NCBI GenBank assembly: GCA_019635715.1
Contig: JAHBYY010000031.1
Location: 1 to 48,741, forward strand
Reading direction: 5' to 3'
Length of the DNA: 48,741 nucleotides
Source of the DNA: Rhizobiaceae bacterium
GTDB taxonomy: Bacteria; Pseudomonadota; Alphaproteobacteria; Rhizobiales; Rhizobiaceae
Numbering within the stretch: the first letter of the stretch is position 1; each line of letters begins with the position of its first letter. The position numbers and the translations under genes were made by a program. The notes beneath the pieces were generated by a model. It was not told the origin of the DNA. It did no database searches and was given only the letters and a program-made list of their open reading frames with translations. This document shows positions 1 to 48,741 of the stretch, one piece after another.

Positions 1-61
1 CGCTCCGGTTCTCGAAATCACCATTTTCGCCACGGCCTGTCGCCTTTTGATTCAGACACTT
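1..61. repeat. Possible end of a MITE-like element cut by the window edge
   Basis: Read on the minus strand, this stretch begins GTGTCTGAATC and contains the 14-mer ATTTTCGCCACGGC (plus-strand reading). The same 14-mer lies at a similar distance from the end of the MITE at 8700-8964, whose end is GGGTCTGTTGAG. A TA follows the putative terminus, as expected for a TA-targeting element. Only one end is in the window, so this is a similarity call, not a defined element. Confidence 0.35.
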
Positions 62-72
62 ATACCGATATC

Positions 73-121
73 GCCCCTCACCCGGCGCTTCGGGCCACCC
101 TCTCCCCGTGGGGAGAGGAGG
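73..121. repeat. Short REP-like palindrome
   Basis: The segment contains the perfect inverted repeat CTCTCCCC-GT-GGGGAGAG at 100-117, preceded by a C-rich CCCTCACCC run. It resembles half of the larger CCCTCTCCCTTGTGGGGAGGG-type palindrome near 35033-35175. It lies downstream of the LuxR-type gene on the minus strand and could act as a transcript end, although there is no T-run. Confidence 0.4.
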
Positions 122-224
122 TCGACAGCAGTCGCGCCCTGGCGTCAGAGAGGATGTGCCGAGGCCTCGGGCCGACGCGACGCGCTTGGCAAGGGCCGAT
201 TCGAGGTGAAATCCACGGAACGTC

Positions 225-1280
225 CTATATCTTGGCCAGCAGGGCCGAGAGCTCGGCCTGCCGGGAGACACGCGATTTCTGAAACACCGATTTGAGCTGG
301 TTGCGCACGGTGCCGGAACGCACGCCGAGCCAGGCGGCGACGTCGCGTATGCTCATGCCGCGCGCGATCATCACGGCCACTCTCGCCTCCGAGCGCGACA
401 GGCCGAAAAGCGCCTGAAGGGCCTGGAGGGCTTCGCGGCCCGGCTCGGCAATCGTGTCGATGCACGACACGGAGGCGACCGAGACCAGCATGCCGGCGGC
501 ATCGGGGCCGATCGACGGGCTGGCGCGGAGCACCCATCGCCGTTCGGCGTCATCGGTCAGCAGGCAGGCGCCCGCCCTGGCGCGGAGCGCCTCGGAGAGC
601 AGCTTGTCGACCAGCGGCTGCTCGACCTTGCGCCGGGCAGCCAGCCGCCCGTTCCGCAAGGTCAGGACGCCGCCGAACTCGGTGCCGCCCTCGATCAGGC
701 TGACGCGTCCGGCACGGTCGATGCCGAGGAGCGAACGGGGCGGCGTCAGGATCAGGTCGGGCCTGGCCACGACAGTGGCGCGGCTGTCGACGGCGAACCC
801 GGCCGCGAAGCGCATGAGCGGCAATTGGGAGGACAGCAGCGCCAGGTCGCGGCGCTCGAAATGCCCATGGCGGGGGGCGCGCTTGAAGCTCAAGTGGATG
901 CCTTCGCCCGCCGTCGATTGCTCGGCGAGCAAGGCGCAGGCATGCCAGAACAGGCCGCGCGGCCGGAGGAATTCCTGGTAGAAGGGGTCGCGGGCGATCT
1001 CGTCGCGCGAGAAATCGTCCTCGTCGAGCCTGAAGGATTCCGTCAGCCGCGGCAGGACGCGCGCCGACCTCGGATCCTCGGGGCGGTCGCCGCGGCCATA
1101 GGCTTCGACGTCCGGCAATATCGCCTCCGACGAGACAAGGTAGCGAACCTCGTCGCCGCTCGAATGGACGAGCGTCGCGCCGACGGCGCCGATCGACCTC
1201 GCCATGGCGTCGAGCACATATGGCATCCGCTCTCTGACGACACATGCCTCGGTGAAACTGTCAGCCAGATGGTAAGCCAT
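225..1280 (-). CDS. LuxR-family transcriptional regulator with C-terminal HTH
   Basis: Predicted 351-residue DNA-binding regulator. The last 65 residues form a LuxR-type helix-turn-helix: FGLSRSEARVAVMIARGMS, then VAAWLGVRSGTVRNQLKSVF. This matches the family pattern of 'LT.xExxV...aG.s..eIA..L..s..TVr.hl'. The first roughly 280 residues are an unassigned sensory region with no recognisable autoinducer-binding or receiver signature; a GAF/PAS-like fold is possible. The ATG at 1280 is the natural start. The gene is divergent from the RTX gene with a 284-bp gap, so it may control that gene. The target and the signal are unknown. Confidence 0.75.
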   Translation of the reverse strand: MAYHLADSFTEACVVRERMPYVLDAMARSIGAVGATLVHSSGDEVRYLVSSEAILPDVEAYGRGDRPEDPRSARVLPRLTESFRLDEDDFSRDEIARDPFYQEFLRPRGLFWHACALLAEQSTAGEGIHLSFKRAPRHGHFERRDLALLSSQLPLMRFAAGFAVDSRATVVARPDLILTPPRSLLGIDRAGRVSLIEGGTEFGGVLTLRNGRLAARRKVEQPLVDKLLSEALRARAGACLLTDDAERRWVLRASPSIGPDAAGMLVSVASVSCIDTIAEPGREALQALQALFGLSRSEARVAVMIARGMSIRDVAAWLGVRSGTVRNQLKSVFQKSRVSRQAELSALLAKI

Positions 1281-1564
1281 CGAGATGTCCCTGACCCGAA
1301 CCGAAGAGCCGTGAAGGAACCGAAGGCGCCGCGGTCTTCACGTCGCGGCCTGCCGCAAAATATCCTGTTTGGGACACGACGAGGCAAGCCCGAATTTGTA
1401 GCGTGGCGCAGATGTCTTGCGCCGAGCCTGCAAGAGGCGGGGCGAGCGGCGGCGGCGGGTCAACCGTCTGCCGGTCCGCCGCCGATGGCGCGGCGAGAGA
1501 CCGGGATTGCGAGGCGAGTGCGCCCGATCGCACGGCGCCTTGCTCGCCCTGAAAGGACCCTGCA

Positions 1565-3739
1565 ATGGCCAATATCACCGGAACGCAGTTTCAGGACACC
1601 ATCCATGTGAAGAACGACGGTCACGCCGTCGTCGGCACAGAATTCACCACCGTCACCGCCTCCGCCGATACGATCAACGCCGGCGCCGGCAATGATTTCG
1701 TCTATGCCAATGAAGGCGACGACACGGTGAACGGCGAGAACGGCGAAGACTGGCTGGAGGGCGACGGCGGCGCCGACACGATCGACGGCGGCGACGGCAA
1801 CGACACGATCGTCGGGGGTCAGGGCGCGGACTCGATGTCGGGCGGCATCGGCAACGACGTGTTCCTGTTCCGCGCGGCCTCCGAGATCACCGGCCTGGCC
1901 GAGATCATCAATGGTGGCGCCGACGTCGACACGATCGACTTCTCGACGACGCTCGGCGACATCGCGCTCAACCTTGCCACCATCAGCAATGTCGAGCGCC
2001 TGCTGGTGAACGCCCAGACCATCACGCTGACGGCAAGTCAACTCGGTGCCTTCAGCTTCATCTCGTCCGGCGGCAATTTCGAGCGATTCACCCTGTCCGC
2101 GGCAGGCACCGTCGATCTCAGCAATGCCACCATTACCGGCATCGACGACTTTCGCGGCACAAGCGGCGCCGACACCTATATCTTCACCGGCGTCACGACC
2201 GGACAGATCGTCACGACGCTCGGCGGGGCCGACAAGGTCACCGGCAGCCTCGGCAACGACCAGATCGACGTGGGCGCCGGCACGGACACGGTCAATGCCG
2301 GCCTCGGCAACGACACGGTCATCGGCGGTGCGGACGCCGACACGCTGAACGGCGAGGACGGCAACGATACGATCCTCGGCGGCGCCGGGCTCGACACGCA
2401 GAGCGGCGGGATCGGCAACGACATCTTCCGCTTCGAATTCGTGTCCGACATTTCGGGCCTGGCCGAGATCATCGACGGCGGCGTCGACAACGACCGGCTC
2501 GACTTCCAGACGCTCAACGCGCAGGGCGCGGTCAATATCTCGAAGGCGGTCATCACCAGCGTCGAGGGCCTGTTCCTCAACGGCAACGACGTGACGCTGA
2601 CGGCGGCCCAGCTCGGCAACTTCTCGATCTTCAGCTCCGGCGGCAACTATGACCGCCTGATCCTGTCGGCCGCCGGCACGGCGGACCTGACGGGCGCCGA
2701 TATCGTCGGCATCGACGAATTCCGTGGCTCAAGCGGCGCCGACGTGTTCAATCTGACCGACGTGGTGAACGGCCAGTTCGTCGACGGCAGGGCCGGTACC
2801 GACACGATCACCGGCGGCATCGGCAACGATTCGCTATGGGGCGGCAACGATGGCGACTTCGTCGACGGCGCCGCCGGCAACGATTTCATCCGCGGCGGAC
2901 AGGCCGCCGACACGCTGAACGGCGGTATCGGCTACGACACCTTCCAGATGGAAGGCGTGTCCGACATCAGCGGGCTCGCCGAGAAGATCGACGGCGGCAA
3001 CGACGTCGACAAGCTGGACTTCCAGTCGCTCGGCGCCTTCGGCGCGGTCGATCTGACCAAGGCGTCCATCCTGAACGTGGAGCAGTTGTTCATCAATGCC
3101 AACGACGTCACGCTCACCTCGGCGCTGCTCGGCCGCTTCGAGACGATCAGCGGCAGCGGCAATACCGAACGACTGCTGATCTCGACCAACAGCACCGCCA
3201 ACCTGACGGGCGCCTCGATCTTCGGCATCGACGAGATCCGCGGCTCCAGCGGCAACAACGTCATCACGCTGACCGACGTGGCGAACGGCCAGACCGTCAA
3301 TGGCGGGTTCGGCAACGACCAGCTCGGCGGCGGACTGGGCAATGATGCGCTGAACGGCGAGGAAGGAGACGACCTGATCCTCGGCCGCCAGGGCAACGAC
3401 ACGCTGACCGGCGGCATCGGACTGGACAAGTTCTATTTCAACACGACGCTGAACGCCGCGACCAATCTCGATACGATCACCGACTACAACGTGATCGACG
3501 ACACGATCCGTCTGAACAACGATGTCTTCACCAAGCTGGCCGCCGGCACGCTGGCGACCGGCGCCTTCGTCGCCAACACGAGCGGCTTTGCCCAGGATGC
3601 CGGCGACCGGATCATCTACGAGACGGATACGGGGATCATCCGGTATGATCCGGACGGCACGGGCGCGCAGCTTTCGACGGCCTTCGCGGTGGTCGGCATC
3701 GGCCTGGGGATCACCGCGGACGATTTTTCCGTCTATTGA
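1565..3739 (+). CDS. RTX-type calcium-binding repeat protein
   Basis: A 724-residue protein made largely of RTX nonapeptide repeats (GGxGxDxxx), for example GNDTIVGGQGADSMSGG and GNDTVIGGADADTLNGEDG. Such repeats bind calcium after type I secretion, and there is no N-terminal signal peptide, as expected. Three long modules (starting near residues 99, 290 and 459) repeat a theme of SDISGLAEIIDGG, DVTLTAAQLG and GIDEFRGSSGAD, each followed by RTX repeats. The C-terminal 100 residues (FYFNTTLNAATNLDTITDYN to the acidic-aromatic end DDFSVY) match the usual tail of haemolysin-type calcium-binding proteins. No protease, lipase or adhesin domain is visible, so the function may be structural or surface-associated. 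The ribosome site AAAGGA precedes the ATG. No secretion genes are adjacent. Confidence 0.88.
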   Translation: MANITGTQFQDTIHVKNDGHAVVGTEFTTVTASADTINAGAGNDFVYANEGDDTVNGENGEDWLEGDGGADTIDGGDGNDTIVGGQGADSMSGGIGNDVFLFRAASEITGLAEIINGGADVDTIDFSTTLGDIALNLATISNVERLLVNAQTITLTASQLGAFSFISSGGNFERFTLSAAGTVDLSNATITGIDDFRGTSGADTYIFTGVTTGQIVTTLGGADKVTGSLGNDQIDVGAGTDTVNAGLGNDTVIGGADADTLNGEDGNDTILGGAGLDTQSGGIGNDIFRFEFVSDISGLAEIIDGGVDNDRLDFQTLNAQGAVNISKAVITSVEGLFLNGNDVTLTAAQLGNFSIFSSGGNYDRLILSAAGTADLTGADIVGIDEFRGSSGADVFNLTDVVNGQFVDGRAGTDTITGGIGNDSLWGGNDGDFVDGAAGNDFIRGGQAADTLNGGIGYDTFQMEGVSDISGLAEKIDGGNDVDKLDFQSLGAFGAVDLTKASILNVEQLFINANDVTLTSALLGRFETISGSGNTERLLISTNSTANLTGASIFGIDEIRGSSGNNVITLTDVANGQTVNGGFGNDQLGGGLGNDALNGEEGDDLILGRQGNDTLTGGIGLDKFYFNTTLNAATNLDTITDYNVIDDTIRLNNDVFTKLAAGTLATGAFVANTSGFAQDAGDRIIYETDTGIIRYDPDGTGAQLSTAFAVVGIGLGITADDFSVY

Positions 3740-3874
3740 CGCTGCGTCGATCGGAAAGCGCCCGCCAGGGGTGTGGGCGACGGACCGACCGGTCTGCAAT
3801 GCCGTCCCGGGGCGCCGGCCATGCGGTCCGTCTTGCGGCTGTCTCGCGGCGATGCGGTGGGAGCAGCCGCGCGC

Positions 3875-5104
3875 TCAGCGGCGCGCCGGCTCCAGCACGT
3901 AGAGGCCGACATCGATGGTGCCGGCGCGGAAGCCCGCCTCGCAATAGGCAAGGTAGTATTCCCAGAGCCGGCAGAAGCCGATGCCGAAGCCCTGCTGGCG
4001 CTCGATGGCCGGCCAGGCCTGGAGGAAGCGGCGGCGCCATTCGGCGAGGGTGAGGGCATAGCCGAGACCGAAGGTCTGGCAGTAGGTGAGGGCGAGCCCG
4101 GCCCGCCTGGCCTGGTCGGCGATGATCGTCTTGGTCGGCAGCATGCCGCCGGGAAAGATGTGGCGCTGGATGAAATCGGCTTCGGCGCGATAGTTGGCGT
4201 AGCGGCTCTCGTCGATGGTGATCGCCTGCAGCACGGCGCGGCCGCCGGCGTTGAGCCGGTCGCGCAGCGTGCGGAAATAGTCCGGCCAGAACGCCTCGCC
4301 GACGGCCTCGATCATCTCGATCGAGACGATGCGGTCGTAGGAGGCCCGCTCGTCACGATAGTCGCGCAGCACGATGTCGACCTTTTCGGTGACGCCTTCG
4401 CGGTCGGCAAGCGCCCGAGCGTCGTCGTGCTGCTCGCGCGACAGGGTGAGCCCGGTCACCGCTGCGCCCTTGTGGGCGATGCGCGCCGCCAGCGCGCCCC
4501 AGCCGCAGCCGATCTCCAGCACGCGCATGCCGGGCTTGAGCTCCAGAAGCTCCACGATGCGGGCGAGCTTGGCGTCCTGCGCCTCCTCGAGCGACAGGTC
4601 GGCCTTCTCGTAGAGCGCCGCCGAATAGGTCATGCTGCGGTCCAGCCACAGCCGGTAGAAGGCGTTGCCGATATCGTAGTGATAGGCGATGTTGCGGCGG
4701 CTGCCCTTGCGGTCGTTGGCCCTCAGCAGGTGGCGCAGCCGGTTCAGCCAGCGCACCGGCTTCGTCGCGGTGATGTTGCGCTCCAGGGCGTCGAGATTGC
4801 GGGCGGCCAGCTCGATCACCAGCTCGACGTCCGGGCTCGACCAGTCGCCGTCGACATAGGCTTCGGCAAAGGCGATATCGCCGCCGAACACCAGCCGGCG
4901 GAGCGCCCGCCAGCGATGGATCCTGATCTCGGCATCGGGTCCTGGGTTCGGGGAGCGGATCGCCAATGTCTGTCCGGAAGGGGTGCGGACCGTCAGGCTG
5001 CCGACGTCCAAATTGCCGACCAGCCGGCGCAGGATGGAAACGCGGAAGCCGACGGGCGAGGCTCTCCTCGCAGAGGGCAGATTCTGCTCAGCTTCCGACG
5101 ACAT
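3875..5104 (-). CDS. cfa: Cyclopropane-fatty-acyl-phospholipid synthase
   Basis: A 409-residue S-adenosylmethionine-dependent enzyme that adds a methylene bridge across double bonds of phospholipid acyl chains. Visible motifs are YHYDIGNAFYRLWLD with MTYS (substrate end), VLEIGCGWGALA (SAM loop), SIEMIEAVGE and FIQRHIFPGGMLP, all typical of CFA synthases. Length is normal for the family (about 380-420). It is the third gene of a minus-strand operon: its start overlaps the end of the DUF1365 gene by 17 bp. FAD oxidoreductase, DUF1365 and CFA synthase are commonly adjacent in proteobacteria, and the set here is inferred to be driven by the ECF sigma promoter at 7315-7343. A related methyltransferase is encoded at 9803-10831. 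Confidence 0.93.
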   Translation of the reverse strand: MSSEAEQNLPSARRASPVGFRVSILRRLVGNLDVGSLTVRTPSGQTLAIRSPNPGPDAEIRIHRWRALRRLVFGGDIAFAEAYVDGDWSSPDVELVIELAARNLDALERNITATKPVRWLNRLRHLLRANDRKGSRRNIAYHYDIGNAFYRLWLDRSMTYSAALYEKADLSLEEAQDAKLARIVELLELKPGMRVLEIGCGWGALAARIAHKGAAVTGLTLSREQHDDARALADREGVTEKVDIVLRDYRDERASYDRIVSIEMIEAVGEAFWPDYFRTLRDRLNAGGRAVLQAITIDESRYANYRAEADFIQRHIFPGGMLPTKTIIADQARRAGLALTYCQTFGLGYALTLAEWRRRFLQAWPAIERQQGFGIGFCRLWEYYLAYCEAGFRAGTIDVGLYVLEPARR

Positions 5105-5915
5105 GGCCTCCGACTCTCCCCTGCGACGTCTCGACCGGCCCGCCGACGATCGTCACGGGCCGGTGCGGCGGAGCCGGGCGTGCCTTCAACCCGACTCCCT
5201 TGAGCCAGAGCAGCAGCGCCTCCCAATGGATGCCGGCAATGACCTTCAAGGTTAGCAGTGGATAGACAAAAAACGCACGAAGCAAGACCGCGTCCGTCAA
5301 ATCACGACGTTCCGCAGAGAAACCTGCGAAGATGATCGGTCCGCCGGCGTCGCTGCCGGTGATGTGGAGCGACAATCTCCCGGCGGGAGGGCGGATGCGG
5401 AACGCGTAGGACATTTCCATGCCCATGAAAGGCGACACGTAGAGCTCTTTGGAACAGGCCTGCACGATCTGGTCGCCCGTGCCCTCCGATACGGGGATCA
5501 GGTAGCTGTGGCGCTCGCCGAACGTGTTGTTGACCTCGTAGAGGATCGCCGCCAGCGTCGCGTCGCCTCGATGGCAGAAATAGACGCTGAGCGGATTGAA
5601 GGCGTAGCCGAGGATGCGCGGCATCGCCAGAAGGCGGATCGCGCCGCCGCCGGTATCGATCCCGGCGCTGGCGAGATGGCGCTCGACGTGCAGGCGCAGC
5701 GGCAGTCCGGAAGGATCGCCGTGGTCAGCGTCGTAGAAGCCGAACAGGTTGAAGCGGTTTCGGCCGAACAGCTTCAGCTTGCGGTCGAGCCCGTCGATTT
5801 CGTCGAGGTCGAGCAGCAGCGAGAACATCGAATAGGCGAGGCGGTGGCGGCGCGGCCGCAACCGCTGGTGCATCACCTTTCCGGCGTACAGAAAGGAGCG
5901 CAACGCCGAACTCAT
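5088..5915 (-). CDS. DUF1365 family protein
   Basis: A 275-residue protein recognisable by RRHRLAYSMFSLLLDLDEID near the N-terminus, followed by ILGYAFNPLSVYFCH and EVNNTFGERHSYLIP. These are hallmarks of DUF1365, a family of unknown biochemical role nearly always found between an FAD-dependent oxidoreductase and a CFA synthase. A lipid-linked function is inferred from context only. Its ATG overlaps the oxidoreductase stop (ATGA) and its end overlaps the CFA start, so translation is probably coupled across all three genes. Confidence 0.9.
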   Translation of the reverse strand: MSSALRSFLYAGKVMHQRLRPRRHRLAYSMFSLLLDLDEIDGLDRKLKLFGRNRFNLFGFYDADHGDPSGLPLRLHVERHLASAGIDTGGGAIRLLAMPRILGYAFNPLSVYFCHRGDATLAAILYEVNNTFGERHSYLIPVSEGTGDQIVQACSKELYVSPFMGMEMSYAFRIRPPAGRLSLHITGSDAGGPIIFAGFSAERRDLTDAVLLRAFFVYPLLTLKVIAGIHWEALLLWLKGVGLKARPAPPHRPVTIVGGPVETSQGRVGGHVVGS

Positions 5916-7267
5916 GCCGCATGCCTCTCGTGGCGCTCTGCGGCCGGCCGACCGATGACGATCCGCCCGGATTCGTCGGCGACCTGCCAGGGGCGCCGCA
6001 CGCCGCTGAGCTGCTCGGCGACGGCCAGCCCCGCCTGCAGCCCGTCCTCGTGGAAGCCGGCGCCGAAATAGGCGCCGCAGAACCAGGTGCGGCCCACGCC
6101 CTGCAGCGACCAGAGGGATTGCTGGGCCTGCAATGCGTCGCCGTCGAAGATCGGGTGCCGGTACGTTTCATGCCGGATGACGCTGTCCGGCCTCGGCTCG
6201 ATATTGGGGTTGAGCGTGACGAACAGCGGCGTGGAGGCGGGGATGCCCTGGAGCCGGTTCATCCAATAGGTGACGGACAGGGCGCGGGTCCCCTCGCGCT
6301 CCGAGGACAGGTAGTTCCAACTGGACCAGACCCGGCGCGCGCGGGGCATCAGCGCCGGATCGCAATGAAGCACCGCCTCGTTGCGGGTGTAGCCGAACCG
6401 GCCGAGGATCCGCTGTTCCTCGCGGCTCGGCCGGTCGAGCATCCCGAGCGCCTGGTCGGCGTGGGTCGCCAGCACGACGTGGTCGAAGCGGTCGCGACGA
6501 CCGCGCATGTCGACGATCTCGACGCCGTTGCCGTCGCGCAGCAGGGTGCGAGCCGCCGAGCCTGTCCGGATACGATCCGCGAGCCCCGCCGCCAGTCGGC
6601 GAACGTAGAGCCGGCTGCCGCCGTCGACGGTGCGCCATGCGGGCCGGTTCGCCAGCTTGAGCAGGCCGTGGTTCTGGCAGAAGCGGATGAAGGCCACGGC
6701 CGGGTAGCGGCCGATGTCGGCGGCCGGCGTCGACCAGATGGCGGCCGCCATCGGATAGAGGTGATCCTCGCGGAAGGCGGTTCCGTAGCCTTTGGCGTCA
6801 AGGTAGGCGGCCAGCGTGATGTCGCCCATGCGCGCCATGTCGCGCGGCGCTTCCCTGTAGAAGCGGATCAATTCCTGCAGCATGCGCCAGAACCGCGGCC
6901 GCACGATGTTGCCGGCCTGGGCGAACAGGCCGCCGAGCCCGCTGCCGGAATATTCGAGGCGTCCGTCGTCGAGCGAGACCGCGAACGACATGTCCGACGG
7001 CTTGGTGGGGATGGCGAGATGGCGGAACATCGCCGTCAGATTGGGATAGGTGACCTCGTTGTAGACGATGAAGCCGGTATCGACCGGGGTGCCCCGGCAA
7101 TCGACGGTGTTGCTGTGGCCGCCGAGACGGTCGTCCGCCTCGTAGAGCGTGACGCGATGGCGCTTCGAAAGCAGCCAGGCGGCCGACAGGCCGGAGACGC
7201 CGCTGCCGACCACCGCGATCTCCAGGCTGCCGTCCGCGGCGTCCGAGCCAAGGTTGCTGTCACTCAC
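5912..7267 (-). CDS. FAD-dependent oxidoreductase (amine-oxidase-like)
   Basis: A 451-residue flavoprotein. The N-terminal Rossmann motif AVVGSGVSGLSAAWLLSK and the following YEADDRLGGHSN are the FAD dinucleotide-binding and GG-doublet signatures of the amine oxidase/desaturase superfamily. Near the C-terminus, WFCGAYFGAGFHEDGLQAGL is the second FAD contact. The GTG at 7267 was chosen because the fold starts about 16 residues later and AGGGAG lies just upstream. It is the first gene of the operon with DUF1365 and cfa. In Rhodobacter sphaeroides, flavoproteins and CFA-like methyltransferases of the RpoE regulon contribute to furan fatty acid synthesis. A similar role here is plausible but unproven. 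Confidence 0.85.
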   Translation of the reverse strand: MSDSNLGSDAADGSLEIAVVGSGVSGLSAAWLLSKRHRVTLYEADDRLGGHSNTVDCRGTPVDTGFIVYNEVTYPNLTAMFRHLAIPTKPSDMSFAVSLDDGRLEYSGSGLGGLFAQAGNIVRPRFWRMLQELIRFYREAPRDMARMGDITLAAYLDAKGYGTAFREDHLYPMAAAIWSTPAADIGRYPAVAFIRFCQNHGLLKLANRPAWRTVDGGSRLYVRRLAAGLADRIRTGSAARTLLRDGNGVEIVDMRGRRDRFDHVVLATHADQALGMLDRPSREEQRILGRFGYTRNEAVLHCDPALMPRARRVWSSWNYLSSEREGTRALSVTYWMNRLQGIPASTPLFVTLNPNIEPRPDSVIRHETYRHPIFDGDALQAQQSLWSLQGVGRTWFCGAYFGAGFHEDGLQAGLAVAEQLSGVRRPWQVADESGRIVIGRPAAERHERHAA

Positions 7268-7314
7268 CGCCGGCGTCTCCCTGGGGCGGCGCTCTCGCCG
7301 TCCGATCCGCGATG

Positions 7315-7343
7315 TTCTACGCTGGGCGGGCAGGGTCGGATCA
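7315..7343 (-). promoter_or_regulatory. Putative ECF sigma promoter for the oxidoreductase-DUF1365-cfa operon
   Basis: On the minus strand the sequence reads TGATCC, 17 bp, GTAGAA, ending about 48 bp before the GTG start at 7267. The same layout occurs at 7356-7384, 11856-11884 and 11915-11943. It resembles the TGATC-type -35 reported for RpoE/ChrR systems. The -35 boxes of this and the plus-strand promoter lie 12 bp apart. Confidence 0.72.
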
Positions 7344-7355
7344 TCGGGCCGCCGG

Positions 7356-7384
7356 TGATCCGGGCCCGGTTCCGGCGCGTAACA
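7356..7384 (+). promoter_or_regulatory. Putative autoregulatory ECF sigma promoter
   Basis: TGATCC at 7356-7361, a 17-bp spacer, then GTAACA at 7379-7384. Transcription would start at about 7391, which argues that the sigma factor's GTG at 7463, not the ATG at 7391, is the real start. Positive autoregulation is usual for ECF sigma factors with a ChrR partner. Confidence 0.7.
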
Positions 7385-7462
7385 GGGCCTATGAATGCCG
7401 TCGCTTGTTCCATCCACCGAGATCTGTCGCCTGCCGTGCTTCTTTCCCGGGGGCAGGCGTCC

Positions 7463-8047
7463 GTGACGTCGACCGTGCCGGAGGAGCCCGAGAGCGGAGC
7501 CCGCGAGTTCGCGCTGCTCGTCGTCGCCGTCGCGCGGGAGGGCGACAGGGAGGCGTTCGCCAGATTGTTCCGGCACTTCGCGCCGCGCATCAAGAGCTTC
7601 ATGATGCGGTCCGGAATGGCCGCGCCCGCCGCCGAGGAACTGGCGCAGGAGACGATGCTGTCGGTCTGGCGCAAGGCGGGCTATTTCGACCCGTCGCGTG
7701 CCGCGGCCTCGACCTGGATCTTCACCATCGCCCGCAACCTGAAGATCGACAGGCTGCGCAGGGAGCGCCAGCCGGCCGATTTCGGCGATGCCGCCGATCC
7801 GAGCGACGAGCCGGACCAGCCCGCATCCGGCGAGAGCGTGATGATGGCGGCGCAGCGCGAAGCGCGCGTGCGCGCCGCCTTGAACAGCCTGTCGGAGGAG
7901 CAGGCGCAGATCGTGCGGCTCTCCTTCTACGGCGAGAAGCCGCAATCCGAGATCGCGCGTGAATTGGGCATTCCGCTCGGGACGGTGAAGTCCCGCGTCC
8001 GGCTCGCCATGACGCGCCTGCGCATGATTCTGGAAGACGAGAAATGA
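7463..8047 (+). CDS. ECF RNA polymerase sigma factor (RpoE/ECF11-like)
   Basis: Group IV sigma factor with region 2 (ELAQETMLSVWRKAGYFDP, then STWIFTIARNLKIDRLRRER) and region 4 (LSEEQAQIVRLSFYGEKPQ, then SEIARELGIPLGTVKSRVRL). Reading from GTG 7463 gives 194 residues. An in-frame ATG at 7391 would add 24 residues but coincides with the predicted transcription start, so the GTG (preceded by AGGCG) is preferred. The stop overlaps the start of the anti-sigma gene (ATGA), typical of rpoE-chrR. It probably directs transcription from the four TGATCC-N17-GTA sites in this region in response to singlet oxygen or a similar stress; the stimulus is inferred from the family. Confidence 0.9.
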   Translation: MTSTVPEEPESGAREFALLVVAVAREGDREAFARLFRHFAPRIKSFMMRSGMAAPAAEELAQETMLSVWRKAGYFDPSRAAASTWIFTIARNLKIDRLRRERQPADFGDAADPSDEPDQPASGESVMMAAQREARVRAALNSLSEEQAQIVRLSFYGEKPQSEIARELGIPLGTVKSRVRLAMTRLRMILEDEK

Positions 8048-8700
8048 CGATCAATCATCATCCCAGCGGCGAGACGCTGCTGCGCTTCGCTGCCGGCACG
8101 CTGCCTGCCGGGCCGAGGCTCATCGTGGCGGTGCATGTCGGCGGGTGCCCGGCCTGCCGGCGACAGGTGGCGGCGTTCGAGGCGATCGGCGGCGCTCTGC
8201 TCGACGCGGGCGAACCGGTCGGGATGGCGAGCGATGCGCTGGAGCGGATGATGGCGCGGATCGACCGCGAGCCGGGCCGCCCCCAGGGCGCGGCGGCGGC
8301 GATCAGGCTGCCGCGCGCCGAACTGGGCATCGCGCTGCCTGAGGCAATGGACGCCTGCGGCATCGGTCCGTGGCGGTGGCTCGGCCCCGGGCTGCGCTGG
8401 AGCCGGGTCACGGTACAGGGCGCTCCGGAGGCCAATGTCATGCTGCTGCGCGTCGCGGCGGGCAAGACGCTGCCGGAGCACACGCATTCGGGCAGCGAGT
8501 TCACCCAGGTGCTGAAGGGATCGTTCAGCGACGCGCGGGGCCGCTACCTGCCGGGCGACATGGACGAGGCCGACGCCGAGGTCGACCACACTCCGGTCGT
8601 CGACGCGGACGGGGAGTGCATCTGCGTCGCGGCAATCGACGGACAGATGAAATTGACCGGCTTCGTCGGGCGCGTGGTCCAGCGCTTCGTCTCGTTCTAG
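8044..8700 (+). CDS. chrR: ChrR-family zinc-binding cupin anti-sigma factor
   Basis: A 218-residue anti-sigma factor. The N-terminal zinc anti-sigma domain has His6, His31, Cys35 and Cys38 (HVGGCPAC), the same ligand set as described for R. sphaeroides ChrR. The C-terminal half is a cupin with HTHSGSEFTQVLKG. The family holds its ECF sigma factor inactive and releases it on photooxidative or lipid-peroxide stress. Translation is coupled to the sigma gene by an ATGA overlap. The stop TAG is formed at the junction with the MITE inserted immediately downstream. Confidence 0.9.
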   Translation: MTINHHPSGETLLRFAAGTLPAGPRLIVAVHVGGCPACRRQVAAFEAIGGALLDAGEPVGMASDALERMMARIDREPGRPQGAAAAIRLPRAELGIALPEAMDACGIGPWRWLGPGLRWSRVTVQGAPEANVMLLRVAAGKTLPEHTHSGSEFTQVLKGSFSDARGRYLPGDMDEADAEVDHTPVVDADGECICVAAIDGQMKLTGFVGRVVQRFVSF

Positions 8701-8964
8701 GGCCTGTTGAGTATCAGCACGCGGGCTGCGTTGGAGGCAAAATCGATGTTGAACAGGAGAAAAGCGCAAGGCGGTGTTGACCACCGTCGAGCATTTTCGA
8801 CGCATTCAGCATCGATTTTGACCCAACCCCGAAGGGGCCGGGCGCAAATCGGCCATTTCGGCGTCGCTCGTCGTCGAATATGCGCTGCATGTCCTTCCTC
8901 CTCGCTCCTGGAACTGGCCGATTTTCGCCACGGCGCAGCCCGTGCGATGATACTCAACAGACCC
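8700..8964. mobile_element. 265-bp MITE with long terminal inverted repeats
   Basis: The ends read GGGCCTGTTGAGTATC (left) and, on the other strand, GGGTCTGTTGAGTATC (right). The inverted similarity continues imperfectly for about 60 bp, sharing GGGCTGCG, AAAATCG and CAGGAG at equal positions. TA flanks both ends (8698-8699 and 8965-8966), consistent with a TA target duplication. No transposase is encoded, so it would need one in trans. It lies between the anti-sigma gene and the DUF1295 gene. Removing it with one TA restores chrR ending TAG, then 5 bp, then the DUF1295 ATG. Both strands carry 86-codon open frames ending ILNRP, which arise from the inverted symmetry. Confidence 0.88.
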
Positions 8965-8972
8965 TAGCCGAA

Positions 8973-9806
8973 ATGCCTGCCGCCTGGCTCGCCATCGGCA
9001 TCGCCGTCGCGCTTTCGGCGACGATGGCCGGGGCCTGGGCCGTGGCGCTCGGCAGCGGCAGATCGGGCTGGATCGACGCGATCTGGTCGTTTGCAGTCGG
9101 TATCTTCGGGGTGATCGCCAGCCTGTCTCAGATCGGCGCCGGGGACTGGCTTCCGAGGCAGATGCTGGTCGCCGCACTTGCCGGGCTCTGGTCGCTGCGG
9201 CTCGGCCTGCATATCGCACGCCGGACGCTGCAAGGCGGCGACGATCCGCGCTACGCGCAGTTGCGCCAGGACTGGGGTTCCGGTTTCCGCGGACGGCTGC
9301 TGCTGTTCCTGCAGATCCAGGCGGCCGCCGGGTTCTTCCTGGTGCTGGCGATCATGGCGGCGGCGCACCATCCCGCGCCGTCCATGCGGCTTGCGGACTG
9401 GCTCGGGGTCGCCGTCCTCGTCGTGGCGATTGCCGGCGAGGCTGCCGCCGATCGCCAGTTGTCGCGGTTTCGGGCCGATCCCGCCAACAGGGGCAAGGTC
9501 TGCGACGCCGGATTTTGGGGGATGACCCGCCATCCGAACTATTTTTTCGAATGGCTCGGGTGGGTCGCCTATGCGGTCATCGCCATGGACCTGACGGGCG
9601 CCTATCCGTGGGGATGGCTGGCGCTGGCCGGGCCTGCGCTGATGTACTGGCTGCTCGTCCACGCCTCAGGGATTCCGCCGCTGGAAGCCCACATGCTGCG
9701 CTCGCGCGGCGATGCGTTCCGGGCCTACCAGCGCCAGGTGAACGCCTTCTGGCCGGGGCCGCGCCGCGTTGCGCACGAACAGCAACCACAGGGGACATCC
9801 CGATGA
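8973..9806 (+). CDS. DUF1295 family membrane protein (steroid-reductase-like fold)
   Basis: A 277-residue multi-spanning membrane protein. The C-terminal motif MTRHPNYFFEWLGW, then SGIPPLEAHMLRSRGDAF and YQRQVNAFWPG, is diagnostic of DUF1295, related to isoprenylcysteine methyltransferases and steroid 5-alpha reductases. It likely acts on membrane lipid. The ATG at 8973 lies 8 bp beyond the MITE end and has no clear ribosome site. Before the insertion it would have been translationally coupled to chrR. A longer frame starting inside the MITE (ATG at 8880) is open but adds a sequence unlike the family. Its stop overlaps the next start (ATGA). Confidence 0.87.
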   Translation: MPAAWLAIGIAVALSATMAGAWAVALGSGRSGWIDAIWSFAVGIFGVIASLSQIGAGDWLPRQMLVAALAGLWSLRLGLHIARRTLQGGDDPRYAQLRQDWGSGFRGRLLLFLQIQAAAGFFLVLAIMAAAHHPAPSMRLADWLGVAVLVVAIAGEAAADRQLSRFRADPANRGKVCDAGFWGMTRHPNYFFEWLGWVAYAVIAMDLTGAYPWGWLALAGPALMYWLLVHASGIPPLEAHMLRSRGDAFRAYQRQVNAFWPGPRRVAHEQQPQGTSR

Positions 9807-10831
9807 GCCTCATCGCCTCCGCCATTCGCGTCGTCGAACGAAGCCCGCTGCCCGACCCGGTGACGCGCGCCGGCATCGAGTTTCTCGTCGGGCGCACGCG
9901 CCGCCGGCTGGCGGGAGAGGGGCAGGACGACGACGCCGCCTTTCTCCGGGAGATGGGCAGCTATCCCGTTGCGGATCACGCCGACGCGGCCAACGAGCAG
10001 CATTACGAACTGCCTCCCGAGTTCTTCGAACTGACGCTCGGGCCGCGCCGCAAATATTCCTGCTGTCTCTACAAGAGCGGGTCGGAAACGCTCGATCAGG
10101 CGGAGATCCTGGCCCTCGAGGAGACCGTCGCGCATGCCGGGCTCGCCGACGGCCAGTCCATCCTCGAACTCGGCTGCGGCTGGGGTTCGCTGACCCTGTT
10201 CATGGCCGAGCGCTTTGCGCGCGCCCGCATCACCGCCGTCTCGAACTCCAGGCCGCAGCGGCTCCATATCGAAGGCGAGGCGCGCCGGCGCGGCCTGACG
10301 AACGTCACGGTGATCACCGCCGACATGAACGGCTTCGCGCCGGACGGCCGCTTCGACCGGATCGTATCGGTGGAGATGTTCGAGCACATGTCGAACTGGC
10401 AGGCCTTGCTGGAACGCGTGCGCGGCTGGCTGCTGCCGGACGGCCGGCTGTTCGTCCACGTCTTCACCCACCGGAACAGCCCGTACCGCTTCGACCATCG
10501 CAACGATGCCGACTGGATCGCCCAACACTTCTTCACCGGCGGCATCATGCCGAGCCATGGGCTGATCGGCCGCTTCCCGGACTGCTTCGTCGTGGAGCGG
10601 GATTGGCGTTGGAACGGCCTGCACTACCGGAAGACCGCGATCGACTGGCTGGCCCGGTTCGATAGGAACCGCGGCGGGATCGACCGCATCCTGCGCGAGG
10701 TCTACGGGGCGGACGCCGCCGTGTGGCGGCGTCGCTGGCGGTTGTTCTACCTCGCGACGGCCGGTCTCTTCGGGCATGCCGGCGGAACGGAATGGGGCGT
10801 CAGTCACTATCTGCTGAGACCGGTGCCCTGA
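9803..10831 (+). CDS. SAM-dependent methyltransferase, CFA synthase-like
   Basis: A 342-residue enzyme with SILELGCGWGSLTLFMAE (SAM loop), ANEQHYELPPEFFELTLGPR with KYSCCLY (acyl-substrate end), SVEMFEHMSNW and ADWIAQHFFTGGIMPSH. It is shorter than the synthase at 3875-5104 and lacks its N-terminal domain. It resembles the coclaurine-N-methyltransferase/CFA-like group, to which the furan-fatty-acid methyltransferase UfaM also appears related. ATG 9803 overlaps the DUF1295 stop. Co-transcription with the sigma operon makes it a likely stress-induced acyl-chain methylase; the exact product is unknown. Confidence 0.85.
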   Translation: MSLIASAIRVVERSPLPDPVTRAGIEFLVGRTRRRLAGEGQDDDAAFLREMGSYPVADHADAANEQHYELPPEFFELTLGPRRKYSCCLYKSGSETLDQAEILALEETVAHAGLADGQSILELGCGWGSLTLFMAERFARARITAVSNSRPQRLHIEGEARRRGLTNVTVITADMNGFAPDGRFDRIVSVEMFEHMSNWQALLERVRGWLLPDGRLFVHVFTHRNSPYRFDHRNDADWIAQHFFTGGIMPSHGLIGRFPDCFVVERDWRWNGLHYRKTAIDWLARFDRNRGGIDRILREVYGADAAVWRRRWRLFYLATAGLFGHAGGTEWGVSHYLLRPVP

Positions 10832-10845
10832 GCCGGCGGTTCGGG

Positions 10846-11436
10846 ATGGAGACACCGCGCAAGCTGTGGGGCCGTGTCGGCGCCTATGCGTCGCACGAGG
10901 ATCCGCTCGTGGCCGCCTCGAACTGGGTGGCGCTGGTGGTCGCGTGGAACCAGCCCTTCTATCCGCTCTATCTCTATCCCATCGTCGGCGAGCGCCTGGC
11001 GCCGTCGCTGCTGACCTTCCTGTCGACGCCGCTGTTCCTGGCGATTCCGGCCGTCGCGCGCCGGCGGCCGCTGCTCGCCCGCGCGCTGCTGCCCGTCGTG
11101 GGCATGGCCAACACGATGATCACGGCGAAGGCGCTGGGGGTTCAGTCCGGCGTCGAGACTTTCCTGATCCCGTGCGCGCTGATCGCCGCCGGCTTCTTCC
11201 GGCCGCCGGAGCGGGCCGTCGGTCTGCCGCTCGTCGGCCTGGCCTTCGCCATCTACTGGCTGATGCACGACAGATATGGAGCGCCGCTGGCCGCCTATTC
11301 CGGGGAGGAATATGCTTCGCTGTCCAGCCTCAACGCCCTGAGTGCTGCGACCCTGACCGTCTTCGTCGGCCTGCTGCTGGCGGGGCTCGCCGGACCGCGC
11401 CGCGCCGCGCCGGATCAGGGAGACGGCACGACATAG
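10846..11436 (+). CDS. Small multi-spanning membrane protein of unknown function
   Basis: A 196-residue hydrophobic protein with about six predicted membrane helices (for example ASNWVALVVAWNQPFYPLYL, TFLSTPLFLAIPAV and LSAATLTVFVGLLLAGLAG). The ATG at 10846 was chosen because it is the first good codon after the methyltransferase stop (15 bp gap) and starts just before the first helix. It is the last gene of the sigma-chrR-DUF1295-methyltransferase operon. Its end overlaps the convergent DUF2177 gene by 22 bp. I do not recognise the family; a role in lipid modification is contextual only. Confidence 0.7.
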   Translation: METPRKLWGRVGAYASHEDPLVAASNWVALVVAWNQPFYPLYLYPIVGERLAPSLLTFLSTPLFLAIPAVARRRPLLARALLPVVGMANTMITAKALGVQSGVETFLIPCALIAAGFFRPPERAVGLPLVGLAFAIYWLMHDRYGAPLAAYSGEEYASLSSLNALSAATLTVFVGLLLAGLAGPRRAAPDQGDGTT

Positions 11437-11825
11437 CGGGTGACGAGGAAGCCGGCGGTCGCCGATACAGCCGAGACGAACGTGCCCCAGCACAGGTCGG
11501 CGATGGTTATGATGGTCGGCCAGCCCTTGATCGTCGCCTGGTTGGTCAGGTCGTAGGTGGCGTAGGCGAAGAAGCCGAACAATGCGCCATAGAGGGCCGC
11601 CGTCGTCCATTTTCCGCTGGCGAAGGCGGGCGACAGCGCAAAGACCATCAGGCCTGCGATGTACAGGACATAGAAGGCGATCGCCGGGGCCAGGTTGAAG
11701 CCGTCGACCAGGACGTGGCCGAGCAGCGGCCGGTACAGCCTTTCCGCCATGACGCCCAGCCAGATCGCATCGATGCCGAGAAACACCGCGCCGGTCGCGA
11801 CATAGGCGATGAGGTAGGATTTCAT
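11415..11825 (-). CDS. DUF2177 family membrane protein
   Basis: A 136-residue membrane protein with four predicted helices. AYVATGAVFLGIDAIWLGVM at the N-terminus, then LYRPLLGHVL and GALFGFFAYATYDLTNQATI, are characteristic of DUF2177. Its function is unknown, but the family is often linked with CFA, DUF1365 and DUF1295 genes. An ECF-type promoter (11856-11884) lies about 31 bp before the ATG on the minus strand, which places it in the same regulon. Confidence 0.88.
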   Translation of the reverse strand: MKSYLIAYVATGAVFLGIDAIWLGVMAERLYRPLLGHVLVDGFNLAPAIAFYVLYIAGLMVFALSPAFASGKWTTAALYGALFGFFAYATYDLTNQATIKGWPTIITIADLCWGTFVSAVSATAGFLVTRYVVPSP

Positions 11826-11855
11826 CCGTCGTCTCCGTGCCGGTACGCCTTACGA

Positions 11856-11884
11856 TTTTACGCGCGTCCGGCGAGAGCGGATCA
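11856..11884 (-). promoter_or_regulatory. Putative ECF sigma promoter for the DUF2177 gene
   Basis: On the minus strand: TGATCC (11879-11884), 17-bp spacer, GTAAAA (11856-11861). The -35 is one half of a perfect inverted repeat GGATCATGCCCG / CGGGCATGATCC, whose other half is the -35 of the divergent promoter at 11915-11943. Confidence 0.72.
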
Positions 11885-11914
11885 TGCCCGGCCCGCCGGC
11901 CGGCGGCGCGGGCA

Positions 11915-11943
11915 TGATCCGATCGGTGCCGCAGCGCGTAGAC
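11915..11943 (+). promoter_or_regulatory. Putative ECF sigma promoter for the DUF2147 gene
   Basis: TGATCC (11915-11920), 17-bp spacer, GTAGAC (11938-11943), 27 bp before the ATG at 11971. It is the fourth site with identical spacing and is divergent from 11856-11884. Confidence 0.7.
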
Positions 11944-11970
11944 AAGCCGTGCAGGAGCTGGAGGCATGGC

Positions 11971-12354
11971 ATGGCGCGCAGGACGATCGCGGCAATTCTG
12001 GTGATGCTGGCTACGGTGGCGGGAGCCGATGCCGTCGAAGGCGGACCGGATCCGAGCGGGGTCTGGCTGCGCGGCGACGGCAATGCGCGTGTGAGGATCG
12101 CGCCCTGCGGCGCCAAGATCTGCGCCACGAATCTGTGGATCAAGGATAGCAGCGGCGGCGAGGAGGTCGGCGACCGCCTCGTCATGACGGTCAAGCCGAA
12201 GAATGCGTCGACGCTCAGCGGCAAGGCCTTCGACGTCAAGCGCAACATGACCTATGCCATCGACATCACGGTCAAGAGGTCCAGCCTGACGACGCGCGGC
12301 TGCATCGTCGGCGGCCTGGTCTGCAAGGCGGTGAACTGGTCCAGGGCGAAGTGA
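11971..12354 (+). CDS. DUF2147 family exported protein
   Basis: A 127-residue predicted periplasmic protein. A signal peptide (RRTIAAILVMLATVAGADA) precedes GVWLRGDGNARVRIAPCG, KICATNLWIKD, and the C-terminal RGCIVGGLVCKAVNWSRAK, which follow the DUF2147 pattern of paired cysteines and a final W.R. Function is unknown. The ATG at 11971 follows GGAGG by six bases. The upstream TGATCC-N17-GTA promoter suggests it is induced with the lipid-modification genes. The S1/P1 nuclease gene begins 65 bp downstream on the same strand and may be co-transcribed. Confidence 0.82.
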   Translation: MARRTIAAILVMLATVAGADAVEGGPDPSGVWLRGDGNARVRIAPCGAKICATNLWIKDSSGGEEVGDRLVMTVKPKNASTLSGKAFDVKRNMTYAIDITVKRSSLTTRGCIVGGLVCKAVNWSRAK

Positions 12355-12419
12355 TCGGTAAACGCCGGTCCGGCCGGGCCCGCCACAATCCGGGCACGGT
12401 GTGTCCCTAGCGATGCCGC

Positions 12420-13286
12420 ATGCGCATCGCCTGTCTCGCCGCCGCCTTCTGCCTCGCCGCCACCGCGCCCGCCCTTAGCTGGGGAGCATCCGGCCACAAA
12501 ATTGTCGCCCAGATCGCGGCGCGGCATCTGACGCCCGAGGCCGGGCAGGAGGTGCAGAAGCTGCTCGCCGCGCAGCAGGAAAAGAACATGCCGGCGGTGT
12601 CCAACTGGGCCGACGCGCTGCGCGCCGAGCTTCCGGACACCAGCCAGCCGCTGCACAGCGTGCGCCTGCCGCTCGATCACCGCCCCTACGATGCCAAGCG
12701 CGACTGCCGCAAACGCGGCTGCGTGATTTCCGCGCTTGCCCTCAACACGACGGTGCTGGCGGATTTTTCCGCCGGCACGCCGGCGCGCGCCGCGGCCCTC
12801 AACTACGTGATCCACTTCGTCGGCGACATCCACCAGCCGCTGCACACCAGCGTCGACATCGGCCTGCGCAAGGTGTGGCTGGACGGCGAGGAGACGACGC
12901 TGCACAAGGTCTGGGACACCGGCATCCTGCGGCGCGCCGGCAAGCCGTGGAAGACCTTGGCCGAAGAACTGGACGCGGAGGGCGCCTGTCCGGCCGGCGA
13001 TGCCTCGGCACCGCTCGACTGGGCGCTGGAGGGCAGGGCGATCGCCCGCGACCAGATCTTCGCCGATCTGCGCATCCAGACGGTGGCCGAGCCGAAGCTC
13101 GGCGACGACTATCTGGACGAGAACCTGCCGATCGTGCGCCAGCGCCTGAAGCAGGCGGGCTGCCGGCTGGCCGCCGTGCTCAACCAGGCCTTGACGCGGC
13201 CGGCCGCGCCGACGGCCGGCGACGGCCCGGCCGGCGAGCCGAGCAGCACCATCGATATCCTCAAGTCGCTGTTCTCGATCCGCTGA
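12420..13286 (+). CDS. S1/P1-type zinc nuclease, exported
   Basis: A 288-residue secreted nuclease. The signal peptide is predicted to end at ALS, leaving Trp21 at the mature N-terminus, which in this family is itself a zinc ligand. Other likely ligands are His26 (SGHKIVAQIA), Asp65 (SNWADALR), His79, His132, Asp136, His138 and His142 (IHFVGDIHQPLH), His162 and Asp166 (LHKVWDTG). The family cleaves single-stranded DNA and RNA. The usual GGN segment between HQPLH and LHxxWD is replaced by SVDIGLRKVW, which may change specificity. A terminator-like hairpin follows at 13294. Confidence 0.88.
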   Translation: MRIACLAAAFCLAATAPALSWGASGHKIVAQIAARHLTPEAGQEVQKLLAAQQEKNMPAVSNWADALRAELPDTSQPLHSVRLPLDHRPYDAKRDCRKRGCVISALALNTTVLADFSAGTPARAAALNYVIHFVGDIHQPLHTSVDIGLRKVWLDGEETTLHKVWDTGILRRAGKPWKTLAEELDAEGACPAGDASAPLDWALEGRAIARDQIFADLRIQTVAEPKLGDDYLDENLPIVRQRLKQAGCRLAAVLNQALTRPAAPTAGDGPAGEPSSTIDILKSLFSIR

Positions 13287-13293
13287 ACCCGGC

Positions 13294-13313
13294 CCGCGAA
13301 CTGTCGCGGCTTT
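13294..13313. terminator. Hairpin terminator after the S1/P1 nuclease gene
   Basis: CCGCGA-ACTG-TCGCGG (13294-13309) followed by CTTT. Before the IS inserted, the same hairpin would also have followed the gguB stop codon on the minus strand, so it was probably a shared bidirectional terminator. Confidence 0.5.
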
Positions 13314-14630
13314 AGCAGGCTGCTGAAAAAGCTTCACCGGTTTGCGATTTGGTGATTCACTTCTGCGGTCATTTGTCGGAGTGATTTTCGATGCGCGGAC
13401 GAGATGATCGGGAGGAAGGTCTTTTCAGCTATGTGCGGCTTGAGGATCGGGTGCCTTCGGATCACCCGCTGCGGCCGATCCGCAAACTTGCAGACGAGGC
13501 GCTTGGCGAGTTGAACGAGCGTTTCGAAGCGCTCTATTCACGGATGGGACGGCCGTCGATCCCGCCCGAGATGCTGTTGCGGGCGACGCTGCTGCAGGCC
13601 TTCTTCTCGGTACGCTCCGAGCGGCTTCTGATGGAGCAGATCGACTACAATCTCTTGTTCCGCTGGTTCGTCGGCCTGCCGATTGACGCGGCTGTGTGGC
13701 ATCCGACGGTGTTCACGCACAATCGCGACCGGCTGATGGAGGCGGATGTGGCGCATGCGTTCCTGGGCGCGCTGATGCGGCTTCGACAGGTCAAGCGGCT
13801 TCTGTCGAGCGACCATTTCTCGGTCGACGGCACGCTGATCGACGCCTGGGCCTCGATGAAGAGTTTTCGGCCGAAGGACGGTTCGGGCGAGCCGCCGGGA
13901 CCGGGCCGCAATGGGGAGCGCGATTTCCGCAAGGAGAAGCGGTCGAACGAGACGCATGTCTCCACCACCGATCCCGATGCGCGGCTCTACAAGAAGAGCG
14001 ACGGCCAGCCGAGCCGTCTGTGCTTCATGGGCCATGTCCTGATGGAGAACCGCAACGGGCTGGCGGTCGATGCGACGCTGACCCACGCCACCGGCACGGC
14101 GGAGCGGGAAGCAGCACTCGCCATGCTCGACCGCAGGGGCGCCAGACGCCGCATCACGCTCGGCGCCGACAAGGCCTATGACGTGGAAAAATTCGTCGGC
14201 GATCTGCGTGAACGCGAGGTGACGCCGCACATCGCCGTGCAAGGCGTCGTCTCCAAGACCGGCAAGCCGCGCAAGACGGCGATCGACGGGCGCACGACGC
14301 GCCACCCCGGCTACGCGATCAGCCAGCGTTGCCGCAAGCGGATCGAGGAGGTCTTTGGTTGGGTCAAGAAGCCGGGCGGACTGGCGAAGGTCAAACTGTG
14401 GGGACGAAGAAAGGTCGATGCCGCCTTCACCTTCACCGTCATCGCCTACAACCTGATCCGGCTGCCAAAGCTCATTGCCGGGCAGCCCGCCTGACCCGCC
14501 AAACGCCGCAAATCAGCCGCACTCCCGCACTCGAACCCGGCGCCACACGGCCAAAATGACGCCAGGCAAAACCAAATGCACCATCCAACGAGAAAATCCG
14601 CTCGCAGCCCTGCTTCTTCAGCAGCCTGCT
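13314..14630 (+). mobile_element. IS5-family insertion sequence, apparently intact
   Basis: A 1317-bp element bounded by 19-bp terminal inverted repeats AGCAGGCTGCTGAAAAAGC (13314-13332) and its partner at 14612-14630, with one mismatch. A TA dinucleotide occurs at both junctions (13313-13314 and 14630-14631), which fits a 2-bp TA target duplication as in the IS427 subgroup. The single transposase gene is full length. It lies immediately downstream of gguB, and its right end provides part of that gene's stop codon. Confidence 0.9.
13391..14494 (+). CDS. IS5-family transposase
   Basis: A 367-residue DDE transposase. The N-terminal DUF772-type region contains RPSIPPEMLLRATLLQAFFS and IDYNLLFRWFVGLPID. 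The catalytic core shows Asp146 (HFSVDGTLIDAW), Asp260 (TLGADKAYD) and Glu319/320 in RCRKRIEEVFGWVK. The frame is uninterrupted and the inverted repeats are present, so the element may still be mobile. Confidence 0.93.
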   Translation: MRGRDDREEGLFSYVRLEDRVPSDHPLRPIRKLADEALGELNERFEALYSRMGRPSIPPEMLLRATLLQAFFSVRSERLLMEQIDYNLLFRWFVGLPIDAAVWHPTVFTHNRDRLMEADVAHAFLGALMRLRQVKRLLSSDHFSVDGTLIDAWASMKSFRPKDGSGEPPGPGRNGERDFRKEKRSNETHVSTTDPDARLYKKSDGQPSRLCFMGHVLMENRNGLAVDATLTHATGTAEREAALAMLDRRGARRRITLGADKAYDVEKFVGDLREREVTPHIAVQGVVSKTGKPRKTAIDGRTTRHPGYAISQRCRKRIEEVFGWVKKPGGLAKVKLWGRRKVDAAFTFTVIAYNLIRLPKLIAGQPA

Positions 14631-15921
14631 AGCCCTTGTTCTTGTTGTAGACGTCGAACACGACGGCCCCGAGCAGCACCAGGCCCTTCACCACCTGCTG
14701 CCAGTCGACGTTGACGCCCATGATCGACATGCCGTTGTTCATCACACCCATGATGAAGCCGCCGACGACCGCCCCGATGACCTGACCGACGCCGCCCATC
14801 GCCGAAGCGCCGCCGATGAACACGGCGGCGATGACGTCGAGCTCGCTGCCGAGGCCGGCCGCCGGCACCGCCTGACCGAGGCGGGCCGCGATGATCAGCC
14901 CGCCGAGCGCCGACAGGACCCCCATGTTGATGAACACGAAAAGGGTCAGCCGCTCGATGTTGATGCCGGACAATTGCGCGGCCTTGGCGTTGCCGCCCAT
15001 GGCGTAGATGCGCCGGCCGATCGTCATCCTCTTGGTGACGAAGACGAACAGAGCGATCAGCAGGCCCATGACCACCAGGACGATCGGCAGGCCCCGGTAG
15101 GTCGCGAACTGGTAGACCAGGAACAGAATAAGGGCGCTGATGACCAGCGTCTTGACGGTGAACAGCGTGAAGGGCTCGGCCTGGTAGCCATGTGCCTCGC
15201 GCGTCCGGCGCGCCTTGAGGCCGAAATAGATGTAGGCCAGCACGCCGATGATGCCGACGACGACCGTCGTCATGTGCAGGGTCAGGCCGCTGCCGACGAT
15301 GGTCTTGCCGGCGGCATTCACCACGGGGGGAACGATCGTCCATGACCCGATCAGGTCGGGAACGAAGCCTGAGCTGAGCGCCTTGAAACCATCCGGAAGC
15401 GGTCCGACCGACGAGCCGCCGCCAAGCAGCGCCTGGCACATGCCGCGGAAGATCAGCATGCCGGCCAGGGTGACGATGAAGCTCGGTATTCGATGGTAGG
15501 CGACCCAGTAGCCTTGCGCCGCGCCGATCGCGGCGCCGATCACCAGGCAGACGAGCGACACGACGAGCGGATTGCTGAGGAAGCCGAGAGGCCAGATGAC
15601 CATCATCATGGCGGCGAGCGCGCCGATGAAGCCCGCCACCGAACCGACGCTGAGGTCGATGTGTCCGGACACGATCACCAGGAGCATGCCCAGCGCCATC
15701 ACGATGATGAAGCTGTTCTGCTGCACCAGGTTCGAGAGGTTCACCGGCTTGAACAGCGTGCCGTTGGTGGTGAACTGGAAGAAGATCATGATGGCGATGA
15801 GCGCCAGCACGAGGCCGTATTCGCGCAGGTTGGTCACCAGCGCAGAGACCGCGACGCGCTGCACCTGCGGCACGCTCTCGGCGACGCCCGACTGCGGTGC
15901 CGGTGTGCTTTCGGTGCTCAT
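14629..15921 (-). CDS. gguB: Sugar ABC transporter permease (GguB/MmsB/XylH type)
   Basis: A 430-residue inner-membrane permease with about ten helices. Segments such as [55 protein letters not shown] and [20 protein letters not shown] are typical of the BPD_transp_2 family of sugar importers. The start overlaps the gguA stop (ATGA). The stop TAG lies at the IS junction: without the IS it would read TAA at the same codon, so the protein is unchanged. The gene order chvE-gguA-gguB matches the Agrobacterium multiple-sugar uptake locus. Confidence 0.92.
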
Positions 15922-17450
15922 GCTGCTTTTCCTTCTCCTCGCACGATGGCGCGCATGATCTTCTCCTGGCTGGCGTCCGCCGCCGCCATCTCGCCGACGA
16001 TGCGTCCTTCATTCATGACGTAGATGCGGTCGGTGATGCCCAGCAATTCAGGCATCTCCGACGAGATGACGATGACGGCGCGGCCCTCGGCCGCGAGCCG
16101 CGCGATGATGGTGTAGATCTCGTACTTGGCGCCGACGTCGATGCCGCGCGTCGGCTCGTCAAGGATCAGGACTTGCGGGTTGGCGAACAGCCATTTGGAC
16201 AGAACCACCTTCTGCTGGTTGCCGCCCGAGAGGTTGCCCGTCATCTGGTAGACGCTCGACGCCCGGATGTTGGTCTTGCCGCGGTAGTCGTTGGCGGTGG
16301 CAAGCTCGCGCAAATCGTCGATCACGCCGTGCGTCGACACACCGCGGAGATTGGCCAGCGTGATGTTGTGCTTGATGTGGTCGATCAGGTTGAGGCCGTA
16401 GGTCTTGCGGTCCTCCGTGACGTAGGCGATGCCGTGTTCGATCGCCTTGCCCACCGTCGAGACGTCGATCGGCCTGCCCCTGAAGACGACTTCGCCGGTG
16501 ATGCCGCGCCCGTAGGAGCGCCCGAACAGGCTCATCGCGAACTCGGTGCGCCCGGCGCCCATCAGCCCGGCGATGCCGACCACCTCGCCCTTGCGCACAT
16601 TGAGGTCGATGCCCTTGATGACCTGCCGGTCGGCGTGCAGCGGATGATAGACCGACCAGTTCCTAACTTCGAAGACGATCTCGCCGATCTTGGGTTCACG
16701 TGGCGGATAGCGGTCGTCGAGCGAGCGGCCGACCATCGAGGTGATGATGCGATCCTCGGTGACATCCTGCCTGGCCAGCGTTTCGATGGTCCTGCCATCG
16801 CGAATGATCGTGACGTGATCGGCGACGCGGCTGACCTCGTTCAGCTTGTGCGAGATGAGGATGGAGGTGATGCCCTGGCGCTTGAACTCGAGCAGCAGGT
16901 CGAGCAGGCCCTGACTGTCCTTCTCGGAGAGGCTGGCCGTCGGCTCGTCGAGGATGAGCAGCCGCACTTCCTTGCTCAGCGCCTTGGCGATTTCCACGAG
17001 CTGCTGCTTGCCGACGCCGATATTGGTGATGAGCGTCTTGGGATCCTCGTTGAGGCCCACCTTCTTCAACAGGGCGCGCGTGCGGGCCTCGTTGGCGTTC
17101 CAGTCGATGACGCCGTATCTGGCGTGCTCGTTGCCGAGGAAGATGTTCTCGGCGATCGACAGCATCGGCACCAGCGCCAGTTCCTGGTGGATGATGACGA
17201 TGCCCTGATGTTCGCTGTCGTGGATGCCTTTGAAGTGGCAGTCCTGGCCGCGATAGATGATCTTGCCGTCATAGGTGCCCGAGGGATAGACGCCCGACAG
17301 CACCTTCATGAGTGTCGATTTGCCGGCGCCGTTCTCGCCGACGATGGCATGGATCTCACCCTCCTCGACCCTGAGATTGACGTTGGACAGCGCCTTGACG
17401 CCGGGAAACGTCTTGGTGATGTCGCGCATCTCCAAAATCGTCGAGGCCAT
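15918..17450 (-). CDS. gguA: Sugar ABC transporter ATP-binding protein (GguA/MmsA type)
   Basis: A 510-residue duplicated ATPase. First domain: Walker [13 protein letters not shown] and the Walker B region [11 protein letters not shown]. Second domain: the degenerate P-loop [10 protein letters not shown] usual in this family, signature [13 protein letters not shown] and Walker [13 protein letters not shown]. The ATG at 17450 starts [20 protein letters not shown], the usual N-terminus; GGAGGAG lies about 11 bp upstream. It is separated from chvE by 100 bp holding a hairpin (17505-17538), which probably lowers its expression relative to the binding protein. Confidence 0.93.
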
Positions 17451-17504
17451 TGGGAATGCCGCTCCTCCGATGTCCCGGAACAATACCGGGGCCGCCATGC
17501 AACG

Positions 17505-17539
17505 AAAAGGGCCCCGCACGCAGAGGCGGAGCCCTTTTT
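17505..17539 (-). terminator. Hairpin (partial terminator/RNA stabiliser) between chvE and gguA
   Basis: Two 13-nt arms (AAAAGGGCCCCGC and GCGGAGCCCTTTT on the plus strand) enclose an 8-nt loop. On the minus-strand RNA the single mismatch becomes a G-U pair, and the hairpin ends in a U-run. Its place just after the binding-protein gene is typical of differential expression in ABC importers. Confidence 0.7.
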
Positions 17540-17550
17540 GTCTCGATGCC

Positions 17551-18621
17551 TTACTTGAGCTCTTCGGCCTTGATGTAGCCGGAGTCGACGACCAGCGCCT
17601 GATAGTTCGACTTGTCGACCTCATGCGGCGTCAGCAGGATCGAGGGGACGATCTTGACGTCGTTGTTGTAGGTCTTCTCGTCGAGGCCTTCCGGCTTGCC
17701 GCCCGACAGGACCTTGTCGACCAGTTCGACCGTCGCCTTGGCCAGTTCGCGGGTGTCCTTGAACACGGTCGAATACTGTTCGCCCGAGATCAGCAGCTTG
17801 ACGGAGGCGGTCTCGGCGTCCTGGCCGGTCACGATCGGCCAGGGCTGGGCGTCGGTGCCGTAGCCGACGGCGCGCAGCGAGGCGGTGATGCCGCGCGACA
17901 GGCCGTCATAGGGCGAGAGCACGCCGTCGACGCGGCTGCCGTCCGAGTAGTTGGCGGACAGCAGGTTGTCCATGCGCGCCTGCGCCGTGGCCGCGAGCCA
18001 GCGCAGCGTGCCGACCTTGTCCATGCCGGTCTGGCCCGACTTGATGTTGATCGAGCCGTCATCGATCAGCGGCTGCAGGACGCTCATCGCGCCGTCATAA
18101 AAGAAGAACGCATTGTTGTCGTCCGGCGAGCCGCCGAACAGTTCGACGTTCCACGGCTTGGTGTCCGGGAAGCGCTCCTTGAGGCCCTTGACCAGCGAGT
18201 CGGCCTGAATCACGCCGACGCCGAAATTGTCGAAGGTCGTGTAGTAGTCGACATTCGCCGTCTTCTTGATCAGGCGATCGTAGGCGACGACGACGACACC
18301 GGCGTCGGCGGCCTTCTGCAGCGCATCCGACAGGGTGGTGCCGTCGATCGAGGCGATGATCAGCGCCTTCGGACCCTTGGTGATCTCGTTCTCGAGCTGG
18401 CTGAGCTGGTTCGGAATGTCGTCCTGCGCGTATTGCAGGTCGACCGTATAGCCCAGCGCCTCGAGCTGGGACTTGACGGCGTCGCCGTCGTTGATCCAGC
18501 GCTGCGACGTCTTGGTCGGCATCAGCACGCCGACGAGGCCCTTGTCCTGCGCATGCGCGGCGAGCGGCATGGTTGCAAGGCCGAGCGCCAGCGCGCCGAC
18601 CAATGCCTTGATGATTTTCAC
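17551..18621 (-). CDS. chvE: Periplasmic sugar-binding protein (ChvE-like)
   Basis: A 356-residue substrate-binding protein. It starts with GTG at 18621 (AAGGGAG upstream) and has a signal peptide ending in PLAAHA after residue 24. The mature protein opens [20 protein letters not shown] and contains [40 protein letters not shown] and [14 protein letters not shown], close to the ChvE/XylF group. ChvE binds several aldoses, including L-arabinose, D-galactose and D-glucose. It is the first gene of the transporter operon and is divergent from the LysR regulator. Confidence 0.92.
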
Positions 18622-18851
18622 GATAGGTCTCCCTTGTTGCGATTTCTGTCGGCCGAAGCAGGCGTCAGCAATTGTCCGCCTGCATGGCGGATTGGTTATT
18701 CAGGCTTTGCTTCGGAGTCCTCCCAAAGCGCGTCCACGCGCCCGAGGTCTCTTGCCTGCGCATTTGCGCGACGGCAGGCCTTTGCGATGGACCGGTTGAC
18801 CCTCGGTTGAAGGCCTATATCTGTCAAGTCAGTTTTCCGACGGTTGATATA

Positions 18852-18868
18852 TCGAAAATGTAATACTA
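18852..18868. promoter_or_regulatory. Possible regulator-binding motif between chvE and the LysR gene
   Basis: TCGAAAATGTAATACTA lies in a markedly AT-rich patch within the 282-bp divergent region. A similar sequence, TTCAAAAGTCGTACTA, lies upstream of the GguC-type gene at 19953-19968. A shared operator for the LysR-type regulator is an inference. Confidence 0.35.
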
Positions 18869-18903
18869 GGCTCTGCCCCTGCGTCACCACGGAGAGGGGC
18901 GGG

Positions 18904-19929
18904 ATGGAACCACACCGATTTTTTTCGGGACCCGGCAAAAATGACGCGGATCGCCTGCTGGGACAGCGGCTGAAGCTCGTCCACATGCGGCTGATCGTGG
19001 CGCTGGAGGAGTTCGGGCAGGTCAGCGCCGCGGCGCAACTGCTCGGCATGTCGCAGCCTGCCGCATCGCGCATGATCACCGACATGGAACGCATCCTGAA
19101 GGTTCCGCTGTGCGAGCGCCGGACGCGCGGCGTGCGGCTCACCGCCTATGGCGAGACGCTGGCGCGGCGGGCGCGGGCGATCCTCATCGAGTTCCGCGAG
19201 GCCGACCGCGAGATCTCCGACCTGCGCGCCGGCCGGGGCGGGGCGGTCTCGATCGGTTGCGTCACCGCACCGGCGATCGAGCTGGCGATCCCGGCCATCG
19301 CCGCCATGCGCGAGGACAATCCGCGCGTCGAGTTCGCCATCAAGATCGACACCAGCGCGGTGCTGGGACGCGAGCTGCTGGCCTCGCACCACGACTTCAT
19401 CATCGCCCGCATTCCCGACGATCTCGATCCGGGCCAGTTCGAGGCGCGCGAGATCGAGGCGGAAACCGTCTGCTTCGTCGTCAGGCGCGGACACCCGATC
19501 CTGCACCGCGGCGTCATCGATGCGGCGCGGATGGCGGAGTATGACTGGGTCTTCCAGCCGCAGGGCTCGCTGATGCGGCGCACCGTCGAGCAGTTCTTCG
19601 TCCGGCGCAACGTCCGGCCGCCGCATCGGGTGCTCAACACCAGCTCCATGCTGCTGACGCTGGTGATGATCACCCAGTCCAACGCGATCGCTCCCGTTTC
19701 GGTCCAGGTGGGGCAGTTCCTCATCGACGAGAAGGGCCTGGGCGGCGCCATCGAGCGGCTGCCGGTCGAGTTCGGCCTCTCGGTGCAGCCCTACAGCCTG
19801 ATCAGGCTGCGCGACCGCGAGCTGTCGCTGACGGCTTCGGCGCTGTGGGACGGCATCGTTGACCTGATCGGCAACCGCCGGGACGGTTTTCCGCAGTTTC
19901 CTGCCGGGCTGGATATCCTCGCCGACTGA
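18904..19929 (+). CDS. gbpR: LysR-family regulator (GbpR-like)
   Basis: A 341-residue LysR-type regulator. The N-terminal winged helix is LKLVHMRLIVALEEFGQVSA, then AAQLLGMSQPAASRMITDME with CERRTRGVRLTAYGETL. The C-terminal two-thirds is the effector domain. The ATG at 18904 follows GAGAGGGGCGGG. It is divergent from chvE, the same arrangement as gbpR-chvE in Agrobacterium, where the regulator controls the binding protein in response to sugars. Downstream lies the GguC-type gene on the same strand. The specific sugar signal is unknown. Confidence 0.85.
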   Translation: MEPHRFFSGPGKNDADRLLGQRLKLVHMRLIVALEEFGQVSAAAQLLGMSQPAASRMITDMERILKVPLCERRTRGVRLTAYGETLARRARAILIEFREADREISDLRAGRGGAVSIGCVTAPAIELAIPAIAAMREDNPRVEFAIKIDTSAVLGRELLASHHDFIIARIPDDLDPGQFEAREIEAETVCFVVRRGHPILHRGVIDAARMAEYDWVFQPQGSLMRRTVEQFFVRRNVRPPHRVLNTSSMLLTLVMITQSNAIAPVSVQVGQFLIDEKGLGGAIERLPVEFGLSVQPYSLIRLRDRELSLTASALWDGIVDLIGNRRDGFPQFPAGLDILAD

Positions 19930-19952
19930 TCGGGCGGCGCGGCTTCCCAACG

Positions 19953-19968
19953 TTCAAAAGTCGTACTA
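19953..19968. promoter_or_regulatory. Possible regulator-binding motif upstream of the GguC-type gene
   Basis: TTCAAAAGTCGTACTA lies 70 bp before the ATG at 20038 and resembles 18852-18868 near chvE. The stretch is AT-rich in an otherwise GC-rich region. It suggests that the transporter and catabolic genes share a regulator. Confidence 0.3.
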
Positions 19969-20037
19969 TATGCCTTTTCCAATCGCCCATGCGGCTCAAG
20001 AACACAGGGAGGGACCGGTCCGCCGGTCTTTGCAGGG

Positions 20038-21030
20038 ATGGCGCTGAGACTGATCCAACTGAAGGTTGACGGCGCGCGGCGTGTCGCGGCGCTCTCCGAT
20101 GCCGGCGATGCGCGGCTGGTCAACGGCGTCGCGACCACCTACGACCTCGCGCTGAAGGCGATCGCCGCCGGAACAGGTCTCGAAGAGGCGGTGAAGTCGG
20201 CCGGAACCGGCGAGGCGGTCGACGTCGATGCCGCGCTGAAAGCCGGCACCGTGCTGGCGCCGATCGACCATCCTGACACCTCGCATCTCATCCTCGCCGG
20301 CACCGGCCTGACCCATCTCGGCTCGGCGGAGGGACGCGACAAGATGCACAAGGCGGCCGCCTCGGCGGAGAAGCCGACCGATTCCATGCGGATGTTCCTG
20401 ATGGGCGTGGAGGGCGGCAAGCCGAAGCCGGGCGAAGTCGGCGCGCAGCCGGAATGGTTCTACAAGGGCGACGGCACCAGCGTCGTCGGACCGGAGGCGC
20501 CGCTGACGTCGCCGGCCTTCGCGCTCGACGGCGGCGAGGAGCCGGAGATCGCGGCGATCTACGTGATCGGTCCGGACGGCACGCCGTTCCGGCTGGGATA
20601 CGCGCTCGGCAACGAGTTCTCAGACCACGTCACGGAGCGCCACAACTATCTGTGGCTGGCGCATTCCAAGCTGCGGCAGGCCTCGATCGGGCCGGAACTG
20701 CTGGTCGGCCCGCTGCCCGGCCATGTTGAGGGATCTTCGCGCATCCGCCGTGGCGGCGAGGTGATCTGGGAGAAGCCGTTCCTGTCCGGCGAGGACAACA
20801 TGTCCCACACGATCGCCAATCTCGAGCACCATCATTTCAAGTACGAACTGTTCCGCCGGCCGGGCGACGTGCATGTCCACTTCTTCGGAACGGCGACCCT
20901 GTCGTTCTCGGACGGCATCAAGCCGGAGACGAGCGACGTGTTCGAGATCGAGGCCAAGCCGTTCCGCTTCCCGCTGCGCAACCGGCTGGACGTCGCGGCG
21001 GAATCGCCGGCGACCGTGAAGGCGCTGTAA
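20038..21030 (+). CDS. gguC: AraD1/GguC family protein (FAH fold)
   Basis: A 330-residue protein. RLIQLKVDGARRVAALSDAG at the N-terminus and TSHLILAGTGLTHLGSAEGR, PEWFYKGDGTSVVGP and GNEFSDHVTERHNYLWLAHS identify the AraD1/GguC branch of the fumarylacetoacetate-hydrolase superfamily. Members are linked to the step after sugar-acid dehydration (2-keto-3-deoxy-pentonate conversion), although the Agrobacterium GguC itself was named from the chvE operon. Here it lies between the regulator and the sugar dehydrogenase, which supports a role in L-arabinose or galactose breakdown. The precise reaction is an inference. Confidence 0.85.
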   Translation: MALRLIQLKVDGARRVAALSDAGDARLVNGVATTYDLALKAIAAGTGLEEAVKSAGTGEAVDVDAALKAGTVLAPIDHPDTSHLILAGTGLTHLGSAEGRDKMHKAAASAEKPTDSMRMFLMGVEGGKPKPGEVGAQPEWFYKGDGTSVVGPEAPLTSPAFALDGGEEPEIAAIYVIGPDGTPFRLGYALGNEFSDHVTERHNYLWLAHSKLRQASIGPELLVGPLPGHVEGSSRIRRGGEVIWEKPFLSGEDNMSHTIANLEHHHFKYELFRRPGDVHVHFFGTATLSFSDGIKPETSDVFEIEAKPFRFPLRNRLDVAAESPATVKAL

Positions 21031-21095
21031 GGGGGGGCGGCTGGATGCGGGTGTGCTTTGCAGACCTTTCCGAGACCGTCGGCATGCGTCGCCAT

Positions 21096-21167
21096 CGTTC
21101 CGGCATGGATCCTAGGGCGGAGCAGGCGCGGAGCGGCTGCGGAGACCCTAGGATCCATGCCGGAACG
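21096..21167. repeat. Palindromic repeat, family A
   Basis: Perfect 22-bp inverted arms, beginning CGTTCCGGCATGGATCC and ending GGATCCATGCCGGAACG, flank a 28-bp GC-rich centre. The same terminal sequence occurs in the larger repeat at 24130-24311, so this is a dispersed family. It lies in the 187-bp gap between the GguC-type and dehydrogenase genes and could form a stable hairpin in the transcript. Confidence 0.85.
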
Positions 21168-21217
21168 TTGCGGCAGTGCGCGGGCGGTCCGTACCGCCCT
21201 AGCGAGCGGGCGCAGCG

Positions 21218-22144
21218 ATGACCCCCATCCGCATCGGCATCGTCGGCGTCGGCAAGATCGCCTGCGACCAGCATGTGCCGTCGATCCGCGCCAATCCGGC
21301 GTTCCGGCTCGTCGGCACGGCGAGCCGCAACGCCGCGATCGAGGGCGTGCCGAACTTCCCGGACATCGATTCGCTACTTGAAGGCGTCGACCTCGACGCG
21401 GTCGCGCTGTGCGTGCCGCCGGGACCGCGCCACGACATGGCGCTGCGTGCGCTTGTCGCCGGCAAGCATGTGCTGCTGGAAAAGCCGCCGGGCGCGACGC
21501 TCAGCGAACTCGACGATCTGGTTGCGGCGGCGGGACGTGAAAAGGTCTCGCTGTTTGCCACCTGGCATTCGCGCCATGCCGCCGGCGTTGCCGCCGCAAA
21601 GGCGTGGCTGGCAACGCGCATGGTGCGGCGCATGCAGGTCGACTGGAAGGAAGACGTGCGGCGCTGGCATCCGGGCCAGGCCTGGATCTGGGAGCCGGGC
21701 GGATTCGGCGTCTTCGATCCCGGCATCAACGCGCTGTCGATCGTCAGCGAGATCCTGCCGAAGCCGATCCACCTGACCTCGGCGACGCTGCTGTTTCCGG
21801 GCAACAGGGCGCAGCCGATCGCCGCCGATCTGGCCTTCGCCGATGCCGACGGCGACGATCGCGTCATGGCGACGTTCGACTGGCGCCAGACCGGCCCGCA
21901 GACCTGGACGATCACCGCGTCGACCGACGACGGCGACCTCGTCCTCGAAAACGGCGGCGCGAAGCTGACGATCGGCGACGACCTCGTGGTCGACGGCGCA
22001 GACGTGGAATATGCCGGCATCTACCGGCGTTTCGCCGCACTTGTCGGGCAGGGTGAGAGCGACGTCGACCTTCGACCGCTGCGCCATGTCGCTGACGCCT
22101 TCATGATCGGCCGCCACGTGCGAACCGACGATTTCGACGACTGA
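21218..22144 (+). CDS. araA: Gfo/Idh/MocA sugar 1-dehydrogenase (L-arabinose or D-galactose)
   Basis: A 308-residue NAD(P)-dependent oxidoreductase. Rossmann motif [17 protein letters not shown]; the EKPPGA motif with Lys89; then [20 protein letters not shown] and [14 protein letters not shown]. Lys89, Glu145, His151, Asp167 and Asn171 sit exactly two positions before the corresponding residues I recall for Azospirillum brasilense L-arabinose 1-dehydrogenase. It oxidises the aldose to its lactone, the first step of the non-phosphorylative route. D-galactose is also likely accepted. The symbol follows the Azospirillum pathway naming and should not be confused with arabinose isomerase. Confidence 0.85.
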
Positions 22145-22179
22145 AAACATACCAGCAGGAAACGCCAGGACCCAAGCCC

Positions 22180-24003
22180 ATGAAAAAGCCAGGAAACGGA
22201 GCGAGTCACATCAACGGGACCAAGCCGATGCGCCGTTCGCAGGCATGGTTCGACAACCCCGGCAACCCCGACATGACGGCGCTCTATCTCGAGCGCTACA
22301 TGAATTTCGGGTTGAGCCAGGCCGAGCTGCAGTCCGGCAAGCCGATCATCGGCATCGCCCAGACGGGCTCGGACCTGTCGCCGTGCAACCGCCACCACCT
22401 GGAACTCGCCAAGCGGGTGCGCGAAGGCATCCGCGAGGCCGGCGGCATCGCCCTCGAATTCCCGGTCCATCCGATCCAGGAGACCGGCAAGCGCCCGACC
22501 GCCGGTCTGGACCGCAACCTCGCCTATCTCGGGCTGGTCGAGGTTCTGTACGGCTATCCGCTCGACGGCGTGGTGCTGACCATCGGCTGCGACAAGACCA
22601 CGCCGGCCTGCCTGATGGCGGCGGCGACGGTCAACATCCCGGCGATCGCCCTGTCGGTCGGCCCGATGCTGAACGGCTGGTTCCGCGGCGAGCGCACCGG
22701 CTCCGGCACGATCGTCTGGAAGGCCCGCGAGATGATGGCGGCCGGCGAGATCGACTATGCCGGCTTCGTGGCGCTTGTCGCATCGTCGGCACCTTCGACG
22801 GGCTACTGCAACACGATGGGCACGGCGACAACGATGAACAGCCTGGCGGAAGCGCTGGGCATGCAGCTTCCGGGTTCCGCCGCCATTCCGGCGCCGCACC
22901 GCGACCGTGGGGAGATTTCCTACCTGACGGGCCGGCGGATCGTCGAGATGGTCGAGGAGGACCTTAAGCCCTCCGACATCCTGACCAAGGACGCCTTCGT
23001 CAACGCGATCCGCGTGAACTCAGCGATCGGCGGCTCGACCAATGCGCCGATCCACCTCAACGGCCTGGCGCGCCATGTCGGCGTCGAACTGTCGATCGAC
23101 GACTGGCAGACCTATGGCGAGGAGATCCCGCTGCTGGTCAACTTGCAGCCGGCCGGCGAGTATCTCGGCGAGGACTATCACCATGCCGGCGGCGTGCCCG
23201 CCGTGGTCAACCAGTTGATGAGCCGCGGCCTGATCGCCGAACACGCCATGACGGTCAACGGCAAGACGATGGGCGAGAACTGCCGCAATGCGCGGATCGA
23301 GGACGAGAAGGTCATCCGTCCGATCGACAAGCCGCTGAAGGAGCACGCCGGATTCCGCGTTCTGCGCGGCAACCTGTTCGATTCGGCGATCATGAAGCTC
23401 AGCGTCATCTCGCCGGAGTTCCGCGAGCGCTATCTGTCCAACCCCAAGGACCCCAACGCCTTCGAGGGGCCGGCCGTGGTGTTCGACGGTCCGGAGGACT
23501 ATCACGCCCGCATCGACAATCCCGAGCTGAACATCGACGAGCACACCGTGCTGTTCATGCGCGGCGCCGGCCCGATCGGCTATCCGGGCGCGGCGGAGGT
23601 GGTGAACATGCGCGCGCCGGACTATCTGCTGAAGCGCGGAGTCCACTCGCTGCCGTGCATCGGCGACGGCCGCCAGTCGGGCACGTCGGGTTCGCCGTCG
23701 ATCCTCAACGCGTCGCCGGAAGCTGCCGCGGGCGGTGGTCTCGCAATCCTCAGGACAGGCGACCGGGTGCGCATCGACATCGGCAAGGGCACAGCCGACA
23801 TCCTGATCTCCGACGCGGAGCTGGACAAGCGCCGCGCCGAGTTGAAGGCCGATGGCGGCTATAAGTACCCCGACCACCAGACGCCTTGGCAGGAGATCCA
23901 GCGCGGCCTGGTCGGCCAGATGTCGACGGGCGCGGTGCTCGAGCCGGCGGTGGCCTACCAGCGCATCGCCCAGACCAAGGGCATTCCGCGCGACAACCAC
24001 TGA
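22180..24003 (+). CDS. araC: IlvD/Edd-family sugar acid dehydratase (L-arabonate type)
   Basis: A 607-residue dehydratase removing water from a sugar acid to give a 2-keto-3-deoxy acid. Likely [2Fe-2S] ligands are Cys69 (SDLSPCN), Cys137 ([10 protein letters not shown]) and Cys210 (STGYCNTMG). Their spacing matches what I recall for Rhizobium arabinonate dehydratase. [14 protein letters not shown] and the active-site region [16 protein letters not shown] are also present. It follows the sugar dehydrogenase by 35 bp. Together with the transporter and the GguC-type protein it outlines L-arabinose (or galactose) oxidation. Xylonate or galactonate remain possible substrates. The symbol follows Azospirillum usage (not the E. 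coli regulator). Confidence 0.87.
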
Positions 24004-24129
24004 GGGATGCCGATGGCGATCGCGGGGCGGGCAGTTGCGGGTGGCGGCGGCTTCGGGCCGGTGCCGCTCGTGTCGCTGTCTGCGACGGCGGCGATCGCGA
24101 GGTTTGCACCGAGGGTGTGGGGTTTGACC

Positions 24130-24311
24130 GTTCAGGCATGGAACCTAGGGTCTGCACCTCGCTTCGCTCGGCTTCGCCCTAGGATGGCGAAGGAGAGATT
24201 CGTTCCGGCAAAACCCTTGCGTCGCCGATTTGCTGCGAACCTCGATGCCTTCGTCATCCTCGGGCGAAGCCGAGCGAAGCGAGGCGCAGACCCGGGGATC
24301 CATGCCGGAAC
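24130..24311. repeat. Large imperfect palindrome, family A
   Basis: Arms of about 64 bp (24130-24193 and 24248-24311) are inverted copies with a few mismatches, sharing CTCGCTTCGCTCGGCTTCGC and outer ends GGCATGGA / TCCATGCC. The outer end matches the 21096-21167 repeat. It accounts for most of the 434-bp gap between the dehydratase and the GntR-type regulator; no convincing gene is seen in the remainder. Confidence 0.85.
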
Positions 24312-24437
24312 GACTGCCGGGTACGCCAGCGGGGCAGGCATGTGCATGCCACCCCACGAGGATTCGTCGCCGGTATGCATCACATGGCGGTCCGGCGTCC
24401 GCAGACACCCTTCCTAGGAGGCGCACGAACGACGTCA

Positions 24438-25199
24438 ATGGGCCTGCTTCAGACGATGATTTCCGGCCAGCGGCTGCGCACCAACCATGCGCAGATCGTC
24501 GACACGCTCGGTCGGGACATCATCGCCGGCAGGATTCCGACCGGATCGACGCTGCCCGGCGACGCCGAGCTGATCGAGCGGTTCGGTGTGTCCCGCACCG
24601 TGCTCCGCGAAGCGCTCAAGACGCTCGCTGCCAAGGGCCTGATCGTGCCGCGGGCGCGCATCGGGACACGCGTCACCGAGCGCCGGACCTGGAGCCTGTT
24701 CGACGCGGACGTGCTCAACTGGCATTTCGACAGCGGCATCGACGACGAATTCCTCGTCCATATCAGCGAGATCCGGCTGGCCTTCGAGCCGTTCGCCGCC
24801 AGGCTGGCCGCCGAGAAGGCGACGGCGGACGACTGCGCGCTGCTGTATCGGCTGGCCGACGACCTCGGCGACGAGGCCCACAGCGCCGAAAGCCATGCGA
24901 TGGCCGACCTGCGCTTCCATCTGGCGATCGTCGAGGCGTCGCGAAATCCGTTCATGCGCTCGGTCGGCAATCTGATCGAGGCGGCGCTGGTCGGCGTGTT
25001 CAAGCTGAGTTCTCCGACAGCCGATCCCGAAACGGTGCGGATGACGCGGATGACGCATCGACGGATCGCCGACGCGGTCGCGGCGCGCAATCCCGACCAG
25101 GCCTTCGAGGCGATGCAGTTCGTCATCATCAACGGGCTCGAACGGGTGCGGCTGGCGCTGCGCCGGCCGGGCGCCGAAAGGTTGGCGGTGCTCAACTGA
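24438..25199 (+). CDS. FadR-subfamily GntR regulator
   Basis: A 253-residue regulator. The N-terminal winged helix shows GRDIIAGRIPTGSTLPGDAE, then LIERFGVSRTVLREALKTLA and GLIVPRARIGTRVTER. The all-helical FCD domain follows (EIRLAFEPFAARLAAEKAT, DLRFHLAIVEASRNPF and a conserved second histidine in MTHRRIADAVAARN). It probably senses a sugar acid or keto acid and represses the adjacent catabolic genes. The ATG at 24438 begins MGLLQTMISGQRL; AGGAGG lies about 15 bp upstream, a little far, so the start is not certain. Confidence 0.87.
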   Translation: MGLLQTMISGQRLRTNHAQIVDTLGRDIIAGRIPTGSTLPGDAELIERFGVSRTVLREALKTLAAKGLIVPRARIGTRVTERRTWSLFDADVLNWHFDSGIDDEFLVHISEIRLAFEPFAARLAAEKATADDCALLYRLADDLGDEAHSAESHAMADLRFHLAIVEASRNPFMRSVGNLIEAALVGVFKLSSPTADPETVRMTRMTHRRIADAVAARNPDQAFEAMQFVIINGLERVRLALRRPGAERLAVLN

Positions 25200-25211
25200 G
25201 GCCGCCCCGGC

Positions 25212-26090
25212 TCAGGGATCGGGGACGGGCGTGATGCTCGGGCGGCGCCCGCCGAGGTTGAGCAGATTGCCGGCGAGGATCAGCGCGGCGCCGAGCAGCG
25301 TCAGCAGGTCGACCGTTTCCGAATAGACGAGCCAGCCGAGAGCGGCGGTCGCCGGCACCCGCAGGAAATCCATCGGGACGACGACGGTGGCGTCGGCGCT
25401 GGCCAGCGCGCGCGCCGTGCAATAATGCGCGTAGGAGCCCCCGAAGGCGATCATGACGATCCACGGCCAGACATCGTGCGGCGGTGTCTTCCAGACCAGG
25501 AAGGCCGGCACCAGTCCGATCAGAGACTGGATCAGCAGCATCCAGAAGATGATCGTGACGACCGAGTCGGTGCGGGTCAGCGCCTTGGTGGTGGTGTAGG
25601 AGATGGCGAAGGCGACGGCGGCGATCAGCACGACCAACTGGCCGGTCGATACGCTGTCGACCCCGGGTCGCACGATGATCAGCACGCCGAGCAGGCCGAC
25701 CAGCACGGCGCCCGACTTCCAGACGGTCATGCGCTCGCCGAGGAAGGTGACGGCGAGGATCGCGGTCCAGATCGGAGCGGTGAACTCGATCGAGATCACC
25801 TGCGCCAGAGGAATCATCGAGAGGGCGAGGAGCCAGGTGAACTGGCCGCAAAAGTGGGCGATGTTGCGCCCGACATGCAGGAGCGGCCGCCGCGTGCGCA
25901 TGGCGCGCAGCCCGCCGGCCCGGTAGACGAGCGGATAGAGCATCAGCAGGCCGATGATCGAACGCATCTCCATCACCTGGAACACGTCGAGCCGGCTGGT
26001 CGTCTCGCGGCCGGCCCAGGTCATGAGAATCATGCAGGCGAGCGAACCGCCCATCCAGAAGGCGGCTCGGAGGTAGGGGGAGGCGATCAT
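25212..26090 (-). CDS. EamA/DMT-family transporter
   Basis: A 292-residue protein with about ten predicted helices in two EamA repeats, for example QVISIEFTAPIWTAILAVTF with LGERMTVWKSGAVLVGLLGV, and the second-half counterpart VVVPMDFLRVPATAALGWLV with YSETVDLLTLLGAALILAGN. Such proteins are usually metabolite exporters; the substrate cannot be read from the sequence. It converges on the GntR-type regulator with a 12-bp gap and is divergent from the SH3 protein. Confidence 0.88.
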   Translation of the reverse strand: MIASPYLRAAFWMGGSLACMILMTWAGRETTSRLDVFQVMEMRSIIGLLMLYPLVYRAGGLRAMRTRRPLLHVGRNIAHFCGQFTWLLALSMIPLAQVISIEFTAPIWTAILAVTFLGERMTVWKSGAVLVGLLGVLIIVRPGVDSVSTGQLVVLIAAVAFAISYTTTKALTRTDSVVTIIFWMLLIQSLIGLVPAFLVWKTPPHDVWPWIVMIAFGGSYAHYCTARALASADATVVVPMDFLRVPATAALGWLVYSETVDLLTLLGAALILAGNLLNLGGRRPSITPVPDP

Positions 26091-26207
26091 GGACGCTGTT
26101 TGGCAAGGGCGATTGCGCCGCGCAAGGGCGGTCCCGGCGCGGACCGCTGGTCCAGCAACGCGGCCCGCCTTAAACGCTTCTTAAACCATGTGCGGCAAGA
26201 TATCCGC

Positions 26208-26924
26208 ATGGCTGGAATTCGACTCCCCAAATTGAGATGGCTGATCGTCGGCGCGGTCGCGACGGGCGTGTGGGCCATGACCCAGGAACCGCCCAAGCGG
26301 GAGCATTGGCAGCGCAAGGACGCGGCGGAGAACGCCAGGTTCCAGAAGGACAAGGCCGACCGCGTGACGCGACGCGAGACGGTGACGCCGCAGACCGCGC
26401 TGGCCCCCGGACAGCGGCCGGCCAAGCAGGTCGCGGTCCCCGAGGCGGAGCCCATCCAGGAGACGCTGGTGGTGACCGAGAAGGTACGCCTGCGCAAGGA
26501 TGCCAGCACCGACAGCCCGGTGATCTCCGTCCTCAGGACGGGCCAGAGCGTCGAGGCCGGCGCAACCAGCGGGAAGTGGCGCAGGGTTTCGTTCGAGGGC
26601 AAGGTCGGCTGGGTTCACGGCGACTATCTGGCGCGCGGCTCGAAGGACGCGCTGCAGACCGCGGCGATCCCGCGCCCCAAGGCGCCCATCGGCCCAAAGC
26701 CCGCCGACGCCGCTCCCGAGCCTGTCGAGGAGGCTGTGCTGGCACCCGTGGCCGTGCCGGCAAGCCTGCCATCGGGCCGCACGGCGCAATGGTCGTCGAT
26801 GCGGCCGTCGCGGGCCCCGCAGGGCGGCGACTGCCAGTGCCCCTACGACCTGATGCTGAGCGGCCAGCAATGCGGCGAACGCAGCGCCTATGCGCGCGGC
26901 AAGACGGTCGCCTGCTACTTCTGA
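26208..26924 (+). CDS. SH3-domain protein, membrane-anchored or exported
   Basis: A 238-residue protein. A short basic N-terminus and a hydrophobic segment (LRWLIVGAVATGVWAM) suggest an anchor or signal. Residues of about 88-140 form a bacterial SH3 domain (VTEKVRLRKDASTDSPVISV, then GWVHGDYLA). A proline-rich linker leads to a conserved C-terminal cysteine motif, GDCQCPYDLMLSGQQCGERS, seen in similar rhizobial proteins. Binding to cell-wall peptides is a family-level expectation. The ATG at 26208 was chosen because it immediately precedes the anchor. Confidence 0.78.
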   Translation: MAGIRLPKLRWLIVGAVATGVWAMTQEPPKREHWQRKDAAENARFQKDKADRVTRRETVTPQTALAPGQRPAKQVAVPEAEPIQETLVVTEKVRLRKDASTDSPVISVLRTGQSVEAGATSGKWRRVSFEGKVGWVHGDYLARGSKDALQTAAIPRPKAPIGPKPADAAPEPVEEAVLAPVAVPASLPSGRTAQWSSMRPSRAPQGGDCQCPYDLMLSGQQCGERSAYARGKTVACYF

Positions 26925-26937
26925 TGCGCGCGGCGCG

Positions 26938-27249
26938 TCAGCGGCGCGACATGAAGCCGACGATCAGTCCGACCAGCGCCACGCCGACCAGCGCCGTCGT
27001 CAACGGGTGGTCCGACGCGGTCTGCCGGACGGCGCGCGACTGCTTGCGGATATGGGGAAGCGCGTCGGCGACGCGGCCGGCCAGGTCGTCGTAGAGATCC
27101 GACGCGGTGTCGCGGCTGTCGGAATAGGCGTGCGCGCCGCGCCTGGCGAGCGTCTTGCGCAAGGACGCGACTTCGTTCCGCAGCCGCGACACCTGATCCT
27201 CCAGATCGTCGGAGAGTTCGCCGCGAAGCTTGGTGAAGGTGGAAGCCAT
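26938..27249 (-). CDS. DUF883/YqjD-like small membrane-anchored protein
   Basis: A 103-residue protein with a predicted amphipathic coiled region (LEDQVSRLRNEVASLRKTLA) and a single C-terminal helix (HPLTTALVGVALVGLIVGFM) ending SRR, the layout of the YqjD/ElaB/DUF883 group. E. coli members tether ribosomes to the membrane in stationary phase. ATG 27249 follows AAGGA. An EcfG-type promoter at 27285-27310 points to general-stress induction, consistent with the family. Confidence 0.85.
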   Translation of the reverse strand: MASTFTKLRGELSDDLEDQVSRLRNEVASLRKTLARRGAHAYSDSRDTASDLYDDLAGRVADALPHIRKQSRAVRQTASDHPLTTALVGVALVGLIVGFMSRR

Positions 27250-27284
27250 GGGTCGTCCTTGCGCTGAATGACTGAACGCCGGAC

Positions 27285-27310
27285 AAACGCCCCTGGTTTG
27301 CGATGGTTCC
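27285..27310 (-). promoter_or_regulatory. Putative EcfG (general stress) promoter
   Basis: On the minus strand: GGAAC, 16 bp, CGTTT, matching the alphaproteobacterial EcfG consensus GGAAC-N16/17-CGTT. It lies 36 bp upstream of the DUF883-like gene's ATG and inside the gap after cobT. Confidence 0.7.
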
Positions 27311-27316
27311 GTCCCG

Positions 27317-28327
27317 TCAGTCTTTGCCGGAGACGCCCGCATCGGCGAAGCTCGCCATGCCGGTGTGGCAGGCCAGGGCGGAGCGCAGGATGTTCACCGC
27401 CAGACAGGCGCCGGACGCCTCGCCGAGCCGCATGCCGAGATCGAACAGCGGCTTGAGGGCGAGGGCGCCGAGCAGGCCGCGATGGCCGGCCTCGGCTGAC
27501 ACGTGCGCCGCGACCGCATGGTCGAGGCCGTGCGGGTGCAGCCGCGTCAGCGGCGCGACCGCGGCCGTGCAGACGAAGCCGTCGAGCAGCACTGGGACGC
27601 CCTTGTGCCGCGCCGCCAGCGTCGCCCCGAGGATTGCCGCGAGCTCGCGCCCGCCGACCGCCGCGGCGGCGCGCAGCGGATCGTGCAGCACCGCGCCGTG
27701 CAGCTTCATCGCGACCTCGATGGCCGCCTGCTTGCGGCCGAGGCCGGCATCGTCGACGCCGGTGCCGCGGCCCACCCATTGCTCGACGCCGCCGAACAGG
27801 GCGGAGGCGATGGCCGCCGCCGCCGTGGTGTTGCCGATGCCCATCTCGCCGAAGCAGAGCAGATCCAGGCCGGGCGTCACGGCGTCGTAGCCGCGTCCGA
27901 CCGCCGCTAGGAACTCCGCATCGTCCATTGCCGGCGCCAGCGTGAAGTCGTTCGTCGGCTTGTCGATCTGCAGCGGGATGACCTGCAGGTCGGCGCCTGC
28001 CATGCGCGCCAACTGGTTGATCGCGGCGCCGCCGGCCGCGAAATTGGCCACCATCTGGCCCGTCACCTCGGCCGGAAACGCCGAGACGCCCTGCGCGGTG
28101 ACGCCATGCGAGCCGGCGAAGACGATGACCTTCACCCTGTCCAGCGTCGGCAGCGGCTTGCCTTGCCAGCGGGCGAGCCAGCCGACGAGGGTTTCGAGCC
28201 GGCCGAGGCTGCCCTGCGGCTTGGTCAGCATGTCCTGATGCCTGGCAACGGCGTCCGCCGCCGCGGCATCGCCGACGGGCAGGTCCTGGCATGCGCCGCG
28301 CAGAGCATCGATGGAGGCGAAATTCAT
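27317..28327 (-). CDS. cobT: Nicotinate-nucleotide-dimethylbenzimidazole phosphoribosyltransferase
   Basis: A 336-residue enzyme making alpha-ribazole phosphate for the lower cobalamin ligand. Motifs: LTKPQGSLGRLETLVGWLA, FAGSHGVTAQGVSAFPAEVT, LLCFGEMGIGNTTAAAAIA and VLLDGFVCTAAVAPLTRL. These are diagnostic of the family, including the catalytic region near the C-terminus. It is called CobU in Pseudomonas denitrificans naming and should not be confused with the cobaltochelatase CobT subunit. It is the last gene of the cobA-cobB-cobS-cobT run, 18 bp after cobS. Confidence 0.93.
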   Translation of the reverse strand: MNFASIDALRGACQDLPVGDAAAADAVARHQDMLTKPQGSLGRLETLVGWLARWQGKPLPTLDRVKVIVFAGSHGVTAQGVSAFPAEVTGQMVANFAAGGAAINQLARMAGADLQVIPLQIDKPTNDFTLAPAMDDAEFLAAVGRGYDAVTPGLDLLCFGEMGIGNTTAAAAIASALFGGVEQWVGRGTGVDDAGLGRKQAAIEVAMKLHGAVLHDPLRAAAAVGGRELAAILGATLAARHKGVPVLLDGFVCTAAVAPLTRLHPHGLDHAVAAHVSAEAGHRGLLGALALKPLFDLGMRLGEASGACLAVNILRSALACHTGMASFADAGVSGKD

Positions 28328-28345
28328 GGGATGGGCTCCGACCGT

Positions 28346-29107
28346 TCAGGAGAGGAAGACTGTTGCCGCGACCAGCACGGCGATTTCGGAAATCTGCTGC
28401 ATGGCGCCGACCGTGTCGCCGGTCTGGCCGCTGATCTGCCTGAGGCACAACCAGCCGAAAGCGAGGAAGGCGACGAGCAGCACGCCGGCCGCGGCCAGCG
28501 CGCCGTGCGGTCCGAGCGCTGCGAGCGAAAGGGCGCCGAGCAGGACCGCGATCAGCGCCGGCAATTCCTCGATCGATCCTGCGCCGGCCGACAATCCTTC
28601 GGTGCGGGCGGGACGCAACGCATACATGAAGAGCGGCAGCATGGCGCGCGAAGCTCCGTGCGCGGCGATCATCGCGGCAAGCACGGCCAGGGGCGTGGCG
28701 AGTTCGGCAAGCGCGTTCCAGCGCAGCAGGATGGAAAGCGCAAGCGCTGCGGCGCCGTAGCTGCCGATCCTGCTGTCGCGCATGATCTCGAGCTTGCGGG
28801 CCCTGTCGCGCCCGCCGCCGAAGCCGTCCGCCGTGTCGGACAGTCCGTCCTCGTGCAGGCAGCCGGTCGCCACCATGGTCGCGGCGAGCGCCAGCGCCGC
28901 GGCAATGCCGGCGGAGAGATGGCTGAGATGGGCGAGCCAGAAGGCGGCGGCGCCGATCAGGCCGACGGCCCAGCCGGCGATGGGGGCCGCCCAGAAGGCG
29001 GACGACAGGCTGCGCGCGCCCAAGGGCGGCAGGGGAACCGGCAGGCGCGTGAAGAAAGAGACCGCCAGTGCCGCGCCGCCGGGAATGGCCTTGAGCCAGT
29101 CGGGCAT
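28346..29107 (-). CDS. cobS: Adenosylcobinamide-GDP ribazoletransferase
   Basis: A 253-residue membrane enzyme joining adenosylcobinamide-GDP with alpha-ribazole (phosphate), the last assembly step. The motif HEDGLSDTADGFGGGRDRAR, then LEIMRDSRIGSYGAAALAL, is the acidic metal-binding signature of the family. Several hydrophobic helices are predicted. It is CobV in P. denitrificans naming. It begins 3 bp after the cobB stop. Confidence 0.93.
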   Translation of the reverse strand: MPDWLKAIPGGAALAVSFFTRLPVPLPPLGARSLSSAFWAAPIAGWAVGLIGAAAFWLAHLSHLSAGIAAALALAATMVATGCLHEDGLSDTADGFGGGRDRARKLEIMRDSRIGSYGAAALALSILLRWNALAELATPLAVLAAMIAAHGASRAMLPLFMYALRPARTEGLSAGAGSIEELPALIAVLLGALSLAALGPHGALAAAGVLLVAFLAFGWLCLRQISGQTGDTVGAMQQISEIAVLVAATVFLS

Positions 29108-29110
29108 CGC

Positions 29111-30421
29111 TCAGGCTCCGGCGATCGCGTGGAAGAACGTGCCGCTGACCCGGCCGCGCCGGCCGCCGGACGGGCCGAGCGCATTGCCCTGGCCGTCGGC
29201 GAGCTGGGCAAGCGGCTCGTCGCCGCCCGGGTCGGACACACGCGCATAGTGGAACTCGTGACCGCGCAACGTGTCGCCCCGCCGCCCGACCGGACAGTCG
29301 TGCAGCAGCGTCGCCTGGCGGTAGCCGAGATTCATCCGGCGCCTGGCGAAGCTGGTCGAGTGGCCGAGCAGTGCGAGCATCGGATGCGTGACGCCCTCGG
29401 CATCCTCGAGGGACTGCCCCAGCACCATGAAGCCCCCGCATTCGCCGTGCACCGGCTTGGCTTGCGCGAAGCGCCGCATGCCGTCGAGAAATCCGGTCGC
29501 GGCGGACAGGGCGCCGGCATGCAGCTCCGGGTAGCCGCCGGGCAGCCAGCAGACGTCGCAATCGTCTCCGGGAGTTTCGCCGGCCAGCGGCGAGAACCGG
29601 ACGAGTTCGGCGCCCGCCTCCCGCCACTGCGCCGCAAGGTGGGGATAGAGGAAGGTGAAGGCGGCATCCTGCGCGACGGCGATCCGCTGTCCCGGCGGGG
29701 GCAAAGCGACTGCGCCGGACGCCGCGCCGGCCAGCGGGGCCGCCATTTCGACGATTCTGTCGATGTCGAGCGACCGTTCCATGACATCGGCGAGCCGGTC
29801 GATATGGGCGTCGAGATCGGTATGCTCGGCCGCCTGGACGAGGCCGAGATGGCGCTCGGGCAGCGTGACGGCGGGATCGCGCTGTACGGAACCCACGACC
29901 GGCAGGCCGACCGCCCGGACCGCGTCGCCGGCAAGCCGGACATGCCGGTCGCTGCCGACGCGGTTGAGCACGACGCCGGCGATCGAGACGGCCTCGTCAT
30001 AGGTGGCGAAGCCCTTGGCGACCGCGGCTGCCGTCTGCGACTGGCCCGAGACATCGAGCACCAGCAGCACGGGCACGCCGTAGCGCCGGGCGAGATCGGC
30101 CGCCGCCCCCGACCGCCCGTCGGCGGCCGGAATGCCGTCGAACAGACCCATGGCACTTTCGATGACGACGATGTCGGTGTCGGCGGCGGCTGAGGCCGCC
30201 AGGGTGCCGATCAGGTCCGGGCGCATGGCCCAACTGTCGAGATTGACGCCCGGCTGCCCTGTCGCCGCCTCGTGAAAGGCCGGGTCGATGTAATCGGGGC
30301 CGGATTTGGCGCCGCGCACCCGCAGGCCGCGCCGCCTGAGCGCCCGCAGCAGGCCGATGGTGACGCTGGTCTTGCCCGAACCGGAGCGCGGCGCGCCGAC
30401 GATGATGGCCCGGGCCGTCAT
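29111..30421 (-). CDS. cobB: Cobyrinate/hydrogenobyrinate a,c-diamide synthase
   Basis: A 436-residue glutamine amidotransferase that amidates side chains a and c. The N-terminal ATPase part shows IIVGAPRSGSGKTSVTIGLL and GAKSGPDYIDPAFHEAATG. The C-terminal GATase part has the nucleophile Cys328 in VHGECGGFMVLGQSL, and SFARRRMNLGYRQ nearer the end. The length is normal. ATG 30421 overlaps the cobA stop (ATGA), so cobA and cobB are coupled. Confidence 0.93.
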   Translation of the reverse strand: MTARAIIVGAPRSGSGKTSVTIGLLRALRRRGLRVRGAKSGPDYIDPAFHEAATGQPGVNLDSWAMRPDLIGTLAASAAADTDIVVIESAMGLFDGIPAADGRSGAAADLARRYGVPVLLVLDVSGQSQTAAAVAKGFATYDEAVSIAGVVLNRVGSDRHVRLAGDAVRAVGLPVVGSVQRDPAVTLPERHLGLVQAAEHTDLDAHIDRLADVMERSLDIDRIVEMAAPLAGAASGAVALPPPGQRIAVAQDAAFTFLYPHLAAQWREAGAELVRFSPLAGETPGDDCDVCWLPGGYPELHAGALSAATGFLDGMRRFAQAKPVHGECGGFMVLGQSLEDAEGVTHPMLALLGHSTSFARRRMNLGYRQATLLHDCPVGRRGDTLRGHEFHYARVSDPGGDEPLAQLADGQGNALGPSGGRRGRVSGTFFHAIAGA

Positions 30422-31203
30422 GGCTGGCTCCGCAGCTTGTCACGGAGTTCGACGATGCCGCCGACGACGATCAGCGAGGGCGAGACGACCGTCTCGCGCG
30501 CCGCGACTTCGGTCGCGGTGCCGAGCGTGGCGGTCACAGTGCGCTCCTGCGGCAGCGTCGCATTCTCGATGAAGGCGACCGGCGTTTCGTCGGCGAGGCC
30601 GCCAGCGCGCAGGGCCTCGAAGGTCTGCGCCATATGGGTGAGCCCCATGTAGATGACGATCGGCTGGCCGGTTCGCGCCAGTGCCGCCCAATCGGGGCGG
30701 TCGTCGCTGACGGCGGCGAAGCCGGTGGCCAGGATGATCGCGCCGTTGACGCCGCGCATCGTCGCGGGGATGCCCGCCGAGGTCAGACCGCCGAAAGCGG
30801 AGGTCACGCCGGGAAGCACGCGATAGGGGATGCCGTGTTCGGCCAGCGCCAGCGCCTCCTCGCCGCCGCGCGCGAAGACGAAGGGATGCCCGCCCTTCAG
30901 GCGGACCACCTTGCGCCCGTCCCGCGCCAGTCGGACCAGCGTGGCGTTGATCTCCGCCTGCGGGATTGACAGCCTGCCGCCGCGCTTGCCGACATAGAAC
31001 CGCTCGGCCTGTGCGGCCAGCGAGATGATCTCGTCCGACACCAGCGCATCATGGACGAGCGCGTCGGCCTGGTCGAGCGCGGAGAGCACGTCGAGCGTCA
31101 GCAGGCCGGGATCGCCGGGACCGGCGCCGGCCAGCCAGACGTGGCCGGGCTGAAGCACCGGCAGGCGGGCGGTCAGGCGGTCGAGGGCGCTGGCGAGACT
31201 CAC
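30418..31203 (-). CDS. cobA: Uroporphyrinogen-III C-methyltransferase
   Basis: SAM-dependent enzyme converting uroporphyrinogen III to precorrin-2, the entry to siroheme and cobalamin. Signature 1 is VWLAGAGPGDPGLLTLDVLS; signature 2 is VVRLKGGHPFVFARGGEEAL. A GTG at 31203 gives 261 residues. An in-frame TTG at 31221 would add six. GTG is chosen because the family motif starts about 28 residues later either way and GTG is the better codon. It is divergent from cbiD with a 53-bp gap. Confidence 0.92.
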   Translation of the reverse strand: MSLASALDRLTARLPVLQPGHVWLAGAGPGDPGLLTLDVLSALDQADALVHDALVSDEIISLAAQAERFYVGKRGGRLSIPQAEINATLVRLARDGRKVVRLKGGHPFVFARGGEEALALAEHGIPYRVLPGVTSAFGGLTSAGIPATMRGVNGAIILATGFAAVSDDRPDWAALARTGQPIVIYMGLTHMAQTFEALRAGGLADETPVAFIENATLPQERTVTATLGTATEVAARETVVSPSLIVVGGIVELRDKLRSQP

Positions 31204-31256
31204 GGACGACGCTTTCGGCAATGACGCGGCTTTGGACGCGCCGTATAGGACGGTGG

Positions 31257-32345
31257 ATGAGCGAAGATGATCGCCCCCTTCGACGTGGCTGGACGACCGG
31301 CGCCTGCGCCAGCGCGGCGGCGAAGGCTGCCTGCGCGGCGCTGCTGTCCGGCGACTTTCCCGATCCGGTAGAGATCGGCCTGCCCAGCGGCCAGCGCGTC
31401 TCCTTCGCGCTGGCCGTCAGCGACCTCGGCCAAGGGACGGCGAAGGCCGGGATCGTCAAGGATGCCGGCGACGATCCCGACGTGACGCATGGCGCGCTCG
31501 TCGCCGCGACCGTGCGGCGCGGCGCGGCCGGGTCGGGGGTCACCTTCCGGCGCGGCACCGGCGTCGGCCTGGTGACGCGCCCGGGGCTGCCCGTGCCGGT
31601 CGGCGAGCCGGCGATCAATCCGGTGCCGCGCCGCATGATCGCGCAGGCCATCGCGGAGGTGGCCGGGGAGGGCGCCGACATCGAGGTCGAAATCTCCGTG
31701 CCGGACGGCGAATTGCTGGCCCCGAAGACGCTCAATCCGCGGCTCGGCATCGTCGGCGGGATCTCGATCCTCGGGACGACCGGCATCGTCATCCCGTTCT
31801 CCTGCTCGGCATGGATCCATTCCATCCATCGCGGCATCGACGTGGCGCGCGCCATGGGCCTCGATCATGTCGCGGGCGCGACCGGCAATGCGTCCGAGAT
31901 CGCCGTCCAGAAGCATCATGGCCTGCACGAGGTGGCGCTGATCGACATGGGCGACTTCGTCGGCGGCATGCTCAAATATCTGCGCGCCCACCCGGTGAAG
32001 CGCGTCACCGTGGCGGGGGGCGTCGCCAAGATGACGAAGCTGGCGCAGGGCATGCTCGACGTGCATTCCAAGAGGGGTGCAGCCGATCTCGATGGGCTCG
32101 CCGATGTCGCGGCCGGGGCCGGCGCGCAGGCCGAGATCGTCGCGGCGATCCGCGGGTCGAATACGGTGGCGCAGGCGTTCCAGATCGCGCAGGCGGCCGG
32201 CGTCGCGATGGGCGATGCCGTGGCGGCGCGCGCCTGGGCGACGGCGGCGGCCGTGCTGGCCGGCACGGGCATCGAACTGGAGATCCTGATCTTCGACCGG
32301 GAGGGCGGGTTGATGGGCCATGCGCCGTTCGCAGGCGGCGGCTAG
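31257..32345 (+). CDS. cbiD: Cobalt-precorrin-5B C1-methyltransferase (CbiD)
   Basis: A 362-residue enzyme. LRRGWTTGACASAAAKAACA near the N-terminus, then FRRGTGVGLVTRPGLPVPVG, LGIVGGISILGTTGIVIPFS and the C-terminal GLMGHAPFAGGG, are typical of CbiD, which methylates C1 with loss of the two-carbon fragment. CbiD belongs to the anaerobic route, but here it lies among aerobic-pathway genes. It probably replaces CobF, which was not seen. ATG 31257 follows AGGACGG. It is the only plus-strand gene here besides cobK. Confidence 0.92.
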   Translation: MSEDDRPLRRGWTTGACASAAAKAACAALLSGDFPDPVEIGLPSGQRVSFALAVSDLGQGTAKAGIVKDAGDDPDVTHGALVAATVRRGAAGSGVTFRRGTGVGLVTRPGLPVPVGEPAINPVPRRMIAQAIAEVAGEGADIEVEISVPDGELLAPKTLNPRLGIVGGISILGTTGIVIPFSCSAWIHSIHRGIDVARAMGLDHVAGATGNASEIAVQKHHGLHEVALIDMGDFVGGMLKYLRAHPVKRVTVAGGVAKMTKLAQGMLDVHSKRGAADLDGLADVAAGAGAQAEIVAAIRGSNTVAQAFQIAQAAGVAMGDAVAARAWATAAAVLAGTGIELEILIFDREGGLMGHAPFAGGG

Positions 32346-32422
32346 GTTGGGTCGGAACCAGAGGTTCGGGTGGCCGGACTTGGAGCGTGTCGCGATTCCC
32401 TGGCCTTGGCGAGCACTCGACG

Positions 32423-32546
32423 GCCCCCTCCACCACTTCGTGGTTCCCCTCCCCCGTAAACGGGGGAGGATTGGGGGCGCGCAAGCGGCACCGCCAATCC
32501 TCCCCTGCGAAGCGGGGGAGGGGAACCACGAAGTGGTGGAGGGGGC
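32423..32546. repeat. Palindromic repeat between cbiD and cobM
   Basis: Inverted arms of about 33 bp, containing CCCTCCACCACTTCGTGG and its complement CCACGAAGTGGTGGAGGG, flank a short centre with CCAATCCTCCCC-type internal complementarity. It sits between two convergent genes, where it could act as a bidirectional transcript end. It belongs to a different family from the repeats in cobG and cobN. Confidence 0.85.
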
Positions 32547-32617
32547 GGATCTGATGTGATGGGCCACCGGATTCGACAGACTGCGACCAGTTCCCGGCGC
32601 CAAATGGTGCATCGACA

Positions 32618-33382
32618 TCACAACCCCTCCCGTCCCCTGAAACGGCGCTGATAGGCGGGATCGTAGAGCGAGCTCTCGACGAAATCCTCCGCACCGAGCG
32701 ACCGTCCGACGAAGACGATGGCGGTGCGCTCGATCGGCTGCGCGGCCAACTGCCCGGCGATGGTCGCCAGCGTGCCGCGCAGCATGCGCTGGTCGGGACG
32801 GGAGGCATGGAAGACGATCGCCACCGGGCAATCGGCGCCGTAGAGCGGGGTCAGTTCACCGACGATGCGGTCGATCGCGTGGATGGCGAGATGGATCGCC
32901 AGGGTCGCACCGGTCGCGCCGAAGGCCGCGAGCGTCTCCTTCTCGGGCATCGGCGATGCGCGGCCCGAGACCCGCGTCAGCACCAGGCTTTGCGCCACTT
33001 CGGGGATCGTCAGTTCGCGGCCGAGCGCCGCCGCCGCTGCCGCGAAGGCCGGCACGCCGGGCGTCAGCGTATAGGGGATGCCGAGCCCTTCCAGGCGCCG
33101 GATCTGTTCCGCCACCGCGCTCCAGACGGAGAGATCGCCGGAATGCAGCCGCGCCACGTCGTTGCCGGCGGCGTGGGCAAGCGCATATTCGCGCGCGATC
33201 TCGTCGAGCGACATCGGCGCCGTATCGACGATGCGCGCGCCGGGCGGGCACCAGTCGAGCATGGCGCGGTCGACGATCGACCCGGCGTAAAGGCAGACCG
33301 GGCAGCGGGCGAGCAGGTCGCGGCCGCGCACGGTGATGAGGTCGGCCGCGCCCGGCCCGGCGCCGATGAAATGGACGGTCAT
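32618..33382 (-). CDS. cobM: Precorrin-4 C11-methyltransferase
   Basis: A 254-residue SAM enzyme converting precorrin-4 to precorrin-5. Opening [20 protein letters not shown] and [15 protein letters not shown] are typical, as is [20 protein letters not shown]. The start ATG 33382 overlaps the cobE stop (ATGA). It ends the cobL-cobE-cobM run on the minus strand. Confidence 0.93.
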
Positions 33383-33765
33383 GGCAGGGCCTCGTCGGTG
33401 GCCAGCGCGCAGGTCACCGGTCCCGTCGCGACGCGCGGACCGAGCAGTCGGGCCCTTTCGCCGATGGCGGCGAGCGCCGCCGCCTCGGATGCGGAAGAGG
33501 CACCCGTCGCCTCGAGCGACGCCCGGGACGTCGTCAAGGTACGTGCGCTTTGCCGCTGCAGGCTGGCGCGGCCGATGACGACGACGACCAGCCCCACCGA
33601 ACGGGCGGCAGCGTGAATGGCCGGCTCGCCGGTCTTGTCCTCGGAGACGGCGAGCGCCTCGATATCGGCGAGTGCAACGTCATAGCGGGCCAGCCCAGCA
33701 TGAAGTGCTGCGAGCACCTCCGCCTCCGTCACGCCCTTGCGGCTTCCCAGGCCGGCGACGATCAT
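33379..33765 (-). CDS. cobE: CobE / CbiG C-terminal domain protein
   Basis: A 128-residue protein: [20 protein letters not shown] near the start and [20 protein letters not shown], the two conserved blocks of CobE/CbiG_C. In the aerobic pathway it helps hydrogenobyrinic acid formation; its exact role is not settled. ATG 33765 overlaps the cobL stop (ATGA). An upstream ATG at 33783 is possible but less likely. Confidence 0.9.
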
Positions 33766-34991
33766 GGCTTCGCCCACGACCATTGGGTGACCGGCATCGC
33801 GGCGCGCCAGCCCTGCATGGAGCCGACCGGCTCGGCGCGCGCCACGGCAAGCCGCACCAGCTCGCCGCCGAGCCGCGACCGGAGCGCCAGCAGGACGGCT
33901 TCCATTTCCAGGGTCACGGCATTGGCGACCAGACGGCCGCCCGGCTTCAGCGCGTCGACGACGGCTTCCATCACGCCGGGCTCGCTGCCGCCTCCGCCGA
34001 CGAATACCGCATCCGGCGCCGGCAGCCCGGTCAGCGCGGCCGGGGCGCGTCCCTCCACCACCCGCAGGCCGGGGACGCCGCATCCGGCCGCGTTGCGCGC
34101 GATGCGCGCGGCGCGCGCCGCATCCGCCTCGATGGCGATCGCCCGGAGCGAGGGGTGGCGCAGCATCCACTCGATGCCGATCGAGCCGGAGCCGCCACCG
34201 ACATCCCACAGCAATTCGCCGCGCCGGGGCGCCAGTGCCGACAAGGTCACGGCGCGGATCTCGCGCTTGGTGAGCTGGCCGTCATGCTCGAACAGGTCGT
34301 CGTCCATGCCGGGCGTCAGCGGCAGGATGCGGGCTTCGCGATCCGATTCCACTTCGACGGCCAGGACATTGAGCGGATTGATGTCTTCGATCGTGAAGTC
34401 GGTGGCGAGCGCGGTGCGGACCGTCTCCCGTGTCCCGCCGAGCGCTTCGAGCACGGTCAGCCGGGAGCGTCCGAAGCCGAGCGTCGCGAGCAGCAGGGCG
34501 ACGAGGGCAGGGCCGTCGGCGTCGGAGGTCAGCGCCAAGATGCGCGCGCCCGGATGCAGCAGCGGCCGGATCAGGTCGGCGGGCCTGCCATGCAGCGAAA
34601 CCGTCTCGATCTCCGGCAGGGCCCAGCCGAGGCGGCTCGCGGCCAGCGAGAAGGCCGACGGCGCCGGCAGCACGCGCATCTCGCCGAACGGGATGTGGCG
34701 CGCCAGCGTGGTGCCGACCCCGTGACAGAACGGATCGCCGGAGGCCAGCACGCAGACCGGCCGGCCGCGCAGATCGCGAACGGCCTGCATCGCTGAATCG
34801 AAGGGTGACGGCCATCGTTCGGCCCGGCCGGTCACGATGGCGTCGACGAGACCGAGATGGCGGGCGCCGCCGAAAACGATCTCGGCCTGCGCGATCCGGC
34901 GCCTGGCCTCGCTGCCGAGACCTTCTAGGCCATCCTCGCCGATGCCGACGATCGACAGCCATGGGGTGGGCGAGGGAGAGTCAGCGGCCAT
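33762..34991 (-). CDS. cobL: Precorrin-6Y C5,15-methyltransferase (decarboxylating)
   Basis: A 409-residue two-domain enzyme (CbiE plus CbiT parts) converting precorrin-6B to precorrin-8. N-terminal domain: WLSIVGIGEDGLEGLGSEAR and VCVLASGDPFCHGVGTTLAR. C-terminal CbiT-like domain from about residue 233: LTKREIRAVTLSALAPRRGE, then LLWDVGGGSGSIGIEWMLRH. ATG 34991 begins MAADSPSP. It is divergent from cobK across a 334-bp gap filled mostly by a palindrome. Confidence 0.93.
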   Translation of the reverse strand: MAADSPSPTPWLSIVGIGEDGLEGLGSEARRRIAQAEIVFGGARHLGLVDAIVTGRAERWPSPFDSAMQAVRDLRGRPVCVLASGDPFCHGVGTTLARHIPFGEMRVLPAPSAFSLAASRLGWALPEIETVSLHGRPADLIRPLLHPGARILALTSDADGPALVALLLATLGFGRSRLTVLEALGGTRETVRTALATDFTIEDINPLNVLAVEVESDREARILPLTPGMDDDLFEHDGQLTKREIRAVTLSALAPRRGELLWDVGGGSGSIGIEWMLRHPSLRAIAIEADAARAARIARNAAGCGVPGLRVVEGRAPAALTGLPAPDAVFVGGGGSEPGVMEAVVDALKPGGRLVANAVTLEMEAVLLALRSRLGGELVRLAVARAEPVGSMQGWRAAMPVTQWSWAKP

Positions 34992-35032
34992 GGCGGGGCG
35001 GCATCGGGATTGGCTTTTGCGCGAGGTCGACG

Positions 35033-35175
35033 ATCCCCTCTCCCTTGTGGGGAGGGATGAAGGGTGGGGGTGGACAACAAAAAAATCGCTGCCGGTCCTC
35101 TTTTTTGTGCGACCTCCGAATGGTGAAGCGCCCTGCACCCCCACCCTCTATCCCTCCCCACAAGGGGGAGGGGGG
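35033..35175. repeat. Palindromic repeat between cobL and cobK
   Basis: Arms of about 40 bp, including CTTGTGGGGAGGGAT and its inverted copy ATCCCTCCCCACAAG, surround a centre with A- and T-runs. It occupies much of the divergent cobL-cobK region, so promoters for both genes must lie at its edges or within it. A second C-rich half-repeat lies at 35250-35285. Confidence 0.85.
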
Positions 35176-35325
35176 CATCATCGCAGCGCCCATCCCGGGT
35201 TGCGTCTGTGCTGTCGCCCCGAACCGCGTGAGGTGCAGTCGCCTGTGTGCGTCAGCCCCCTCCCGGTTCGCGAAGGGAGAGGTTAAGGGAGGCGGACAGC
35301 AACAGTGCAGGCCGACGATCGCGCC

Positions 35326-36093
35326 ATGACCCATCGCATCCTGATCCTGGGCGGGACGACCGAGGCGCGCGAACTGGCAGCCGCGCTTGCCCATCGCGCC
35401 GACCTGTCGGCGACCCTGTCGCTGGCCGGCCGGACCGAAAATCCCATCCGCCAGCCCGTGCCGGTGCGCATCGGCGGGTTTGGCGGCGTGGACGGTCTGG
35501 CGCGGTATCTCGTCGACGAAAAGGTCGACCTGCTGGTCGACGCGACCCATCCCTACGCCGCGCGCATCTCGGCCAATGCCGCCGCCGCCGCGATGGCTGC
35601 CGGCGTGCGGCTGCTGGCCCTGCGCCGTCCCGGCTGGGAACCGGCCGAGGGTGATCGCTGGACCCACGTTCCCGACGCGACGGCGGCTGTTGCGGCGCTC
35701 GGCGTCGGTCCGCGGCGTGTCTTCCTGGCGCTCGGACGGCAGGAGGTCGGCCCGTTCGAGGCAGCGCCGCAGCATGCCTACGTCATCCGCAGCGTCGACC
35801 CGATCACCCCGCCGCTCGGCGTGCCGGACGCGACCTATCTGCTGGCGCGCGGGCCGTTTCGCGAGGCCGACGAGCGGGCGCTGCTTCTGACGCATCGCAT
35901 CGACGCGATCGTCGCCAAGAACAGCGGCGGTTCCGCCACCTATGGCAAGATCGCGGCGGCGCGGGCGCTCGGCATCGAGGTGGTCCTCATCGACCGGCCT
36001 GACCTGCCGGATGCCGATACCGTGGACAGTGTCGACGCCGCGCTGGCTGCGATCGATCATCGGCTGGCCGCTCCCAGCGATCGCGGCGAATAG
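35326..36093 (+). CDS. cobK: Precorrin-6A reductase
   Basis: A 255-residue NADPH-dependent reductase giving precorrin-6B. ILILGGTTEARELAAALAHR at the start, LLVDATHPYAARISANA in the middle and VAKNSGGSATYGKIAAARAL near the end are diagnostic. The ATG at 35326 starts directly before the fold. A GTG at 35305 with GGGAGG upstream would add seven residues and cannot be excluded. Its end overlaps the convergent cobJ gene by 37 bp. Confidence 0.92.
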   Translation: MTHRILILGGTTEARELAAALAHRADLSATLSLAGRTENPIRQPVPVRIGGFGGVDGLARYLVDEKVDLLVDATHPYAARISANAAAAAMAAGVRLLALRRPGWEPAEGDRWTHVPDATAAVAALGVGPRRVFLALGRQEVGPFEAAPQHAYVIRSVDPITPPLGVPDATYLLARGPFREADERALLLTHRIDAIVAKNSGGSATYGKIAAARALGIEVVLIDRPDLPDADTVDSVDAALAAIDHRLAAPSDRGE

Positions 36094-36821
36094 ACCAGCG
36101 GCGCACGGTCCGGCCGCTCGATCCGGCGCGTCTCGGCGGAACCGATGATGACGCAGGTCGCCATGTCGGCCTGGTCCGCCGCCGCTGCGCCGAGGCTGGC
36201 GACGACGATGCGTTCGTCCGGGCGCCCGGCGGCGCGGCCGAAGACGACGACGGTCTCGGCCGGCAGGACGCTCCGGAGGATTTCGAAGGCGCGGCCGAGC
36301 TGCCAGGGCCGTGCCTTGCTGATCGGATTGTAAAGCGCGATGACGAAGCCGGCGGATGCCGCCGCCGTCAGCCGCCGCTCCAGAATCTCCCAGGGCTTGA
36401 GATTGTCAGAGAGCGAGATGGCGCAGAAGTCGTGGCCGAGCGGCGCGCCGACGCGCGCGGCGACCGCCAGCATCGCGGTGATGCCGGGGACGACCACGAC
36501 GTCCAGCGCGCGCCATTCCGGCGGCCCCGCCTCGATCGCCTCGCACACCGCGGCGGCCATGGCGAACACGCCGGGGTCGCCGCCGGAGACCACCGCGACG
36601 GCTTCGCCGGACGCCGCCCTGGCCAGGGCCTCGTTCGCCCGCGCCAGTTCCTCGCGATTGTCGGAGGCGACCTTCACCTGGCCGTCGCGCAGCGCGAGCC
36701 GGTCGACATAGGGCGTGTAGCCGTAGAAAAAGGTGGCGCTGTCGACCGCCTTCGCCGCTTCCGGCGTCACCTGGTCGGCATTGCCCGGCCCGAGGCCGAT
36801 GACGAAGAGCTTTCCGGTCAC
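36057..36821 (-). CDS. cobJ: Precorrin-3B C17-methyltransferase
   Basis: A 254-residue SAM enzyme that methylates C17 with ring contraction. FVIGLGPGNADQVTPEAAKA and FYGYTPYVDRL at the start, then VVSGGDPGVFAMAAAVCEAI and FVIALYNPISKARPWQLGRA, are typical. ATG 36821 overlaps the cobI stop (ATGA). Confidence 0.93.
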   Translation of the reverse strand: MTGKLFVIGLGPGNADQVTPEAAKAVDSATFFYGYTPYVDRLALRDGQVKVASDNREELARANEALARAASGEAVAVVSGGDPGVFAMAAAVCEAIEAGPPEWRALDVVVVPGITAMLAVAARVGAPLGHDFCAISLSDNLKPWEILERRLTAAASAGFVIALYNPISKARPWQLGRAFEILRSVLPAETVVVFGRAAGRPDERIVVASLGAAAADQADMATCVIIGSAETRRIERPDRAPLVYSPRSLGAASR

Positions 36822-37555
36822 GATCGTGCCGCCCAGCCGGCGACCAGCACGATGGAGAAATAGGGCGCGCGATCGTCCGCCTTGTCGGCGAGCCGGCAGG
36901 AAGAGGTCGCGTCCATCGTGCCGCGCTCGACATAGATGGCGCGGTCGAGCTTGCCGGCGTCGGCCAGCGCCTTGCGGATCTTTGGCAAATTGCGCCCGAC
37001 CTTCATGATGACGGCGGCGTCCGTATCGGCGAGGCGGCGCGTCATCTCGAACGGGTTCATGGTGCCCGGAATGACCGTCAGCACGTCGTCGCCCTGCACG
37101 ATCGGCACGCCGACCTGCGACCAGCAGCCGGACATCGCGGTGACGCCGGGGATCACCTCCGTGGGGTAGCGATGGGCGAGCCGCACATGCAGGTGCATGT
37201 AGGAGCCGAAGAACAGCGGATCGCCCTCGCTGAGCACGGCAACGGTGCGGCCGGCGTCGAGTTGCGCGGCGATTGCTGCGGCCGACTCCTCGTAGAAGCC
37301 GGTGATCTGCGTGCGGTAGTCGGCGTGATCCTTGTCGATTTCCGTCGTCACCGGGTAGAGCAGCGGCAGTTCGACGATGCCCGGCTTGAGATGCCCGGCG
37401 ACGCTGGCCCGCGCGTTGCCGTTGTTGCCGCGCTTGGCGAAATGCGCCAGCACGTCGGCCTCGCCCAGCGCGCGCACCGCCTTCAGGGTCAGCAGTTCCG
37501 GGTCGCCGGGCCCGGTGCCGACGCCGATCAGGCGGCCTCTCGGCTCGACGGTCAC
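36818..37555 (-). CDS. cobI: Precorrin-2 C20-methyltransferase
   Basis: A 245-residue SAM enzyme converting precorrin-2 to precorrin-3A. LIGVGTGPGDPELLTLKAVR and LSEGDPLFFGSYMHLHVRLA are its signatures; PGVTAMSGCWSQVGVPIVQG is also typical. It starts at GTG 37555, which overlaps the cobH stop (GTGA). Confidence 0.92.
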   Translation of the reverse strand: MTVEPRGRLIGVGTGPGDPELLTLKAVRALGEADVLAHFAKRGNNGNARASVAGHLKPGIVELPLLYPVTTEIDKDHADYRTQITGFYEESAAAIAAQLDAGRTVAVLSEGDPLFFGSYMHLHVRLAHRYPTEVIPGVTAMSGCWSQVGVPIVQGDDVLTVIPGTMNPFEMTRRLADTDAAVIMKVGRNLPKIRKALADAGKLDRAIYVERGTMDATSSCRLADKADDRAPYFSIVLVAGWAARS

Positions 37556-38184
37556 AGGCCCGGCCTCGCCAGGGAGTTCAGCGCCGCCGCCGTCATGGCG
37601 CTGCCGCCCATGCGGCCGCGCACGACGGCAAACGGGACGCCGTAGGAATTTTCCGCCAGCGCATCCTTGGATTCGGCGGCGCCGACGAAGCCGACGGGCA
37701 TGCCGATGATGGCCGCGGGCTTCGGACCGCCGTCGCGCAGGCGTTCCAGCAGGTAGAACAGCGCGGTCGGCGCATTGCCGATGGCGACGACCGCGCCGGC
37801 GACACGCTCGCCCCACAGGTCGATGGCGGCGGCGGAGCGCGTATTGCCGATGGCCCCGGCGATCCCGGCCGTGCGCGGGTCGCGCAGCGTGCAGATCACC
37901 TCGTTGCCGGCCGGCAGCCGGGCCCGCGTCACGCCGTGCGCCACCATCTCGGCGTCGCAGAAGATCGGCGCGCCGGCGGCCAGCGCCGCCCGCGCCGCCG
38001 CGACGAAGCCCGGCGAGAACTCGAAATGGCGGACCGCTTCGACCTGGCCGCAGGCGTGGATCATGCGGATGGCGACGTCCGCCTCCGCCTCCGAGAAGTG
38101 CGACAGATCGGCCTCGGCCCGGATGATGGCGAAGGACCGCTCGTAGATCGCGTCTCCGCTGTGGATGTAGTCGTAGGCCGTCAT
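37552..38184 (-). CDS. cobH: Precorrin-8X methylmutase
   Basis: A 210-residue enzyme that moves the C11 methyl to C12, giving hydrogenobyrinic acid. DYIHSGDAIYERSFAIIRAE and the catalytic His43 in IRMIHACGQVEAVRH are clear, followed by VICTLRDPRTAGIAGAIGNT and AAIIGMPVGFVGAAESKDAL. ATG 38184 overlaps the cobG stop (ATGA). Confidence 0.94.
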   Translation of the reverse strand: MTAYDYIHSGDAIYERSFAIIRAEADLSHFSEAEADVAIRMIHACGQVEAVRHFEFSPGFVAAARAALAAGAPIFCDAEMVAHGVTRARLPAGNEVICTLRDPRTAGIAGAIGNTRSAAAIDLWGERVAGAVVAIGNAPTALFYLLERLRDGGPKPAAIIGMPVGFVGAAESKDALAENSYGVPFAVVRGRMGGSAMTAAALNSLARPGL

Positions 38185-39635
38185 CTTGCTTCCCGTTCGA
38201 ATGCGCCCGCGTCGGCAGGGGTCGCGGCGCGCCCCGGCCCGGCCCGCGTGGCGGCGAGACGTTCTCTTACCATGCGCGGCAGGTCGGTCTCGCTGCTGTA
38301 GGCGACCGGCTTTTGCCCCGCCGTTCCGTTGACGACAAGTCCGGCGCCGTTTTCGTCGCCGACGATGGTCACGTCGGCCGCCGCCTGGCGGGCGCAGCCT
38401 TTGGCGCAGCCGGAAACGTGCAGGGAGAATTCCGTGTCCAGATCGGCGAGAAGCGGGGCGAGGCGCGCGGCGATCTTGCGCGCGGGGATGTGGCCGGAGG
38501 CGCAGGCCGGCGCGCCGGGGCAGGCGGCGATGCGGATGCGCGGGTCGGACGGATCGGTGACGAAGCCGAGGTCTTCGGCGACCGCGCGCAGGGCTTGCGC
38601 GTCCTCGCTGGAGCGGCAGATGGGCAGCAGGGAGCGGTTCGGCGCCGGGCGGATGTCGGCGACGCCGCAGGCGGCCGCGGCTTTTGCGAGTGCGATGAGC
38701 GACGCGGCGTCGGTGCTGCCGAAGGGCAGGGCGAGGGGGAGGGCGAGGCGGGAATTGGTGAGGGGGATTACACACTCGTACGGGGTCGGCAGTGTTTGAA
38801 ACACCGCAAGTACACCCCCCTCTGTCCTGCCGGACATCTCCCCCTCAAGGGGGGAGATCGGGCCGGCCGCATTGGTTTCGTCCATCGGCGGGGCAGCAAG
38901 AGAAGCGACTCCGCCAAAGCCGCTGATCTCCCCCCTTGAGGGGGAGATGTCCGGCAGGACAGAGGGGGGCAACATAGAGCGCAGGGTTCGAAACCGCTGC
39001 GTCGACAAAAGATCCCGTCCTCGCGCTTCGATGCCGAGGCCGGCGATTTGCTGCAGGAGGTCGAGCGCGATGGACAGCGCGGCGTCGGGAGGGACGGTTG
39101 CGACCGGGCTCGCGCTGTCTGCGTCGCCGGCGATGGCGAGCTGCCACAGCGGGCCGTCGCCATGCCGCTCGGCAGTCAGCCTTACGTCGGCGGCGATGGC
39201 ATCCATCGACACCGCGCCGCCGCCATCGACCACCACGGAGACCTTCGGTCCGAGTTTTCCGGCAAGGCCGGCGCCGGCGATCGCCTGCCGTAGCGCCTCG
39301 GCGAGCGGCGTGGGATCGGCGATTTCGCTCCGATCCATGCCGGCGAGCGGGCCCGTCTCGACCGGCACGCCGCTGCGCACGGCGATGCCGAGCCTATCGA
39401 CCTCGGCGGCGAAGCGGCGGGCCGAGGTTTCGCCCAATCCGCGAAACTGCATGCTGCCGCGCGCCGTCACCTCGACGATCCCGTTGCCGTGCCGGGCGGC
39501 CGATTCGCAGAGTCCCATCAACTGGTTCGGAGAAAGTCCTCCGGAAACAGGCGAGAGCCGCGCCAGCAGGCCGTCGCCGGTCTGCATGGGGGCGCTCAGC
39601 GCCGGGCAGGCGCCGCGTCGGCGATCCGCGCTCAT
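38181..39635 (-). CDS. cobG: Precorrin-3B synthase with in-frame palindromic insert
   Basis: A 484-residue sulfite-reductase-like monooxygenase that makes precorrin-3B with oxygen. N-terminal ferredoxin-like half: SPVSGGLSPNQLMGLCESAA. The C-terminal cluster region contains HVSGCAKGCARQAAADVTIV (4Fe-4S/siroheme-type cysteines) and ACPGAPACASGHIPARK. The reading frame contains a 156-bp palindromic element (38815-38970) that adds about 52 residues, including ISPSRGEI and PISPLEGEMSGRTEGG. The insert keeps the frame, so the gene is probably functional if the loop is tolerated. ATG 39635 overlaps the cobN stop (ATGA). CobG marks the aerobic pathway. Confidence 0.9.
   Translation of the reverse strand: MSADRRRGACPALSAPMQTGDGLLARLSPVSGGLSPNQLMGLCESAARHGNGIVEVTARGSMQFRGLGETSARRFAAEVDRLGIAVRSGVPVETGPLAGMDRSEIADPTPLAEALRQAIAGAGLAGKLGPKVSVVVDGGGAVSMDAIAADVRLTAERHGDGPLWQLAIAGDADSASPVATVPPDAALSIALDLLQQIAGLGIEARGRDLLSTQRFRTLRSMLPPSVLPDISPSRGEISGFGGVASLAAPPMDETNAAGPISPLEGEMSGRTEGGVLAVFQTLPTPYECVIPLTNSRLALPLALPFGSTDAASLIALAKAAAACGVADIRPAPNRSLLPICRSSEDAQALRAVAEDLGFVTDPSDPRIRIAACPGAPACASGHIPARKIAARLAPLLADLDTEFSLHVSGCAKGCARQAAADVTIVGDENGAGLVVNGTAGQKPVAYSSETDLPRMVRERLAATRAGPGRAATPADAGAFEREAR
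38815..38970. repeat. Palindromic element, family B, inserted in frame in cobG
   Basis: Arms CCCCCCTCTGTCCTGCCGG-ACATCTCCCCCTC and their inverted copy flank an unrelated centre of about 70 bp. The outer end continues as GGGGCAACATAGAGC on the right. The length is a multiple of three and carries no stop in the cobG frame. The same family occurs at 41622-41682, 42579-42689 and 43320-43570. Confidence 0.9.
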
Positions 39636-42600
39636 TCAGCCGCCTCGCGGGCGGATGGGGCCGCCGCTTCGGCGATCAGGGCGGCCAGGTCGTCGTCGAT
39701 CGCGTTGCGGAGCGGATGCCAGAGGCGGCGGCGGCGTGCGTCGGCGAAGCGCCGGGCAATGGCACGCGCCGCTTCCGGGTTCTCGCGCAAGATGAAGTCG
39801 CGGACGCGCGGATCGCCGAGATAGGCGTCGTGGACGGCGTCGATCAGATTGCCGGGAATGACGCCGGTCGATTCGGCGAAGGCGATCAGCCGGTCCACCG
39901 TCTCGGCGAATTCCGCGGCGCCGCGCGGTCCGTGGCGCATCTGGCCTTCGATGAAGCGCTGATTGGTGGCACGGGCGCGCACGACGCGCGTCACCGCCTC
40001 GGTCACCGAGCGCGGCCGCGGGCGGGCGGGGTCGGTGGTGTCGAGCACGATGACGTCGGCATTGCCGCCGAGCGCTGCGAGTGCTGCCGAAAAGCCGCCG
40101 ATGAAGGCGACGTCGGCGGAGCCTTCGAGGATGTCGCGGGTCGGGTCGTCGCCGCTGTGCACCAGCAGGTCGGCGTCCGCGATGCGCGCCGCGAAGGCGC
40201 CCGGCGCCGTCGTGCCAGAAGCGTCCGCTCCGCCATAGATGTGCGAGGCGGCCGCCAGGTAGGCCTGGCCCAGTTCCTCGCGCGACTGCCACCGGCCGCC
40301 GGCCAGCAGGTCCTCGGTGCCCGCACCATAGGTGCCGGGGGACGATCCGAAGATGCGCGCCGGCATCTTCCCGGACATTCTCGCCTCGGCGGCGGCGGGG
40401 TTTTCGGTGTCCGGCTCCTCCAGCGCGGCGACGGCGCGCGTCGCGGCATCCATCAAGGCGATCTGCGACGGGAACATGTCGCGGAACAGTCCGGAGATGC
40501 GCCAAGTCACGTCGATGCGCGGGCGGCCGACCAATGCCAACGGCAGAACCTCCACGCCGGTGACCCGGCCGGTGGCGGCATCCCATTGCGGGCGGCAGCC
40601 CATCAGGTGCAGGCCCTGGGCGATCTCCTCGCCGCCGGTGCGCAGCGAGGCGCTGCCCCACAGGTCGATGACCAGCGAGCGCGGCCAGTCGCCATGTTCC
40701 TGCAAATAGCGGCGCAGCACTTCCTCGGCGGCGGCCCGGCCGAGATCGAAGGCGGTCGGCGTCGGCATGGTGCGCGGGTCGGCGGTGAACAGGTTGCGGC
40801 CGGTCGGCAGCACGTCGGTGCGGCCGCGCGCCGGGGCGCCGGCCGGACCGGCTTCGACGTGTTTTCCGCCGAGAGCCGCAAGCAATGTCTCGCGTTCGGC
40901 TGTCGCACTTTGAAGCCGAAGCGGGTCGAGTTCGCCGTCGGGCGATCGGCCGTAGACGTGTAGCCCGTCCTTGACGGCGAAATCCTTGAGGTCGCACAGC
41001 CAGGCGTCGATGCGGCGCAGCGCCTCGTCGGGTGCGTCCGTCGTCGAAACCCCGGCCTCCGTCGCCAGTCCCGATTTCGATGCGGTCTCGACGATCAGTT
41101 TTGCCAGTCGGTCGCGGCGGCGGCGGTCCAGCCCGTCGGCCTGGGCGTATTCGTCGACGAGGCGTTCCAGGGCCTGCCGGTGCTCGTCATGGCCGGCGGC
41201 TACCATCGGCGGCGGCAGATGGCCGAGCGTGACCGCCGCGATGCGGCGCTTGGCCTGCGCGGCCTCGCCCGGATTGCTGACGATGAAAGGATAGATGACG
41301 GGCAGCGGCCCGGTGACGATCTCGGGAAAGCAGTTGGCGCTCAGCGCCACCGTCTTTCCGGGCAGCCATTCGAGGGTGCCGTGCGCGCCGACATGGACCA
41401 GGGCGTGGCAGCCGAGCGTCTCGCGCAGCCACAGGCCGAAGGCGACCAGCGCATGGCGCGGCGGCAGGGTCGCGTCGTGGTAGTCGGTGCGGCGATCGGC
41501 CGAGCGGCCGCGATCCGGGGCCAGCGCGACGGTGACGTTGCCGAAGGTGGCGGCGCGGAAGGGGAAGCTGGCCTCAATGCCTGGGTTTCGGTCGAGTCTG
41601 GCAAGTTGGCGCTCTACGTTGCTCCCCTCTGTCCTGCCGAGACCCGTGGCTCGGGCCAGGGCGTCCGGCGGGACAGAGGGGGGCGACGTGGAATGCCGAC
41701 CCGCAAAGCTATCTTCGGCGTCTGCCGCCGCATCCCCCCACGCCGCGTCGACTTTCGCCATCGCATCGGCGGGCAGCGTCGCGGCTAGGCGGCGATAGTC
41801 GGCGAGGTCTAGGCCGTGACCGCCCTTGTCCAGCACGTCGAGCAGGGCGCGCGGCGATCTGGGAATCGACTCAACGCGATATCCCGCCGCTTTCAGGTCG
41901 TGCAGCATGGCGAGCACGCTCGCCGGCACGTCGAGACCGACGGCATAGCCGGTGCGGCCGGGCGCCGACGGGTAGTCGGGGATGAGGATGGCGACGCGGC
42001 GCGCCGCGGCAGGTGTCGCGGCGAGCTTCAGATGGGCGGCGATGCGCGCCGCCACCTGCTCGACGCGGTCGGGTTCGGGTGCGTTGGCGAGGGCGGAGAA
42101 ACCGAGCGCGGCATCGCGAGCGCCCTGCGATTTGAACGAGATCGCGCCAGCCAGGATACGACCGTCGAGTTCCGGCATGACGACGTGCATGGCGAGGTCG
42201 GCGGGGGCCAGCCCGCGCGGGTTGCCGGCCCAGGCCTCACGCCTTGTCGTCGCGACGATCACCTGGAACACCGGCAGGCCGGCGCGGTCGAACAGGGTCT
42301 CGGCGCCGGGCTCCGCGCCGGTCGCGAAGGCGGTGGCGGTGACGATCGCCGACGGCGCGTGATCGGCAATCGCCTGCTCGACGAAGGCGACCGACGCGGC
42401 GTCCTTCAGGCTGGAGACGAAGATCGGCAGCGGATGGATGCCCTTTGCCGCAAGGGCGTCGCACAACACGTCGACGGGGGCCACGTCGTCGGCGAGCAGC
42501 ATGGAGCGGTAGAAGAGGATGAGGACGGTGGGGGCGCGCGCGCTGGTCGCGTCATGTGATGTGCATCGTTCCTTCGCGCCCCCCTCTGGCCTGCCGGCCA

Positions 42601-43255
42601 TCTCCCCCTCAAGGGGGGAGATTGGCAGCTCCGGCGACGCGCGTAATCTCCCCCCTTGAGGGGGAGATGGCCGGCAGGCCAGAGGGGGGTGAGGCGCGAT
42701 GCCGATTTTCGGCTCGTAGAACCCAGCTCTTGGGACTTCCGCAGCCTGAAGCTCCACCGGCGTTTCGCCCTTGACCAGGGCTGCCAGGCGGCGGGCGAGG
42801 GCGTCCATGTTGGCGGGGCCGCCCTCGCGGAAATAGCCGAGCAGCGCGTCCAGCTCGGGCCTTGGCAGGGTCGAGCACTCGACCAGCCGCTCGTCCTGCT
42901 CGCGGCATTCGCCGGGCAGCAGCGCCAGCTTGATGCCCCTGGCGCGGGCAAGGGCCGCCAGCGTGTCGCAGCCGTAGCGCCACCAGTCGTAGCCGCCGAG
43001 GATGCGAACCAGAAGGATCTTCGCGTGCGCCGCCGTGTTCTCCGCCCACAGGTCGACCGACATCGGGTGGCGCAGGTCGCGCAGCGCCGCCAGCCGCAGC
43101 GACGGCAGCGAACGGTCGCGCGACCAGGCCGCGGCGATCGATGCCAGGTCGCTGTCGGTGAAGGACAGCGTCACCACGTCGGCGGGGGCCTGCGCCAGAT
43201 CGACGGGCTCGATCAGGTCGTCAAGCGAAGCGGATGTCGTGGGCAGGATGTGCAT
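39632..43255 (-). CDS. cobN: Aerobic cobaltochelatase large subunit with two in-frame inserts
   Basis: A 1207-residue subunit of the ATP-dependent CobNST chelatase that inserts cobalt into hydrogenobyrinate diamide. Conserved blocks include KILLVRILGGYDWWRYGCDT, ALVHVGAHGTLEWLPGKTVA, VIYPFIVSNPGEAAQAKRRI, LVIDLWGSASLRTGGEEIAQ and RIFGSSPGTYGAGTEDLLAG. Two palindromic elements are embedded in frame: residues of about 188-227 (PSPPQGG, ISPLEGEMAGRPEGG) and about 520-545 (SPPSVPPDALARATGLG). Neither adds a stop. The rest is collinear with the family, so activity is probably kept. ATG 43255 is the natural start; the CobS/CobT chelatase partners are not in the window. Confidence 0.92.
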   Translation of the reverse strand: MHILPTTSASLDDLIEPVDLAQAPADVVTLSFTDSDLASIAAAWSRDRSLPSLRLAALRDLRHPMSVDLWAENTAAHAKILLVRILGGYDWWRYGCDTLAALARARGIKLALLPGECREQDERLVECSTLPRPELDALLGYFREGGPANMDALARRLAALVKGETPVELQAAEVPRAGFYEPKIGIAPHPPLACRPSPPQGGRLRASPELPISPLEGEMAGRPEGGAKERCTSHDATSARAPTVLILFYRSMLLADDVAPVDVLCDALAAKGIHPLPIFVSSLKDAASVAFVEQAIADHAPSAIVTATAFATGAEPGAETLFDRAGLPVFQVIVATTRREAWAGNPRGLAPADLAMHVVMPELDGRILAGAISFKSQGARDAALGFSALANAPEPDRVEQVAARIAAHLKLAATPAAARRVAILIPDYPSAPGRTGYAVGLDVPASVLAMLHDLKAAGYRVESIPRSPRALLDVLDKGGHGLDLADYRRLAATLPADAMAKVDAAWGDAAADAEDSFAGRHSTSPPSVPPDALARATGLGRTEGSNVERQLARLDRNPGIEASFPFRAATFGNVTVALAPDRGRSADRRTDYHDATLPPRHALVAFGLWLRETLGCHALVHVGAHGTLEWLPGKTVALSANCFPEIVTGPLPVIYPFIVSNPGEAAQAKRRIAAVTLGHLPPPMVAAGHDEHRQALERLVDEYAQADGLDRRRRDRLAKLIVETASKSGLATEAGVSTTDAPDEALRRIDAWLCDLKDFAVKDGLHVYGRSPDGELDPLRLQSATAERETLLAALGGKHVEAGPAGAPARGRTDVLPTGRNLFTADPRTMPTPTAFDLGRAAAEEVLRRYLQEHGDWPRSLVIDLWGSASLRTGGEEIAQGLHLMGCRPQWDAATGRVTGVEVLPLALVGRPRIDVTWRISGLFRDMFPSQIALMDAATRAVAALEEPDTENPAAAEARMSGKMPARIFGSSPGTYGAGTEDLLAGGRWQSREELGQAYLAAASHIYGGADASGTTAPGAFAARIADADLLVHSGDDPTRDILEGSADVAFIGGFSAALAALGGNADVIVLDTTDPARPRPRSVTEAVTRVVRARATNQRFIEGQMRHGPRGAAEFAETVDRLIAFAESTGVIPGNLIDAVHDAYLGDPRVRDFILRENPEAARAIARRFADARRRRLWHPLRNAIDDDLAALIAEAAAPSAREAAE
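41622..41682. repeat. Short family-B palindrome in cobN (internal deletion form)
   Basis: CTCCCCTCTGTCCTGCC is followed directly by the right-hand arm GAGACCCGTGGCTCGGGCC and GGGACAGAGGGGGGC. The right arm matches 43522-43563 of the full-size copy, while most of the left arm and centre are missing. It looks like a collapsed derivative that restored or kept the cobN frame. Confidence 0.8.
42579..42689. repeat. Palindromic element, family B, inserted in frame in cobN
   Basis: A 111-bp palindrome (37 codons): CCCCCCTCTGGCCTGCCGG, then CCATCTCCCCCTCAAGGGG, with inverted copies on the right. In the cobN frame it encodes a proline/glycine-rich segment ending ISPLEGEMAGRPEGG. It lies between the N-terminal and second conserved blocks of CobN, probably on a surface loop. 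Confidence 0.9.
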
Positions 43256-43319
43256 GACGCGATCCTAGCCGAGGGAAGTCGTGTTATGGAGGAAAGGTGC
43301 GCCAATGAAACAAGTTAAG

Positions 43320-43570
43320 CGCCCTACGTTGCCCTCCTTTGTCCTGCCGGACGCCCTGGCCCGAGCCACGGGTCTCGGCCCGTCCTTCGGCCCCCCCTCA
43401 AGGGGGGAGATCGGCAGCTTCGGGCGAACCGCTATTTCTGCAACCCCGACGATTGGCGAAATCAGAGCGGCCGGCGCAATCTCCCCCCATGTGGGGGGGC
43501 CGAAGGACGGGCCGAGACCCGTGGCTCGGGCCAGGGCGCCCGGCAGGACAGAGGGGGGCAACGTAGGGCG
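43320..43570. repeat. Full-size family-B palindrome between cobW and cobN
   Basis: A 251-bp element with arms of about 90 and 80 bp. The left end is CGCCCTACGTTGCCCTCC; the right end is its near-perfect inverted copy. Inner arm parts include GCCCTGGCCCGAGCCACGGG. It fills most of the 340-bp gap between cobW and cobN on the minus strand; nothing else is recognisable there. In the transcript it would form a very stable hairpin that could limit cobN expression. Confidence 0.9.
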
Positions 43571-43595
43571 ATATCCGTCCAACTCGATCTCCAAA

Positions 43596-44633
43596 CTAGC
43601 CGAGCAGAATCTTCTCGATCTTTGCCCGGTCCAGCCCCTTCAGCCCGATGACGACGAGCCGGGAGCGCCTGTCGTCGGCCGGCGTCCAGGCACGGTCGTA
43701 ATAGTGGTTCACCCGCGCACCGACGGCCTGCAGCAGCAGGCGCATCGGCTTGCCGTCGACCGCGACGAAGCCCTTCATCCGCAGGACGTTTTCACGCTCG
43801 GCGGCGGCGGCGACGCGGCGCGCCAGCTCGTCGGGGCTGGCGACCGCCGGAAGCTCGACGATGAAGGAATCGAAATCGTCGTGCTCGTGGTCGAGCTCGT
43901 CGTCGTGATGGGTCTTGCGGTTGTCGATGTCGTCCTCGACGGAGAGCCCGAGACCCAGCAGAACCGACGGGTCGACCCTGCCATGGGCGCTCGGCACCAC
44001 CTTGACGGCGCGGGCCAGGTGGGCGTCGATCAGACCGTTGGCGCGGACCGTGTCGGCCGCGTCCATCAGGTCGCTCTTCGACAGGATGACGAGGTCGGCG
44101 CAGGCCACCTGGTCCTCGAACACCTCCTCGACGGGATCGTCATGGTCGAGCGTGTCGTCGGCGGCGCGCTGGGCGGCCAACGCGTCCATGTCGGAGGCGA
44201 CCTGTCCGGCCGCGAGCGCCGGGCCGTCGACCACCGCGACCACGCCGTCGACGGTGACGCGGCTTTTGACCGTCGGCCACTGGAAGGCCTGCACCAGCGG
44301 CTTCGGCAGGGCGAGCCCGGACGTCTCGATGATGATGTGGTCGACCTTCGGCTCCAGGCCGAGGATCCGGTCGAGAGCCGGCACGAAGTCGTCGGCGACC
44401 GTGCAGCACAGGCAGCCGTTCGCCAGTTCGATGATGTTCTCCTCGGGGCAGGCTTCGACGCCGCAGCCCTTGAGGATCTCGCCGTCGATGCCGACATCGC
44501 CGAATTCGTTGACGATCAGCGCCAGGCGGCGGCCGTTGGCGTTTTCGAGCAGGTGACGGATCATCGTGGTCTTGCCGGCGCCGAGGAAGCCGGTGACGAC
44601 GGTGCAGGGGACGCGGTTGAGCGAGGCGGTCAT
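43596..44633 (-). CDS. cobW: CobW-family GTPase/metal chaperone
   Basis: A 345-residue G3E GTPase. Walker A in VVTGFLGAGKTTMIRHLLEN; metal-binding CxCC in LANGCLCCTVADDFVPALDR; IIETSGLALPKPLVQAFQWP; and an Asp/His-rich stretch HHDDELDHEHDDFDS typical of CobW. It probably delivers cobalt to the CobN chelatase. It starts 3 bp after the DUF1636 stop and is under the cobalamin riboswitch. Confidence 0.94.
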   Translation of the reverse strand: MTASLNRVPCTVVTGFLGAGKTTMIRHLLENANGRRLALIVNEFGDVGIDGEILKGCGVEACPEENIIELANGCLCCTVADDFVPALDRILGLEPKVDHIIIETSGLALPKPLVQAFQWPTVKSRVTVDGVVAVVDGPALAAGQVASDMDALAAQRAADDTLDHDDPVEEVFEDQVACADLVILSKSDLMDAADTVRANGLIDAHLARAVKVVPSAHGRVDPSVLLGLGLSVEDDIDNRKTHHDDELDHEHDDFDSFIVELPAVASPDELARRVAAAAERENVLRMKGFVAVDGKPMRLLLQAVGARVNHYYDRAWTPADDRRSRLVVIGLKGLDRAKIEKILLG

Positions 44634-44636
44634 GCT

Positions 44637-45044
44637 TCAGTCCTTGATGAGGGCTAGGGGCGGCAGCCGGGCGACGAGGCCGCGCTTGAGGCTGTCGGGA
44701 CGGCCGCGCCAGGGCAGCAGGCCGTCGGTGGAGGTCGAGAAGAGGCGGGCGCCGGCGACCAGATCGCCGCCGCTGTCCGCCGCCAGGTCGCCGAAGACGT
44801 AGCTCCAGCATCCGTCGCGCAGCAGGGCGGCGCTCAGCCGGCGCTTGCAGTTGCCGAGGCATTCGATGCGGCGCACGGCGATGTCCGAACCGCCGGCTGC
44901 CGCGCATGCGGAGTCCGCCAGATGTTCGCCGGCGCGCGGACGGGCGTCCGAGCCGCTCGCATCGCGGCAGGACGAGCAGACGACGATGGTCACGCCGGAC
45001 GGGACGGCCTCGGTCATCGGGTCGAATCGGGTATCGACACTCAC
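44637..45044 (-). CDS. DUF1636 family protein (cobalamin-linked)
   Basis: A 135-residue protein starting at GTG 45044 (AAGGAG upstream). VTIVVCSSCRDASGSDARPR and RRIECLGNCKRRLSAALLRD contain the paired cysteines of this thioredoxin-like ferredoxin-type family. DUF1636 genes are regularly found beside cobW under B12 riboswitches, so a role in metal or cobalamin handling is inferred. It is the first gene after the riboswitch. An ATG at 45017 would give a shorter form. Confidence 0.85.
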   Translation of the reverse strand: MSVDTRFDPMTEAVPSGVTIVVCSSCRDASGSDARPRAGEHLADSACAAAGGSDIAVRRIECLGNCKRRLSAALLRDGCWSYVFGDLAADSGGDLVAGARLFSTSTDGLLPWRGRPDSLKRGLVARLPPLALIKD

Positions 45045-45092
45045 GCCATTCGCTCCTTGTCCGGACCACCCGCCGGACGTTCGGACACTCTC

Positions 45093-45268
45093 TGCGACGG
45101 CAGGTCTCCTGGCTCGCGGATCACCGCCCCGTACCGCCTTCCCGGACAATGCCAGTGGCTTTGGGCGCGGGGCTTTCCGCCTACAGTTGCGGGGACAGCT
45201 GCGGCATCGGGCAGGCCCTGACCGCATTCCCTCTTAGCCTCTCCCATTGCGAGGAGAGGACCGTCGGC
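45093..45268 (-). promoter_or_regulatory. Cobalamin riboswitch
   Basis: Read on the minus strand, the region contains the conserved core GCCACTGGCATT, then CCGGGAAGGC, and the terminal B12 box GAGCCAGGAGACCTGCC. The outer stem CGACGG / CCGTCG pairs the two ends. It lies about 50 bp before the DUF1636 GTG and should turn the DUF1636-cobW-cobN-cobG operon down when adenosylcobalamin is plentiful. It explains most of the 381-bp gap to the divergent ccdA-like gene. Confidence 0.95.
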
Positions 45269-45425
45269 GGCGATTTACGCCCCGCCGGCCGCGGGTGTCA
45301 ACGCAAGGCGCGGCGGACGCTGCCTGGCTGGGCAGACGGACCGCCCGTCACGAACCGGTGATCGGCGTAACGGAGCCGCGCCGGCCTGCGTATGAGACGT
45401 ATCGAACCGGCACGATCTGGGGATC

Positions 45426-46139
45426 ATGGAACTCATTCTCGCCTTCGCTGCCGGTCTGCTGACCCTTCTCAATCCCTGCGTGCTGCCCGTGCTGCCGCTG
45501 GCGGTTGCTTCGGGCCTCGAAACGGGAAGGACCGGGCCGTTTGCGCTGGCCGCCGGCATGGGCCTTTCCTTCACACTGGTCGGTGTCGTGGTGAGCCTGC
45601 TCGGTCCGGGCATCGGCCTGGCGCCGGAGGCTGTCACCCGCGCCTTTTCGGTGCTGATGGTGCTGTTCGGTCTCGCCCTCCTCGTGCCGGCGCTGAACGC
45701 GCGGTTCGCCTTCGCCACCGCGGGCATTGCGAATGCCGCGTCGCAACGTCTGGCGCGCCAGGAGGGACGCACGACCGTCGCGCAGTTCCTCGGCGGCATC
45801 CTGCTCGGCGCGGTCTGGTCGCCCTGCATCGGCCCGACGCTGGGCGGCGCGATCGCGCTGGCCTCGCAAGGCGCGGAACTCGGCCGGGCGACGGCGATCA
45901 TGCTTGCCTTTTCCGCCGGCGTTTCCGTCGTGGTGGTGGGGCTGGCGTTCGGCGCGCGCCGGCTCACGGCCGGCGGCCGCCAGGCCATGGAGGTTGCGGC
46001 GCGCTGGTCGAAGCCGCTGACCGGGGCGGCTTTCGTGCTGGTCGGGCTCGCGACGTTTTTCGGCGTCGCGGATGTCGCGATCGGCGGATTGCTCCTGCTG
46101 ATGCCGGATTGGCTGCAGGATTTCACCGTTTCAATCTGA
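45426..46139 (+). CDS. ccdA: CcdA-like thiol-disulfide transporter
   Basis: A 237-residue membrane protein with about six helices. Key cysteines are Cys18 (LLNPCVLPVLPL) and Cys134 (AVWSPCIGPTLG), each in the conserved Cys-Pro context of the CcdA/DsbD core. The family moves electrons from cytoplasmic thioredoxin to the periplasm. The thioredoxin-like gene follows after 22 bp, and the two together resemble a split DsbD. Confidence 0.88.
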   Translation: MELILAFAAGLLTLLNPCVLPVLPLAVASGLETGRTGPFALAAGMGLSFTLVGVVVSLLGPGIGLAPEAVTRAFSVLMVLFGLALLVPALNARFAFATAGIANAASQRLARQEGRTTVAQFLGGILLGAVWSPCIGPTLGGAIALASQGAELGRATAIMLAFSAGVSVVVVGLAFGARRLTAGGRQAMEVAARWSKPLTGAAFVLVGLATFFGVADVAIGGLLLLMPDWLQDFTVSI

Positions 46140-46161
46140 CCAGGACAAGGGAGTTCCGAAT

Positions 46162-46566
46162 ATGAACAGGCGCAGCTTTCTGGGATCGATGGTCGCGGGC
46201 ATGGTGTTGTTCCCGTCGCTTGCCGGGGCCTCCACGGTCTTCGTCGACTACAGGCCGGGGGTGATCGAGGACGCGCTGGCCGCCGGCAAGACGGTGTTCG
46301 TCGACTATTCGGCATGGTGGTGCACGACCTGCCGCTCGCAGGCGCGAACGCTGGACAGGCTGTTGTCGGAAAACCCGGCCTATGGCCAAAAGATGATGTT
46401 CGTCCGGGTCGACTGGGACGACTTCGGCGATCAGCCGGTCGCCAGGGACCGCAACATCCCGCGCCGCTCGACGCTTCTCGTGCTACGCGGCAAGGCGGAA
46501 CTGGGCCGGATCGTCGCCGGAACGTCGCAGGACGAGATCAAGGCGCTTCTGGACAAGGGACTTTAG
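46162..46566 (+). CDS. Tat-exported thioredoxin-like protein
   Basis: A 134-residue protein. The N-terminus MNRRSFLGSMVAGMVLFPSL has an RRSFLG twin-arginine motif and a hydrophobic core; the active site is Cys54-Cys57 in YSAWWCTTCRSQ. RDRNIPRRSTLLVLRG includes a cis-proline-like region. It is the probable partner of the CcdA-like protein, passing reducing power to periplasmic targets. The stop overlaps the convergent YcaQ-type gene by 4 bp. Confidence 0.85.
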   Translation: MNRRSFLGSMVAGMVLFPSLAGASTVFVDYRPGVIEDALAAGKTVFVDYSAWWCTTCRSQARTLDRLLSENPAYGQKMMFVRVDWDDFGDQPVARDRNIPRRSTLLVLRGKAELGRIVAGTSQDEIKALLDKGL

Positions 46567-47768
46567 CCCCGCGCGCGCGCCAGCGCCGGCCCGAGGTCGC
46601 CGCCGGGCAGTACCTCCATCCGTTCCAGGCCGAGCCATTCGCGCATCAGGTCGAGTTCGGCGAGCAGCGCTTGCACCGTCTCGGGCGGCGCGCCGGGCTC
46701 GGCATAGGCGGCGATGACGCGCAGCACGCCGGCGGGCCGGTCCGCCTTCAAGTCGAGGCGGGCAACGATGGCGTCGCCGAGCAGGAACGGCAGCACATAG
46801 TAGCCGTACTGGCGCTTGTCGGCCGGTGTGTAGATCTCGATGCGGTAGCGGAAGCCGAAGATGCGCTCCGTGCGGGCCCGTTCCCACACCAGAGGGTCGA
46901 AGGGCGCCAGCAGGGCGCGCGCCTGGATGCGGCGCGGCATCCGGGCGTCGCGATGCAGGTAGGCGGGATGGCGCCAGCCCTGGACGGTGACGGGGATCAG
47001 CGTGCCTTCCTCGACGAGCTCCTCCAGCCGGCCGGTCATGTCGGATGGCGACAGGCGGAAATAGTCGCGCAGGTCGAACGCGGTCGCCACACCGAGCGCC
47101 CGGGCGGACAGGCGCAGCAATTCGCGATGCGCCTGTTCGGGAGCCATTTCGGGCCGATTGAAGATGTCGGACGGAATCACCCGCTCGGGCAGATCATAGA
47201 GGCGTTCGAAGCCGCGGCGCGCCACGGTGGTGATGCGACCCGCCCAGAACAGCCATTCGAACGCATGCTTCTCGTCACTCCAGCCCCACCAGCCGCCCTT
47301 GCCCTTCGCCCCTTCTATGTCCGAGGCGCTGAGCGGGCCGTCGTCGGCGATGCGGCGGTGGATCAGCTCGATGAGCGGCCGGTTGGCGTCGGCCCAGTTG
47401 GCGAGGCCCTTGTAGATCTCGCTGGCATCGTTGGCGTGTGCCCGCTCCATGCGCCAGCGCAGCAGCGGCCAGGCCTCGAGCGGCAGGAACGACGCCTCGT
47501 GCGCCCAGTACTCGAACAGCGCCCGCCGCCGGCCGGGCGAGGCGGCCTCGTCCAGCAGCGTCATGGGGTAGGCGCCGAGCCGCGAGAACAGCGGCATATA
47601 GTGTGCGCGCACGACGGCGCTGACCGAGTCGATCTGCAGCAGGCCGAGCCGCGCCAGTACCTTTGCCAGGTGGCGTCGGGTGATCGTCCCTTCCGGACGA
47701 GGCTCCGCGAAGCCCTGGGCGGCCAGTGCGATGCGACGGGCGAGAGGGGCGGAAAGGCTGGTTTTCAT
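46563..47768 (-). CDS. YcaQ-type winged-helix protein (DNA crosslink glycosylase family)
   Basis: A 401-residue member of the HTH_42/YcaQ family. RLGLLQIDSVSAVVRAHYMP holds the QIDSV motif tied to base-excision of interstrand crosslinks in E. coli YcaQ and Streptomyces AlkZ. YWAHEASFLPLEAWPLLRWR and the C-terminal LAPFDPLVWERARTERIFGF with YYVLPFLLGDAIVARLDLKA are typical. It probably repairs bulky or crosslinked bases. It stands alone between the thioredoxin-like gene and nuo. Confidence 0.9.
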   Translation of the reverse strand: MKTSLSAPLARRIALAAQGFAEPRPEGTITRRHLAKVLARLGLLQIDSVSAVVRAHYMPLFSRLGAYPMTLLDEAASPGRRRALFEYWAHEASFLPLEAWPLLRWRMERAHANDASEIYKGLANWADANRPLIELIHRRIADDGPLSASDIEGAKGKGGWWGWSDEKHAFEWLFWAGRITTVARRGFERLYDLPERVIPSDIFNRPEMAPEQAHRELLRLSARALGVATAFDLRDYFRLSPSDMTGRLEELVEEGTLIPVTVQGWRHPAYLHRDARMPRRIQARALLAPFDPLVWERARTERIFGFRYRIEIYTPADKRQYGYYVLPFLLGDAIVARLDLKADRPAGVLRVIAAYAEPGAPPETVQALLAELDLMREWLGLERMEVLPGGDLGPALARARG

Positions 47769-47959
47769 GCTGGCCGGCGACGGTTTCCGTGAAGCGTTTG
47801 TATGGCCCCGTTAGGCCTGCCGCGTCCACCCGCGGGGCGCGTGCTCCTGACAGCGCGGGCGGGGTAATAAGTGGAGTAAAACAGTAAGGATTTCGTGAGG
47901 TTGCCGGCAGCGCGTTTTCCCCGATGAACGGACGAAACCGGCCACGATTTCGCCGATGT

Positions 47960-47988
47960 TTGACTTGCGTCCCCCCGTCGCCTGCGCT
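47960..47988 (+). promoter_or_regulatory. Possible promoter for the nuo operon
   Basis: TTGACT (47960-47965), 17-bp spacer, TGCGCT (47983-47988) in the 338-bp gap between the YcaQ-type gene and nuoA. The -35 is good but the -10 is weak, so this is tentative. The rest of the gap shows no gene, tRNA or repeat. Confidence 0.35.
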
Positions 47989-48106
47989 AACCCTCGCCGC
48001 ATTGCAGCAAGGTCTTCCGGCGCTGCGCAGTCCGGCCAAGCCGTCGCGGTTTCACGCTTCGATTCCGTGTTCTGACCGGGACGCCGAAGCGCCAGAAAGT
48101 CGGAGC

Positions 48107-48472
48107 ATGAGCGGACTACTCGGATCCTATCTGCCCATCGTCATCTTCCTCGGGGTCGCCATCGCGATCCCGCTGGCGCTGGTCGTCGCGCCGTTCCTCG
48201 TCGCCTACCGCAATCCCGACCCGGAGAAGCTGTCGGCCTACGAGTGCGGCTTCAATTCGTTCGACGACGCACGCATGAAGTTCGACGTGCGGTTCTATCT
48301 CGTGTCGATCCTGTTCATCATCTTCGACCTCGAGGTCGCCTTCCTGTTCCCGTGGGCGGTCTCGTTCGGCCAGATCGGCATGTTCGGTTTCTGGTCGATG
48401 ATGGTGTTCCTGGGAGTGCTGACAATCGGCTTCATCTACGAGTGGAAGAAGGGTGCGCTCGAATGGGATTGA
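48107..48472 (+). CDS. nuoA: NADH-quinone oxidoreductase subunit A
   Basis: A 121-residue three-helix membrane subunit of respiratory complex [21 protein letters not shown] and [20 protein letters not shown] are the invariant core of NuoA. ATG 48107 is preceded by CGGAG. It overlaps the nuoB start by 10 bp, the usual nuo operon arrangement. Confidence 0.96.
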
Positions 48473-48741
48473 ACGACGCTTCGTCGACCCTGGTCGCGCC
48501 GCAGCCCAAGGGCATCCTCGATCCGCGCACCGGCAAGCTGGTCGGCGCGGACGACGTATTCTTCGGCGAACTCAATGCCGAGCTGTCCGACAAGGGATTT
48601 CTGGTCACCTCGTCGGAATCGCTCATAACGTGGGCGCGCACCGGCTCGCTGATGTGGATGACGTTCGGCCTGGCCTGCTGCGCGGTGGAGATGATGCACA
48701 TCTCCATGCCGCGCTACGACGCCGAGCGCTTCGGCATCGCG
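48463..48741 (+). CDS. nuoB: NADH-quinone oxidoreductase subunit B (partial, cut by window end)
   Basis: The first 93 codons of NuoB, running off the window edge. The visible part ends with [20 protein letters not shown], holding Cys72-Cys73 of cluster N2, then [12 protein letters not shown]. The N-terminus before it is variable in the family. The frame starts at ATG 48463 inside the end of nuoA. Confidence 0.95.

Follow-up and report, generated by a model that had tools for sequence, protein, structure and literature searches.

The best described relatives of the cluster analysed here are the RpoE–ChrR (ECF11) systems. The ECF11 core regulon comprises about eight genes, including rpoE–chrR and furan fatty acid genes (PMC6852236), and for R. 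sphaeroides six core-regulon genes other than sigma are tabulated, which code for a short-chain dehydrogenase, a lipoprotein, homologs of UfaO and UfaD, a photolyase and a CFA synthase (PMC5507510). UfaD, UfaO (a DUF1365 protein) and UfaM produce 9M5-FuFA, a furan fatty acid, in both R. sphaeroides and R. palustris (PMC7380195), homologs of this pathway occur in bacteria and plants (PMC7380195, PMC10940516) and furan acids are needed for the turnover of ChrR in R. sphaeroides (PMC6852236). Singlet oxygen or an organic hydroperoxide is described as the signal in most of the ECF11 relatives studied.

The promoter motif has been reported from several bacteria. That of V. cholerae SigmaE–ChrR is TGATC-N16-18-CGTAW (PMC5241685); TGATCC-N16-CGTA stands in four of the five promoters listed for Shewanella oneidensis RpoE2, for which the start of rpoE2 has been mapped and induction of the targets observed (PMC4336711); and ChIP-seq with MEME gave several TGATCC-N16-CGTA sites for P. 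syringae PSPTO_1043, the motif being present in 87 of 137 peaks and many bound sites lying inside genes as well (PMC5507510). The motif is what these systems share with the present locus. The V. cholerae SigmaE–ChrR and S. oneidensis RpoE2–ChrR systems differ in having gammaproteobacterial regulons with other members, such as pgpD and phrB (PMC5241685, PMC4336711), and PSPTO_1043/1042 differs in that the ufa homologs occupy a separate phrB locus and several of its targets are peculiar to P. syringae (PMC5507510).

The layout also has a precedent. In S. maltophilia a nine-gene cluster (smlt2375-smlt2367), in which an FAD oxidoreductase and a pair of CFA synthases are encoded, is divergent from rpoEc-chrR-chrA; deleting chrR raises seven of its genes 165- to 313-fold, and their levels come back down in a chrR/rpoEc double mutant (PMC11832516). 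Shared with our locus is the divergent lipid cluster, which in S. maltophilia is sigma-dependent by transcriptome, with an autoregulated sigma factor; the differences are the presence there of chrA, a desaturase and a lipocalin, and the absence of a TGATC motif from the main text of that report (PMC11832516). The S. maltophilia system affects tolerance of superoxide and not of singlet oxygen (PMC11832516), so that the signal in the present case may not be singlet oxygen either. Prior art from S. maltophilia covers the divergent layout as well as the presence of a second CFA synthase in the regulon, and both the motif and the layout described below are already known from published ECF11 systems; the recognition sequence that the first-pass annotation took these sites to define for the sigma factor is the published ECF11 motif and not a new one. 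The available text of four further papers (PMC3420878, PMC3597554, PMC3441632, PMC10940516) holds nothing that alters the ECF11 reading.

The window (the whole stretch of DNA analysed, 48,741 nt) contains four sites of this kind, which are very probably the promoters of an autoregulated ECF11 (RpoE–ChrR) sigma factor. This reading is built on the sequence, placement and conservation of the sites and on the family membership of the genes, from which we infer binding by the sigma factor and the inducing signal. The cluster is composed as follows.

3875-5104, minus strand: CMAS methyltransferase 1, candidate UfaM (PF02353, 278 bits)
5088-5915, minus strand: DUF1365 protein, candidate UfaO (PF07103, 267 bits)
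5912-7267, minus strand: flavin amine-oxidase-like protein, candidate UfaD (PF01593, 83 bits; presumed GTG start)
7315-7343, minus strand: ECF11-type promoter of the left arm (ufaD-ufaO-ufaM-like operon), exact TGATCC-N17-GTANNA
7356-7384, plus strand: ECF11-type promoter of sigma-chrR (autoregulation), exact TGATCC-N17-GTANNA
7463-8047, plus strand: RpoE-type ECF11 sigma factor (open frame checked)
8044-8700, plus strand: ChrR anti-sigma factor, overlapping the sigma gene by 4 bp
8697-8967, no strand assigned: short insertion element (49-bp inverted repeats; CTAG at either end), splitting chrR from DUF1295
8973-9806, plus strand: DUF1295 membrane protein, steroid 5-alpha-reductase-like (PF06966, 222 bits, scan from 8880)
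9803-10831, plus strand: CMAS methyltransferase 2, distinct from CMAS 1 (PF02353, 131 bits, scan from 9767)
10846-11436, plus strand: open reading frame without family assignment, last in the right arm (presumed start)
11415-11825, minus strand: DUF2177 membrane protein (PF09945, 156 bits)
11856-11884, minus strand: ECF11-type promoter of DUF2177, exact TGATCC-N17-GTANNA (same placement in L077, L082, L084 and L088)
11915-11943, plus strand: probable ECF11-type promoter of DUF2147, exact TGATCC-N16-CGTA
11971-12354, plus strand: DUF2147 protein (PF09917, 47 bits; presumed start)

The sigma factor carries ECF regions 2 and 4 (Pfam Sigma70_r2/r4), and its top PDB match is R. sphaeroides RpoE (PDB code 2q1z, 160.9 bits; runner-up 78.3 bits). 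ChrR passes TIGR02451 (231.2 bits against a cut-off of 124.5) and matches best, among PDB entries, the R. sphaeroides complex (2z2s_B, 130.2 bits); with the equivalog model NF051881 it scores 201.3 bits, where 300 are required. It contains the zinc ligands H6, H31, C35 and C38 and the cupin ligands in the signature HxHxxxE...H. An ECF11-type TGATC(C)-N16-CGTA promoter (site 7356-7384) precedes sigma-chrR and, judged by these matches, the pair is an RpoE–ChrR (ECF11) system. Translation of the sigma factor probably starts at GTG 7463, 82 nt past the promoter site; an in-frame ATG at 7391 is possible, and its use would leave hardly any leader. Alignment-based extrapolation puts the corresponding distance from site to start within 52-144 nt for 20 of 21 sigma sites; the last one gives 206 nt.

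As in R. sphaeroides, the sigma factor and a zinc/cupin anti-sigma factor lie together, and homologs of UfaD, UfaO and UfaM, which belong to the core regulon there, are at hand (PMC6852236, PMC7380195, PMC5507510). Unlike the R. sphaeroides system, the window adds DUF1295, a second CMAS, DUF2177 and DUF2147, and the photolyase gene is found elsewhere in the genome (contig C72) with only an N17-spaced candidate site (TGATCCG-N16-CGTA) about 220 bp upstream. By eye, this candidate falls inside a 44-codon open reading frame of the opposite strand.

Two patterns were scored, a strict one (TGATCC-N17-GTANNA) and a relaxed one (TGATCC-N16-CGTA). The window has three matches to the strict pattern where 0.02 would be expected, and none of 100 dinucleotide shuffles of the window reached three or more matches, in agreement with the earlier claim that the sites are unlikely to have arisen by chance. 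The orientations and neighbouring genes originally given for the sites are likewise correct. The claim of four matches with the same spacing stands for TGATCC-N17-GTA, which all four share; GTA-N-N-A is present in three only, the -10 element of the site at 11915-11943 (+) reading GTAGAC and missing the final A of the strict pattern, while TGATCC-N16-CGTA fits all four (7315, 7356, 11856 and 11915). A fifth exact TGATCC-N16-CGTA in the window, absent from the first-pass annotation, is found at 6762-6787 (+), antisense within the oxidoreductase gene, with a T after TGATCC where all 43 placed sites defined below have a purine. It was rejected as a promoter and is read as a coding coincidence, since a counterpart inside the same oxidoreductase gene in one relative (L082) also has T after TGATCC.

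The genome (4.57 Mb, 151 contigs, 85% complete) holds four strict matches; three are the window sites and the remaining one is antisense, at the start of another gene. The relaxed pattern gives nine matches, five of them within the window, their gene context being judged from open frames and GC3 rather than by a gene caller. Just the four cluster sites lie in promoter position, correctly oriented before a gene. Three more (that at 6762 included) run antisense within genes, and the remaining two lie between genes or at gene ends, facing the 3' end of a neighbour. Allowing one mismatch yields 216 matches against 73 for the reversed pattern, which is uninformative. CTAG is expected to be rare, and the reversed pattern is a lenient control because it contains this tetranucleotide. 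Two matches with 15-base spacing, on contigs C1 and C65 (the latter between genes that by eye belong to Fur-like and caspase-like families), were judged weak as promoters because TGATCC-N15-CGTA occurs 0 times in 450 kb of sequence from relatives.

This comparison set consists of 30 relative loci (450,436 bases) picked for having the sigma factor or ChrR, and was used for counts of spacing and ordering. Matches to TGATCC-Nk-CGTA number 51 with k = 16, and no other k from 8 to 25 gives more than three; each of 179 other letter orderings of the -35 element gives at most seven matches, and each of 23 other orderings of the -10 element at most three. For the placement of sites, the sample was the window with the 26 relatives that have a linked sigma factor (L065-L090). 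Four loci of the 30-locus set (L091-L094: three orphan-ChrR loci with a site and one without) and the linked locus of genome G039 (L046, no site) stand outside it, so that the placed-site sample leans slightly towards loci with sites. It contains 47 exact sites, of which 43 head genes of the system: 21 the sigma factor, 15 the UfaD-like oxidoreductase, five DUF2177 and two DUF2147. Of the other four, two are inside the UfaD gene and two have no recognised gene (L075, near a contig end, and L073, downstream of chrR).

An exact site precedes the sigma gene in 20 of the 26 relatives and the oxidoreductase (ufaD homolog) in 14; an adjacent divergent sigma/UfaD pair with both sites exact is seen in nine (L065, L066, L067, L068, L072, L074, L077, L081 and L084). 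L069, from Hyphomicrobiales UR115, is one of those with an exact ufaD site. No exact site was found before the sigma gene in six relatives (L069, L071, L087, L088, L089 and L090), and in a less selected set an exact site lies upstream of the linked sigma gene in 12 of 17 relatives and is missing in five. The base following TGATCC is a purine in every placed site (24 G, 19 A), whereas the final A of GTA-N-N-A, offered earlier as part of the rule, is present in just 20 of the 43 and was dropped from the motif; TGATCCR-N15-CGTA is therefore the better consensus. Among 60 relatives, in which presence of the sigma factor was called by a match at E<=1e-25, the mean number of exact hits per genome is 6.2 with the sigma factor (n = 30) and 4.5 without (n = 30; one-sided p = 0.017). 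The two groups differ only weakly, and with this high background it is placement that carries the argument, the pattern alone being unspecific. Position, orientation and spacing recur before the same genes, which supports the original proposal of divergent ECF-sigma promoters for the two arms of a lipid-modification cluster. The cluster can be assigned to a known oxidative-stress system, and a reading first made from the bare sequence is confirmed. As a side observation, a linked sigma-chrR pair is present in none of the three same-genus genomes (G001-G003), G001 having an orphan ChrR and an unlinked sigma factor, and the cluster is thus patchy within the genus.

The site before DUF2147 is the least supported of the four. 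It is conceivable, if rather unlikely, that only three sites are functional and that the fourth is a by-product of a 12-bp inverted repeat, GGATCATGCCCG...CGGGCATGATCC, which it forms with the third. The missing last A would fit this, although the same A is wanting in more than half of the placed sites and the fourth site is an exact TGATCCR-N15-CGTA. DUF2147 was detected in just three of 27 loci (the window and 26 relatives); in L082 it lacks an exact site to itself, the adjoining one pointing to DUF2177, whereas in L070 an exact site does precede it. What the repeat spans is the -35 box together with the sequence separating the two -35 boxes, and the presence of CGTA at the correct distance in the fourth site is therefore independent of it.

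There is very little to recommend the idea that the boxes are read by another ECF sigma factor or form an operator for a DNA-binding regulator. The initial sigma search returned 31 candidate stretches in the window's genome, and further sigma genes may therefore exist there; relatives without the window's sigma factor still have motif hits. However, the genome has one match only to the window's sigma factor at E<=1e-25, the 16-bp spacing is fixed, the -35/-10 polarity is toward a system gene in 43 of 47 sites and the same motif has been tied experimentally to ECF11 in other bacteria (PMC4336711, PMC5507510, PMC5241685). A chance origin, or one from coding constraint given the GC-rich genome, to which five of the nine exact genome matches lying outside promoter position might point, can practically be dismissed in view of the shuffles, the spacing peak (51 against at most three) and the recurrent placement across 26 relatives.

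As promoters of an autoregulated ECF11 sigma factor, the four sites suggest the following course of events. ChrR would keep the sigma factor inactive until an oxidative signal releases it, and the freed sigma factor would direct RNA polymerase to start at the four TGATCCR-N15-CGTA promoters. Leftward transcription would yield the UfaD-, UfaO- and UfaM-like furan-fatty-acid set; rightward transcription would yield sigma-chrR and then, if polymerase passes the inserted element, DUF1295 and the second CMAS. The second divergent pair would drive DUF2177 and DUF2147. Given that ChrR turnover in R. sphaeroides needs furan acids, a common promoter region would link the two halves of the feedback.

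By Pfam, the left arm combines a CMAS, a flavin oxidoreductase and a DUF1365 protein in a single gene run, the same three-domain set as R. palustris RPA2569-2571 (PMC7380195). Its domains make it a candidate UfaD-, UfaO- and UfaM-like furan-fatty-acid set, the product of which would presumably be a furan fatty acid.

In the right arm, the 271-bp insertion element is placed exactly at the chrR stop codon. Its 49-bp inverted repeats are 80% complementary and its ends recur at three further places in the genome (contigs C31, C46 and C84; 87-98% alike). Removal of the element would leave about 5 nt between chrR and DUF1295, the spacing expected for one operon, and transcription of the right arm may run through the insertion. 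DUF1295 is located downstream of chrR in several relatives as well; in L065, L068 and L084 some 900 bp separate chrR from the right arm. The second CMAS is divergent, scoring 131 bits with PF02353 against 278 bits for CMAS 1, and has homologs of 62-70% identity in eight relatives, beside DUF1295 in seven, while the eighth locus (L067) ends at that point. FufM (RPA0924 of R. palustris) is a furan fatty acid methylase that methylates 9M5-FuFA, and a FufM-like role is a possible prediction for this second CMAS. The open reading frame closing the right arm (10846-11436) has no homolog among the 26 relatives, and its 10849-11433 stretch is without a match in Pfam and NCBIfam.

With gene runs defined by gaps of less than 400 bp and no opposite-strand hit between genes, DUF2177 is present in 16 loci and, in 14 of them, is part of a run with an exact site at its head; the corresponding figures are five of ten loci for DUF1295, four of nine for the second CMAS and two of three for DUF2147.

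Among the literature matches listed, no report was found that names DUF2177, DUF1295 or DUF2147 in a ChrR regulon, although the original core-regulon list may name some of them; judged by titles and the beginnings of abstracts, none of three papers that mention DUF2177 concerns a bacterial ChrR system. A single paper among those listed, on Chlamydomonas reinhardtii, mentions any of the three families (PMC4067076). Its 104 SAK1-dependent singlet-oxygen genes include CFA1, CFA2, DUF1365, DUF2177 and DUF1295 (PMC4067076, Table 5). The alga thus resembles the window in two CFA proteins and the DUF1365, DUF2177 and DUF1295 families, matched by family name only, and differs in its eukaryotic regulator, SAK1, and the absence of a sigma factor (PMC4067076). 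The paper itself likens only CFA to R. sphaeroides (PMC4067076), and a later review names GPX5 and CFA synthases as shared and notes that algal furan acids are being looked for (PMC8491031); the recurrence of the wider family set between window and alga is an observation of the present analysis, at the family level only. It may be, though we would put it somewhat below an even chance, that DUF2177, DUF1295, DUF2147 and the second CMAS are working parts of an ECF11 furan/methyl-branched fatty-acid response, and that the two CFA proteins, DUF1365, DUF1295 and DUF2177 constitute a singlet-oxygen lipid module common to alphaproteobacteria and green algae. DUF1295, DUF2177 and DUF2147, families of unknown function, are candidate partners for furan fatty acid metabolism, and with these families recurring in Chlamydomonas the idea of a common lipid module is open to direct testing.

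A different arrangement was noted in 13 of the 60 relatives, where the closest sigma homolog and the ChrR-family gene are on different contigs (ChrR loci L050, L052-L057, L059-L061, L063 and L064; sigma loci L126-L138). In a tree with 27 linked sigma factors, the 13 unlinked ones are all found on the same side of a branch with strong support (99/99). The orphan ChrR proteins, 12 of which were examined from the 13 genomes, all have the cupin ligands, and HxxxCxxC is present in none of the 12. An exact TGATCC-N16-CGTA lies shortly upstream of the orphan chrR gene in ten of the 12, farther up in L053 and nowhere in L064, and none of the 13 unlinked sigma genes has an exact site within 400 bp (best, two to three mismatches). 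From these sequences, the orphan-ChrR set looks like a rewiring in which only the zinc-less anti-sigma factor is fed back. Among sigma-linked ChrR proteins, two of 17 (L051 and L062) are without both zinc cysteines and L039 is without the second.

The surroundings of the cluster were inspected by eye. The gene at 1565-3739 encodes a large protein with an abundance of GGxGxD-like calcium-binding repeats. Downstream of the cluster lie an open reading frame resembling a DDE transposase (13391-14494) and genes of a sugar-type ABC transporter (permease, ATPase and binding protein; 14629-19929) adjoining a LysR-type regulator gene.
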